A stretch of DNA of 64,000 bases, taken from positions 124,001-188,000 of the forward strand of contig WTXD01000036.1 of assembly GCA_022496205.1 (NCBI GenBank), given 5' to 3'. Numbering within the stretch: the stretch's first letter is position 1; every line of letters starts with the position of its first letter. The DNA comes from Gloeopeniophorella convolvens (Eukaryota > Basidiomycota > Agaricomycetes > Russulales). Positions 1 to 64,000 of this stretch are shown here, piece by piece. The notes under the pieces are model-generated. The model was not told the DNA's origin. It saw only the letters and a list, made by a program, of their open reading frames with translations, and did no database searches. The translations under genes were made by a program, and so were the position numbers.

Positions 1-2038
1 TGCTGGTACGGTACGCCCCATCGCAATACGTAACCTCTGGAGCCCGAACGACGATCCGCGGGCCGCAACGAGGCGACGATTGACCAGTGAGGCACACGCG
101 CGCCCTTCCTTCGACCGTGGTGTAGGTCTAGTGACCGGTTGACCCCGCAAAACCGCGTTCGGTCTGTCCATGTGCTCCTCTAGGCGGCTGTTCCATCGAG
201 ACGTGATGTCGTACTCAATAAACATGCTCTTCCCTTCAAACGTCAGTGCGGCGCCTGCCGCGGCGGCACCATAATCGTCCCCGTGCCTGTAATTGAGCTG
301 TGGCTCCCGCATCGTGTGGCCGTGGCGAAGGCTAATCCTAGGAGCCCGCCAACCCCTGGGCGTAATGACGGACGGCGCGCCGCTGGCACATGACATCCCA
401 ACGACTTGCACGAGGACTCGAGGACGTCTGGCGCGCGACGCCGAATACAGCCTTAATGCGCACGCGACCGCAACCCCAACGGCTTGCTGCATGGTGTCGC
501 CCAGCCGACGACGCGCCAATCCTTCCGGACTTCCCAGGGTTCTGCTACCCTGCCACAGACACCGAAGCAGCAGGTGCGTAGCATACAGCCTCCGAGATGG
601 CATGACACCCCGGACCACACGCACAGTGCCAGGGAGCTGTCGTGGAATGGAACACACGCATCGTGTTATTATGGTGCGGCGCAGGATGCTGCTTCTCTGG
701 CGGACAGGCAGGCAGGCTCGGGGACCCTGTCCAGCGCTGCGAGCAAGTGTAGTAATGCCGGCATGCGCCCTGGAACCCGCATGCTCGCGCGTCAGGAGGC
801 CCGACGCGGGGCGCGCGTGTTTGCTCTCTCGAGATGCGCGCCTCTGCCGTTACGGGTTACGCCACACGAGGTTTGCACCGTTCACGCAACTGATTCACTT
901 GGTCGTCGAATCGCGCTGGTCCAATGCTGACTTTTCGTGCAGTGCCCGCGAACGCCCCGCGCGCGCCGGTGACTCAGCGCGAGCCGCAACTTGTCTTACT
1001 CAGTGCGCGCACTGCGCGCGTCCATCCCAGCCACCGTCCTGAGGGACTCGACCTGCGCTGAGTCAGCCTCTGCACGCAGCTCCGGTAGGCTCCAAAGAAC
1101 ATGACCACGGTACCGGTATAGAAGCCTCTTCGGAAGCAGTGCTATGCTTTGGTGCTTGCTTCTTTGTGCTCTCGGTATCTGTTGGGGGCCTGGAGCCTGC
1201 CTGCGCGCACTGCGCATCAAGGATCAGGCAACTCAGGCTGGCAGGCGCACGCCTTTAGTCCCGACGATACCCACGGCCTGCAGTACTGCAATAGCTCCTC
1301 TGTCTGTCCGAGTTGACGAGAGTCGAAGAGCGGATCGACGCGCGGGGCCCGACGGCATTATGTACGAGTACGTACTGGTATTCTATCCCGCTTCTACTTT
1401 CAGGGTTCACTTAGGTTCTGTTCTATGTACGTTCTTTTGTTCTGTTCTGCCCGTGCGGGCCATGTTCGTGCACCCAGCCCTCGATCCCGACTATCTCCAT
1501 TCACGCACATGTTCTCGTTTCAGGCGCGCGCGGAGCGCAGTGAATAACAAACACTCGAGCCCCCGAGAACTTTCAGGCCGGAGGGAAGGCAGCCGGGCTA
1601 AGGATACGCCACGAACGTGCGAGCGAGTGCAGGGCCAAGCAGCAGCGATCGATGCGCACAGGCACGGGCTGCGCCGGCCATGAGCATCACGATGCATATC
1701 CATGACGCGCTAATATGCTAGAGTTCAATGACCGGGAACGACCGAGGACGGGCAAAAGTTCAGGTTTCGACCATCGGGAGCTGAAGATCAAAGCCCGTGA
1801 ACCTCTAGGTTAAAGTTCGACGTCGACGGGCCCTGGGCGAGCCGCAGCTGCGCTCGATCCCCAAGTCCAAACTCTAATAATCTAGCTCAGAACCGTGCTG
1901 AGTTGAATCTTGCTTGCGATCGATCCGGCAACTCTGGCGCCGAACTGTCCTTCGTAGCACCACTAAGTATGTCCAACAAGACCGTCTATGACAGAGGCCT
2001 GCTGCCTGCCGACAGAGACCGCACCCGCATCCGGAACC
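1..2038. other. No supported gene
   Basis: Open frames here (for example 293-1042 and 1144-1683) are rich in Arg, Pro, Ser and Cys, overlap on both strands, and show no domain, splice pattern or internal paralog. I see no tRNA, repeat array or transposon end. It may be intergenic or decayed sequence. Confidence 0.5.
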
Positions 2039-2485
2039 ATGAGCACCCTCACCACGGACGAGCAAGGTATCTTCCACTGGCGGCTATATCTCATCTTAGC
2101 GCCCGACCCGTCCCCGACCGCCACTGGCGCGAGCCAGTCCGTCCTCTTTGATATGATACCAACAAACCCGCCCACCGGCACGCTGCTCGTCGCCAGCAAC
2201 CCGCCGCAGACCTCCGGCGCGCGCGTCAAGATCGAGCTGCCGCTCGAGACCGCGGGCGCGCCCACCGTCAGCCGGCTAGTCGATCCCTTCGTCTAGAGGG
2301 GCATGGACCGCTACAGGTCTGACGAGACGGGCGTCGGGTGCTTGTACTGGATCCTTGTCGGGGTGCAGCACCTGCTGGATGGGGAGCTCGTCGGGCCGCA
2401 GGCGGTCGAAGCCCTGCGCGCGCGAGCAGACTGCACTCCATCCGGAGAGACATCCGATGCCTCTCAGGCGGGGCACGTTCTACTT
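2039..2485 (+). pseudogene. DUF7770-like protein, broken by an in-frame stop
   Basis: The frame opens with ATG at 2039 and reads a compact protein with an HWRLYLIL start, an LFDMIPTNPPTGTLL core, and after the break MDRYRSDETGVGCLYW. From memory this order (a short beta-rich N-terminus, 'PPTGTL', then 'RYR.D.TG.GC.YW') is that of a small fungal family now called DUF7770. The family name is recollection; the function is unknown. An in-frame TAG at 2294-2296 separates the two conserved blocks without any change of frame, at a place where the family reads straight through. No intron with good borders bridges it. The simplest reading is a nonsense-mutated pseudogene or a recent loss-of-function copy. 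Downstream coding character fades after about 2485. It stands alone, with no neighbour that suggests a role. Confidence 0.5.
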
Positions 2486-2499
2486 ATGGACCCACGTGT

Positions 2500-4333
2500 A
2501 TGCATACTCTGGGTTTCGTGGATGAGAAGTAGAGTCGAATGGGGCACGGTCTATGTATCTTGCATGAAACGTCTCCGGTGTCCGGTATCAAGAGCGACAG
2601 CAGTAGGATCCAGGCCTGCATGTGTAAATACCAGGGAAGAACCAAATCTACATGTATCTCCAAAAGTTGTCCTCATTTCGAGCTGAGCGTGCAGCACATC
2701 GAGCAGACATCAAGCCAGAAACTAAGCTCGTCGTACAAGACTCTGACAGACGACCAGAAAGCGAGCATCCAAGGCAGTTCAAGATGGCACGACTCGTGAG
2801 GAACCTGCTCTCCGGGATTACGGGGTCTGGAATGGAAGCACAGCTTCAAGACAAGTGGCCACAAGTCCAAGTCCGGGCTCACGTTCACGTTCAAGCTCAA
2901 GTTCAAGTTCGCTGCGAAAACTTCTGGGGCCAACTTGGGGCCAACTTGTGCGCGACGTGGCGATCCCGGACCGCAACGAGCCGGGCGCGAACGTGACCCT
3001 AACCCGACCGTCATCAGAGCATCTAACAGCACAGAGTCCTCCAACTGCACGCATCGAGTTCCGAGCGACCAAGCGGGCACCAATCAACCGTGCTCGTACG
3101 CGGCCCCAGTCACTACGATACCCAACACCAGAATACATACATAGATCCCCGACACCGCAACGCACGAGGCACCTGGTCGAGATCCGTTTCGGTTCCTAAC
3201 GGATCCACGAACTGAATGGATGAGAGCGGCATCCGGGGGCCTCGGGCACCATGCACACCCTGTTCTGTTCTTCTGTGCTTCTCTTCTGGCCGCACTCGCG
3301 ATCGCTGCTATCCCCATGCGCGCGCGCGACGCTGCGAAGGCGGTGGATGGCCGACGCAGCAGCAGCAGCAGCAGCAGCACCCCGGCGCCCGAGATCTAGA
3401 GTCGATCGCGACGTCGGGCGGGGCTCAGCTAGGAGGCGGCGCGCGGGCCAAGGATGCGCCGTGTGCGTGCGCGGGCACAGTGGAGCACGCACGGCACTAT
3501 TGTGCTGCCGGGCCCCAGGGCGAGCAGAGACGCAGCGGTCAGCGCGAGAGCGACTCGGAGGCGCAGTCACCGTGACTCTGCTCGTTCATGCACATGCGCA
3601 CCAGTGCGCAGCAACTTATGTAACGCGCTGCACACCCTGGTGGTAAGCAAGCACATGCGCGCAGGTCGACCGGAGTGCGCAGCCCTGCGGCTGCGACATC
3701 TGCATCAGAACTGCTGTCTGTCTGTCGTCTGCACGACGGACGGGCCTGCACGCAGCGCTGCATACTCATAACATAACGCGGGCTTCAAGCCCGGAGCAGA
3801 AGCGCGCGGTGCGGCGGGCCGGGGGCGGCACGCACGGCAGTCGCGCGCGCCTCGCCGGGCTTCTCAGACGCACGCATCTCTGGCGTAAGTTATGACTTGT
3901 GCATCGCGAACGCTCTCGTCACGGCGCGCGAGCATGTTCGACGGCGCCACCGCGCGCGCAGAAGCGTCCAGCAGCCAGGCCGGTCTCTGGGGGCCGCGCG
4001 GCGCGGTTCGACTCGGGCAGGGGGCGCGCACGGAAAGAGAAACACATGTCCATATAAGTACACGGATCTCTGAGCCAGACAGCCCCTGCACTGCGGGGGC
4101 CGGCCGGCCACGCGTGCGCGGATGGAGCGCCACATTGCGGACGGGGAGCACAAACGAATGAATACGTCATGTATGTTATGGTGATGGGTCTGGGCGGACA
4201 GAGACGCATCGAATGGACCACGCGCGAGGCGGGAGGCTGGTTGGAGACATAAATAGACCTGTCGGCGAGAAAGAAACATACCGGCGCGGCGATGGCATGG
4301 CCGTGCATCGGCGGGCGAGCGAGCGGGCGCAGC
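2500..4333. other. No supported gene; contains a short (GCA)8 tract
   Basis: About 1.8 kb with only overlapping low-quality frames. Around 2820-3000 there is purine/pyrimidine-simple sequence, and at 3356-3379 an eight-unit GCA microsatellite. The segment ends at the 3' end of the minus-strand TAF11 gene. Nothing else can be supported. Confidence 0.5.
3356..3379. repeat. (GCA)8 microsatellite
   Basis: Eight uninterrupted GCA units lie in non-coding sequence. It is a simple repeat and a likely length-polymorphic site. Confidence 0.9.
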
Positions 4334-5355
4334 TCAGCGCGTGAAGAGCCGCTTTGCGCGCAGGGGCCGCGCGGCGCCGACGCGCCCGGTCTCCTGCTGG
4401 TACGTGCGGTACGCCTCGCGCAGGTGGTCCGGGGATAGCGGGCCCTTGTCGCCGCGGCGCGCCTGCACGGCGCGCGCTGGGACGCGTTTCAGCGGGCGCG
4501 GGAGGCATCGGCGACGTGCCACGCACCCTTTTCGACGATCTCGCCGACGAAGACCTTGGTGAAGCCGGCGACGATCTGCGCGACGGGCATGGAGACCTGC
4601 TGGCCGAGGCTCTGCTGTATGACCTGTGGGGGGTGAGCACTCCGGGTGGGCTACGAGGTGCCGGGCGCACCTTGCGGACGGCCTGCTTGGGCAGGGCGTG
4701 CCGGCGATACGCCTCGAAGCGCTCGTACTGCTCGGGCGTAAAGTTGTCCATGAGTACCCTACGACCGATCAGAGCGTGAGCAAGCAGACGGAAGTGGTGC
4801 GCACTTGAGGTTGTCCTTGGACTGGCTCTGCCAGGAGAGCTGGGCGGAATAGTCGTCGTCGGCCATCGCGGGGAGCATGTCGTCCTCGGCCTCGGCCTCG
4901 TCCTCCATCGCACCTAGCGGTCGCTGCACGCCTGCGGCGGCACCTGTGGTGCTGGGCCCGGCGACGGCGGCATCTGTGGCTGGTGCTGCGGGAGTGGCAC
5001 CTGCGGTGGCAGGGGAGGTGGCGGCGGGGGAGGCGGAAGCGGCGGCGACTGCGGAGGCGGCAGCGGTAGCGACAGCGACAGAGGGAGCAGCGACGGGCTG
5101 GGCCCAGTGCAAGGGAGATGGGGTTGCCGGGCTTGTTGCGGCGCTGGGAGCTGCGCTGGTGGTTGACGCGACGTCAGACGCAGTGGCAACACGGGGCGAA
5201 TCTGGTCCTCCGCCGCGCGGCTTGCGCCCACGCTTTGCGCCTGTGCCGGCGCCGCGGGGACGTCCCCTGGGTGTTGCAGATGCGCCGGGGTTCGCAGGGC
5301 TGGCGGGGATGAAGGTGCGCTGAGGGGTCGGGTAGCCGGGGAAGGGCGAGGCCAT
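4334..5355 (-). CDS. TFIID subunit 11 (TAF11), histone-fold protein
   Basis: TAF11 pairs with TAF13 through a histone fold inside the general transcription factor TFIID, in the nucleus. I read four exons: 5355-4805, 4758-4671, 4623-4527 and 4476-4334, all with GT..AG borders. The first exon encodes about 180 residues of Pro/Ala/Ser-rich low-complexity sequence ending in an acidic patch (EDEAEAEDD). The rest is the conserved C-terminal fold: FTPEQYERFEAYRRHALPK, then VIQQSLGQQVSMPVAQIVAG and KVFVGEIVEKAR, then GPLSPDHLREAYRTYQQETG, ending in KRLFTR. The start is the ATG before SPFPGYPTPQ. Homologs share the tail, while the N-terminus is variable. The gene is divergent from the zinc-finger gene starting at 5507. 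The fold is complete with no lesions, so it is probably functional. Confidence 0.93.
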
Positions 5356-5506
5356 GGCGGAGGGGAGCGAGGCGGCAGGTTTCCTTTTATGGTCGTGGCG
5401 GGTTGGTTCTGCTGGATCGTCGCGAGGTCGACTCCGGAGTCGGAGAGGATCAGCGCTCAGCGTCCGCAAAATATTCGCGGGTCGTCGCACGCACAACTCG
5501 CAACTG
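5356..5506. promoter_or_regulatory. Shared divergent promoter of TAF11 and the Iec1-like gene
   Basis: Only 151 bp separate the two start codons, which face away from each other. Both products are nuclear transcription or chromatin factors. No single TATA box stands out. The assignment as a bidirectional promoter follows from gene order alone. Confidence 0.5.
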
Positions 5507-6595
5507 ATGGCACGCAGCCTTTATAGCATCTCGCCCTCCCCCGGGCCTCGCCACACCGCCTTTGACGACGACTCTTCGTCCGCAGACGGCGCGACTTCAA
5601 ACTTTGGCGACTGCCACCCCCAGACAGCGCTCACCCCTCCCGTCCAGGCTCCCCTGCACACCCCGCACAGCTCCCCGCACAGGGCCACGAGAGCGTCATC
5701 TGCCAGTGGGAGGACTGCGGCAACGAGTTTGACGACCTCGCCACCTTCATCCGCCACCTCCACCAGGGTGCGCCCCCGCGCCTGCTCTCTCCTGGCTTCG
5801 CGATTCCGCCGACAGGCGCCCTGACGTTCCTAAAACCCCTGCAGATCACATAGGCGTGCACAAATCCAACTACACCTGTGAATGGGCCACGTGCACCCGT
5901 CGTGGCCTCCCGCAGACTTCCCGCTTCGCACTTATCTCTCACCTCCGATCCCACACCGGCGAAAAGCCCTTTACCTGCGAGCTCCCCGGTGCGCGCCCCC
6001 CGCCCCTGCCCTATATAAGCCCTGCCTGACCCCGCCTGCGCGGCCCCCTCTCCCCCCGCGCCACGCAGAGTGCGACAAATCCTTCACCCGCTCCGACGCC
6101 CTCGCAAAACACATGCGCCTCCAGCACGGCGTCGAAGCCGGCGCGCCCGGCCGCGGCGGGAGCCGCAAGCGCAAGCGCGGCGACCGCGACGAGCCCGCGC
6201 GCCCCGGCACGTCCGCGCACGCCCACGAGCCCGCCGGCTTCACCACCTTCAAAGTTGAGCCGCACGCCCCGTCCGACGCGCACCAGCCCTCCGAGCCGCG
6301 CGGGGCCGCCACCCCCGGCGCGGACGACGCCCTCGCGCGCGGCCGCTCGCCCAGCCCGGGCGACGACGCGCTCCCGGCGCACCTCGCGCAGGAGGCCGAC
6401 CCCGCGACGGGGCTCATCCGCGGGCGCTCGCCCGCGATGGTGCAGTACCTGCTGATGAAGGCCAAGCTCCGCTACGCTACCGAGCAGCACTCGGTGCTCA
6501 TCGAGGAGCTCCGCGTCGCGCGCGCCGAGGAGGGCGCGCTGCGCATGGGCAAGGATGACGCGCTCGACTCCGTGATGCGGATGGAGTTCGGGTGA
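5507..6595 (+). CDS. C2H2 zinc-finger protein, Iec1/INO80-subunit-like
   Basis: This reads as a three-finger C2H2 protein. The finger exons join as CQWEDCGNEFDDLATFIRHL, then HKSNYTCEWATCTRRG with SRFALISHLRSHTGEKPF, then CDKSFTRSDALAKHMR. The first two fingers with the 'W..C...' spacing, the TGEKPF linker and a third finger followed by an acidic/basic linker and a C-terminal helix (YLLMKAKLRYATEQH) are the pattern of fungal Iec1, a subunit of the INO80 remodeller. That name is from family knowledge, not a search. Introns are clear at about 5762-5846 and 5981-6068; the first intron, before the finger block, is less certain. The annotated stop is at 6593-6595. A Gln/Pro-rich open stretch at about 6671-6780 could be a further 3' exon, but I could not join it in frame. 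Confidence 0.75.
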
Positions 6596-8239
6596 GCCCT
6601 GGTCCCTCCCCCTCCCCCCCGCTCTCCCGCCGTCATCCAACGCTGACACGATGTGCCGGGGGACGCCCAGCCCGACGGTAGATCCCTGCTCGCAACTCCC
6701 GGGGCCCCGCAGCAGCAGCCGCAGCACCCGGGGCCATATCCCCCGGCCGAGGGGTACGCTCCACCTGACAGCCACCAGTGACCGCACGTACGTCCGTGTG
6801 TGCGGGCTGCCCGCTTCTGCGCCAGGCCCCGGCTGTGCGCAAGATCCGGGGGGGGGGGGGCGTTGCTGCGGCCAGCGGTGGGGAGCCCGAGTCGTGTCGG
6901 ATCGTCTGTCTTGTCGTCTGTCTAGAACGGCTGCGTGGGGCGGCCAGCCCGCGCGTCCCAGCCTCGTTTTATTAGCACAGCCCGCGCGCGGCCGCTCTGC
7001 TGCCCGCCGCGCGGCCTGCGTGTACCCGAGTACCTGACCCTACTGTATAATCGTCTTTGGACGCCGCCCCGGCGTCGCATCTGCAGCCGTTTCCCTCCAC
7101 CGCTGTGCCGTGCAACCGACTGCAACCGTCGCAACTACTCCCAAATCCGTGCGCCCGCGCGTGCGAGATGTTTCGCCTCTGCCGCCTCGTGGCCGCCGCC
7201 CGCCCGTACAGGCTGTACGCGCCGGATGCAGAGGGCTGCGCCCCAGGGCAGCGCGGAAGAAGGCGCCATCGCCCGTGCGCGTTCCGTCCGCCCCGAGTCT
7301 TCGCGCCGCCGTTGGGGGGAAGCCCCGCGTTTCCCATGCACGTGGCCCCCCACCTGCGTCGTCGCAACAATCAACAGGTGTGTGATGCCTGCCTGCCTGC
7401 CCAGTGCCTGCCTTATCGCGCGCCGCGCACGCCGGCCAAAGCGCCCCGGTCGCCGTTAGCGCGTCACATTCGGTGCGCGGGGCGCGGGGCTTCGCTGTCC
7501 CGCCGCAAGGGCCTAGGGGCACTTAAGCCCCGCGCGTGCACAGTTCGGCGCGGACGTGCGGGCTGCGATGGTCGGCGGTTGACGCGAGCAGCGTTGACAC
7601 ACGCGCACCGGGCGTTCAATTGCGTAGTGCTGTGCGCGCGGGCGTGCCTCCGAGCGGCGCGACCGATGCCGAGGAGTATCTTGGCCGCGCGCGCCCTCCG
7701 AGCCCGCGGTGGCGTGGAAACGCGACACGCACCGCACCGGCAACTCGCAGCCGGACGCGCCTTGGCTTGGCCTTGCACTCTGCTCGAAAAGAATGACCCG
7801 CTTCGACACAGGGCCGCGGGTGCGTCGCACAAAGGATCCGCGTGCAGTGGGCGCCACCCGTGCGTGCGTGGCCAGACCCCGCGCGTGCGCGCGCACGGTG
7901 CTCCTGAGGATCGCGCCTCGCCATCATTCGCGCAGCACGGACAAGGCAAGCGTCGGACTTTGATTCCAAGAAAGGAAGGCGCGGTGGCGCGGCGCGGCAC
8001 GCGACTTTGTCTGCGCGACCGTGGCCAGTCCATTGTGTGCGCACCAAGGCGACAACAATGGGCGCAGCGCACGCGGGCGCAGGTGTGGCGGGGACGCTTT
8101 AAAGCGGCGTGTGGCTCTGTGTCCCGGCACACTCCTGCTCGCTCACCCCCAACATTGTCATCGACGCCCACCAGCCCATTGTAGCAACGATCACCTGTGA
8201 CTATCACCACACATGCCCACACCTACATCCAAGAACACC
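6596..8239. other. Intergenic, no supported gene
   Basis: Long but Arg/Ala/Cys-heavy frames (for example 7057-8184) overlap equally long ones on the other strand, which is typical of GC-rich non-coding DNA. A run of twelve or more G at about 6850 is a simple repeat. The region holds the 3' end of the zinc-finger gene and the promoter of the gene at 8240. Confidence 0.5.
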
Positions 8240-9997
8240 ATGTCCCTCCGCACGCGCCCGCTCCGCCGACAAGCCACCGGGATGCCCCGCGCCGCGCCCA
8301 AGGTACGCGCCCCCTCCCCGCACCTGCCGCACCTCACGCACGGCTGACCGCCGGCCCCCGCGCAGCCGCTCCTCGCGGGCCGCCCGCTGCAGCGCGAGCG
8401 CTCGATGCGCGTCCCGGCGATCGAGAACGACATGCTGAACCGCCTCGGCGTGGCCCGCGCGGACAAAGCCGCGCTGCTGGCCGCGCGCAGCCCGCGCAAG
8501 GGCCTGCTCGCGCAGCGCGCCCGCAAGGCCGAGGCGGACGCGCTCCCCGCCGCGGGCGACTCGCCCGACGTGCTGCAGGCGCCCGCGCCCGAGCCCGCGG
8601 ACAAGACGCCCGGCGGCGCGCAGACACACATCAAGGACGAGGACCCGCGGACGACTCGGACGACGACGCGCTCCTCCAGACGCCCGAGGGAAGGCGGCTC
8701 TTTGCGATCCCCGGCGTGCCCGCCAAGGCCGGGCCGTACCCCTCCCCCGAGGACGACGTCGAGTTGTACGGCGATCCCGCGGAGGCGCGCGCTGCTGCTG
8801 CTGCTGCGCTGAAGGACGCGCTGATCCGGTGCATCGACGCGCACCGCGACGGCGGCGTCCTCGAGTTCATTCGTGGGCTCCCGCACGACGACGTCTGCGC
8901 GCTCGTGACCAGCTCCATACGCGCGTGCTACCGCGCGGCCCGCGAGGACGCCGACGAGCCAGACTCGCCGGACGACGCCGGAGGGGGCGATATCTCGCCG
9001 ACGCTCGAGAGGATGTGGGTCCCCGTCCTGCGTCTGGTATCCGCGCAGCGCGGTGTTTCCTGACGCGGGTTACGACAGGGCGAGGCGCGAGCGCGCCCGG
9101 CTGGCCCCCGGCACGCAGGGCGCGGCCCCGGCGGCGCGCAACAAGGGCAAAGGCAAGGCGAGCGCGGACCCCCTGCCCGCCCTCGAGCTCCCCCTCGGCG
9201 CATCCGAGCGCGCGCCCCTCTTCGCCCCGCAGCAGCCCGGCGAGCCGTCCACGTCGCGCAAGCGCGCGCGCTCCGCCGACCCGGGCCCCAGCGCGCCCTC
9301 CAAGCGCTTCAAGCACGACGAGCCCGGGCTCGAGCCCGAGCCCGCGCCTCCGCGCCCCCTCCGCCGCGAGGGCGCGTTCAACCTCTCGCTCGGGCTGCCC
9401 GCCGTCGCACACACCGAGCACGACGCCGCCCACCTCGCGCGGCACGCCGTGCAGAAGGACCTCCTCCGCAGCCTGCTCGACGAGCTCCACGCGCACGACG
9501 CCGCGCCCGCCTCCGCCGCCGGCAGCATCGTGCTCAACGGCGCGCCGCACGCCGCGCGCGACGCGCTCGTGCGCCGCTGGGCCGCGCGGCGCGACGCCAA
9601 GGTGCCGCCCGGGGACTCGACGGCCGACCGCGTGCGCGCGCTCGAGGAGCTCGTCTTGCGCGCGCGCGCAAAGGCGCACCGCCGGCGCGTGCGGCGCGCG
9701 CTGCGGCTCGGGCTGCCCGAGCCGGCCGCGCCGGCGCTCGATGCGGTGAACATCTGGCGCGAGATGTGGGACGAGGAGGCGGAGTACGAGGCGTCGTGGG
9801 ACGTGCCCGGGGTGGACGCGGGCGCGGAGGAGGCGGAAGCGGAGGAGGAATTCGCCCCGGAGGACGTGTCGGAGCCCGACTCGGACCCGGAGTGGGATGC
9901 GCGCGAGTGGTGCCGGCCTGACTTTAGGAAGGACTATGCGCCGCGGTTTGACGTGGTGGAGTACCCGGTCGAGCCGCAGTATTGGACGGTGTACTGA
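8240..9997 (+). CDS. Unknown basic/acidic nuclear-type protein (possible frameshift)
   Basis: I do not recognise this protein. The ATG at 8240 opens a 21-codon exon ending at a GT donor, followed by an exon starting PLLAGRPLQRERSMRVPAIE after a short intron. Later parts include a helix-rich segment (LKDALIRCIDAHRDGGVLEF), a likely nuclear signal (SRKRARS..PSKRFKHDE), and a very acidic C-terminus ending in a WDAREW..DFRKDYAPRF block and a YWTVY end. At about 8645-8655 the good reading frame shifts by one base inside a CCC run: DDSDDDALLQTPEGRRLF is in another frame from the preceding THIKDEDP. That is either a missing C in the assembly or a true lesion. The join near 9040-9065 could not be fixed. 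A role in chromatin or transcription is only a guess from composition. Confidence 0.55.
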
Positions 9998-10423
9998 TAC
10001 TGCGGATGGAAGGCGGGAAGGTTCAATGTGCTCTGCGATGCGTTTTCTCTCTACAACTGTTGTTTCGTTCGATTGCATGACTGAATTTGTTGCTGCGAAT
10101 GTACTGCTGATATTTACGACGTGGACGACTTCTTACTACTGCTCTCGGACTGTCTCAATGGCATGATGACTGGTTTGCAGTTCTCAAGTACTCGCCTCGT
10201 GGACAAGGCTGGCTTGGGGCTGAAACCCTGGCACAAGATCGCGCGCGCGCGCTGCCCTGACTGTAGTCAAACACATGTTGGCTATGGCTGAATACCTGGC
10301 TGCACCAGGGTGCTATGTAAATTGCATATCTGGTTTCATCTGGTGCGCGACCTGCGTGGACGTTGTCAATTACAATGTTACAGCTGGCGACAAAACGATA
10401 AGTAGGCCCGCAAGCAGTTGCGT
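9998..10423. other. Intergenic flank of the mobile region
   Basis: This stretch holds the 3' end of the upstream gene and no further coding signal. It ends at the outer inverted repeat. An octamer CCCGCAAG at 10407-10414 recurs just outside the opposite repeat. Confidence 0.5.
10407..10414. repeat. Left copy of candidate 8-bp target-site duplication
   Basis: CCCGCAAG lies 9 bp outside the left 27-bp inverted repeat, in direct orientation with 25253-25260. Eight-base duplications are known from several cut-and-paste superfamilies. A chance match is possible. Confidence 0.35.
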
Positions 10424-10450
10424 ACTTTCCGCATAGTTTTCACACGCCGG
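10424..10450 (+). repeat. Left outer 27-bp inverted repeat
   Basis: It is identical to the reverse complement of 25218-25244. It is followed inward by sequence with telomere-like TTTAGGGCTGG..TAGGG words. Confidence 0.85.
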
Positions 10451-10731
10451 GCCGGTGTTCCCGATCAATTTCCGGCATTCCCCGAAGGTACTTTAGGTTT
10501 AGGGCTGGCTAGGGCTGACCAAATATATAGTTTTTATTGTATGGTATAATGTGAATGACAACACTTTTTTGAACCGAGTAATAACAATGACAAGCACTTT
10601 TTCACACCTGTAATTGAAGTGACAAATCATATTGTTATTAACTTTAAGTCTGTATCTACAGTATACTAGGGGGATGTTGTAGGGAAGGGAGGGAATCTGC
10701 CGCAAAGGAAGGAACTGACTTAGGAAGTAGA

Positions 10732-10753
10732 GCCACGCCCGTTAGAGCGCGGC
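10732..10753 (+). repeat. 22-bp motif copy 1 (GCCACGCCCGTTAGAGCGC-GGC)
   Basis: This is one of four copies of a GCC-n6-GT(C/T)AGAGCGC(A/G)GC motif; the others are at 10879-10900, 24205-24226 and 24324-24345, all on the same strand. Copy 1 and the copy at 24324 share about 70 bp of further similarity downstream, including CGCCACGTC. Confidence 0.6.
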
Positions 10754-11066
10754 GGGGAAGCGAGGAGGGGCGCGTCGGCGCGCCACGTCACGGCCGCGTC
10801 GCTGAGCGCAGGGAGTCGTCACGGCGATAGGGGTGGCGGTGAAAGAGTGGGTGGGCCGTCCCTGGGTGCAGTTATGTGGCCACAGTCGTCAGAGCGCAGC
10901 CGCGGCAGCCCGATGCAGTGCTTGAAGCCATGCGCACGGTCGTGAGGCGGCGGGGGCGGCAAGGTGAATGCAAGGCCGGGGACGCCGTCCTCGACCGAGG
11001 GAGTGGGGCTAGTCTCGGATCCAGCCGTTGTAGCGCCCAGTCAGGCACGCCTGCACAAGGTCGCTA

Positions 11067-11109
11067 CAACGTCTGGGGCATTTCGTCCAGGCACGGGGGC
11101 TCGGTGACA
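11067..11109 (+). repeat. Unit A left terminal inverted repeat
   Basis: It matches the reverse complement of 16980-17022 with about two mismatches, and more loosely both ends of unit B. It overlaps the inner arm of a 15-bp hairpin with 11021-11035. Confidence 0.8.
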
Positions 11110-11241
11110 GGGTGTCACATTCACATGACTTCACATGACTTCACCTGACTTCCCATCATCGCTTGTAATACATATTTTCTAATGTGGACACATCATTGTC
11201 AGCAAATATGTGTCAGAGTTCGGACCAGATGAGCCGGACCA

Positions 11242-14016
11242 ATGCAAAATGCCGAAGTCAGGTTGAATGGTGGACGCTTGCAGGCAACGCGTGCAAAAAT
11301 GCCCCGAGAAGTCCCTCAAATACGCTTCTCAGAAGACATTTTCGACTATGACTCAGACGATGATCCAGATTTTGTTCCTTGTGAGGACCTGGATGCGTCG
11401 GATGAGGAGACGGACGACATGGACATTGATTCAGACTCGGAATCTATCAACCCACCAATTTAGGAGGCCGCGAGGCGGGCTAGCAACCTTAGGAATCAAG
11501 GTAGAAGCTTGCTACCAAAAGTACGGGCAGTTTGCAAGCTTCTGACGGACCTGGACCTCAATATCGGCGACTTTCTCCATGCTTTGAGCTGGGGAGACCC
11601 GGAATGCATCGCGGATGATGTTGTTCGCTACCATAGGACCGCACTCTTCCAAAATGACTTGCTATTGGCCACGCTGCGTAATTGGAACAAGCCACCGCAT
11701 GTCCAAGAGCACCGAGGGACCGAGATTATGAAGACTTTTGCAGCAGAGTGTATTGTCGAGGAAACACAGGACGAAATGAAAGTGATCGCCCAACACTTTC
11801 ATGCGGACTCGGATCCCCTATCCCTACCTTCATTGACCTCCTTCAGCTTCTCTGATATCGCCGCAAAGCTTCAGAACGACGCACCTATCCTCTGGCGCAT
11901 CTTGAAGCTTGAAGAAGGCTGGGTGGAGTGCACGTCAGGCACGCCGAAACACGCACAAGACTCCGAAGAATGTGAGTTCTGTGGGTGAAATGTTTGTAGC
12001 CGGTGCTAAAATATTACAGGTTATAACTCACCTTCTTGGAATGCTCTCGTTCTGCCGTTCACATCACCGCAGTCGTCTCGCGGCACTGTGGGCAATCCAT
12101 CTCAAATCTTGTGGCCTCTCATCACGTGCTTTCGACGCGCTCCATGCCGCGGGACTCACCATGAGCGTCAAGTGGACTTCCGAGGCCTTCAAGAAGATTT
12201 CAAGCTGCGAGCTAGAGGCTGCACGGGTGTCAATGCAGAATCAAGTTTGTTTTTGGTCCTATGACAACGTCAACATCCCAAAACGGATATTCTCAATGCG
12301 GGTTGACAAAGAGAATCATTTTTACAGCGCGAGCGTGGGAACCGTCTGGGTGCTACCAGAATCCTTCACAGTTTCGCCGCAGATGGTCAGAGAGCATCAG
12401 CGGGTGCGTCGGGAGGGTGCAGATGAACATTTCAACCTCGGATCATTCCTTAGCGGCAAAGATGACGGAGGGGCGGCGGACTCACGCATGAAGGCACAGG
12501 CCAAACACCGGATCTTGCGGTTTCTACTTGAAAGCCCTGCATTCGGGGCATACGAGGGGCGCGACGACCCGATCCTAGCACCCCCACCACCTACAGATCA
12601 GCTTCCATGCGGAGTAGAGAATGCTATCAAGCAATTCATCCTCCATACCGCAGACATCGAGGAAGCAAGCTATGAAGGGAACGTGAAGGTAGTAGAAGAG
12701 TGGCTTCGACAGCTCAAGATGGATACCCTAGAGGAGAAGAAAGGATTGGCGGGGCGGCTCATTCCTATTGTCGGAGATCAACTCACCATTGATCGCCTTC
12801 GCAAGTTGGCCGGCTTCCGGCACGAAGACTACAACACTTACGAGCAGATGGACTACATCATCCCTGTCCTCGGATGGTTTCATCTCCTCGTTATGTTCAC
12901 CCACTCACTCTTAAAGCAGTATATTGGTACATCTGGCGGGATCGGCTTGCGGCGCGCGTTCGACCTGATGAATCGGAAGAACCTATCGAAAGCGCAAGTC
13001 AAAGGACCATTCTGGCATCATCTTGATGAAGCCCTGTGGCACGTTGTTGAAGCACTCATCCTTGCCAGCTGGCTGGAGGTCTCCGGGGCTGAGAAGCTTG
13101 AGGATCTTACCTCAAAATCACCGGGACAGCTGATCTTGCTTGCTGACCAGGTGCATGCCGAGTGCGCCTCCCGAACAGCCCTGCAGAAGATGAAACGTGG
13201 AAGAAAGGAGGAAATGGACGAATACCGCTATAACTCAGTTATGTTCCTGACAGATATTCTCGTCTACTGTGATCTGCGCGAGGCGATCAAGATCGGGGAC
13301 GTGGGCCGCATGGAGGATCTTCTCAAGCCGATCTTGCTTCGGTTTGCGGGTGGAGAAAACCCAAAGTACACGATTGAGGTTCTTGAGGTGGTACAAGGTC
13401 TAAAACGGGAGTGGACACCTGAGATCAGGTGCGTGCACAGTGCATCGTGGACGCACCACGAATCTCGCCGCCAAGCTGATCTTGCGACTGCTAGACATCT
13501 TGTTCGGAACCGTTGTTGGCTTGTCAACCGTTCTGGAAAGCGAGATGGGTTTGTGGCAACTGATCAAGCACAGGAGCATAACATTAGAGATATCAAGGTG
13601 CGCTTGAAGCTCGAGGTCGAAATGTCATACGTGCGTGACATACGTTATCTAATCAGGTTACGTATCGCTCCGTTGGGCCGGGTGCGATGCTAGAGCACTT
13701 GTCGAGCATCTCCCCGGGAATTCCAGTGTTCCGCGCGGTTGCGAAACACATGGCATGGCAGCATCAGAACGTGATATTGCGAGGCAGTCGCCATACAACA
13801 CCTGGCAAAGTCCAAGACGTCGAGCGCGAGATGAAAATAGCCCTGGAAGAAAAATGGTTTCGTCAGATCAATGGTCGGAAGTTGCGATCCGCAGACGACC
13901 GCGTGAAAGATATCGTGACGAAGGGGATACAGAACCTCTCGCAAAAAGGCGCGTTCAAACGCTGGTGGTTGGCACGATCCTTCAAACGGTCGTTGGAGGA
14001 AAAATGGCTAAAGTAG
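11242..14016 (+). pseudogene. DUF6589-domain protein, unit A (candidate transposase), degenerate
   Basis: Four exons by eye: 11242-11971, 12020-13428, 13495-13597 and 13657-14016, with the same four-exon plan as the copy at 21052-23762. The N-terminus is acidic (YDSDDDPDF, then DASDEETDDMDIDSDSES). The core carries SYDNVNIPKRIFSMR, a long helical part, IVGDQLTIDRLRKL, GWFHLLVMF and HHLDEALWHVVEA; the C-terminal part has NRSGKRDGFVATDQAQEHNI and ISPGIPVFRAVA. I know DUF6589 as an uncharacterised family of agaricomycetes. The spaced acidic residues (YDN, GDQLT, LDEALWH) would fit an RNase H-like transposase, but that is inference. Lesions: an in-frame TAG at 11461-11463 right after the acidic region, and a one-base insertion at about 11917 (the frame changes just before GWSARQARRNTHK). 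The rest is open. Confidence 0.7.
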
Positions 14017-14032
14017 TATATTACGTCCAGAC

Positions 14033-16775
14033 TCATGGCGCGTTCGGGGGATACGACGAATATACGACATGTGGCTGCGAAGAGGATGCTGAAAGAGGGG
14101 CGGGTTGATGGGAAACGTGCTGTGAGCTGTACTGGCTCGTCGAGGCCGGTCCAGTGGTGGTGGGATTCGTCGGCGCGGTGGGGTTTGCAAAGATCGGCCG
14201 GGGCTTGATACGTCGCGGCGGAACGGGGGCACTCGAAAGGGGGGTCTGATAGATATTGTAAGTGAATCAGCAGCGCGGAAGAGGTGGTAGTGCACGCACC
14301 ATAGCTGCAAGTCGTTTTGCCTCCTTCCTCTGCGCAGTCTCCTCATCCTTCGCCGCCTTCGCAGCTGCTTTCGCCGCGCGTTCCTCTGCCTTTGCGGCCT
14401 TCTTCCGCGCAGCTTCCTTGGCCTTTTGCGCTGCTGCGAGTTTACGCGCCGCTGCCGCCTCCCGCTTCCTCTCGGTCTCCTCGAGTTTCTGCTTCCTTTT
14501 GACCTCGGCCTCCTGCTGGCGTCGTGCAAGCTCGGCCTGCTTCTTCTGCGCCTCCTCCTCCTTGATTCAGGTCTTCTCTGCCTCCCGCTCGGCTTCAATC
14601 TTTCGGCGCTTGGCATCGTTTTCTGCCCGCACGCGCGCGTCTGCCTCGTTCGCGCGGTCTAGCAGCTCCTGGCCATGGTCCTCCAGCCACAACCAGTTGA
14701 CTGCTGCAGCGTTTCTGGAGGATTTGACGTCGTCGATGGTCTTCCAGCGGCCATGTGAGACAAATGCGGTGAGAACGCGGTCGGGAAGAAGTCCCTCGGC
14801 ACCCCAGGGACAGTGTGAGTAAGATGTCTCCCAGGTAGAGTCACGCCACTCGGTCAGTTCATCACGGACCTTCTTCCTAATCTCGCCGCGACGGATCCCA
14901 GACCCTTTTCCCAACGGACGCTTGCCAGCTTCGTTGAGTTCATCGCTCGGTGTAACGTCGTTATCAGACAGGTCCGATGGATCTAAATCCGGAGATGGAG
15001 ATCGGGATGCAAAGAGCTGAGAAATGGTGGTGGCGGGGGACTGCGGAGGCGATACGGCATCCACCATGGCGTGAGGGTCTTGGGTATCGAAAAGATCGCT
15101 GGTTGAGGGCGTGGGCAGGGGCGTGTGGGAAGGCGAAGTTGACCGCAGCTGCATGCCGGAAGTCACGTTGCCGCTGTTAGACGCCGGCTCGGCGGACCGC
15201 GAGTTCGAATCTAAGTCCTGTTGCGCGCAGTTATCACAACAACCGCCGGTAGGTGCTGGAAAACAGGTAAGACGTACGTTCGTTACTTTGAGACCCTACT
15301 TACCTTCGCACGGAACAGGGTTTCGAAAATGTCTGTCAGCAACATCGCGCCGGCAACCCATAGTTTCGATCCACTCCCGCAAGTCATCCTCCACCTCCTT
15401 CACATGTTTAACGGCCTCCCCTCGTTTCCTCTTTGATTTCCCCTTTTCCTGGAAGACTGTGGGTTGAACCAGCAGGTATGCCTTGGCTTGGCTTCCCCTT
15501 TGGCGTCCTGCACGCCCTGCGCACTGTAACCAAACACCAAGCGAGTCCGGCACCATGAATTGCACGACGAAATCAACGTTCGCAAGGTCACAGCCCTGAT
15601 TTTGCCACAGAAAGGTCAGTAACAACTCGCAGTAAAGGGTTTTCGATCTCACCATTCCGGCAGCTTCGCTCGCGAAGATGATATCAATATCGCCACGATT
15701 AAACTCGTCAAGCACTCGCAGCTTGCTCTCCTCCCCGCGACGCGAGTTGTAACACTTGACGCGGTCATGCAGGTGTGATGGAAGACGCATCACAAACCAA
15801 CGGCGCGCATGCATTGACAGGGAGATGTCGTCGAAGAACACGATGCCGCGCTCGAGTTTTCGATCGCACACAGGTAAGCTGCCCGGTATCAGGAATGACA
15901 ACGCCTGCAGATCCGACTTCCCCGCCTGCATGCGACGGACGCTCCAGAAGATATTCGGCTGATCGTTCCCAAGATTAAGGTGGAAGGTAGAGTCCTCTTG
16001 CATATGAACACATTTCCGGATCGCGGTAAGATCTTTTGGTGTTAGTGTCGCTGATGTGACTAGAAACGGCACTTTCGCTGGTACGAATGCCCGCAATGTT
16101 CCGATGGCAGTATATGCCTCTCGAAACTTGTCCCCCCAACGCGTGATGCAGTGAGCCTCGTCGATAATGAATGCGGCGATTTTTTGCGAGACTGATGGAT
16201 CCTGAATCGTTTTGCGGAATTCTGGGTGCCTCAAGCACATCTCGGGCGACGTTATCACGACCTGATAGACCCCCCGTTCGAATTGCTGCCATGATTTTAC
16301 GTGAGTCCTTGCGCACTGTCCCCAGAATACTAACACAAACCTTTCTCACAGTCTCATTATATGTTTGTCCATTCACGGCTTTCGTGCGCAGGCCCATCTG
16401 CAGAAATCGATGTTGCTTTGCGGTCATGTGCTGAAATCAGTGACTTGTACTCTGATGGTAATGTGACCGCACCTGATCTAATTCGAGAGCATTGAGCGGA
16501 GACAGGATGATTATCATCATGTCTGGTTTGACTAAGAGTGGAAGCACGAAGGGTAGGGTTTTCCCTGCACCTGTAGCTGCAATCACCTCGCAGTCTAGAC
16601 CGAGCAAGAGGCACTCAGCGACATCAAGCTGCCATTCGCGAGGAGAAATCTCTCCTTGCGACATTTTTTCGCACGCGTCAGACATGCACTTCCGTAGTTC
16701 AGCAGGCTTGTGGTCAGCCCCTGCTGCATCCCGAGCCTGTTGTAGCACCCTGTTGGTTGCGGGTGTGGCCGGCAT
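14033..16775 (-). CDS. RecQ-type DNA helicase, unit A
   Basis: Six exons by eye: 16775-16473, 16430-16341, 16285-15653, 15595-15304, 15255-14300 and 14245-14033. All superfamily 2 motifs are present: a Q-like REWQLDVAE, Walker A AATGAGKT, DEAH in FIIDEAHCITRWG, SAT in LVTSATLTP, then IVFFDD, IIFASEAAGM, and QCAGRAGR. A split CCDNC follows, as in the RecQ zinc-binding region. Next come a Ser/Pro linker, a conserved EWRDSTWETSYSHCPWGAEGL block shared with unit B, a Lys/Glu/Ala coiled coil, and a Pro/Ser tail of about 70 residues. RecQ enzymes unwind DNA 3' to 5', using ATP. One in-frame TGA at 14567-14569 lies in the coiled coil and the same frame continues beyond it, so the protein is either about 668 residues, or 828 if the stop is an error. 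The ATG at 16775 is chosen because no ATG lies upstream in frame. It resembles fungal subtelomeric RecQ-like helicases. Confidence 0.75.
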
Positions 16776-17042
16776 TGATGCATGCTCTGCCAGGAAGAAC
16801 TGAACGCTGCTTGAGGGACTAGAATGACGATTTTGCACCCAGCAACCATGACCGCGTCGGCAATGGTTGCAATTGTTTCAGGTTGAGTTAGACTTGGTCA
16901 GTCATAGCAGGTCCTAGCACACGTCGAGGGCGCGTTGAGTCATGTGATTAAGTTACTAAGCGCACGCGCTGTGACTGCTTGTCACCGAGCCCCCGTGCCT
17001 GGACCAAATGCCCCAGACGCTGTGGAGGAGGTAGTCTCGTTC

Positions 17043-17200
17043 CCAGACCTTCACAGAGCGGAATCACCATGGCTTTGACCCCCTACGGGGGTATCTGTTT
17101 GATGGGATCGATGGACGGGGACAGTGATTGGATGATCTGCTTTTGAATCTGAGCTCGTTCCTGAGAAAAGCCATGGTAATTCCGCTCTGTGAAGGTCTGG
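17043..17200. repeat. Inverted repeat joining units A and B (34-bp arms)
   Basis: Positions 17043-17076 pair with 17167-17200 with one mismatch, leaving a 90-bp loop. The right arm runs into the left end of unit B. The outer part (TAGTCTCG..CCCAGACC) recurs outside other unit ends, so this looks like a specific end structure and not a random palindrome. Confidence 0.75.
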
Positions 17201-17415
17201 TGCACTTCGTATAGGACCCCCCCCATCGGTGACAATGCGTGACGCTTACATCAGTTCTCTGTGCCGTGCACATGACCAGACGCGTCTCAGAACGCGGTGG
17301 TTACGCACACATTGTTGCGTAAATCTCTGTTTGGGACTAAGCAAATTTGCGGGATCAACATGTATGGACTCTGCCTCCGCAACCTGAGACTGTCCCGTGC
17401 CACTGCAGATCCTCA

Positions 17416-20400
17416 ATGCCTAAGCCCGGCCCTTCTACAAAAGGTAGGGCTCAATCAAAAAAAGGCCAAGTGCAAGCCCACACGGCACCACGAGACGCGC
17501 AACCCTTGGTGAATCATCGAACCGAGTGAACCCGGTCGTCGAAATTGCTCAACGACGCGCAGCGGAACACTGGCGACAAGTATGACTCAGCTGCAGCTCG
17601 GAAGAAGATGGAAGAGGAGTGTTTGAGACGAACCGATGGCAGGATCAAGCCAGAGAGCTGGCAATTGGATATTGCTGAGTGTTTGATCCTGGGCATCGAC
17701 TGTGAAGTCATTGCTGCTACTGGGGCTGGGAAGACCATACCTTTCTTCTTGCCCCTATTCTATCAGCCGAACAAGGAGATGATTATCATATCTCCTCTGA
17801 CTGCTCTCGAGAATGATCAGGTAAGCGCAGAGGCTCGCGTCTGGCAAATGGCTTACCATGCGATATGGTGGTGGTGCGGCGTGGTGTGCGGTGTGTAGGA
17901 ACGGCGTTTTCGGGAAGTCGGTCTTCGAGCAAAGGCTGTAAACAAAGAGTCATATAATGCCGAGGTCCGAGAAGTGAGTTTCAAACCATTGGCTGCGAAC
18001 GTGAGGACTGAGCGATTCGCACCAGGACCTCAAGCATGGAAAGTACCAAGTGATACTCACCTCTCCTGAGATGTGCCTCAAGCACCCTGAATTCCGCTCG
18101 GCACTAGAGGCACCTTCAAAACGGCAAAGGATCAAGGCATTCTTGATAGACGAGGCCCATTGTATAACACAGTGGGGCGAAAGCTTTCGGCGCGCATACA
18201 GTGAACTTGGAACGTTGCGTGCCATCGTTTCGAATCGGATACCATTCCTCGTGACCTCCGCAACACTAACGCCAGCGGACCTGGTCGAAATCCGAAAATC
18301 AGTGCATATGCAGCGACATACGTCGTTTCACCTGAATCTAGGCAACGACCGCCCGAACATTGAATGGCATGTGCATCATATGAAAGCTGCAAAATCAGAC
18401 CTCGATGCGCTCAAGTTTCTCCTACCAGATCACAGTACCCCGAAGCCTTACAGACGCTCGAGCATGGTGTCATATTCTTCGATGACATCACCTTGTCGAT
18501 GGAGGCGTTGCGGTGGTTTGGCGATCACCTTCCGGAGCACCTTCGGGGTCGGGTTGCATGCTATAACGCAATGCGCGGGGACGAGAGCAAAGCCACTGTG
18601 ATTGAAGACTTCAATAGTGGGGCTCTGGACATCTTGCTTGCGAGTGAGGCTGCTGGAATGGTGTGTGGGGACAGTAACCCGCATACTTGTGTAGGCTCAC
18701 CTATGATTCATATACAGGGATGTGACTTGTCGAATGTAGAGTTTGTTGTGCAGTTCTTGGTGCCCAAGTCACTCTCTGTGTGGATGCAACGCGCTGGTCG
18801 AGCCGGACGAGGCAGAGGCAGCCGTGCGAGGGCATACCTCCTGGTTCAACCAACTGTCTTTCAGGAGAAAAATAAGAAAAACGCACCCAAAGGGGGTGAA
18901 GTCATTTACAGCAAGGAGATTGAAGATGGTCTCCGCGAGTGGATAGAGACAACTGGGTGCCGTCGCGACGTTGCAGACAGTCACTTCAACAATCCCGGGC
19001 CCCGGAAGCGTGGGTTCGCATATTCCCGTGCTCAGAAGTCGGTGCTGACATCCGCTTACACCATAGCGCCTGTTGGGCTGTGTTGCGACAACTGCGCCGC
19101 TATGGCATCTATCCTCGACGCCTCTTATTCTCCCACACCTCCAAGCCGACCTTCGACCCCACATCATGACCGAAACCTTTCCATCATCACTCACCCTACT
19201 CCCAGCAAAACTCGTAATGCTGCCGGTAAACGCGCAATGCGTGAGCCCCAGGATCCTGAAGTTACGGCGCTTGGGCCCGCAAAGCGGCAAGGAGAGGTGC
19301 TGGAGGCAGTGAAAGACGCCCTCAATGAATGGCGCCAAAGTACGTGGTTGAAAAGTTACTCAACGCGGCCATGGGGCGCTGAAGGCTTGATGTCCGACGA
19401 CATATTGGACGGATTTGCGACATACGCACGCTGGAGGAAGCCTGACGATGTCAGGCAATCCGAACAGTGCCCCGTGGCCGCCAATTGGTGGGCCTTGAAT
19501 AAGCACGGTGCGGAAGTCCTCAAAAAGGTGCTCGAGGTTCACACCGTAGAAACCGATAAGCACGAGGCAGCTAAGCGTCAACGTCTTGAAGAGAAAAATG
19601 AGGCCAATCGCTTGCAACGAGAAGCAAAAAAACAGGACAAGGCGGAGGCCCGTGAACAAGAGAAACGCGAATCGGATGAAAGGAAAGCAAAGGAGCGCGA
19701 GGAGAAGAAGAATCAAAAGGACGCTGAAAAGGCAGAAAAGGCGGAACACAAGCGCAAGGCCGCACAACAGGAAGCCGAGAGGAAACGCTTGATCAAGGAA
19801 GCTGACTTTTTGCAGGAACTGGTATGTTTATTCTTAGTACTCGCGAGGCGTTTTGCTTGCTGATGTTGTTGCTTCGTTTCCTGCGGCTGCGGCAGAGGTC
19901 TCAGGCTGCGCTCAGACCCCTCGCTCCTCGGCCTGCACCTCGGCCTATGTACCGCGGGGCTGTCAGTGCCGGCTCTCAGGTTGCTTCATCGTCACTGCTA
20001 CCTGCGCACGGCGGGCTTTCCCAACACCAATACGATCCGCCAACCCCCATCCAGTCAAGACGCCAACTCCCCTGGCCCCGTCCAGCCTACCGCGGCACCC
20101 ACGCGACCCCTCAGTCTCTCGAGGCAGGGGCTAACGCCGCAGGGCCAGTGCCGGCTGTACTTCCTTCTACGTTTACGCCCCCTGCCCGCATCACTTCCCC
20201 ACTCTCGTTTCGTGACATGTCGATGGACGTCACCCAGGACATGTTCAATAACGCGTCCCAGTGGCCCGGCACGGGTGAGGCCGGTCCCTCGCTCGCGTTC
20301 TCCGATGTGCCAATGGACATGTCTCAGAATGCGTTCCATGACATGCCGTGGCCCAGCGCTGGCGTGAGCCAATTCGGACCCCCACCCGCGATCTCTGACG

Positions 20401-20993
20401 TGCCGACGGACATCTCTCAGGATGCCTTTTGTGATGTGCCAGCATGGCTCACTGTCAATGCGAGTCAAGCCGCCGGGTTTAACCAGACTTCAGGCATGTA
20501 TGAAGGTGAGCGTTTCCAGTCCGATTTGCATAGTTCATTCTCGAACCTCATGCGTGCCCAACCGTTAAGCAGCCCCCATCAATTATCTGTCCACACCAGC
20601 GTAGCACCAGTCTCTGAGCGCATCACACTACCACACCCCGGTCTCGCAGCCTCCTGGGCATAAGCTCCAGTATACGCCCGGGGGTGATCTGCCTCCATTT
20701 CCGCCCTCACGCGCTCCACCACCGACTCCCCAACACCTACTTGCACCCACCGCAAGTGCCGGGCCACCCTCCGCGCCACTGTATTGGCCTGCGCAGTTTG
20801 CGCCGACTCAAACTCCGCCGGCCCGGCCCTCTTTCAGGCCTATGATTTTCGCATCGCAGCCACCACAGTCCCCCGCGAGGACTCCGACAATGTACGCTCT
20901 TCCGCCTCCGCCCGCGTGGGCTCCACCTCCTCGCGCTACGATACCGGTACTTGCACGCAACGCTGGAATACCCAAGCGGCCACACTTCTAGAT
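17416..20993 (+). pseudogene. RecQ-type DNA helicase, unit B, degenerate
   Basis: This is a paralog of the unit A helicase with the same motifs: ESWQLDIAE, ATGAGKT, FLIDEAHCITQWG, LVTSATLTP, VIFFDD, LLASEAAGM, QRAGRAGR, CCDNC, then EWRQSTWLKSYSTRPWGAEGL and a long Lys/Glu coiled coil. Exon borders are clear at 17820/17899, 17973/18026, 18660/18718 and 19821/19896. The tail is longer than in unit A: Pro-rich, with three degenerate repeats around 20205-20450 (SFRDMSMDVTQDMF, AFSDVPMDMSQNAF, AISDVPTDISQDAF) and a last open stretch ending at 20993. Lesions: an in-frame TGA at 17527-17529 near the N-terminus, and a frame change at about 18440 just before the EHGVIFFDD motif, at a CCCC run. The joins at about 20505-20690 are unresolved. 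Some lesions could be sequence errors, but two in one gene favour decay. Confidence 0.7.
20205..20450 (+). repeat. Three degenerate repeats of about 20 residues in the helicase B tail
   Basis: FRDMSMDVTQDMF, FSDVPMDMSQNAF and ISDVPTDISQDAF are spaced about 35 residues apart. The motif is absent from the shorter tail of the unit A helicase. Confidence 0.75.
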
Positions 20994-21051
20994 AGCTAAT
21001 GTCCGTACAGTAAGTTATCTATAACATAACCAGCATGCGCTCGTCTGTGGA

Positions 21052-23762
21052 CTATGCTTCATTTCGTGTTGCCGCCCATCGCTCAGAGCTCTCGCGCGGG
21101 AAGTTCCGACCGTTCCACCATCTTTTCATCAGGCCCTGGGTAAGTGAATTAACCCCAGTATTGATTGCATCGTCAGCGTGATCTTTCGCGTGCGCAATGG
21201 TGCGTCCATCTTCATGTGAGAACCACCCTTCGTCCAGAATCACCTCCATCATCTTCTTCACATCTGCATCTTTTCCCGGCACAGTATGTGCCGTACCACG
21301 AGAGAGGATCAGAGTGTGCTGGGACTTCATGTGAGCAGCAACTGCGCGGAAAACGGGGATTCCAGGTGAGATTTTTGAGAGTTGTTCGAGCGTCGCCGCT
21401 GGCCTGATTGACCGGTATGTAACCTGCCGAATCCGTCGTTCAGCGTTTCCACTCTGCGCATGAACCATTGGCTTACTTTGATGTCTTTTATGTTCTGCTC
21501 CTGGGCCTGGTCTGTTGGCAAGAACCCATCACGCTTTCCGGAGCGGTTTATCAACCAGCAGTGCCGCCGCACAAGGTCCCTGGGTCGAAGTTAGTAAGCA
21601 AGATCTGATCTTGTAGCATGGCGAGATGTTTGCTCACTTGATCTCTTGTGGCCACTCTCGTTTGAGACCTTGAATCAACTCCAGAATTTCGATTGAGTAC
21701 TTGGGGTGGCTTGTCCCCGCAAATCGGAAAAGGAGGATCGGTAAGAGATCCTCCATGCGTCCAACATCGCCCGTTTTGATGGCTTCTCGAAGGTGAAGTA
21801 AGGAAGCACGTCGGTAAGAAACATAGTTGAACGGAATCGGACTTCATCCATGGTATGTGCGGGTGCGTTCTTCATCCGATAGAGGGCTCGACGTGACGCG
21901 CATTGCTCGTAGATGTCGCTTGCTATTGCTAGCAGCTCCTCTGGGGACTTTACGAGGAGTGGTGACACATCCGTAGCGTTTGGGCCTGCTGTTCTCGTCC
22001 AACAGGCGAGAATGTGAGCCTCACCAATGTGCCAGAGTGCCTCATCGAGGTGATGCCAGAAAGGGCCCTTCGTGAGCGTCTTCTGCAAGCCCTTGCGCTT
22101 CAGCAAGTCAAATGCACGCCGCAAGCCGTATCCTGCTGACGTCCCTTCATATTGCCCCAAGATTGATGCCGCGAACGCAAAGAGGAGGTGCAGCCAACCG
22201 AAAACAGGAAGGACCCAGTCAAGACGTTCGTACCCATTGATGTCCTTATGCCGGTACCGCATGAGACCCCGAAGACGCTCCACTGTGAGTTGGTCTCCAA
22301 TAAACGCGATGACGAAGTCGGTTGCCAGGCGAAGCTTCTCTCCGCTGAGACCCAGCTGACGAAGCCATTCCTCCACCGCCTGCCGATTACCGTCATAGCT
22401 TGCTTCCTCGATATCTGCGGTATACAACATGAACTGCTTGGTAGTGTGTTCCGGACCAGCCGGGAGCTGATCAGTGGGGGGTGGTGGCGACAGGATGGGG
22501 TGATCTTTGTGGGAATAGGACTCGAATGCCGGCGCGTCAAGTAGGAACCGCAAAATTCGATGCTTTGCGCTTGCTGCAATACGAGCGTCCGCAGCGTCTT
22601 GTGCATCACCATCTAGGAGGTCCTCGATGTTGAATGGCTCTGTCGCTCCCTCCCTCCGCGCCACCCGAAACTCATGACCCAGATCTTCAGGCAAATGGAC
22701 ATATTCTGGGAGAACCCACAGCGTAGCTGCGCACGCGCTATAGAACTGGTTTTGGTTTGTTGTTCTCATCGAAAATACGCGTTTCGGGATGTTCACGTTG
22801 TCATACGACAGGGTCCATGTGCGCTGTTTGACTGCCACGACCGCACTCTCCATCTGCCTATCCGAGATCGTTTTGAATGCATGTTGGTCCATCGAATGCT
22901 CATCGCGAGCCCGGTTGCATGCACGGCATCAAATGCCCTCGACGAAAGGCCACATGACTTGAGGTAAATCGCCCAAAGAGCCGCAAGGCGGCAAGAGTGG
23001 TGGGATCGCGTGTATGACAACATACTAATGACATTCATGATGACCTAGAGCACAAATCGTTATATCAGCATCAACGCAACACAATCCGAATAGTAACGAA
23101 GCACTCACGTTGTCCGGTGACTTATCGGTGTTCCGTTTTGCCTGTGACGTGCTCCAAGCTGCCTCGTGAAGGACGTTCCACAGCACAGGAGCAGCTTTGG
23201 CAAGGTCTTTCGAGAGCTCCACAAAATTGAGTGATGTGAGTGTCTCTAAAGACAACGGATCATCTGGCCTTGCGAGGATTGAAGCCACTTTCCGCATCTC
23301 CGCACGGATCTTCTGCTTCACGCATATCCTGGCAAACTCCTCCATGCGGACCTTGCTTTTGTTCTTTTTTCCACTAGGAGGCTTCCACCAACGCTTTAGT
23401 AGCCGAGGGAACTCTGTGCTATTGAAGAATCCAGCGCGTGCAAAGCGTACTTGACTGTCACGAGTGCACTCCGCATCCCCCCAGCAGAGCGCGTTCATGA
23501 ACTTGGCAACATCCCATCCCACTGAGTGGATGCAGTTGAGCACCTTTTTGACCTTGTCACATGCTTCCGGACCCAAGGTGCGATTGGGACGCTGCGCGTG
23601 TTGGAGAGGGGGGTTGCGCGGCTGCTTGTCAAGGTCCGGACCATCTGTGTTGTCTCCGGAGGACTCAAAGCCTTCGTCCACTGACTCGTCTGGGTCATAT
23701 TCGTCCTCGTTCCCAAAAAAATCTCGAAAGAATTCAGAAAGTTCATTGGTAGGGATAGTCAT
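21052..23762 (-). pseudogene. DUF6589-domain protein, unit B, degenerate
   Basis: Four exons on the minus strand: 23762-23109, 23044-21638, 21579-21477 and 21423-21052, with the same phases and places as in unit A. The N-terminus is acidic (EDEYDPDESVDEGFES). The core has SYDNVNIPKRVFSMR, FIGDQLTVERLRGL, GWLHLLFAF and HHLDEALWHIGEA; the end has NRSGKRDGFLPTDQAQEQN and ISPGIPVFRAVA. Two frame changes break it. One is at about 22890, between MSIRWT and the in-homology QHAFKTISDRQ; the other is at about 21795, where PYF should run on into LREAIKTGDVGRMEDLL in another frame. Function is unknown; by position and company it is the best candidate for the transposase of this unit. The start ATG at 23762 precedes the acidic region directly. 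Confidence 0.7.
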
Positions 23763-23984
23763 AGTGTGATTGGGACGGGGAACGAGTTGCGAGAAGTGAG
23801 TCGCGCGCGAGAGAGTAGTTGCAGTGATGACGACAATGATCGCACCAAGTCGGCCAAATCAATTACTCAATTCTGCTTACAATCAGTCGTACAATACAGC
23901 TGATGTGATAGTTGATGGGATGGCACATGGTGTGTGACAAGGTGTGACTGATTGACCGAGGGGGGGTCGCCTATACGAAATACC

Positions 23985-24026
23985 CCAGACGTTGCAGAGC
24001 AGATCGATCGGCTCTGCAACGTCTGG
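23985..24026. repeat. Perfect 16-bp hairpin at the right end of unit B
   Basis: Arm 23985-24000 (CCAGACGTTGCAGAGC) pairs perfectly with 24011-24026 across a 10-bp spacer. The inner arm is part of the terminal repeat. Equivalent arms exist at the left ends of units A and B. Confidence 0.85.
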
Positions 24027-24038
24027 AACCGAGACTAT

Positions 24039-24176
24039 GGAGGAGGTTGTGCAAGGGGTGGAGGGGGGCGGCATCTTCGGCATCAAAACTTTATTCCCGT
24101 AGCCAATGAGATTCGATTATTTTCCGGCTTCCCCCGCTGGTTCAGCTGCCCCCCTCCCCCCTTGCACACCTCCTCC
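24039..24176. repeat. Long imperfect inverted repeat outside unit B
   Basis: Arm 24039-24069 (starting GGAGGAGGTTGTGCAAGG) pairs with 24148-24176 with few mismatches, across a loop of about 78 bp. It is followed by GGAACGAGACTA, which also occurs near the hairpin at 24026. Confidence 0.7.
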
Positions 24177-24194
24177 ACAGCGGCGGGAACGAGA

Positions 24195-24647
24195 CTAGAG
24201 TGGGGCCACGCTCGTCAGAGCGCAGCGGTGGTTCGGCGCGGCGGGCAACGGCGCGCGGGGTAGCGGCGGGGGTGGCGAGTCGAAAACGAGAACGGTACGA
24301 CCGTCCTCGTCTGGGAAGATGGAGCCGTGTTCGTCAGAGCGCGGCAGGGGAATGGGGATGCGCGCGTCAGCACGCCACGTCGCCGTCGCGTCGCCGCGCG
24401 AAGGAGCTCGCCGCGGTGGCACGTTCGTGTCGCCCCGGCTCGGGATGCTGCCGCGCGACGGAAATTGAGGCGGCGGCGGCGTCGTCGTGATGAGTTGGGG
24501 TGTGGGCGCAGGAACGGGCGCACAGCCGCTGTTTTCGTTGACGGAACCGCACGGCTGCAGCTGAACCTGCTGCGCCGGCGCCTTGGGGTCGTCGCGGTGC
24601 AGTGCGGGGCCGTGCGATGCGAATTGCGCGAGCGTGTACCTGATCAA
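24195..24647 (-). other. Proline-rich open frame between unit B and the outer repeat
   Basis: The frame is open for about 150 codons and contains RYTLAQFASHGPALHRDD and, after a Pro-rich part, TWRADARIPIPLPRSDEHG. A shorter remnant reading TWRADAPLLASPPRSNGRG lies on the same strand near 10720-10810 on the other side of the twin units. Conservation of protein words suggests an old coding sequence repeated on both flanks. I do not recognise it and it may be a fragment. Confidence 0.3.
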
Positions 24648-24977
24648 TCGAGCATGAAAATTGTTTGTTTGTAGCTGTCAACTCCCGGCCTCCATACGTG
24701 TGGGGTCCAAGGCGGGGTAGGGGGCGGGGGCGCGGACGACGTCGGCGCTGGCATCGCTTCGGCTCGCTTTCGGCCGCGGCACTTGGGCTGCGATGGAGGG
24801 GGAGGGAGATCTGGGTTCGCTGCGCAGGCACGCGCAGCGCGATTGTTGGCAACTGACTGCGCGTCTCTCGGTTCTCGGTTCGGCGCGCTCGACTTGCGTG
24901 ACGTGTGGTCTCCGCCAATGAGGCGCTGATGGCGATCTCGTTTGTCGTCATTTCGGGTAGCGACGGAAATAAAGAGG

Positions 24978-25050
24978 GGGATGAGGGGGGGATGAGGATG
25001 AGGACGAGGATGAGGACGAGGGCGAGGACGAGGGCGAGGACGAGGAGGAC
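24978..25050. repeat. GAGGAC/GATGAG-type minisatellite
   Basis: This is a run of hexamer-like GATGAGGACGAGG units in non-coding DNA near the right edge of the mobile region. Confidence 0.8.
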
Positions 25051-25217
25051 TGTGTCCATTGCTTGCCACAGACACAGACACTCTGAAGGGACACACAGGA
25101 GTAATATTATTTGAGTCATCAGTAATAGTGATTACATACAGAACGAGAAAACACGTTGCAAAAGAAAAAGAATAAGTCGGGCTTCGAAATAGGAACGGGG
25201 AGTCCGGACCGCTCTTT

Positions 25218-25244
25218 CCGGCGTGTGAAAACTATGCGGAAAGT
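25218..25244 (-). repeat. Right outer 27-bp inverted repeat
   Basis: It is the exact reverse complement of 10424-10450. CCCGCAAG at 25253-25260 follows 8 bases outside. Farther out, AACCCTAGCC and GTAACCCTAATG are telomere-like words. Confidence 0.85.
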
Positions 25245-25260
25245 CAAAGACTCCCGCAAG

Positions 25261-26800
25261 CGCGGGCCGGGCCGGGGTTTGTGGAGCGAACCCTAGCCTA
25301 CCAAATTTGTAACCCTAATGACGTCACAGGTCGTACAGCGAGGTCGCGACGACAGCACCCTGTTCTTTCCTCTCATCCATCACCCCGCGTTTTTACGAAT
25401 CTTCGAGAATGCTTAGTAGCTTATCATCCGTGTAGTGGCCTTGAGGGTCCAAGCAAGGTTTTTCTCGAAAATTTGTCGACAAGTGGCCAATGGCTGGGCA
25501 GTGGCTGGGGAAAGATGGGGCAAAGATGGGGTGTTCGCTCGCCGCTGTCGCGAGAGCACGAAATGCCACGATTCCGCTCCACAGAGCCCTCGCGCGCTGG
25601 CTTATCGGTTTGTCGCTAGTACACCGTAAGTGGTGACGTCGATCACGGGAGATACTGACGCGTTCTTGAAATACCTTGTCGTAACACATCTAGAGTCGAG
25701 CTTCACCACAACTCTGCGGACCTCTGGTATGCTCCAATCAGATCACGAATACCCCGCAAACCAATAGAAACGCCGTAGCGAACTCAGCGAGAGCTTCGAG
25801 TTGTATGCGCCGGCCTCAGTAAAAAATGCTACGTTGATGAACGGTCGTCACATGGCGCTCGGCCGCGGTCAGCGAGGAGGTTGCGATGACCCACAGTTTA
25901 TATTTTGCTCACGATAACACAAGAAGCCTTCACAGCTGGTGGAACCATTGCGATTTTCACAAATGCTGGTGTAGAGTCGACGGAGCGCCCTCGGAAGATG
26001 CTTTCCACGCGACCCTCAGCAAAGTCTGCCTTCATGCCGACTTAGTACATTGGGAAGACTTGCACCCTATGCAGAACACTGATCCTCGCACGGCGGCGCA
26101 CCACGAGCTCACCAGAGCCGTCTAAGAGCGACTGCCCCTCGCGATCCTGCTGGCAGGCAGCTTCCCCGCGCCGTAAGTGACGGCCCCTTGCCAAGCGGGC
26201 TCCACAAAACAGGACAACTGACCTCAAGGCCGCCGCGCATGATAAGATTGGGGAGCCGCGTATAGGCTGCGACACATTCTGATGCGGAGATAGGGCCTGC
26301 GGAACTGCGAAACGTTGCCTGGCCACGCCCAGGCGCCCATAGCCCACCCACGTAGCCGCCCGCCCGCGCGCCCACGAAGAGTGCAAAGGCGGCCGCGAGA
26401 ACCAGAATAGTAGCTCGAGTGAGCAGAAGGCGCGAGGCGGGGCGCGTGTGCGTCCTCGCCCATTATGGTTCTCGATACCGGCGCTAGTTTTCTCGTGAGC
26501 GAGGGTGGACTTCCCAGGCATATGCGAGCGGATCACCCGGCACAGTGGGGTGCAGCAAACTTGCCTAGGGCTTCTTGACCTGGACCTATGAATATCGGGG
26601 GTTGGCTTTATTACCTTTGTCTATAAAGAGAATATACTTTGTGAGTGCGAAGTTGATTGTGGCAAGGACAAGTTCCCGGGCGATTACCCTCACCGCAACC
26701 CCTTGGACCACTGTTAATATCATTCGTCGTGCACCATGAAGCGTGCTATGGTCGAGCTTTGATGAGCAGTCCTGTGCGCCTAGACCTTCGAGGGTGCTTG
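25261..26800. other. No supported gene
   Basis: A weak minus-strand frame near 26230-26460 includes a hydrophobic stretch (ILVLAAAFALFVGARAGGY), but it lacks a start, clear splice sites and a paralog. Nothing else in this segment can be supported. Confidence 0.4.
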
Positions 26801-26804
26801 CAGA

Positions 26805-29290
26805 ATGTTAGTGCTGAGAATGTGCCGAGAATATTTCCCTGACCAGACGCCTTGCATTTCCATGCGGTCAGAAGGAGAAGAGAAGAGCTTGAGTTCCGCG
26901 GACTCTGCGTGCTTTGGCCGTCCGGGTGAAGCCGAAGAGAGTCGCGAGGCTCCCACGAACGGCTTCGAAAGACAAAACAACGGAAATGAATCGATGATGA
27001 TTCATGATTTCATGATTTCACCCTCAGCCTTTGACCATCAGCGTTAACGACATGCAGCGATATCTGCCCGCTCTTCCGTCGACGTGTCAGCCGTTTCGAA
27101 CCACCTCTCATGGCTCTCGTCTTTTGGCGCGCGACCAAGCATACCGGAGCGTCGGCGTGCCCACTGGGTCGCCCTGAGCCATCGCTTGCCCACTCTTCCA
27201 TGCATCCTGCATTTCGTGAGTCCTGTCTGTCTATCATGCACAGCTCGCAGATAGTGCCTGCGGCATGACCGCGTGGGATATGCTTCCTTGGTCCATGATA
27301 CCCTCAAGCCGCCTCTCAGGCCTGTCGCAGACACTAGCGTCTTTCTTGGGGCATGGCGGGAGCGCAGCGGTGGTCACAGGGCGCCCCGAGTTACGAGGCA
27401 TCGAAGGACTTCGAGGCTAGGCTGGCATGTGGTGCCATTGACGTCCACAAACAAAATTCGCGTCCCCGGCCATCTGCCAGCGCGCGATCGGCCAATGGCC
27501 TTTCATCGTCGAGCGTATCGGCAGCCGCGCAACGGGGCCTCGTCTTTCGATAACAACTCTCTGCCGTGATGACTGCGGTTCGCCCGCTTAACCACCCACC
27601 ACCTCTTCGCCCTCCAAACGGGAACATTCATTCTCGCCCGCCAACCGTGCATCCTGCCCTGACAGATGGCTAGCGAAGTACCCACGCCAACTGTCAGCTA
27701 TAAGACGGTCGCTGCCTCTGCTGCTTTCCTCTTGTCTCTTGCCGTCTAGACCCGCACTTTGCCTGCGCTAGAACTTGCATCGTCAACAGCATGCGTCTCT
27801 TCCGTGTCTTCTCCACCCTCGGCTTGCTCTTCGGGGCCCACGCGTCCACCCTTGACTCGCGGGCCCCAGCTCCGCATCCTCTGGATAAGCGCGCCCTCAT
27901 CGACGTGTGTGCGTTCCTCGACGTAGAGCTCGAGGTCCCGCTCCTCGGAATCCCCGTGGCCGTTGGCCTCCTTGGTACGTCCCACCCTGTCTCCCGCCCC
28001 GTCTTCAGAAGGAACTCCATGTGCTAACGAGATGAACCGGAAGATGTTTGTTTGTGTCTGTCGGCCCTCCCTCTCTTCTTGGAAACCAACGTTGTCGCTA
28101 TCCTTGGTGTCAGCCTCATCGGCGAAGACGCTCTCCTCGCAATCTTGACCGACCTGGTACGCACACAACAGTACTGCATACTGGGTTCCGAGCGTATCTG
28201 AATCAATCTATTGCAGATTGTTGGCGCCGCCCCGAAAGCGAAGTGCACGTTCCCCGACCACTCCAGCCCCTTGTGTCTCGGCAACAGCCCGTGTGGCTTC
28301 AGCTGCATAGATGGCTTCACGCCCTCGCCCGCGTCTCACCCGACGACCTGCATCTGCAAGGCGCCGAGCGTCGTCTGCAACGGCATTTGCGGGCCCGCCA
28401 AGGCGTGCCCGTCGAGCAAGCCGGTCGCCAAGCGCTGGCTCGGCAGTGGCTCGTGCGGCGAGATGGGCCCCGGTTGGGATGCGTGCGGCATCTATGGTGG
28501 CGGCGCGCGCGCCTGGGAGTGCGTCAACACTGCGCGTGACCTCGAGAGTTGTATGTACCACACCACTTTATCTCGTTGTACTTTCGCGCTGACACGCGTA
28601 CAGGTGGTGGCTGCGTCGTCCCGCTTACTGCATACTCGCCCATCGGCCAGGACTGTACCGCGCTTCCCGGCGTTGCGGACGTCGGGTGTGTCGCTGGTGG
28701 GTGCGCAGTGCGGCGCTGCCTTTCTGGCTACGCCGTCGCCCCCGACGGTAGCCGCTGCATCCCAACGCGTAGCGCGATTCCACAGCCTCCTATGGGCGCA
28801 GAAGTCCCCGCGCGTGTCTTCGGGCTGGAGCACGTTCCCCTGAAGGCTTAATTGCGCGGCGCCGTCACCGTCGTCGCTCATGGCCACTGAGCGTTCAAGC
28901 ACGAATATGCGTTCAGGCAGGAATATCGATATTGAACACTGTCGGGCAGATTGCTACTAGGATTCGGCTGGGATGCGTCTCCTCACCCTATGTTCACCCC
29001 AGACTCAGTTTACCTTTTTTATCTCTCGCCGTGCGTTGCTCGTGCCCGTGGTAGTTTAGAACTCACCCCACTACCATTGCGGCCGCCAATCGACCGGTGA
29101 CGCGCCCGCGTCGTACGAGTACATACTCTCTCGAAATGGACTTATGGTGTCATCGCGCATCTGTACTTAACGTGATAATCCACGCCCACGATCTTCGGCC
29201 CCGCGTGCGCGCCCACCCGTGCCAATCAAACATTCACGAGCTGATCTGGCCGCGCGCAAATTCAAATGCATCGTTGTTCTCATCACGCGC
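26805..29290 (+). repeat. Tandem segmental duplication, copy 1
   Basis: Sequence from about 26805 to 29290 recurs at about 29690-32195 in direct orientation, offset 2.87-2.92 kb. Matching landmarks include the GACTCTGCGTGCTT..GCCGA(A/G)GAGAGT segment, the whole CPL1-like gene, and a 3' flank with CGGGCAGATT(A/G)CTACTAGG. Small indels separate the copies. Confidence 0.9.
27791..28851 (+). CDS. CPL1/PriA-like secreted cysteine-rich protein, copy 1
   Basis: The signal peptide MRLFRVFSTLGLLFGAHA is followed by a short linker with a likely KR processing site (PLDKRALIDVC), a hydrophobic helix (AILGVSLIGEDALLAILTDL), and a cysteine-rich domain: CTFPDHSSPLC, CGFSCIDGF, CICKAPSVVCNGICGPAKAC, then CVVPLTAYSPIGQDC and CAVRRCLSGYAV. 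This C-terminal cysteine pattern is that of the CPL1-like domain of PriA-type fungal secreted proteins; the molecular role is not established. Exons: 27791-27974, about 28032-28156, 28217-28550 and 28604-28851. Exon 2 differs from copy 2. One base is missing relative to the paralog near 28025, and reading is kept only if splicing uses the later acceptor at 28031 (giving DEPEDVCLCLSALP). If that site is not used, the copy is frameshifted. Confidence 0.75.
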
Positions 29291-29689
29291 CAGCGGCAGC
29301 TCAATGCGGTACTGTGAAAATTTACAGCCAGTCATATTGCGCCTCCCTGCAGCGATGTGTGAAAGGATAGCAACCTTGTGCTTCGACACCTGAATGATGA
29401 TGTGCCGCACCTTTCTCGAGACAAACTGTTTATTTTTCGCAGCGGTTGAATGAGTGAAGCATCAAATTCGAGAGATGCACCAGGAGAAGGGGCCCGAGTC
29501 CGGCTTCGATCTCGACTTCCTCTAAGCACACTTAGATCCCAACAAATCAAAACTATGGTGTTTCAAGCGCACCAGAAACATCCATGAGAACAGTACTAGC
29601 TAGTTAGTGTATCCTTGCTTGAATATGTATCCTTTACTTTTGCAGGGGAGATCCAATGAGACGAAGTGGATGGCATTTGGGAAGTGTTG

Positions 29690-32195
29690 TTGCTGAGAAT
29701 AATTCTCTGACCGACGCCTTGCAGTGACTTTTCATGGGGTCAGAAAGAGGAGAGAAGATTTTGAGTTCTGCGGACTCTGCGTGCTTGGCTATCCGGATGG
29801 AGCCGAGGAGAGTTGCGAGGCTCCCACTGGCTCCCACGAACAGCTTCGATTCGACAAAACAACGGAACATGATTTGATCATGATTATGTATCACCCTCAG
29901 CCTCTGACCGGGATCCATCAGTTAAAGACATACAACGACGCCTGCCCACTCTTCCACCTACGTATCAGCAACATTGGACCATCTCTTGTAGCCCTCAGCA
30001 CTTCTCTTAGCGCGCAACCAAACGTACCGGAGGCTGAGCATCAGCGTGCCCAGGTCGCCCCGAGCCATTGCTTGCTCGTCCTTCCGTGTATACTGCATTT
30101 CGTGAGTCCTTTCAGTCAGTCATGCACAGCTCACAGATAGTGCCTGCGGCATGATGCATGGCCGCGTGCCAGGCAGCGCTTCCATGGTCTGTGATACCCT
30201 CAAGCCGTCTCTCTGGCTTGTCGCAGGTGCAAGCGTCGGGAGCAGAGTAGCCTGTGATCACAGAGCACTCCGAGCTACGAGGCATCGAAGGACCTCGTGG
30301 CCAGACTGGCATGTGGTGCTGTTGACTTTCACAAACAATCCCTGGCAGCCATCTGCCAGTGCGCGATCGGCGCCGCGGCCAATGGCCGCTCGTCGTTGAG
30401 ACACGTACTATCGGCAGCCCCCCGAGTACAGGGCTTCGCCTTTCGACAACAAAGCTCTCCCGTGATGCATGATGATCGGCGTTCGCACGCTCAACCTCCC
30501 ACTGCCATCTCTTCGTCCTCCAAACGGGCGAATTCATCCTTGTTTGCCAACTCTGCATCCTGCCCTGACTGATGTGCTGCTGAAGTACCCGTGCTAACTG
30601 TCAGCTATAAGGCAATCGTTGCCTCTGCTGCACTCCTCTTGTCTCTTGCCGTCTGGACCCGCGCGCTTTCTGCTCCAGGACTAGATCCGTGCATTTCCAA
30701 CAGCATGCGTCTCTTCTGCGTCTTCTCCACCCTCGGCTTGCTCCTCGGGACGCACGCGTCCACCCTTGACTCGCGGTCTCCAGCTCCGCATCCGCTGGAT
30801 AAGCGCGCCCTCGTCGATGTATGTGCGTCCCTCGATGTAGAGCTCAAGGTCCCTGGGCTTCTCGGAATCGGCATACCCCTTGGCATCCTCGGTACGTCTC
30901 GCCCTGTCTCTCGCCCCATCTTCAGCAGGAACTCCATGTGCTCAACGGGATGAATCGGAAGATGCTTGCCTCTGTCTGTCGGCCCTCCCTCACTTCTTGG
31001 AGACCAACATCATCGCCATCGCTGGCGTTGCCATCGTCGGCAAAACCGCCCTCGCTAAAATTTTGACTAATCTGGTACGCACACAACAGTACTGCATACC
31101 GGATTCCAAGCTTATCTTAAGAAATTCATTGCAGATCGTTGGCGCCGCCCCGAAAGCGAGATCCAGGTTCCCCGACCACTCCAGCCCCGCATGTGTGGAC
31201 AACAGTCCGTGCGGCTTCAGCTGCATAGATGGCTTCATGCCCTTGCCCGCGTCGCACCCGACGACCTGCGTCTGCAAGGCGCCGAGCGTCATCTGCAACG
31301 GCATTTGCGGACCCGCCAAGGCGTGCCCGACGAGCAAGCCGGTCGCCAAGCGCTGGCTCGGCAGTGGCTCGTGCACCGAGATGGGTCCCGGCTGGGATGC
31401 GTGCGGCGTCTTTGGCGGCGGTGCGCGCGCCTGGGAGTGCGTCAACACCGCGCGCGACCTCGAGAGCTGTATGCGCCACCCTATTTCCTCACTGTTCTTT
31501 CGCGCTGACACGTGTGCAGGTGGTGGCTGCGTCGTCCCGCTCACCGCGTATTCGGCCATCGGCCAGGACTGCACAGTGCTGCCCGGGGTCGCGGACGTCG
31601 GATGCGTTGCCGGTGGGTGCGCGGTGCGGCGCTGCCTTTCTGGCTATGCCGTCGGGCCCGGCGGCAGCCGCTGCGTTCCAACACGTAGCGCGATTCCACA
31701 GCCTCCTATGGGCTCAGACGTTCCGGCGCACGCCTTCAACGGGCTGGAACACGCCCTCCCGAAGGCCTGACCGCGCGGCGCTGTCACCATCGTCGCTCGT
31801 GATCAACCATCCAAGTATGGGTATTAGTATCGAACATTGTCGGGCAGATTACTACTAGGATTCGGCTGGAATGCGGTTACTCACCCTATGCTCACCCCAG
31901 ACTCAGTTCGACTTTCCGATCTCTCGCCGTGCGTCGCTCGTGCCCGTGGTAGTTTAGAACCTAACACCACTACTGTTGCGGCCGCCGGTCGACCGGTGAC
32001 GCGCCTGCCACGTCGCACGAATACATCCTCTCGAAATGGACCTATGGTGTCATCCTGCACCGGGCACCTGTAATGTGCTCCTCACGCCCAGTTCCCAGTT
32101 CCGGCCCCGCGCGCGCGCCTACCCATGCAATTAAGTATCCACGAGCTGATCTAGCCACGCGCAGATTCAGATGTATCGCAGTCCTCATCTAGACG
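29690..32195 (+). repeat. Tandem segmental duplication, copy 2
   Basis: Second copy of the 26805-29290 segment. The copies differ by many substitutions and short indels in non-coding parts but little in the exons, so the event is not very recent and the coding parts appear constrained. Confidence 0.9.
30705..31770 (+). CDS. CPL1/PriA-like secreted cysteine-rich protein, copy 2
   Basis: Four exons with clean GT..AG borders: 30705-30891, 30926-31074, 31135-31468 and 31520-31770. The protein starts with a signal peptide (MRLFCVFSTLGLLLGTHA), then HPLDKRALVDVC, the exon 2 block DESEDACLCLSALPHFLETN with a hydrophobic helix, and the cysteine-rich C-terminal domain (CGFSCIDGF, ICGPAKACPTSKP, CVVPLTAYSAIGQDC, GCAVRRCLSGYAV). 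It ends in PTRSAIPQPPMGSD and a short tail. The domain is the CPL1-like domain known from PriA-type proteins, which are secreted. The reading frame is intact in all exons, so this is the more certain functional member of the tandem pair. Confidence 0.85.
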
Positions 32196-33430
32196 CGTCT
32201 TCGACGCGGCGATAAAGCGACACAACCTCCACGCGCGGACGGCGCTCCCAATTCGGGTTAGCTCAAGGCACACCAGACATTGGCAGTGCGGCGTGCGCTG
32301 AGACCAAGTTGGTGCGTCCTGCGCGGCGCGCGGCGCTACTAGTGCGCACGAACTATGCCCCGGGGCCCTTGGCACTGCAGTTCGAACCCGGCCTGCGAGT
32401 GCGCGGGTGCAGTAGCACCACACATGCCATGCCATGGAGCACCGTCCGAGTCTGGCCAGATCGTGCGTCTCGAGTATCGAGCGGCCGCCGCGTTTCATTC
32501 AGAGGGCCGAGGCCACGCCACATTGAGTGGGGCGACTTTCAATGCGCACCCGGAAGCCAAGGCCCAGAATGAGCCAGGGTCGCCGGCCCCCTGCGCGTCT
32601 GAATACATGATAGATCAGAAACGTGAGTTATTAACTTACTGAGTTCACGTTCACTAGCCCGATCGATTCACATTGTGGGTGCGGCCGTGGCCGACGTTCA
32701 ACGTGAGCTACTTTGGCACAACGCCCGGCCGATGCCACGCGCGACAATGATGGTGGCGTTCTCCTTGCGTACGCCCCCTTGACCGACGTTCGGTACAAAG
32801 ATGCATCATACAAATATGACGCCTTGGCAATCTAAGCCTGCGAACGTCTTCAATCAAGATGACGTTGGAAGTTCACGAATCGTGTACAGGACATCACTAG
32901 CGTCCTTCGCAGATGGCATCGTACGAAAGCGAGTAAATCAAGAGTAAATGGGCCTTGGCACCGTGCCAACTTCCCAGCACATTGTGACATGCTCGATGTG
33001 CCTCCTACGAATCCCACATAGCCCACCGTCAAGCCTCCGGGACATGCAAGCACCGGCGATCCTCAGCCAGTGACAGAAGTGTCAGGATACACATGCACAC
33101 GCTCGTCACACCAACAGACACTTTGCGCATGTATTCTTCGAATTCCAAATAAATCATTGCTACAATACACGAACAGGAATCAGCAGCATGGGAAAAGAAA
33201 AAAGAACGAAAACCGAACGAGCGCGATCGAACTAAAAGAAACAGAAAAAGGAAACGAAGAATCGTTCACATCATGATACACGAACGCAAAAAAAAGCGAA
33301 GCGAAAAGAGACTGTACGTAGTCGAGAGTGGTGGTGAGAGGTGGGGTCTGGGGATTTGCTGCTAAGTACGTCGATCGAGAGCGTCTGGACTGGGGGGATG
33401 ACTAGGTAGACTCCCTGCGGAGCCGCAAAT
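32196..33430. other. Intergenic, no supported gene
   Basis: This is the 3' flank of the duplicated unit, followed by the 3' region of EPL1. A GTTCGAACCC word at 32380 resembles a tRNA B box, but no cloverleaf can be folded around it. Confidence 0.5.
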
Positions 33431-36400
33431 CTAGTACGTCGCGCCGGACCCGCCAACCACCTGCTGCTGATGCAGCGACGGCGACGCGGACGGCGTCTGC
33501 GCGCCGCGCGTCGGCGACACCTGCGGCGTCGGGCTGTGCGCGTGCATGTGCGGCGACAGCGAGTGTGCAATCGCGACCGCCTGCGGGCTGCGCTGCGCGG
33601 CGGCCCACTGCATCTGGCGCGACGAAGGCAGCTTGAGGTTCATATTGCTCAAGTTCATGCCCACGTTCACGCCGACGGCGCCCATCGGCAGGTTGAAGTG
33701 CGGCCCGTTGCCCGGGACGTGCCCGATGTACGACGCCGGCCGCGAGCCGTTCACCGCGAGCGGCATCTCCTGCGGCCCGTTCGCGAACGAGCTCTTGAGC
33801 GACTGGATCTGCTGCGGCGTGAGCCCGTTTTGCTGCGCGCCGAGGTGCAGGTACGTCGTGGCGCCATTAGGGATGGCAGTTGCATAATTGTTCGGCATAT
33901 GGTAACCATTAGGGAGGGTGATTGCATGGTGGGGTTGTGCGGGTTTGGTGGGCATAGGGGCGGCGGCGGCAGTCGGCGCGCCGGGAGTCGTCGGGTCGGC
34001 GGAGGACACAGAGGGCTCTTGCAGCGGAAGGGGAGTGGACGACGCGCGCGGCTCTTCGGACCCACTAGACCCGTTGAGGGACGGAGGAGCTAGCACGGGG
34101 CTGGTGTGTCCGTTGGTCGCCGCCGGCGTTGGAGAGGATTGCGGAGAAGTCTGAGAGCCGGAAGAGGCGTTCATAGGGGCTAACAAGGGCGTGGCGGGTG
34201 GACGCATACCACCGTTGGACGAGATGCGCATCTGCGGGACGTTCAGCGCCGACGGCAACTTCTTCAACTGCTGCTGCATCGAGATGGGCGTCCCTGCCGT
34301 CTGCGGCATCCCCATACCGCCCTGCTGCGCCTGCGCGAGCTGCTGCTGGTGCTGCTGCATCGCCGCGGCCTGCGAGGCCGTCTGGGGTACGAGCGGGCGT
34401 GGGCCGACAATGATTGCGTCACGACGGAAGGCGGGTGCGATGCCGGTCCGGTAGGGTAGAAACCCCAGGAGCCGGCCGTCGGGGGAGGGGGTGTAGATCG
34501 TGGGGTCCGTGGTGAGCCTCTGGTGGTCGTCTTCCTGGTACAGAGACATCCCCTTAAGCAGGTACCTGACACCGCGATCAGCGACAATCGAACACCGAGA
34601 GGACTAAACATACTTGGGATGATACTCATCCACGAGGACCCGGTCCTTTTCGTCAGGCCGTCGGCCCAATGGCAGGCTCATCGTCCGCATCGAACCGCCA
34701 GCGATCACGGATCCGCCACGACGTTTCCTTCTCAGCCTCGCGCTCTCATCCATCTGCTCCTCTGTGAGGCCGAGGTCGAGGTCGAGCGTCGAGGACGGCG
34801 CAAAACCTCGTCGGCAGGCGGTGACCGCCGCGCCCCTCGCCGATCGACCCGCAGCACACCGCCTCGACCCCGGCGGACGCGGACGGCGCGCCACTCGGGA
34901 GTGGGACCGTCCTCGTCCGATGTTGTTTTTGGCGACGCGTCGTGGGGAGCGATCCACTTGAAATGTCGCTGGCTATGCGACACCGGCTGAGGCTGGTAGC
35001 CGTTCTGCAAATCCCATGAGCAGGGAAAACGCAAGTCGGAAAAACTGAACCCTACCTCGATGCCGTCTTCCCAGTGGTGGTCGCGCTCCTTGATGCGGCT
35101 CATCTCGCGATCGATCTGTGCCGCAATCGTACCAGCGCGTTCCTTCGGACGAATGATAGTATCAGGATGTGGTGTGGGCGACACCAGCTCGCCATTGATG
35201 TCCCGTTGCTTGAACTTGAGGCCAACACTCCGACTGCCACAATGTGAGCACGCGTCCCACCACACCACGACAAAAAAAGGTAACGTACGACGCCTGCTCG
35301 GCCGGCTTGGCTTTCTTGACCACGCGCTCCTTGTCGTAAAAGAGCTCCTCGTCCTCCTTCGCGTTGAGCAGTGACGGGAACTTGCGCTTGAGACCAACGA
35401 GGTCCTCGCGCTTCTCCCACACCGCCTTGGCCTGCTGCGCCGCTTCGCGTTTCAGCTGCTCGCGCTTGAGCACGCCGCTCGCGAGCTCGGCGGCCGTCGC
35501 GAGCTCCTGCTTCAGCCGCAGGAGCTTTTCTGACGACGACGCCTGCGACGCGCGCGTCTTGCGCATCGCCTTGACGTCGCGCCGCCTGAAGCAGATGTAG
35601 GACTCGTTCGGAACGTCTGACTCGTCGTACTGGGCACACGATAGAGTCAGAAGAGTTCGAATGACGAATATAATGAGATGGACGCACGTTGAGCGTGGGG
35701 ATGATGCGATGGCCACCCCGCTCGATCCGACGCTCCTTCCAGTAGGGATAGATCGCCTTTGCGAACCGCAGTATCTGCGGCGGCTGCGGGACCCACGCGG
35801 GCACGGTGAACGTCGCGAACATGTCGGGCGTGAGGTTGTTCGCAAACGTATCCTGGTAGTCCGAGAACGGCGGGAACGGCGAGCCCTGCTCGAGCCCCTG
35901 CGCAGCGTCAGCACACGACGGCCTCGCACGCGCAGCGGGGGAGGGGCGCCGTACGTGGTGCAGGAACTCCGTCTTCTCGTGCGTCACCTTCTCGAGCACG
36001 CCCATCACAAGCTCAAACTCGTCCTCGGAGATCGCGACGGGCTGCGCGACGTCGGGCTCCTTGCCCTTCGCCTTGGCGCTGCGCTGGGAGGTGCGCGTTG
36101 CCGTGCCGGACACGGAGACGGCGCCCTGGGCCGAGGTGCCCTCGCCGCGGGCCTCTTCGTTGTTCTTATCCAGCCACTCCTTGTCGCGCTCGTCCATGAA
36201 GTAGCTGAACCCATGCGCGAGTGCGTCTTGCGTGGTCTCTTCGACGGTCTCGGAAGTCTTGACGTACGACACGGGGTCGCGCCATCGGTCGGACCGGTAG
36301 AGCGCCTCATAGTCCTCGACGAGCCCGGTGCTGTCCGGGATGGGGATGTACGCGTCCTGCTGCTGGGCGGGGCGATCAGGGGCGCTGCGGGAGGCGCGGG

Positions 36401-36758
36401 CGGCAGTGTGCCGATGCGAGGCAGCCGAGAGCACAGCCTGAAGGTGATGTTCCTAAATGGGTGCTGAGTCAGCATTCCGCGGGACAGGGTTCCCACGCCA
36501 GGAGCCAATGGGAGCGTGCCACCAGGCGCTTTTCAACAAGGGGGTCCTAGTGGCACGATGGCGACGAAAACACGGGCTCACATTGGCATCCTCTGCATCC
36601 ACGCCTGCGGTGGACACAATTCGGGCCTTCTCCTCGTCCTCGTCGAAGGCAATGGGGTCCGCATCGAGGTTGCCCTGAACGATGTGAAGGCGGGTCTTAT
36701 TGGTGACGCGGTTGCGGTTGCGGAGAGTAGAGGGGCCTGGGTTGTGTGCGCGGGGCAT
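33431..36758 (-). CDS. Enhancer of polycomb-like protein 1 (NuA4 subunit)
   Basis: Seven exons with good borders: 36758-36582, 36452-35955, 35897-35688, 35629-35289, 35233-35056, 35004-34614 and 34565-33431. The N-terminus (TLRNRNRVTNKTRLHIVQG) and the block with YIPIPDSTGLVEDYEALY, SEDEFELVMGVLEKVTHEK and FPPFSDYQDTFANN are the EPL1 domain. It continues with AWVPQPPQILRFAKAIYPYW, HRIIPTLNYDESDVPNESYI and CFRRRDVKAMRKTR. The C-terminus is rich in Gln, Pro and Ser. Epl1 scaffolds the catalytic piccolo module of the NuA4 histone acetyltransferase, bridging Esa1 and Yng2 to nucleosomes in the nucleus. A long basic coil (LLRLKQELATAAELASGVLK) follows the domain as in relatives. The frame is intact across all exons. 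Confidence 0.95.
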
Positions 36759-38601
36759 ATCATGGAGAGAGAGGGAGGGGACGACGCAGGATAAATTATG
36801 GCGGGAGGGGGTCTATGCTGGATCGTGTCGGCTTTAGTCGTCGTTGGCGGGCCACGGCGCTGCGGGGGAGAGAACCGGGCGTGGGAAGTTACCCCCGATA
36901 TTCCGGCCCGAAAAAGCAAAAGATGGCCGCCCACTTTTGTTTGGTCGTGTGGACGCCGCCAGGGTGGCGCTTACTTACCTTGGCGTCCACACTGCACCTG
37001 TGTCTACTCTTAATCGCTATTCTACGTTTTACTATCTACTTTTGTGCCTTTTTCGTGTCTCGGAATGTAAATAGATGAAAGGATCCTGCCCGAAATCCAC
37101 ATTAAATCATTTTGAACGATTGCAAACGGAATGAGCGGATCCACTGACCGTCGAATTGATCAAAGGTGACACATTATCTTCTGGAAATGTGATCGAAATG
37201 AGGATTGAGATGACGTATAATGGTGGTGGCGCACACTGGAGAACATTGTACAGGTCAGAAAGGGCGGATGTCGAGTTGACAAGCACCCACCTAGATCCGC
37301 ATGATCCTGTGTTTCATGCTACGTAGACCACACACAAGCCCTACCCCGCGACGCAGCAATCCTACGCGGGAATTTCTAGCCGAAACATGGCAGCGTTGCA
37401 GACACGGGCGTGGGGACGGGCGTGCGTGCGTCAGCCACGCATCGGCGGCACCGACCCAGGCCCGGACGAGACGCCCGTGGCACACAGCGCAGCCGCATGA
37501 AAGGCGATCCCGCAGCAAAACCTGCGCAGATCCCCCAGACGTTAATATATGCGCCAAGATATGCCCAGGAAATGCGCACGACGTACCCCACTGTCCAACC
37601 CGATGACGCACCCGCAGCCAATCACGACTTACGACATGCGCGCGAAGCCCCCGGGTGTGCCCTCCGCTGGAAGCGGCGAGCAGCTGAGTATCACAAGGTA
37701 AGTGAGGGGGGCCCATCGGAGGGGGGCGGGGTAGTGCGACTTACGGGTGCGGGTGTGGTCGCGGGCGCCATGCGCACAGGCCACCTGCCGCGTTCGTGCG
37801 CATATATCAGGCCCTGATCCGAGACGTCTTTTAACGGTTGCAGGGCATCACGGGGGAATCGCTGGGGGAAGAGGGCAAGGGAGGTGCTGGAGAACGCGGG
37901 TCTGCACGTCGAGGCCGGTGTCCCACCACCACGAGGCGATGGGCCGCACACGTACGCACAACACCAGCGCACAGCGCAGAGCCGACCAACACCCCCCCGT
38001 CGCCGTGTCCATCCGAGAGCCAAAATAGCATACACTCGGGTGATCTCTTGGATAAGAGGGGGTGTGGGTGAGAAGATGAAAGGGCAGGGTGCGATACCCA
38101 CGATGGAGGGGGGGGGAATAAAGATCCGGAGGAACAGCGGAGTATGTGCCTTCTACCACGTCGACGGGCTGGCCGCCGGGGGCAGCACTGCTGGCGACGG
38201 GCGGGGTCGCAGATGGAGGGGCGGGTTCAAGGCGGCTGGGGCCGCCGCCGTCGCCACTGCGCCCTCATGTTCTCCGACCCTAATTCCTCCATCCGGGCCC
38301 CATTTGGGAGCCGCACAGCGTCACTGGCCGCGAGACTACACGCAGACATGGCTGTCGACGTGAGATGCGCGCGCAGCGGCGGAAGGCGGGCGAGATGGGC
38401 GGAGTAGAGGGAGAGATGGGGGGTGGGGGCGATGGGAGGTGGTGAAACGAGACAAGGACGAGGAGGGCAAGGTGACGTTCTGTCGCACGGTCCGGTCGGG
38501 GAGACCCCGGCTATCCTATTGGCTGCTTTGCAGATGTCAGACGCAATCTTATCTTATCGCTGTGTCCAGGGTGGAGCGCTCCCAACCACCTATGTACAAA
38601 C
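36759..38601. other. Intergenic, no supported gene
   Basis: This holds the EPL1 promoter side and about 1.5 kb of GC-rich sequence with purine-rich tracts (for example AGGGGGG runs near 38100 and 38420). Frames on both strands are short or compositionally odd. Confidence 0.5.
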
Positions 38602-39856
38602 CTATTTCTCTGTGCTAGATACACTTTTCCTACACTGTACATCTACGTCCCCACGACCTTTCTCTGCGCTGTAACATTTCATGAACCGCACACCGTGCAC
38701 GCATGGATTTCCAACAAAATCTTCGGGTCCCCTAAGCGAGGGATGATGGCAACATGCCACCGTCGCAAGATACGATCTGATACCGGCCCCGGTGAATAAC
38801 TGGCCTGCACAGCCATCGCGGTCGCGCACCTTGTCCGTCATGTATGAGTTGGTCACAAGCAGCTCCACAACCTGGGCAATCTCCTCGGGCTGGCCGAACC
38901 GGCCCACAGGGATAAGGTCCTTCGCGTAATTCAGCACCAGAAACAAAGGAAACAGAACCAACGCACGCGATGGGCAGCCGACGGGTTCTTGAACATGTCT
39001 GTGCCCACGATCAACGCCGGGGCGACTGCATTGCAGGTCTATCGAGAGCCGAGTCAGCGCTCGAGCCAGGTAACAGGCACCACAAAGACACCGACCACGC
39101 CCTTCTTGCTATACTGCCTCGAGATCCAATGCATGATCCCGTGCAGCGCCGACTTGGACGACGCATAGTGGGGCCCAACCACGCCCCCCGTCGCTGCCAC
39201 GAACCCGTCATCGCTCTGCGCATGCACCCACAGCGAACCGGACCTCACCTGCCGCGATGCTAGAGCAAAAGACGACCCTGCCATAGCCCTGCTGCTCCAT
39301 GTGCGGGACGCACAGCTGGGTCAGCTGCCCGCGCACCAAAGCCACGCCTCATCAGCGCGGCCCATCCCCGCAGCGCACGAGCAAGGAGGCCGCGCACCAA
39401 GAACGTCCCGCCCGTGTTGGCGCGCCAGCAGCGCTCAAACTCGCCCATGTCGACGTCCTCGATCCGCGCCTTGATGCCGAGGATCGTCCCGGCCATCGCG
39501 GCGTTGTTGTACAGGATGTCCGGGTGCCCGAGCTCCGCGACGACGCGCGCATGCAGGTCGCGCACCGCAGCAAAGTCGGCGAGGTCCGCCTTGAATGCGG
39601 CGATGCGCACGCCATGCGCACGCAGCTCGTCGACGAGCGCCGCCGCCGCCGCGTCCTGCGAGAAGTAGTGCAGCGCGAGGTGCGCGCCGCGCGCGGCGAA
39701 GAGGCGTGCGGTCGCTTTGCCGATGCCGCCTCTGTGTGCGATAAGCGCGATTATACGTGCGGGGCCGGGCGGAGGGGCTCACGTCGCGCCGGTGATGAGG
39801 GCGAGCTTGCCCGAGATGGGCGTCGGGACGTAGGAGCCTAGCAGCGAGTCGGTCAT
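38602..39856 (-). CDS. Short-chain dehydrogenase/reductase 1
   Basis: This is an NAD(P)(H)-dependent oxidoreductase of the classical SDR fold. The start (MTDSLLGSYVPTPISGKLAL) leads over an intron into ITGATGGIGKATARLFAARG, the glycine-rich cofactor site. Next are the D of KADLADF, the NNAA motif (DILYNNAAMAGT), the catalytic serine in VVFCSSIAA, and the Y-x-x-x-K motif in HYASSKSALHG, so all key residues are present. Introns: about 39782-39742, about 39401-39342, about 39247-39210, and shorter ones nearer the 3' end. After VGRFGQPEEIAQVVELLVTN the last exon is unusual: the normal 'DGG' end is replaced by GQLFTGAGIRSYL and a tail, so the true stop may be earlier or the end may be altered. The substrate is not predictable. 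Confidence 0.75.
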
Positions 39857-40296
39857 GCTGTGTAAGTATTGTTTGGTTGGGGGACTGTCGGCGGTGATGG
39901 GGTGGACGAGTCAGGATGAGACGAGCGCTGATTCATGAGAAGGCGGAAGCCTGAGAGCGGGTGGGAGGTCAGATGCCCATTTGGCAGGCCCGGTGGAGAA
40001 CAATATTGGCAGGCGACATGTATTGTCTGTGCAAAGGCTCTGGAGAAGATGGAACGGACTCGAAGGACACTCTGGAGTGTGGTGAGGATCGATGGAGAGC
40101 TCGAGGACGTACGGCAGAGCGAGCGATTGTTGAGACACTGAAAGCAATTGGCCATGACGGGAATCACGAGGCAGCGCCCGAGAGCGATGACGGCAGCAGT
40201 GTGATACATAATCTAACGGCCTAGGACACTCGCTGGCAGCAACTCGCTGCAGGCGCTGGCCAGCATCTGCATCACCCCTCGACCTCGTCGCCCGCG
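39857..40296. promoter_or_regulatory. Divergent promoter region of SDR1 and the TMEM19-like gene
   Basis: 440 bp lie between two start codons facing away from each other. No known motif can be supported, and the only frames are short. Confidence 0.4.
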
Positions 40297-41423
40297 ATGC
40301 TGCACTACGACTTTCCGCTCGTGCCCTTTCTCTTCGCCACCGCCCTCTCCGTCAACGGCCTCCGCAAGCGCTCCCTCTCGCCCTCCGGCGCAGCCGCCGC
40401 CTTCCTCACCGGCATCTCCATGCTCTCCCTGCCCCTCCGCACCCCAGGCATCGTCCTCATCGCCTTCTACCTCCTCGGATCCTCCGCCACCCGCGCAGGC
40501 CAGCCCCGCAAGGCCGCCCTCGAGGACGGCCACGACCCCTCCGATGCCGCCGGCTACCGCTCCGCCGCCCAGGTCTTCAGCAACTCCGCCAGCGCCCTCG
40601 CCGCGTCCCTCGCCTGGGGCGCCCTCCACGCCCCCGGCTTCCCCGGCGCCCGCGTCGCCGAGGCCCTCTTCGGCGTCCGCGGCCTGCCCTACGTCGATGA
40701 CGCCTGGTGCCCCCTCGACCGCGCCGCCACCGACGGCTGGAGCCGCGCGCTGCTCTTCGTCATCCTCGGGTGCGTGCCATGCCCGCCCCGCGCCCTGCCC
40801 TCGCTTGCTAACTGCCGGTCCCGCGCCGCAGGCACTTTGCGTGCTGCATGGGCGACACGCTCGCGTCGGAGCTCGGCATCCTCTCGCGCACACCGCCAAT
40901 CCTGCTCACGACGCTCGCGCGCGTCCCGCCGGGCACGAACGGCGCATTGTCCCCACTCGGCACCGCCGCGTCCATCGGCGGCGGCATGGCGATGGGCTGG
41001 ACGATGTGGGCTGCGCTGTCCGTCGAGAACGCCGCGTGCCGCGACGAGACGGGCGACCTGCTGCTGCTGCTGCTCGGCTGGGGCGCCATCGCGGGCGGGC
41101 TGGGCTCGCTGGTGCGTACCGTGCCATGCCGTCTATCTGTGCGCTGTGTATGCTGAGGCGGAGTGTGGGTGCTGCAGCTCGACTCACTGCTCGGCGCAAC
41201 GCTGCAGCGCACGCAGTACTCAAACACAAGCAAGCGCATCCTCACGGACACGTCCGCGCCGCCCGCGGAAGGGGCGGACATCAAGGTCGTAAGCGGGCTC
41301 GACGTGCTCTCGAATAACAACGTGCGTCCTTCCTTCTATCCCGGCCGGGCCCGGTCCTGACTCGCACAGGTCAACTTGATCTCGTCAATGCTGACCGCAC
41401 TCGCGCTCGGCTACTTTGCCTGA
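40297..41423 (+). CDS. TMEM19/DUF92 family integral membrane protein
   Basis: The ATG at 40297 starts a protein with several membrane segments (LVPFLFATALSVNGL, AFLTGISMLSLPL, IVLIAFYLLGSSATRAG). The family signature spans the first intron (donor at 40770): VILG joins HFACCMGDTLASELGILSR, followed by PPILLTTLARVPPGTNGALS and AASIGGGMAMGW. The last exons read LDSLLGATLQRTQYSN and end NLISSMLTALALGYFA. Family members include human TMEM19 and plant VTE6-type enzymes (phytyl-phosphate metabolism). The fungal substrate is unknown, and the location is likely an internal membrane. All exons are open. A partial decayed copy lies at 44655-45234. Confidence 0.88.
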
Positions 41424-42260
41424 GCCCGTCCGCCGCCCGTACTATGCAAACACTGCCGAGTATACCCCGCACACCACGACCGCCCGCGCTCATGCCCGCT
41501 ACGCCCCGCCCCGCCCTGCCGCGCCCCGCCTCCATCGCTGTATATTGCTCTCCCCGAAAAGCCCGCCTCGCTACTGCTGCCGCTTTGTACCGACTAGACC
41601 CACCTAGTACATCATGATATCGCTCTGCCCACCTCTCCGAATGATCCAGCGCCACTTTGGTTTCTCCGCGCAGTGCCTTTTCACCGCGGTGGTCTACCCT
41701 CCCGCGCTCGCGGCTGCGATGTTAAACAAGTCTGTAGTAGCAGGGTCGATCACACACGCCACGTGCTGTAGGTGCCTGGTGCAGGTGAGTTGTGTAAGGC
41801 ACGTGAGCTCGGAGCAGCAGCGGACGGAATCACGTTCCTGTCGGTGTGCATGGCCTCGACGACGCGAGCTTGGAAACGCAGCTAGTACCGTTACCGCCAA
41901 GTTCTTATCTCAAGAATGCGCGAGTGCAGCAGCTCAAAAATCTCCATGCGCAGCGGAAATTCCTGTTCCGAGTTGCGCGCGAGCGAGATTGGCGTCAGAA
42001 CTTTGCATGCCTGGCAATTGACTTGATCCCGCGCGCTCGATGTGCAGCACTGGGCGGGGAAGCCGAAACGATGGCGAGGATGTGGTGCGAGTCGCGGCGC
42101 CCGCCCGCCAGCTTTTGTTACATGTTGCTCGTTGTCACCGCCGACAGCAACCTCGTCAAACGTGTCCACTTGGCGTCCGCTGCACGGGCCACCAATTCTA
42201 ATGTGTGGTCTTTGATCTCAGTGTCTCGACGAGGGACCAACTGACGATTGCTTGACATTA
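40850..42260 (+). repeat. Segmental duplication, source copy (TMEM19 3' half and flank)
   Basis: From exon 2 of the TMEM19-like gene through about 840 bp of 3' flank, the sequence recurs at about 44655-46060 in direct orientation, offset about 3.8 kb. Shared flank words include CCCGTACTATGCAAACACTG and GCCGAAACGATGGCGAGGAT. Confidence 0.88.
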
Positions 42261-42327
42261 GATAGGAATATTGTCCTAGTATACTTCCCAACGGGTATGT
42301 TCCTGTTACTTGCAAGCCCGGCAAGCG

Positions 42328-43423
42328 TTACAGCTCGTGACCGACGCTCTCGCAACTCTCGGGTTCTGCCCCCGGTTTCCTGGCACACTCAGATCTCATT
42401 GTCAAAAGCTGGCGCTCTGCATAATGGACCTCAGGATGCCTAAGGGGTTCAGGCATATGCATTCCGATATGAGTATAGAATTTGGGAAATAGGGGCCGAT
42501 CCAGCTGCAATATGGGCATCCAGCATCCGGCAGATACGTGGACCGCACCGATCAGGATGATGTCTTGGAGCTGACGGTTGGGGCTACCCTTGGGGTCGAT
42601 CGGCCATTTCTCGCGGCGAGGGTCGTGACAATTCTGGTCTGGTTGGCGTTCGGACTGTAAGAGTATGAGTCGCCTTGTCGGGTATGCAATGCTGTAAATC
42701 CCCACATTGAAAAACGCGACGACAGTTTTACCAATGCGCTGCGCGAACTTGGCGATGGTGATTGGGTCTTGTACAGGCGTTTCATCGCGGACTCGAACTC
42801 GACGTTCGTATTCCTTGTAGCCCAACCACTTTGTAGGCAGGAGTTTGGTACATAAGCTCAATTGTATGAGATCATGGACAAGACCTACCGCGATGCGAAT
42901 AACGGTTGTTGTCTTCCCGGCTAGCGGCGCCGCCGACCTCGCATTAAGGAGACTTTCGCCCCATCCCGACGCTGCATATTCAAGCTCGATACCGACATAC
43001 CCATGGTTGTGATGGAAGAAGATGGGCATTTGTAGTTCAGCTTCTTCAATGTGTTGCCCCCTATCTGTGATGCTTTGGGGCTCCCACATGGTTTGGGGTA
43101 CCACCGCGTCTGCTGGCATGGTGCCAACGTCGATTGTCCAGGGAGGGTAGCGTTGGCTTGCTGTGGACCTGGCGGCGACTATATGCGCGGGGACATCATT
43201 GACCGTGAAACGGACAAGTCCTCCAGACCGCGACCACGAAGCATGATACGGAGGGAGTGTTGCTCTTAAATAGGGTGAGAAAGTAACGCCGGGCTGGCTC
43301 GTCTTAACAAAGTGCGGGAGACGTATCCATCCACGAGAAGATCAGTCCCCTGAATGAGATGTAAGTCAGAGACAGGAAGTTCAAGGATGATCTTACATCT
43401 TGAGCAGAGTAAGGTGGTGACAT
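42328..43423 (-). CDS. Unknown protein, possibly frameshifted at its 5' end
   Basis: One minus-strand frame is open from 43341 to 42328 (337 codons) and has natural composition, with QRYPPWTIDVGT, FFHHNHGYVGIELEYAASGW, SAAPLAGKTTTVIRI, YKEYERRVRVRDE and DPITIAKFAQRIGKTVVAFF. No signal peptide, membrane segment or known motif is evident; the GKTTT word is not in a P-loop context I trust. A short first exon with ATG at 43423 (MSPPYSAQD, donor at 43396) is plausible, but the best acceptor leads into a different frame (GTDLLVDGYVSR) that stops at about 43270. Either a frameshift exists near 43300 or the first exon is wrong. I do not recognise the family. It is flanked by duplicated and decayed genes. 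Confidence 0.45.
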
Positions 43424-43553
43424 GTCTCCGCTGAGATCTGAGGGTCAGTGAGAGGGGTTGCAATCTGACATCACAAACCTGGCGCGGAAATTATGTGAGA
43501 TTTCGGTTGGCTCCGGTGGCTCCGGCCACATTTGAAAAATGACTTGCGGATTG

Positions 43554-44457
43554 CCCCTAGCCGGCCAACGTGTAGTGCGTCAGCACCACCATTGCCTTGT
43601 CGCCCGCCCAGCCCGCGCGTCAGGCGCCGCGGGCGCGGGGTGCCTGCGGGTCCAAGTCCCGGCACCTGACGCCCGCGACGGTCGCGCCGATGTGGCCCGA
43701 GAGGACCTGGGTCTGCGCCACACGCGCGCCGACGCATCGCGGCCCGACATAACGAGGATGTCCAGCGTCTGGTGCAGGCTGAGCGCGTGCACGCCCGAGA
43801 GGTGACCGCGGTAGTGCCGGGTGACCTTGTTCGCCTCGAGGTCCCAGCACTTGACCAATCTGCGCACGCACGTTCGCGTCAGGGCCAGTGCAGCCCGCAC
43901 AGCCAGACGAGGACGCACCTTGTCCTCGCTGCATAAGAAGACGTACGGGTAGCGCGACGACACCGCGAGCCCGCGCACGGTGGAGATGTAGCCCGTGAGC
44001 GAGGGGCGCAGCTCACCCGACGCGAGGCTCCAGATCTTGATGACGCGGTCGCTCGTGCCCGTGGCAAACCGCTTGTTACCCGGCTCGACGGCGACGCTGC
44101 GCACTCAGCCGAGGTGGCCCAACATAACGCGCACGAGCTTCCACGGCGCGCGGTACTGCGTCCCGGCGGTGCGCGTCGTCTCGTGCAGCGTGAGCACCCG
44201 GGAGAGCGCCGACGCGCTCGTGAATGTCGACGCGCGCTGCCCGGGCTCCTTGTCGATGGCCGCAATTGTCCGCGTCGTCTCGGACAAGGGCCCAGCGGCG
44301 ATGGCTTTGCGCAGCTCTGTGGGAATCGGCAGGGCGCGCGGGGGCGACGGGGCCTTGCCGGGCCATGAGCGCGGGAGGGAGGTGCTTGTAGTGCCTGTAC
44401 TCGTCGCTCAAGTTCGTGGCCAACCGCAAATGAGCCTGCTCTGGTATCACCAAGTGT
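43554..44457 (-). pseudogene. PRP46/PLRG1-like WD40 protein, degenerate and truncated
   Basis: Prp46 (PLRG1) is a WD40 protein of the Prp19-associated spliceosome complex. The remnant reads DEYRHYKHLPPALMARQ, then in another frame RALPIPTELRKAIAAGPLSE and YRAPWKLVRVMLGHLG, then a TGA exactly where the family has Trp (GHLG-W-VR), then [69 protein letters not shown], and finally frame-changed scraps ([20 protein letters not shown]). There are at least two frame changes and one nonsense codon, and the last WD repeats are missing. This gene is important for splicing, so an intact copy presumably exists elsewhere in the genome. This one is a decayed partial duplicate. Confidence 0.8.
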
Positions 44458-44654
44458 AGCAAATAAAACAAATTCGCCCGTGCGCACCTCTTCTCTCTCA
44501 AGCCCGCACCTGGGTCTAACGGTGGAAGTCCGCTGGTTAATGCCACGTCATTGGGTACAGTCTTTGGAGAGTCTACTATATAAAAAGCGCTCAGAGAGGA
44601 GGCCGGGGGCGGGGATGTCGCACGAGACAACGAGGATGGAGGATGTGTTGGCAG

Positions 44655-45234
44655 GAAGCGTTGCAGACGTCGGAGCTCGGGATCCAGATTCTCTCGCGCA
44701 CGCTGCCGATCTTGCTCACGACGCTCGCGCACGTCCCGCCGGGCATGAATGGCGCGCTATCCCCGCTCGGCACCGCTGCGTCCATCGGCGGTGGCATGGC
44801 GATGGGCTGAACGATGTGGGCTGCGCTGTCCGTCGAGAACGCCGCATGCCGCGACGAGACGGGCGACCTGCTGCTGCTGCTGCTGCTGCTCGGCTGGGGC
44901 GCCATCGCGGGCGGGTTGATGCGTGCTGTTCCGTGCCGTCTATGTGTGCGTTGTGCATGCTGAGGCGGGGTGTGGGTGCTGCAGCTCGACTCGCTGCTCG
45001 GCGCGACACTGCAGCGTACACAGTACTCAAATACGAGCGGGCGCATCCTCACGGACACGTCCGCGCCGCCCGCGGAAGTGGCGGACATCAAGGTCGTAAG
45101 CGGGCTCGACGTGCTCTCGAATAACAACGTGCGTCCTTCCTTTCTTTTGGCCCAGCTGAGCTCGATCCTGACTCGCACAGGTCAACCTGATCTCGTCGAT
45201 ACTGACCGCGCTCGCGCTCGGCTATTTTGCCTGA
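44655..45234 (+). pseudogene. TMEM19-like partial pseudogene
   Basis: This is a copy of exons 2-4 of the gene at 40297-41423. It retains LTTLAHVPPGMNGALSPLGT, GGGMAMG and DSLLGATLQRTQYSN, but the Trp codon after GGGMAMG is TGA, the first exon is missing, the start of exon 2 carries changed sequence, and the end of exon 2 is shortened. The last exon still ends ALALGYFA. The copy is clearly non-functional. Confidence 0.9.
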
Positions 45235-46060
45235 GCCCGCTCGCCGCCCGTACTATGCAAACACTGCCGATTATACCCTACACGCCACGACCGCCCGCGC
45301 ACACGCCCGCTACGCCCCACCCCGCCTCCATCGCTGTATATTACTCTCCCCGAAAAGCCCGCCTTGCTGCCGCCACCGCTCTGTACTGACTAGATGCACC
45401 TAGTACATCATGATATCGCTCTGCCCTCCCCTCTGAATGACCCAGTGCCACTTTGGTTTCTTCGCGCAGCGTCCCGTAACCACGATGGCCTGCCCGCCCG
45501 CGCTCGCGGCTGCAATGGTAAACAAGTCAAGTCAGTAGCAGGGCCGATCGCATACGCCACGTGCTGTAGGCGCCTAGCGTAAGTACATAGCTCGGAGCAG
45601 CAGCGGACGGAATCGCGTTCCTGCCGGTGTGCCTGATCTCGACGAAACGACGCGCCGAGCTTGGCAGAGATGCGCGGCGAAAATTCCTGCTCCGAGTTGC
45701 GCGCGAGCGAGATTGGCGTCTGAATGCGTGCCTAGCAATTGACCTGATCCCGCGCGCTCAATGTGCAGCACTGGGCGGAGGAGCCGAAACGATGGCGAGG
45801 ATGGGACGTTCGTGGCTCAGGGGAGGATGTAAGCAGAACTGGAGTCTGAGAGCGGTGCTCGACGGCCAGCTCTTGTTACGTGACGTTGCTCGTTGCTACC
45901 GCCAACAATCTCGCCAAGCTTGTCCACTGTACGGGCCACTAATTCTAATATGTGGTCTTTGATCTCTGTGTCTCGACACATCAGCAAGGACAATTCGTTG
46001 ACGAGGAAACAAGTACCTGACGATTGACGTTATGTAGGAATATTGTACCAGTGCGTTTCT
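44655..46060 (+). repeat. Segmental duplication, derived copy
   Basis: Direct copy of about 40850-42260, with scattered indels. A third, more decayed trace of the flank lies near 47715-47790 (GCTTGCCTGGCAATTGG word). Confidence 0.85.
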
Positions 46061-46256
46061 CAAAGGGTATGCGGTATGCCATTGTTACATACATAACTTA
46101 CTGCCGACGGCACGCCGGATGGATAGTATATGTCTGTTGCTCCAATTCTGCCAGCAGCCACGGTCCACTCAATGCGGTCCCCATGATTGGATTAGAACTG
46201 CACAAAGTCCCCGCATTGAACAACTCTTACAACGCTACCTACGGCTGCTCGCGCAT

Positions 46257-47367
46257 TTACCATGCTTGGTGTCCCCCACTGACCTGGATGCTATAATAGC
46301 GTCGGATTCAGCTATATCACCAGTCACTCGCTGCTCGAAATGAACGAAGACTTACTCGCTTCCCGTGCAGAAGGTCGACGCGTCGGACGCTAGCCACGCG
46401 ATCACACCCCTGAGTTCATCCGGCCTGCCTATCCTTCCCAATGGGTTCTGACTCGAAAGGGACCCTTCCAAGCCTCTCGAGATCAATCCTGCGGTCATCC
46501 TGTTACTCTGCTGTCAGTGCGGAGCTTTTGCTCTGAGCTGGCCTGAACCACGCCTCCCACCGATGCCGCAGCCCCGGGGTCCCTGTTAAAGCGAATAAGG
46601 AACTCACGGTGTGCGTATGTACCCCGGAGAGAGCGTGTTGACACGTATTCCTTTCGGGCCCAGCTCGCAGGCCATGTTCCGGGCCATCTGCAGCACCCCT
46701 GACTTGCTCGTGCAGTATGATGTCGATGTAAGATCCTTCAGAGCCACGCTTCCGGCCACCGAAGCGATCAAAATGATGCTGCCTCTGTTTCCGAAACGTA
46801 TCATCTGTTGTCCGGCTGCTTGTGCCGTGTAGAGAACGCCGTTCAGGTTCACGCTGAGCACCTTCAATCCGTGTTTAGCATACATAAGAGTATACAGCGA
46901 TAACGATCTCGCGGACTTACCTTTTGGAGCGCCTCTTCAGTGAGCTCGACACAAGGTACAGGTGCCGCTGCAACACCTGCTGCGGCAATGCATGCATCCA
47001 ACCTCCCTTCCTTGTCTCCGATCTCCTGCCCAAGCTTCCAGACAGCCTTCTGATCCCGAACGTCCAAGCTGACGTATTCCAGGCGCCCGCCAGTGCCCAT
47101 ACGACTCAGATATTCCGAGGCGGCGCTCCACTCTTCGCCGGGCTGCTCTGCTAGGTCGACGCAGTAGACCACCCGTGCGCCAGCTTCTGCGAGCGCGAGC
47201 GCCATCTCGAGACCGAGCCCGCGGTTAGCGCCCGTAACGAGCGCCACGCGGTCTGTGAGGGCGAACTCATCCCAGAGGGTGGGCTTGACCTGTCGCGTAG
47301 GGTCGTTGCGTGCGGCGAGGGCCCCAGCGACTCCAATAGGTCCAAGCGAGGACTGTGGCTGCGACAT
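46257..47367 (-). CDS. Short-chain dehydrogenase/reductase 2 (polyol/sorbose-type)
   Basis: Four exons: 47367-46921, 46861-46608, 46499-46356 and a 34-base last exon, 46290-46257. All junctions keep frame. After a leader ([18 protein letters not shown]) comes the cofactor motif [12 protein letters not shown], the acidic D of YCVDLAE, DVRD, the N of [13 protein letters not shown], the catalytic serine in ILIASVAGS, and Y-x-x-x-K in [18 protein letters not shown]. It continues with [16 protein letters not shown], then [24 protein letters not shown] and the typical end VSGGHQAW. The overall pattern matches fungal Sou1/Sou2-like and arabinitol/mannitol dehydrogenase-like SDRs; the exact substrate is not deducible. 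The tiny last exon is easily missed by gene callers, and without it the C-terminus is lost. Confidence 0.88.
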
Positions 47368-48531
47368 TGTACGAGTCCCTATGTTTTGCGCCTTAGTGGT
47401 GCGGCTTCGAGGGCTGCTGGGTCACATCGACGTGAGGGCGAAACCTGGTGGGTATTTGTAGAGAAGGACGAAGCATTGCCGAAGCCAGCCGAACCAACTG
47501 GCTCGCTTTCTTTGCCCTCTTCACGTAACGCGTAACGTCTCGTTTTGCTGGTCAGCTGAGCGCAACGGTGCCTCCAGTTCACACTGGCAATTAAAGAAGC
47601 CCTATGCAGTCAAACCTGTCATAACCACCTTTACGAAGGCTGGAGCTGCGGGTCATTACGGGACATGAGTTGATATGGGGGATCGGCTTTTCGCCCAATA
47701 CGGAAGTTGTTGGCGTGCTTGCCTGGCAATTGGTCCTGCGCGCTCCCGTTTGCACTGGGCGGGTCAGCAAGGGCGGGCATTGAGACGAATATGACAAGAG
47801 CGTGCGTGATTTGGAGGGTTGGGAACAGCGGTGCGAGCAGAACCGGAGTGTGCGGCGTAATTAGCGCCCGCAGAAAACCCATGCGACCAGCTCTTGTTGT
47901 TCGTTGCCACCGCCAACAACAATCTCATCGCACATGTCCAGGCAACATCTATGTAACGCGCTCTACACCGCCTCCCGTTCCAGATCTCCACACCCCAACA
48001 TGCGCCGGTTGAGACGCACTGGGGCATTGGCGCGCGCTTATTTGCCTCGCGGTCAACCGCACACGGCAATTGGCCCACGGTCGCGGAACACAGCCCAGGC
48101 GGCCTGCACAACCGCCGGTGGCGTGCAAACACCGAGGGTGATATGAGCGTGACAGCACTACGGTCTCATTACAGGATGCATCTTGGCGCGCCGCAGCGCT
48201 GCGCAGCGCCTTTGATGGAATGGTTTAACGGGACCCGGACTGGCTGCACTCTTGATCCCAAGCACACCGAAGGCACACGCCACTCCAGCACCCCTTGATC
48301 AACTTGACTTGGCCCTGTTCGACGTGCGCCAAGCCCGAACAGCGACCACGCCGGGTGACGTCCATTCCTCATGTCTTCCTTTGACGGTGGCTCTCGGAGA
48401 AGCGCCAGCGGGTCTTGGCACGGCGACTTGTCCACTCGTCCCTCGACCTTTCCGCCCCCGCCATAAGTACATCCGCCAGTGCTAGCCACCTCCCCTCACA
48501 CACCCACTCCTCCCCGGAGTACAAGCCGCTC
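47368..48531. other. Intergenic, no supported gene; trace of a dispersed repeat at 47715-47790
   Basis: The only recognisable item is a degraded copy of a flank repeat seen at about 42005-42075 and 45725-45795. Otherwise the frames are short or shadows. Confidence 0.5.
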
Positions 48532-50565
48532 ATGGCCCGCCCCTCCACCTCCCCCACCGTCTCCGTCAACTCCCTCCCGCACCACGCCCTGCGCCCGCCC
48601 CCACACCCGCACCCGCCCGGCACCCCCAGCGGCAGCGCAAGGCAGCGCTTCTGGCGCCGCTTCCGCGGCAAGGACCGCCGCCGCGTCGGCTGGCGCGCGA
48701 GCGTCCGCGCCATCGCCTTTTCCTCCTGTGCGTCCCCGTTCTCAGTGCTGGTACCAGGCGTGGGCGCTGACGCAGACGCACGGTTTAGGGCTGAACGTGC
48801 TCATCTTCGCGCTGCCCATTGCGTGGGCGTCGCACTTCAAGGAATGGGCACACGGGCTCACCTTTGCGAGTGCGTCGCCGCTCCATTGACCCCCGGTTCT
48901 GTGTGCTGAAAACGAGTCTGCGGGACAGTGTGCTTCCTCACCATCATGGCACTCGAGAGGCTTTTTGACTGGGGCGGCGAGCAGCTTGCGATGTACTGCG
49001 GCGAGGACCTCGGCGACCTCATCGTCATCACGCTCAACAAGTGCGTCCGTTCGACCCCCCCTGCATACTGACTGACGTCCTGCAGCGCTGTCGAGGCGAC
49101 GCTCGCCATCATCCTCCTCGTGCGATGCGAGTGCGTGCCATACCCATGTCCTCTGTCCTCTTGTTCTGTGCTGACGCGCGCCGCTCAGGCTGAAGCTGTT
49201 GCAGTCTACGATCGTTGGTGCGTGCTCCGCATGCGGCCGCGTGTCACGTGCGCGTGCTCACGCCCCCTGACGCCAGGCGTTGTGCTCCTGCACCTGCTGC
49301 TCATCCCGGGCACCGCCTTCCTCACCGGCGGCGCGCGCGTCTGGGAGCAGCAGCTGCACCCGCACCGCTCGCAGCTCAACCACACGCTGCTCACCGTCGG
49401 GTGCGCCCGTCCCTGTTCCTCCTCCTCGTCCCGCGCCCCGCGCTGACCGTAGTCCGCGCCGCAGCGTCCTCGCGCTGACCGTCCCCGCGGCGTTCTTCGC
49501 GGCCGTCGACTCGGGCACCGACGGCGTAGGCCCGTCCGACGCGCTGCGGCACGACTTTCTGCGCATGGGCCGCGGCTTTGCCGTCATCCTCCTCGTCATG
49601 TGCGCACGCCCCTCCGTGGTCTGACCCCGCTGACGCCCGGCACGCAGCTACGTCTGCTCGCGCTTCTACCTGCACGACCCGCCGGGCGAGGGCAACGCGC
49701 TGCAGCCGCACCCGGACATCCCGCCCGAGGCGCTGCGCAAGGAGCGCGAGCTCGAGGAGGCCGAGCCGGAGGTCAACCCGGGGGCATGCCTCGTGTTGCT
49801 CGTCATCACTGTCGCGCTCATGGGCGTCACGGCCGAGTTTGTGCGTGCCTGTCCTGCGCGCGCTACCTATCGGCTGACGCGAGTCGCTTCCCAGCTGGTC
49901 GACAGCATCGAGTTTGTGCGCGAGGCTGCGAATATCCAGGAAGAGTGCGTGTCAGAGCGGGGTTGGACGGCGCGGGCTGACGCCGCGCACGCAGGTGGTT
50001 CGGCATCGTGCTCCTCCCGATCGTGTCCTTCTCCGCCGACGGCGCCGTCGCGCTCGTCTACTTCGCGCGCCAGGCCCTGCGGAGCTTCTTCGGCAAGCCC
50101 GAGCCGCCCGAGAACCTCGCCGAGGCGCGCGCGATCGACCTGAGCATCCAGTTCCTGCTCTTCTGGATGCCGTTCGTCACGCTCCTCGGGTGGTGGCTCG
50201 ACAAGCCGCTCTCGATGCTCTTCGGTGCGCGCCCCGCTTTCCTGATGGCGTGGGGTGCTGATGTGGGCGGGGTGGGGTAGACTTGTTCGAGGTGACGCTG
50301 CTCGTCGGCGCGTGCTTCCTCGTCAACTACGTCACGGCCGACGCGAAGACGAACTGGGCCGAGGGCTCGATCCTCATCTCGTTTTACGCCATGATCGTGC
50401 GTCGTCGCCTCTGCCGTCCTCTCTGCGTGCGTGCTGACAGTGTGTGCGTGTGCGTTGCAGGGCCTCTCGGCGTGGTACTACACCGGCCAGCCCGAGGTGC
50501 GCCTCATGAACGCGTGCGAGAGCATCGCTGCGGCGCTTGTGAACGGCGTCGGGCCGGAGGAGTGA
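48532..50565 (+). CDS. Cation/H+ (Ca2+-type) exchanger, CAX/NCX family
   Basis: This is a multi-pass antiporter interrupted by about ten introns of 35-65 bp. After a basic N-terminus (RQRFWRRFRGKDRRR) come LNVLIFALPIAWA and, in the next exons, the first alpha-repeat GEDLGDLIVITLNNAVEATL, then membrane segments VVLLHLLLIPGTAFLTGGA, VLALTVPAAFFAAVDSGTD and CLVLLVITVALMGVTAEFLV. The second alpha-repeat reads WFGIVLLPIVSFSADGAVAL. Late segments are LSIQFLLFWMPFVTLLGWWL, LFEVTLLVGACFLVNYVTAD and LISFYAMIG. The paired acidic/Asn and Ser-Ala-Asp motifs fit vacuolar Ca2+/H+ antiporters of fungi. Exon 1 is 48532-48727, with exon 2 from 48789 (joining SS-W-LNVLIF). The frame is open to TGA at 50563-50565 after GVGPEE. 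Confidence 0.88.
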
Positions 50566-51117
50566 GCCCGCCCGCCCGTAAGTATCTCCTTGTCTGTTTT
50601 TGTTTTTATTCCTCTGTTTGTCACGTTGTGCCTGCTGCATACCACCCAATACGGACCCTGTTGACCACCCCACGCAACGATACATATATTCATGCACCAC
50701 CACCCCGCATACATACCACCGCATGGTCGCGCACATGTACATACATACCTCCTCGTCTCGTACATCACCCACTGATTCACTCTCGCCATTGCTTTCGTCG
50801 TTATCATCTGTGTATTTATCCGCCGCGGTCGGGCCTCCGCCCGTCACGTCTGGGTCGACTTGTAAATAGATCTACGCGCGCCCGGAGGGCGTTGCGGTAT
50901 CTCGAGCCAGTCGCAACACCGCGGCCCGCCGTGCCCTGCCTTCGAGGACTCTGCTTGTGCGCGGTTCGCCGGCGCTTATGTAATGCCACTGCGTGTCCAT
51001 GTCAGGGTCGTGTCGGCCAGATAGAACAGGTTCACAATTTCCGCCCATGTTGCTCGCCACAAGCTTGAGTCTGCTTCCCTCCTCGCGCAACCGTCCCTCG
51101 AAAGCTTCCTCAGAAAT
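50566..51117. other. Intergenic, no supported gene
   Basis: A Tyr/His/Thr-rich stretch of simple character (CATACATACC-type words) lies around 50690-50760. Nothing else is supported. Confidence 0.5.
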
Positions 51118-51840
51118 ATGTCGAACGACTCTTCTACTCCCTCTCCGATGCTTACTATCGCAGAACGCCGATCCCAATTGGAGGAGCAAGCACAGGAGGT
51201 ACGATAGGACGGCATGTCCGTCATTCCTACTATCCGGCTGATGCACTACTCTTGCGGCATCAGAACTGGCGCAGAATTTGTCGGTCATACACACCAATGA
51301 GTGCCATAGGTCCCGAATACAACGTCAAGATCACCTACCCACCTCCTCGCCTTCTCTGGTACGGTATCGCCATCACATTCGAGACGCTGAAGGAGTACGC
51401 GAAGAGGCGCGGTATCTGGCCAGACCCTACTGGGATCAACCTGCAGGAGCAGGTATTCATAGCCGAGTGGAAATGCCAGAAATTGCTTAGGGAGGAGCTC
51501 GACTGGCCGATCCTCGAACTGCGTTGCCCTTACTCCCCTGACTACGAGTTGTCTGTCGGGATCTACTCGAGTTACAAGATAGAGGAACAGATTCTGGATA
51601 AGGAGTCGCAGAGTGACTTGATCGACGCGATTCAGGACGCGCTGGAAATTGAAGACGAGCCGATGTGGTACTTTGATCAGGAGAACTACGACGAGGACTT
51701 CTTATACTTGCTCAGGCTTCGGCAGAAACGTGGGCGGGCGCGACAGATGGCTCTCGACCAAGGTACCTAGCGTTGTCGGACCGCCTGCTCGTGCTAATCG
51801 CACCGCCACAGATGCTGGGCCTTCAAACAAATCAAAGTGA
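51118..51840 (+). CDS. Family P, copy 1: unknown small protein (intact)
   Basis: Three exons: 51118-51198, 51264-51762 and 51812-51840, giving about 202 residues. The start MSNDSSTPSPMLTIAERR leads to a predicted helix (RRSQLEEQAQE). The core has PPPRLLWYGIAITFETLKEY, then WPDPTG, a Trp/Lys-rich helix (VFIAEWKCQKLLREELDW), and an acidic end with SSYKIEEQILDKESQSDLID and EPMWYFDQENYDEDFLYLLR. It has no signal peptide or membrane segment and no motif I know, so I do not recognise the family. Three further copies in this window (55609, 58825 and 61978) share RLLxYGIxIT and, where they extend far enough, PMWY and are all damaged. This one is the only open copy. A family Q gene lies downstream in convergent orientation. 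Confidence 0.75.
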
Positions 51841-52888
51841 TCATCCACGCATCGACTGTATTACCCGGCAATTGTTTCGTATCTCCACCCGCTAGTCTAT
51901 CTTTCTGCCTTAATTTTGTTGTCGCGCATCGCCACGCGTCACGATATAGACGACTCGGTATTCTTCGCAAATATATTTCGGCTATCCGTGAGTGTTCAAC
52001 TACTCCGCGATGCCATGCTGGGCAGGACGCTGAACGAAATAGTGTATAATATATGACTGGTTCGGATCGATTGACCGTTAACCCTCTCGGAATGATAATC
52101 ACGCGGCGCGATTATCGGTGGGCACCTATAAGGATAATCTTTGGTCTACAAATTCTGGCCCTGGGGTTCCCACCGACACGGACTCTGCGCGTGGTCGGCA
52201 TCGTTGAACTTAGAGGCGAGCGGAACGTCTAGAGGATGTGGAGATCGTTGCAGGGGGACTCAGAGCTTGCCAGCGTTGCGGAGCCTGGATGCCCCGCTGT
52301 GGTGCACTGGCGGTCCTGAGTATGATACGGAAGTCTGCGGTGACTCCGACTTGCTGATATCGGCGCGCGATGTCCACTGCGGAAATCCAGCAGCAGGCCT
52401 AGCGATCAAGTCTGTGCAGTCAGGGTCGGGCTCCCGTCTGCACTGAGGCTTGCAATTACCGGCGTCCCACGCCTGCACGCCACGCTGCACGCCGTAGTGC
52501 CAATCGACGTCGTCAGGGTAGCCTCCTAGTTTGAGGATGGCCCTGATGATGGTTGAGAGTGTTGAATGTTGAATGTCGATCGTCGACTATACCCGACACG
52601 ACCACGAAGCTCAGCGTGGAGGGTTCTAGCACTGGCGAACCGGGCGTTGGGGTAGTTACTAGCGGCTACCGCTGCTCCGCGTTACACGCGCTGTCCGATC
52701 TGGCGGGGTGGAAAACCTCACGACTCTCATTATTTCTAAGTTGTTCCAAGAAACACATCAGATTGCAATATGTTTGACGAGTGATACTGTATTCAACCGG
52801 CGGCGCAATTGCAAAATCAGGAATGTATACTCTGTAGTGCTAGTGGGGGTACCATGTGAATTGGTACTATGAAGTGGCCTGTAAGTAC
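51841..52888. other. Intergenic between convergent P1 and Q1, no supported gene
   Basis: Only short frames are present, with no repeat or end structure. It separates the 3' ends of two convergent genes. Confidence 0.5.
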
Positions 52889-54532
52889 TCAAACCGGCCG
52901 GCTGCCCGACTGTTTCGGCGGCTTCCACTCGTTCAGGATACTGCGGTCCCGTTGCTCACTGACTCCAGACTTCCCACGAGCCCTTCCACGCCCGCGCCCA
53001 CGCCCACGCCCACGACCACGCCCACGACCACTGCCACCCCTTCCCCCCCTGGTTTCCTGGTGAGGCTGCGGAGAAGGTGAAGCCTCCCTAGTAGGCTCTG
53101 GATGGAGCCCCGACGCGTCTGCGAGAGGAGCGGCCTGAGGAATGGCCGGGTCGTCCGACTCTTCATGGTTATGGACCGGGGTGGCCTGCTGCTCTCCGGT
53201 AGTAGTACCGGGTTGTTGCTGTTGGGGTTGGGGTTGAGCGGGGGGTTCAGGGGGCATTGAGCGGGTCGTTCGACGGGCTGCCGTAGGTTCCGCGCGGGCG
53301 CGTGAGAAGAATGTTGGGTCAGCTTTCCGGTTGTCAGGCGGGGAGTCGATGTCCGACATTGCCGATTCGGTCGATGCACGAGTATCTGTGATGATCTCAT
53401 GCATGATCTCTTCCAAATCTTTCTGCATGTATGCGTCGTTTAGTACACCTCAAAAGGTAGAAGTTATCGACCACCAACCGTTGAACTCGAGATGGGCACG
53501 GTGTAGTCGCACGCCGGATTTGTGGAGGGCTGATCAAAGATTGACGGTTGAATACGAAGGCCATCGACACATCTCTTATAAGTATCAGTGAGCTTCGAAA
53601 ACGCGTCGAACATCTGGGGACTGAAGTTTTGAATCGGTTTGATGTTGGTATACATCGGCTGAAAATGATGATAGATTTCAACGGTCAGCCCACCCTTGGA
53701 AGAAGGCAGCGCGTCGAGAGCGAGTGATGAACGTGGGGGAGTCCGTGGGACTGTCTGTTCCATAGCGCCAAGCGCACTGGTAGAGGCGGGAGGGTCATCG
53801 GCAGGTGAAGAATTTGTCTGTCGCGAGTACTTGAGCAGCGTGAACCTGTGACCGGCGACAAGGAAAACCCAAAAGCTAGACCTGGAATAAGTTGAGAACG
53901 CAAAATATGCTTGTCGATTCAGCTGCCTCATGTGGCGCAGCAAAGGATTGACGTGTGTGACTTTGCGATTGTCATCTCGAGCGTAGCCGAAATTTCCACC
54001 AGAAGTGCGGATAGTTTCGTAGGGCTTTTCTTCGACCCAAAAGACGGGCTCCATTGTGACAAGGCCAGCGCCCCATTGAATGAGGAAAGTCACCAAATCG
54101 GGGACGCTGTGGACACCAGGGGACTCCTCTTTGTCTATGTGGGGATCACTGGGGGGACGAAAGGATGCTTGCGGGTAGAGACCGAATGTAGCATTCGGGG
54201 CAGAGAACGTGCTGTTGAACTCCCCAAAAATGCGAGAGGTTACGCAGTACTGCACCCACTCCTGATGAGGGAATTGAAGGACCAACTCGAAGGTCGCGTC
54301 TATATCCCGAAACACATTCTTCCAATAGTGACAGTTACCTGCGCAGGTAGGGTGAGCCTTGAGTCTGGCGTACATGAGACATCATCTTAGTTAGCTCACC
54401 GCGGGATCATCGTATGCAGTCCGAACTGCCGTACTCTCCGCCTTTTCTTCAGCAGGTGGCATGGAATGGTCTTCTTGTAGTAGTGGCTGTGAGGCGACAG
54501 GAGAGATGGAAGGGAGTTGGGTTGGAGGCATG
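52889..54532 (-). CDS. Family Q, copy 1: unknown protein with a possible PD-(D/E)XK-type core
   Basis: Exon 1 (from ATG 54532) encodes a Pro/Ser-rich leader. The main exon (about 54330-53485) has WVQYCVTSRIFGEFNSTF, a GLYPQASFRPP block, then VPDLVTFLIQWGAGL and PVFWVEEKP, AYFAFSTYSRSSFWVFLVAG, and near its end FSPQMFDAFSKLTD. A last exon (about 53422-52889, starting KDLEEIMHEIITD) ends in a Gln/Pro part, an (RG)n tract and EWKPPKQSG. 'PD' followed by 'ExK' on a hydrophobic strand is the layout of PD-(D/E)XK nucleases; the same two motifs recur in copy 2 (SPDSAIL; CCWVEDK). That is a motif-level suggestion only. The (RG)n tail suggests nucleic-acid binding. The splice at about 53480 is uncertain. 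I do not recognise the family by name. Confidence 0.6.
52984..53039. repeat. CCCACG-type minisatellite encoding an (RG)n tail
   Basis: Tandem CCCACGCCCACG/CCCACGACCACG hexamers within the 3' end of family Q copy 1 encode Arg-Gly repeats on the minus strand. Confidence 0.85.
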
Positions 54533-55608
54533 TTAGAACGTAGCCGGAGAGAGTAGCAGTCAGGTGCCGTCACTTGCAACTACGTGGGCTTTTAAAAGCG
54601 TGCAGTCACCCCGTAAAGAAGATCACGAAATCGAGCCACAAGTACAGAAGAGGAAGCCATGATTGTGGCATTGAAGCAAGCGAATCCAGAGCCACATGTT
54701 TGCCCAGTGAATGCGGATATGGTCGCCACATCGGTTCACACATCAATACAACACGAGTTTGATATTTGTGGCTGAGATACGATCTGCTGCGAGATTTCCA
54801 GGGTCAAATTGCGGGTGTCTTGATAATTGTGCAGCCCAACGCCGGGTCATTCGCCCCATTGGTAGCTAACAGAGCCAGAAGCAATGAACTGGATACAACC
54901 CCAGAATAGCTCCAGAATATGATTGTGGACCCTGGCATCGTGGATAGGCCGTAGAGGGCTGAATGCACCATGTAGATCTGCCATCTAACTCTGCCGCTGC
55001 ACGCACAGCCACAAGTTGTGAATACGAGCGCTAGCACTGGACTCCAGAGTACTAGTCGACACACCGTCACTGTCACGCCGTCCTCGTGCCACCTGCACTG
55101 AAGGCCCATTTACTGCCGCTCAGCCAATTCCACATCAAGCCACTATGGCACGCTGTGGAAAGTGACACCAGGCCCGCTGTGATATATCCCAGTGTGTGAC
55201 GACGGCCGGCATTGCCTAAGCACTGCTGCCACCAGTACCGTTGTTACATGGCGCATCGATATCTGGGTCGCCGGTCACTATATCCGCTGACCATGCGGTC
55301 ACGGAGAGGGGGGACCCGATTAGCTAGCATCGGATGTTGATTCTTGAAAACGAGGAAATCGAAAATCATGCTCTGGAACAATCTGACAATGTTCAATGGG
55401 TAGAGCTGTGGCGTCAGGAAAAGGTGGGGGGTCCGACGACGCGGCTACGACAAGTGGCATCAGTGTCACGTTCAATGCACGACCGTGTTGGGTTTCGGGC
55501 CGACCGGGGCCGGCCGCATGTATAAAGCAGCTGCAGTTGAAGTTGCCACAAGTCAGTTTCCCTCATTTCCTGCCATCGCACAATCGACCCTCCAAAATTG
55601 TTGGAACT
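54533..55608. other. Intergenic, no supported gene
   Basis: Frames are short on both strands and no internal repeat is seen. It includes the 5' flanks of Q1 and of the decayed P2. Confidence 0.5.
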
Positions 55609-56318
55609 ATGTCGAAGACCTTTCTAGTCCCCGTCACCGCTTGCTATCGCAGAAGAAACACGCCAGTTGAAGGAAGAACAGGAGGTACGATAGGACGTAT
55701 GCTGGCATTCTCACTATCCAGCTGACGCACCATTCTTACCATCAGAATTGGCGCAGAATCTGTCGGTCATACCCACCGATGAGTGCCATAGGTCCCGAAT
55801 ACAACGTCAAGATCACCTACCACCTCCTCGCCTTCTCTGGTACGGCATCGCCATCACATTCGAGACATTGAAGGAGTATGCGAGGAGGCGCGGTATCTGG
55901 CCAGACCCGCTGGGATCAACCTGCAACAGCAGGTGATCATAGCTGAGTGGAAATGTCAGAAACTGCTTAGGGAGGAGCTCGACTGGCCGATTCTCGAACT
56001 GCGCTGCCTTACTCCCCTGATCACGACTTGTCTATTGGGATCTACTCGAGTTACAGAATAGAGGAGCAGATACTGGATAAGGAGTCGCAGAGCGACTTGA
56101 TCGATGCGATCAAGAAGCGCTGGAAATCGAAGACGAGCCGATGTGGTACTTTGACCAGGAGAACTATGACGAAGACTTTTGTACTTGCTCAGGCTTCGGC
56201 AGAAGCGTGAGCGGGCACGGGAGATGGCCCTCAACCAAGGTACATAGCGTTTCTGGACTGCTTGCTTGCGCTAATTGCATTGTTCACAGATGCCGACCCC
56301 CAGAACATATCAAAATGA
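55609..56318 (+). pseudogene. Family P, copy 2: decayed
   Basis: This follows copy 1 nucleotide by nucleotide over most of its length, including the first intron region and the VKITY, ITFETLKEYARRRGIWPDP and SSYRIEEQILDKESQSDLID blocks, but the frame breaks repeatedly: PPP is cut to PP before RLLWYG, a base is lost near WPDPLG, another before DHDLSIG, and another in DAI(Q)D. The first exon is also altered. It is a recent but dead duplicate of copy 1. Confidence 0.85.
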
Positions 56319-57046
56319 TCGTTCACGCATCAACTGTCGCACCTACTACTTGTTTTGTATCTCCACCCGCTAGTCTGTGTTTCTGCATCGTTTCATTGCC
56401 CCACATTGTCACGCTCGCGACATGCGCTCGGTAGCCTTGGCAATACACCGCATATTCATTCTATGAGTGTCCACTGCTCTGCATCTCGCGCTGCACGTCA
56501 GGTGTGACATTGAACGGAACAGCGTATGACTGGTGACCGGTGACCGGTGACTCTTTCTGAATGCCTTCATGCGGAGCGATCCTTAGTGAATACATGCAAA
56601 CATAGTCTTTGGTCCGCAGGAAGCTACTTTGGTCGGACCACCGCGGCCTCTGCGCGTGGCCGACATCGTTGAACGAGAGGCAAGCATCGGGCTTTGGCGA
56701 AGCATCCGGAGGAGTCAAATTGGATGCTCGAAGATCCGACATTCCTGTTCGGCATGGTTGAAATCGACGCTTCACCGTGAGTTTCACTGGCGGTATGGAA
56801 TGCGGTGCTCTGGGGACTCTCCAAGTGCATCTCACACGAGTGATCTGTCCGACGTCTGGCGTATCTCGCTCTCAGCTGTCCTGTCGGAACTCGTCGGCTG
56901 ATCGCAGTTAAGGCCGCTGGAGCTCAGATCCCGGGAAAAGACGACCAGTCCACGTAGCCCAAAGTCTATTTTGGAGATACAAACAGAACGGACACGGACC
57001 ATGTAAGTACGCGGCGTTCATGTCTGCACTATGCGTGGCTCTTCCG
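56319..57046. other. No supported gene
   Basis: This is the 3' flank shared in part with copy P1 and the 3' end of the tafazzin-like gene. A short direct repeat TGACCGGTGACCGGTGAC lies at about 56530. Confidence 0.45.
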
Positions 57047-58250
57047 TCAGCAGGTCCCCGAAACCGACCGCCCGACCGTCTCGACGGCGCGTTGCACAAG
57101 CTCCGTGAGCGCGACGCGCGTCTGCCGCGTGCGTTCTCCTCCTCTCCCCCCGCCTGCTTCCCCACGCCAACGCCTTGCCCCTGCGGCGCGACCCAGCCCC
57201 CGGCGGCGCGCCCACATCGCGCCGCAGCGCGGCGAGCACCGCGTCGGACGGAACGGGCGCGCCGAACGTGACGCTGAGGCGCGCACCGGGGCGCGGGAGT
57301 ACTTCCATGGCGCGGCGCGGCCCTCGGGCATGAGCGTGTCGAAGCCTGCACGCACGCCCCCAACGGTATCAGCGCGGGCGCTTATGGGGCGCGGGCCCTG
57401 GGGTAAGCGCGTACCAGTGATCCACATGGGGATGATGGTTGGTGGGCGGGGCGTTTCCATTAGGATACGTCCGCTGGGAAAGACGAGAGGTCAGCGAGTG
57501 ACGGTGCGGAGGGAAGGAAGGACACACACACGCCCCACTTGAAGCGCCGGAGACGCGATCGGCCAGTTTGCGGGTCAGGCTTGTATGTGCTGGATTGGCA
57601 GACCTTGCCCTCGCCGAACAGGTGTATCTATGCGGGCGCTGTACAGTGTGTGCCCAAATTTGACACAAAACGATTGGTACGCACCCACGCGCCCGTGCAC
57701 AGCTTCGCGATGGCATCGTCAACCGCAGGCTGGTATATCCCGTCGCCGCGGAACGTCTCGATGACTTGCCCGCGACGGAAAAACGCCGAAAACACCCTTC
57801 GTCGCGCACGCCGCGTCAGCACATGCCAGCAGAAGGGAGGGGGTGGACACACGGGTTGGTGAACATGATATCGGACGCACCGAGTGTCCAGCGCGTGAGG
57901 TGCGAGCGCAGGTACGTGTGCACGGGGAGCACGCCCCATGTCAACGGGTCATCAAGCCTGCCAGAAGAAACGCGCATGATTCGCCTGGGCGGGGCAGTGG
58001 AGGAGCAACGGCCTACGTCGAGAGGTGGTTCGAGACTGTCCGTCGCGCATCAGCGTGTTTGGCGCGCAGAGAGCAGTATGCGGGGCGCACCTGTGACGAT
58101 CCCCTGCCCATTCCGACGCTCTGTGCTATGTAGCGCGTCTAGCAGGTGAGGCAGGCCGCGCACAGAGACAGAGCAGAGGCCGGAATTGAGGTAGGCCTTG
58201 CATGTCAGCCCAATTGCGGTGACCGTCGCGGCGGAGAGTATGCGCTGCAT
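57047..58250 (-). pseudogene. Tafazzin-like (TAZ1) acyltransferase, probably frameshifted
   Basis: Tafazzin remodels cardiolipin acyl chains in mitochondrial membranes. The start MQRILSAATVTAIGLTCKAY leads to GLPHLLDALHSTERRNGQGI; two short introns later the HX4D motif reads SNHLSTLDDPLTWG, then HTYLRSHLTRWTLGASDIMF. Next come GQVIETFRGDGIYQPAVDDA, LFGEGKVCQSS, RFKWG, ETPRPPTIIPMWITG and FDTLMPEGRAAPWKY, and then RPGARLSVTFGAPVPSDAVL in another frame. One C is missing after WKY at about 57305 (family reads WKYLPRPG), which breaks the C-terminal third. Borders of several introns are clear. Because the only sure lesion is one base in a conserved gene, it could be a consensus error. A partial copy lies at 61205-61450. 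Confidence 0.7.
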
Positions 58251-59120
58251 ATGCCGCTGCTCTCGGCCACGCGCGGCGTCCGAGTCAACAACGTTGCAAG
58301 AGTAAGAGTGCTTGAGCGCTCTGAGCGATTTCCAAGCGAGGCGCTTGCGAGCTCGAGCGCTCTTGAGCGATTGACGGCCCCACCTAGAGCCTAGGAGGCC
58401 TTCCGACGCGATGTCAAACGGCGCACTGCTCCGTGAAGTTTCCGGGCCGAACTCCGAGCATTCCCAGTTGGTGGAGAGGGCCGGGCCACCAGCCGCGGCC
58501 GATGGTGTTCAAACGTTCATACGTTCATGACGTTCATGCATTGAGTCCTCAGACTCTCCTCCGGGATTGTCACGACCATCCCGATGTCTTGATTTTTATG
58601 CGATTATCGATCATCCCTCCAGTATCGGAGTATATAGATGCTCGGGCGTTTGGCATATCGAAGCCCTCGCCGAATTGTGGCAATTTGTGGCAAGCGACCG
58701 CGAGACACTCAAGAGACACTGCTCGTCGGTGTCAGCCTGCTCTCGGCTACATAAGGGCGATCTCAACCTGTCTGATGGTTCAGCTCTGCCCACCTCCACC
58801 GAACCAGCATCCTCTCTATTCACCATGGCAGAATCCTCCTCTCCTCAAGCTATCCGTGAACATCCTCGGAAATTCAGATTCTTCCGGGATTATCTGAACC
58901 ATGTTCGCCGCGAGGTATTGTTATTCACAGCCTAGTCATGTTGTCTATGAAAGCCTGATTTCGTCCCCAGATATGGCTCACGGAATGCGCCCAGCCAGAG
59001 AACCAACCCGTGCATGAACTCTCCCGCGAACACCTGCGCTACTTCAATCCTCGACCTCGTCTCCTCCAATATGGCATTCCTATCACCGACGACCATCTTG
59101 TTACCTACGCAAATAAGAAC
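57970..59120. repeat. Segmental duplication (TAZ1 5' end to P3), copy 1
   Basis: Segments around 58015-58250 and 58825-59120 recur in the same order at about 61230-61450 and 61978-62295, offset about 3.2 kb. Shared words include CTACGTCGAGAG(A/G)TGG and GCAGGCCGCGCACAGAGACA. Confidence 0.8.
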
Positions 59121-59459
59121 AATCTCTGGCCGAAGCGCAAATTAAGCAAGGGCGATAGGCGACTCTTCGCGTTTGACAACTGTATCAAACATCTGAGCAA
59201 GAGGGTCGATTGGCTTCTCGAGATGCGCTCGGTGTACTCGGTCGAGCACAGATGGTGCTCGCGTTGTATACGAACTACGAGCTGAAGCAGCTGGTGCAAG
59301 AGGATGAAGATGACATCCTCAAGATCATTCGGGAAGAGCTTGGGGTGTCTGGCACCCCGATGTGGTATTACGATGCCATTGACTACGACGACTACTACCT
59401 TCGCCTTCATGATCCTCCGAAGTTGCCTGAGGAGATGAACACTGAAGCGAGTGGCAAAG
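58825..59459 (+). pseudogene. Family P, copy 3: diverged, single frameshift
   Basis: Exon 1 (58825 to about 58913) encodes MAESSSPQAIREHPRKF and FFRDYLNHVRRE. After an intron the main exon reads IWLTECAQPENQPVHELSRE, then RPRLLQYGIPITDDHLVTYA, LWPKRKLSKGD and a helix with VDWLLEMRSVYSVEH. At about 59250 one base is lost, and the homologous continuation QMVLALYTNYELKQL, EDDILKIIREELG and GTPMWYYDAIDYDDYYL is in another frame. A donor follows at 59460. The order of motifs (RLLxYGIxIT, W.P, acidic end, PMWY) is that of copy 1, but the sequence is clearly diverged. If the frameshift is a consensus error this may be a live gene. Confidence 0.6.
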
Positions 59460-61204
59460 GTATGTTATTCGCCTTGGTCCTGTTCTTTTTTTGCTCACGC
59501 AAGAATGATAGAACTGGCATCCCTCAACAATTCTCCTACACCGTCGGAGGAAGAGGAACAACACTGAGGTACTTAGGTCTCCGGGAGGATCTGTTTACAG
59601 ACGTAGTTTGAGTGTTCGATATCGTCGTCGTTGCCGATCACTTCGCGCCGTCATTCACAAGTGGCCCTACTTCTCTTTCCGATGGTCTCTAATCATGAGC
59701 GTCCTTCCCCGCAGCAATGCATTGATGTCCCGTTTCAGCCCCAAAGTGCAACAAACCGCTGTAAGAACCAATGAGTCGGACCCGAGCCATGATGTCGACG
59801 TGCGATGAGGACTATGGGCAACGCGGACGCTTATCTCGCTCAACGCGCCTAGCTCGAGAAGCGGCCCAGCGACGGTTTAATTTATGCCACGTTCAGTGTT
59901 CAGTGCTGTGATGGCCTCCTCAGTTTGGAGCTCTCACTGCTCATATGGGTACTAGTAGATAAATCAGCTAGCATTTTCATATAGGCTACAGTGATGCGTT
60001 GTCATATGTACTCTACATTAAGCCACACATCCCAGCCGCTGCCGTCACTGACTCCATTCATGCACAGGGAGGGCGTACACATGGATCTTGCAGTTGTGTC
60101 AGGTTCGCGGAATTGTTGCTCGGCGACGAGCCCGGGCGGAACCCAGTCTTTGTCCCCGTGAATCTGCGAGCGCGATGGACAGACTCCGATAGAAAATGCG
60201 CGGTCACTGCGACAACCCGGTGTTGTTCTTGGTATATCTACGTCCAACAGCTCACGCGTATCATCCACAAAATCCTTTAGAAATGATATGGCAGCGTGAT
60301 GCACACTTACGGATGTATCTCTTCTACCTCGGGGTGTAGCCACACAACTTGGCGGGGGAGACGGTCCAACGCCGGTACGCGCGGGACTGCTTACGATGGT
60401 GTCCATGCTCAATTTGCGTCGGCGCCGCGCTGGTTGCGCCGCTGGCGTTGTCGGCTGGCTACATGGTCCTGTGAGCACATGAGAGAGGTCAAAAACGGTG
60501 TCGCGATCTCATGTATGTCGTTTAATCTGAGCAGTGGTCGAAGGAACCAGGGGGAGGTGCATTGTCACGTCCGTCGATGACGTCACGCAGAGGCGATGCG
60601 GGCTTGATGGGCCCACATCGCTGGACGAGGAAAGTCATCGCAAATTGCGGTGCGGGAGGGTAGGGAATCATTCGGGACCGGACGTGAGCTGCTGTGATCC
60701 CATGCTCGTCTTCATTTGAAGTGCAAGGATTATAGATCTAGACCAGGTATCTCCACCGGTGTCGGATCGGCGTGTGCTACTAGCACCGACTGCAGATCAG
60801 ATTGGTAGCAACATTTCTGACTCTGGAACGACGGCAGAGCGGATTTGTGGATTTTACAGTATGTCATATGAGTCGTCGCAATACTGCGAGTAGGCGATCG
60901 ACAGCTTTGGGTTCGCAATCCAGGCCTCAGCATGGCTGCTTTTGGTAAAACAGACGACACCACCTTTGACCCAGGAGAATACTTGCAAGCAACGTGATCT
61001 GAGTGTCTACTATGGCGAGTCGGTCGCGTCGCGGCTAATGGCGACTTGAGACTTGAGGATAGGGATTATCGCCAGCTAGGCGAGACAGAGTAGCAAGTTG
61101 GCTCCACTGGCGCTCCGGTGGCGTGGATGTCATAACGAGGGCCGGTGAGCACACTGTAGGACGCGCCGGGCATATAACGCGTGGGATGTGAGTGCATGCC
61201 TAAG
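59460..61204. other. No firmly supported gene; one weak minus-strand frame
   Basis: A 158-codon minus-strand frame at 60002-60478 has a Ser/Pro leader and FLKDFVDDTRELLDVDI, with possible splice sites inside, but there is no homolog in the window and I do not recognise it. The rest shows short frames only. The segment separates the two copies of the TAZ1/P duplication. Confidence 0.3.
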
Positions 61205-61450
61205 CGGGGCAGTGGAATAGCAGGGCCTACGTCGAGAGATGGTTTGAGACTGTCCGCCGCGCGTCAGCGTGAATAGCGTGCAGAGGGCAACGATGCGGGG
61301 CACACCTGTGACGATTCCCTACCCATTCCGACGATCTGCGCTATAGAGCTCATCTAGCAGGTGAAGCAGGCCGCGCACAGAGACAGAGCAGAGGTCGGGG
61401 TTAAGGTAGGCTTATGTCAGTACGGTTGGGGTGATTCAAGTCGCGGCGGA
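61205..61450 (-). pseudogene. Fragment of the tafazzin-like gene
   Basis: Nucleotide-level copy of about 58010-58250 (exon 1 region and first introns of the TAZ1-like gene) with scattered changes and indels. It has no coding continuation. Confidence 0.75.
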
Positions 61451-61977
61451 GAGTACGCGCTGCATAATCTGCTGCTCTCAGCCACACACGCGCAGTTCCG
61501 AGTCAGAGGCATAGAGAAGTGTTGTGAGCGAGCCTGTCGCTCGCAAACTTGAAGACAAGGCCCGAGGGCGCTATTTTCTGAGCTCTCAACGACGTTCGGC
61601 CACTATGCGGCATCTTCCGGCACCTCTTGGCACTCACTGTACAACAGAAAATTCCCGGGCCGCCGAATTCCGGGTCCTCACTTGCCAGAATCTATCGCGA
61701 CGACTGGCAGTGTTTCAACAATTCTATTGCAAGGCAGGTTGCAACATTGCTTCGTGCTATGCGCTACATGTGGTATATGTCTACGCGAGCTCGGCTGTGT
61801 CACAACTCGGTGCCACTTCGGAACCCCCGAGTTGTGGCATTTGTGGTGAACAACAACGAGTCGACCCCTCAAGGCCTCATGGCCTCAGGGCTTCACAGCT
61901 CAGGAGCACAATCAACCCCGTCCGGTGGTGCGGCTCTTCCCACATCGCCAGCTCCAGCCTAGCTTGCATCACCTACC

Positions 61978-62294
61978 ATGTCTGAATCCTCTTATTCCGA
62001 GCCCCCCCTCCCCTGAAGCTATCCGTGATTATCCTGAAGGATTTAGCAGCTTCGAGAGTATCTGCAACATGTTCGCCGCGAGGTACCATTCATAGCCTGG
62101 TCATATTGCCCACGAAAGCCTGATTTCCTCTCCAGGTATGGCTCACGGAATGCGCCCAGCCAGAGAACCAACCTGTGCATGAACTTTCCCGCGAACACCT
62201 GCGTTACTTCAATCCTCGACCTCGCCTCCTCCAATATGGCATTCCCATCACCGCAGACCATCTCGTTACCTACGCCAATAAGAAGAACCTCTGA
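61978..62294 (+). pseudogene. Family P, copy 4: truncated
   Basis: The ATG at 61978 is in the same context as copy 3, with stops soon after. The second exon repeats TECAQPENQPVHELSREHL and RPRLLQYGIPITADHLVTYA, then ends at TGA 62292-62294 just after NKKNL, exactly where copy 3 continues with W. The acidic second half is missing. Sequence after 62300 is unrelated. Confidence 0.85.
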
Positions 62295-62606
62295 ACATTC
62301 CTCTGCTTATTGCACCTCACTGCACGCTACGCTGCCCGACGTGCGGAAAGGTGAATGGCTAGCGACTGTTGTCCCTTTCAGAATCCCGTCCTGCGGCGCG
62401 ACCAGCGACAGACACGCGAAAAGATGAAAGTCACCGGTGGCTTTGTGACTACTGCTGGTAGCAACTTGAAACGCAACCTGCGTCCGAGTCCTCAAGTACT
62501 TAAGATTCGCACTTGTAGTGAGGCTTCTAAGGACGGTACTTGATATTCGGATGCATCGCACTACAATACTGCTAATAAGAAACTACGGAAGGAATGACCC
62601 TGCTGC

Positions 62607-64000
62607 TCATTTACTGAGGTCCAATTTGGGGAGTCGTAGGTTACGTATCCTGCGGCTCTGTCCAACCCTGGTGGGTTGGGGAGTCCGGTCCGGGTCTGCG
62701 TCGATTGACTCCGTGCGATGCTGGGGGGATCTTGGCGGCAGGTCTTCGCTCACCGCATCGACGTCGCTCTCGTTGGCATCATTGTCGGCGTCAGACTGGG
62801 TATTGTCTGTGCTAACGAGAGATAGGGACCGCGAGCGAGTCTCCACGGACAAAGTTCCAAATCCGGTACGGCCACGATAGGCGCGTTCATCCTTGCGTTC
62901 ATCTGCGGTCTTCTTGCGGGTTCGGACCTGCTCGCTGAGTATCTCCATCGACTCCTCTGAGGAAGGTAGGGTTTCTTTGCTGATGTCCTCAATAACTTCC
63001 TGCAGCAGAGCCTACGAGTAGGTAGGAACAAATCTTCAGATTCATCCCAAGACGTGCCTCCAGAGTGACTGGGGGAGCGACTTACCCTGGAACGTACTCT
63101 ACGTTTTGTAGGCTCGGCGGCTGAGCCCTTCCTACGGGAAGGCGTAAAAAATGACGGTTGCACCTCTCCTCCACTCTCCTCCACAAATTGAGACACTTTT
63201 TCGAAAGCGTATAACATCTGCGAGCTGAACTTGGTGACAGTCTGGTTGTACATGGGCTCATTGAACATCTTCGCCACCGGTTTGATCTGGGAGGTCAATC
63301 CAATTGGTAGACTGCGGACTGTCAAATGAAGTGTCAGTGATGCTAGAGGGTGCGATTAACTGGAAGATGCCATACTGGACCTGCTGCTGTCATTCAAGTA
63401 GTGAGTGACTAGCTCTTCCCAGTTGCCAGGTCGCGGATAATATAACAAGCTGAATCGATCTCCTATAACCAGAAAAGCATAGAAGCCTGGCCCTGGGTAA
63501 GTCGAGAACGCGCAGAGCGCTTGCTCAGCCAACTGCTGAAGATACGGGGCCATCAATTGTGCGGCATTGCCTCGTGCTTCATCCCCTTGCAAGTCATGCC
63601 ACACGGGATTGTTCACGCCCCTGGCCTTGTCTTCGACCCAGCAGCAGAGGCCAGTGAGGACGCGGTCTGTGACCAGCTTTAGGTCCTCTTCGGCGTCATC
63701 TTCTCCTTCCTCGGGTGGTTCCTTTAGACGAAGGATAGCAGAATCTGGAGACCGTCTTACTCCACGCTTGTCGACGAGATGGGTGGGTGGGATCAATGAG
63801 ACCTGGGGATATTCGGCGAGACATCCATCTGGCCACCAGATGGTGCGACAATACTCCCCAAAGACGCGTCCAGTAGTGGCATATTGAGCCCATTCTTGTT
63901 TTGGGAGCGCGCTCACAAGACGGAGACCCATACGGATGTCTGAGAAAAACCTTTCTGAGGAAGTGACGATAAACTTCCACAGATCAAGTTAGTTGCTTTA
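62607..64000 (-). CDS. Family Q, copy 2: unknown protein, 5' end beyond the window
   Basis: A paralog of the protein at 52889-54532. The upstream exon (about 63940-63356) has QEWAQYATTGRVFGEY, CLAEYPQVSLIPPTHLVDK, SPDSAILRLKEPP, GLCCWVEDKARG, ALCAFSTYPGPGFYAFLVIG and DRFSLLYYPRPG. The next exon (about 63320-63085) has IKPVAKMFNEPMY and TKFSSQMLYAFEKVSQFVEE. Further exons carry LLQEVIEDISKETLPSSEES and a charged Ser/Asp tail ending PKLDLSK at 62607. The first exon is not in the window. The same 'PD...ExK' pair as in copy 1 is present (SPDSAIL, WVEDK). No lesion is evident in the visible part. It is convergent with the truncated P copy 4, as Q1 is with P1. Confidence 0.6.

What the first reader, a model, noticed from the sequence alone, without database searches (positions are those of the whole stretch)
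10424..25244. A two-gene element family pairing a RecQ-type helicase with a DUF6589 protein, present twice in mirror order
Seen directly: two units with the same pair of convergent genes, the same intron plan, matching 43-bp inverted ends (four copies), and stops only 16 and 58 bp apart. Known: RecQ-like helicases are common at fungal subtelomeres, and DUF6589 is an uncharacterised basidiomycete family. Inferred: the helicase and DUF6589 protein are the two components of one DNA transposon, with DUF6589 as transposase. I know of no described transposon with this gene pair.
Basis: partly seen in the sequence, partly recalled or inferred. Interest (0 to 1): 0.92.

Follow-up and report, generated by a model that had tools for sequence, protein, structure and literature searches.

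The report
Nested AcademH-type transposons in a fungus
The two look-alike gene pairs are two related cut-and-paste DNA transposons, each carrying a probable transposase and a RecQ-like helicase, one inserted inside the other and both inside a third element; they fit a described kind of transposon (AcademH), and they suggest that the uncharacterised protein family DUF6589 is its transposase.

Summary
The gene pairs are real, but the layout was misread. The region is a three-layer nest: a 1.64-kb nonautonomous MULE (10416-25252), interrupted by DUF6589/RecQ transposon A (11010-24197), itself interrupted by transposon B (17032-24037). Each layer has an exact 9-bp target-site duplication, and copies lacking the insert exist for A's and for B's site.

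All 9 copies with both ends found have 9-bp duplications; of 15 further opposed pairs of the same ends (0.1-2.8 kb apart), 11 have 9 bp and one 10 bp. A convergent helicase lies beside 16 of 21 DUF6589 loci in this genome, very probably Gloeopeniophorella convolvens. In other species, 30 of 120 listed helicases share their contig length with a DUF6589 protein's contig.

Helicase plus 9- or 10-bp duplications is what is reported for AcademH (second-hand). So the kind is known; the useful result is that DUF6589 is very probably the transposase. Homology to Academ transposases could not be tested: no reference was held and structure prediction was off.

The parts
10407..10415 (.). left 9-bp target-site duplication CCCGCAAGC of the outer MULE (right copy 25253-25261)
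   Evidence: flanks printed, read by eye
10416..25252 (.). outer element: nonautonomous MULE, 1640 bp without its insert; perfect TIR core 10424-10450 / 25218-25244
   Evidence: 99.76% identical over 1640 bp to the C79 copy, which lacks unit A and has its own 9-bp duplication; TIR intervals of the same family on C366, C368 and C382 hold MULE (PF10551) matches
11001..11009 (.). left 9-bp target-site duplication GAGTGGGGC of unit A (right copy 24198-24206)
11010..24197 (+). unit A: DUF6589/RecQ transposon, 6173 bp without unit B and one copy of B's duplication; ends TAGTCTCG...CGAGACTA
   Evidence: 98.2-99.4% identical to copies on C163, C161 and C251, each with its own 9-bp duplication
11299..14016 (+). 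unit A DUF6589 gene (probable DDE transposase); this copy has an early nonsense codon and a frame change
   Evidence: PF20231 E=2.9e-101; HMM placement 11359-14016; ATG and comparison with sister copies; stop
14189..16811 (-). unit A RecQ-like helicase gene (HMM-covered part)
   Evidence: PF00270 and PF00271; RecQ family TIGR00614 E=1.6e-27
   Evidence: 71-bp query found at 9 places in the genome, the window's two included
17023..17031 (.). left 9-bp target-site duplication TGGAGGAGG of unit B (right copy 24038-24046)
   Evidence: unduplicated site in C163 and C251
17032..24037 (-). unit B: DUF6589/RecQ transposon, 7006 bp, nested in unit A
   Evidence: 19 mismatches in 7003 aligned bases plus 6 gap columns against the C323 copy; ends and duplication
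17473..19755 (+). unit B RecQ-like helicase gene (HMM-covered part; frame change near 18440, not seen in the C323 copy)
21052..23630 (-). unit B DUF6589 gene (HMM-covered part plus stop)
   Evidence: PF20231 E=3.2e-69 on its main open stretch
17043..17200 (.). unit B helicase-side end: 34-bp inverted repeat (97% complementary, 90 nt between arms) of the CCAGACCTT...AAGGTCTGG motif
   Evidence: I4
23985..24026 (.). unit B transposase-side end: inverted repeat of the CCAGACGTTGCAGAGC motif
   Evidence: read by eye; self-inverted match 23985-24026 in the C323 copy

Best explanation
The two units are autonomous-type DNA transposons of one lineage, best placed in AcademH. Each carries two convergent genes: a DUF6589 protein, inferred to be the DDE transposase, and a RecQ-family helicase. 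The transposase is inferred to recognise the TAGTCTCG terminus together with CAACGTCTGG-type motifs inside each end, to cut the element out, and to join it to target strands cut 9 bp apart, which gives the 9-bp duplication. The helicase is inferred to help by unwinding or repairing DNA at the ends or the donor site. Shown: ends, duplications, sites without insert, nesting order, gene pairing, and many further pairs of the same ends. Inferred: catalysis, motif recognition, the helicase's step, and Academ kinship of the transposase. The window copies are nested: MULE first, A into the MULE, B into A. Both A and B look decayed.
For: Exact 9-bp duplications in 9 of 9 DUF6589 copies with both ends found; of 15 further TAGTCTCG-ended pairs chosen by eye from the listed part, 11 exact 9 bp and 1 exact 10 bp; of 210 mismatched flank pairings 2 reach 8 of 9, both between the duplicate loci L031 and L032. 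Copies without insert for A's site (C79, 1640 bp at 99.76%) and B's site (C163, C251; C161 by BLAST continuity). Convergent helicase at 16 of 21 DUF6589 loci. Distances of the two proteins correlate over 35 pairs, r=0.86, 0 of 5000 permutations as high. D309, D478 and E720 (P0004 numbering) are kept in 108 of 112, 118 of 118 and 77 of 81 non-gap rows; D309 and D478 also in the divergent copies C4, C2, C342b and C356. AcademH makes 9- or 10-bp duplications and encodes a helicase (PMC10045372). DEAD and Helicase_C are among the domains listed for AcademH, KolobokH and Helitron (PMC10799480); both are found here, and in 4 of 5 relatives they alone pass the Pfam cut-off, the fifth adding ResIII.
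Against: DUF6589 was never compared with a known Academ transposase: none is held, nor is the defining paper. No fold could be predicted; sequence finds no usable solved relative and no second Pfam family beyond scattered weak matches. The triad is one choice: ten other acidic positions are also over 90% conserved (D266, E439, E562, D623, D635, E687, D716, D725, D781, D812), and at E720 C2 and C342b have a gap and C4's aligned E lies past a stop. A 9-bp duplication is also made by MULEs, as the outer element here shows. 5 of 21 DUF6589 loci show no helicase: 2 end at the contig edge, 3 do not (C4, C10, C105). Equal contig length is not proof of adjacency except on short contigs. The distance correlation would also arise from shared host descent. 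3 of the 15 end pairs have no exact duplication as scored, and three divergent TIR-bounded pairs (C342b, C334, C356) have none.
Confidence: 0.85

Rival explanations
1. A helicase-carrying transposon lineage separate from Academ: DUF6589 is a DDE transposase of its own superfamily that acquired a RecQ helicase independently.
For: No other Pfam family matches more than 2 of 60 DUF6589 members, even at E up to 10; no paper in the held library contains the word DUF6589; Academ homology untested.
Against: Helicase partner plus 9- or 10-bp duplications match the published description of AcademH; AcademH is reported as low-copy in Basidiomycota.
Confidence: 0.1
2. KolobokH: Kolobok transposons with a RecQ helicase, reported only from fungi.
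For: RecQ helicase and fungal host (PMC9587614, passages).
Against: [quoted passage not shown] the duplications are 9 bp of varied sequence, not the TTAA that I recall for Kolobok.
Confidence: 0.02
3. The whole 14.8-kb block is one composite transposon with two gene pairs that moves as a unit between the outer TIRs.
For: Perfect 27-bp outer TIRs and a 9-bp duplication enclose both pairs.
Against: The outer TIRs belong to a MULE family with a 1.64-kb copy lacking the pairs; A and B each have their own ends, duplications and separate copies elsewhere.
Confidence: 0.02
4. Subtelomeric RecQ-like helicase genes with DUF6589 as a host neighbour, not a transposon.
Against: Precise ends, duplications and sites without insert at many loci.
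Confidence: 0.01

Closest known systems
AcademH (Academ superfamily; Kojima 2020, Mob DNA 11:15, known here only second-hand)
   Same: encodes a helicase; 9- or 10-bp duplications; reported in Basidiomycota
   Different: nothing tested differs, but transposase homology is untested; a link to the Pfam name DUF6589 was not found in the held library
AcademX
   Same: same superfamily in the literature
   Different: encodes a nuclease, not a helicase, and makes 3- or 4-bp duplications
KolobokH
   Same: RecQ helicase, fungal
   Different: [quoted passage not shown] different duplication (TTAA, recalled)
MULE (outer element only)
   Same: 9-bp duplications; intervals between the same TIRs elsewhere hold PF10551 matches
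   Different: the outer copy itself is 1.64 kb and none of the 33 listed PF10551 matches lies in it

Membership tests
AcademH | encodes a helicase besides the transposase | tested here: met
   convergent RecQ-like helicase at 16 of 21 DUF6589 loci
AcademH | 9- or 10-bp target-site duplications (PMC10045372) | tested here: met
   9 of 9 two-ended copies exactly 9 bp; of 15 further end pairs 11 at 9 bp, 1 at 10 bp, 3 not exact as scored
AcademH | transposase homologous to Academ transposases | not testable with these tools
   no Academ reference sequence held; defining paper not held; Pfam gives DUF6589 only
AcademH | DDD/E catalytic core in an RNase H-like fold | tested here: inconclusive
   conserved D309, D478, E720 among other conserved acidic positions; fold prediction switched off
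[quoted passage not shown]
   9-bp duplications of varied sequence; separate convergent genes
AcademX | 3- or 4-bp duplications | tested here: not met
MULE (for units A and B) | MULE transposase domain PF10551 | tested here: not met
   not among the 25 families shown (of 28) for 60 DUF6589 members; no PF10551 match on the window's contig C290 among 33 (counts are lower bounds)
MULE (for the outer element) | TIRs shared with intervals holding PF10551 and a 9-bp duplication | tested here: met
RecQ family core (helicase) | RecQ-type helicase core | tested here: met
   TIGR00614 (RecQ family) is the best model for all five helicase sequences scanned, but each is below its cut-off of 219.8 bits; best solved relatives of P0113 are RecQ, BLM, RECQ1 and WRN
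RecQ with accessory domains (BLM/RecQ type; accessory, not in every RecQ protein, recalled) | RQC and HRDC domains | tested here: not met
   0 of 5 relatives scanned show them in Pfam at E up to 0.01

The most novel reading that the evidence does not exclude
DUF6589 defines a transposase superfamily distinct from Academ, with its own RecQ helicase partner, that arrived at the same 9-bp staggered insertion independently, so helicase partnership evolved repeatedly in eukaryotic cut-and-paste transposons.
Probability: 0.1. Interest if true: 0.6.

Novelty: new member of a known kind. Interest (0 to 1): 0.4.

Why it matters
It gives a probable function to an uncharacterised Pfam family (DUF6589) whose fungal members are mostly deposited as hypothetical proteins, so such genes, and the RecQ-like helicases paired with them, can be recognised as transposon genes. 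It supplies precise termini, sites without insert and many short pairs of the same ends, which makes transposition directly testable. What a helicase does in cut-and-paste transposition is an open question that this family could address.

Tried and rejected
Composite transposon and mirror-image duplication: rejected, because both units have separate copies, ends and sites without insert. KolobokH, AcademX and MULE as the home of units A and B: see membership table. E562 as third catalytic residue: conserved in 112 of 119 rows but not in the divergent copies C4 (D), C342b and C356, whereas E720 has a counterpart in C356 and C332. Structure route: prediction switched off, so no fold search was run. 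Solved-structure sequence searches for DUF6589 gave nothing usable. No 'Academ' label stands in the names shown for the 111 rows. Divergent DUF6589 loci: a scan for TIR plus duplication found only C2 convincing (9 bp, GACAAACGG, TIR 56 bp at 93%; control with reversed right flank 0 of 9 loci); C342b has a 175-column TIR at 82%, C334 and C356 a 27-bp TIR, all three without a duplication; C332 begins at its contig edge and shows no TIR. A phage-collection search found nothing and is uninformative.

Slip: the joined unit A sequence carries 9 stray bases of unit B at the joint, so its length there (6182) should be 6173, the right-end offset 169 is 9 too large, and the gap columns that involve it include those 9; mismatch counts and the reading of the ends are unaffected.
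Full report
WHERE. The window is contig C290:124001-188000 of a 36.7-Mb assembly in 404 contigs. Its contig C68 has the length (541944) of the contig of P0039, a partial DUF6589 protein named for Gloeopeniophorella convolvens, and 501 of 501 residues of P0039 are covered by the translation of that contig end. So the host is very probably this Russulales fungus (taxonomy).

OBSERVATION. Both gene pairs are real. Unit A has DUF6589 on + (11.3-14.0 kb) and a RecQ-like helicase on - (14.2-16.8 kb); unit B has the helicase on + (17.5-19.8 kb) and DUF6589 on - (21.05-23.6 kb). The units' proteins are 53% (DUF6589, over 372 residues) and 60% (helicase, over 188) identical, so they are two families of one lineage rather than recent duplicates of each other.

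TRUE ENDS. BLAST of the region against the other DUF6589 loci fetched shows that copies on C163, C161 and C251 match about 11009-17032 and then continue directly with 24035-24197, while a copy on C323 matches 17029-24037 at 99.6%. The ends are TAGTCTCG...CGAGACTA, with exact 9-bp duplications: unit A GAGTGGGGC, unit B TGGAGGAGG. Thus B is inserted in A. C163 and C251 show the unoccupied site for B with one copy of TGGAGGAGG.

THIRD LAYER. Leaving A out, the outer flanks form a 1640-bp element 99.76% identical to a copy on C79; the window copy has duplication CCCGCAAGC, the C79 copy GACATGGAG. Its TIR core occurs 11 times in the genome at up to 3 mismatches, against 0 for the reversed control. 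TIR-bounded intervals on C366, C368 and C382 contain MULE domain (PF10551) matches. So the outer layer is a nonautonomous MULE, and the finding's coordinates are its TIRs.

GENOME-WIDE. The 34 exon matches of PF20231 fall at 21 loci. At 16 of 21 a helicase lies beside the gene and convergent. Of the other five, C68 and C88 are cut by the contig end on the helicase side, and C4, C10 and C105 show none in the stretch examined. C334 and C356 share a flank and may be one insertion. Nine copies have both TAGTCTCG ends, and all nine have exact 9-bp duplications; C374 and C342 (82 kb) show only one end. The end pattern has 197 places at up to 2 mismatches, against 22 for the reversed control. From the listed part I chose 15 opposed pairs by eye and fetched them: 11 exact 9 bp, 1 exact 10 bp, 1 with 7 of 9, and 2 without as scored; one of these two, L036, has a 9-bp duplication if its end is moved by one base. 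Two of the 11 repeat the flanks of others (L031/L032; L042-43/L044-45, by eye), so 9 are independent. In 210 mismatched pairings of flanks 2 reach 8 of 9, both between L031 and L032. A divergent pair on C2 (helicase 31% identical) has quite different 56-bp TIRs (CAGGCTCC...) but also a 9-bp duplication; C342b, C334 and C356 have TIRs but no duplication.

OTHER SPECIES. One search lists 111 DUF6589 relatives of unit A (8000 candidates scored); the named genera are, as I recall them, Agaricomycetes. One search lists the best 120 of 5926 helicase relatives of P0113, itself included. The script compared lengths only; by eye the species names agree in all 30. Short contigs (5312, 6277 and 9273 bases) and locus tags (PAXINDRAFT_12087/12088; EVG20_g10494/g10496) show close proximity in four cases; the rest show only the same contig. 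Distances of the two proteins over 35 pairs (30 plus 5 from this genome) correlate at r=0.86, 0 of 5000 permutations as high, and 24 of 35 share the nearest neighbour. This is what one inherited unit would give, but host descent also contributes.

PROTEINS. All 60 DUF6589 members scanned match DUF6589 and no other Pfam family in more than 2 of 60; P0004 matches nothing in NCBIfam and no usable solved structure. In an alignment of 111 relatives plus 11 own copies, D309 (SYDNVNIP), D478 (GDQLT) and E720 (QEHNI) are kept in 108 of 112, 118 of 118 and 77 of 81 rows with a residue there. Ten other acidic positions also exceed 90%. I propose these three as the DDE triad because of their motifs and because D309 and D478 persist in the divergent copies C4, C2, C342b and C356, and E720 in C356 and C332 (inference; C2 and C342b have a gap at E720, and C4's aligned E lies past a stop). 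The helicase scores best to the RecQ family in NCBIfam, below that family's cut-off, and to RecQ, BLM, RECQ1 and WRN among solved structures, without RQC or HRDC matches.

MECHANISM. Inferred from anatomy: the transposase binds TAGTCTCG and the CAACGTCTGG motif found inside both ends of all 7 copies examined (offset 43-57 at the transposase side, about 130-194 at the helicase side, at 8 of 10 matches or better). An inverted copy at offset 11 is present at both ends of B, C323 and C57, at one end of A and C163, and absent in C235 and C168. The element would be excised and inserted with a 9-bp stagger, and the short end pairs would be moved in trans. The helicase's step (unwinding of ends or donor repair) is a guess supported only by its regular presence.

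KNOWN OR NEW. PMC10045372 (passages) states that AcademH makes 9- or 10-bp duplications and AcademX 3- or 4-bp, and relates this to helicase versus nuclease. PMC10799480 (passages) lists DEAD and Helicase_C among the domains of AcademH, KolobokH and Helitron and calls AcademH low-copy in Basidiomycota. PMC8290104 (passages) noticed putative nonautonomous Academ elements in the mushroom Marasmius oreades. PMC9587614 (passages) places the RecQ helicase of KolobokH downstream of its transposase domain. The defining paper (Kojima 2020) was seen only as a title in reference lists. The kind is therefore known. In the held library the word DUF6589 occurs in 0 papers, so the DUF6589-AcademH link may be unrecorded there, but Repbase and most subscription journals could not be consulted.

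STATE OF THE WINDOW COPIES. Unit A's DUF6589 gene has a nonsense codon absent from its three sister copies, and its helicase tail has an in-frame stop. Unit B's helicase and DUF6589 frames change in places. Private changes among the four A-type copies are mostly at CpG: 15 of 21, 12 of 15, 71 of 89 and 7 of 9, as expected from methylation and deamination.

VERDICT. A real transposon family whose copies are recent by identity, best filed as AcademH with the transposase-homology test outstanding. Interest is moderate: a likely function for DUF6589 and a clean nest, but not a new kind.

Noticed in passing
window 27167-31960, 40878-45528, 51258-56386, 58078-62293: Four blocks of direct repeats (77-95% alike in the families shown, spacings about 2.9, 3.8, 4.5 and 3.2 kb), probably tandem gene duplications, follow the transposon nest.
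   Followed up: no
L020 2229-9124 (C2): A divergent DUF6589/helicase element with unrelated 56-bp TIRs (CAGGCTCC...) and a 9-bp duplication GACAAACGG.
   Followed up: partly
L021 1434-8237 (C342); L023 2663-8641 and L024 1670-7649 (C334, C356): Further DUF6589/helicase pairs bounded by other TIR types but without a recognisable duplication.
   Followed up: partly
C366:115813-126316: A 10.5-kb interval between MULE TIRs of the outer-element family, far longer than the 3.2-kb intervals on C368 and C382, perhaps holding another nested insertion.
   Followed up: no
L042-L047 (C22, C223, C349): 1.6- to 2.8-kb intervals with TAGTCTCG ends and 9-bp duplications; C22 and C223 have the same flanks in opposite orientation. 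Internal content not read.
   Followed up: partly
unit A copies (window, C163, C161, C251): Private substitutions are mostly at CpG (105 of 134), nearly all C-to-T or G-to-A, suggesting methylation-driven decay.
   Followed up: partly
L013 2072-2095 (C235): One terminus is doubled in tandem (TAGTCTCGTTCCCGCC twice); the 9-bp duplication fits the outer one.
   Followed up: no
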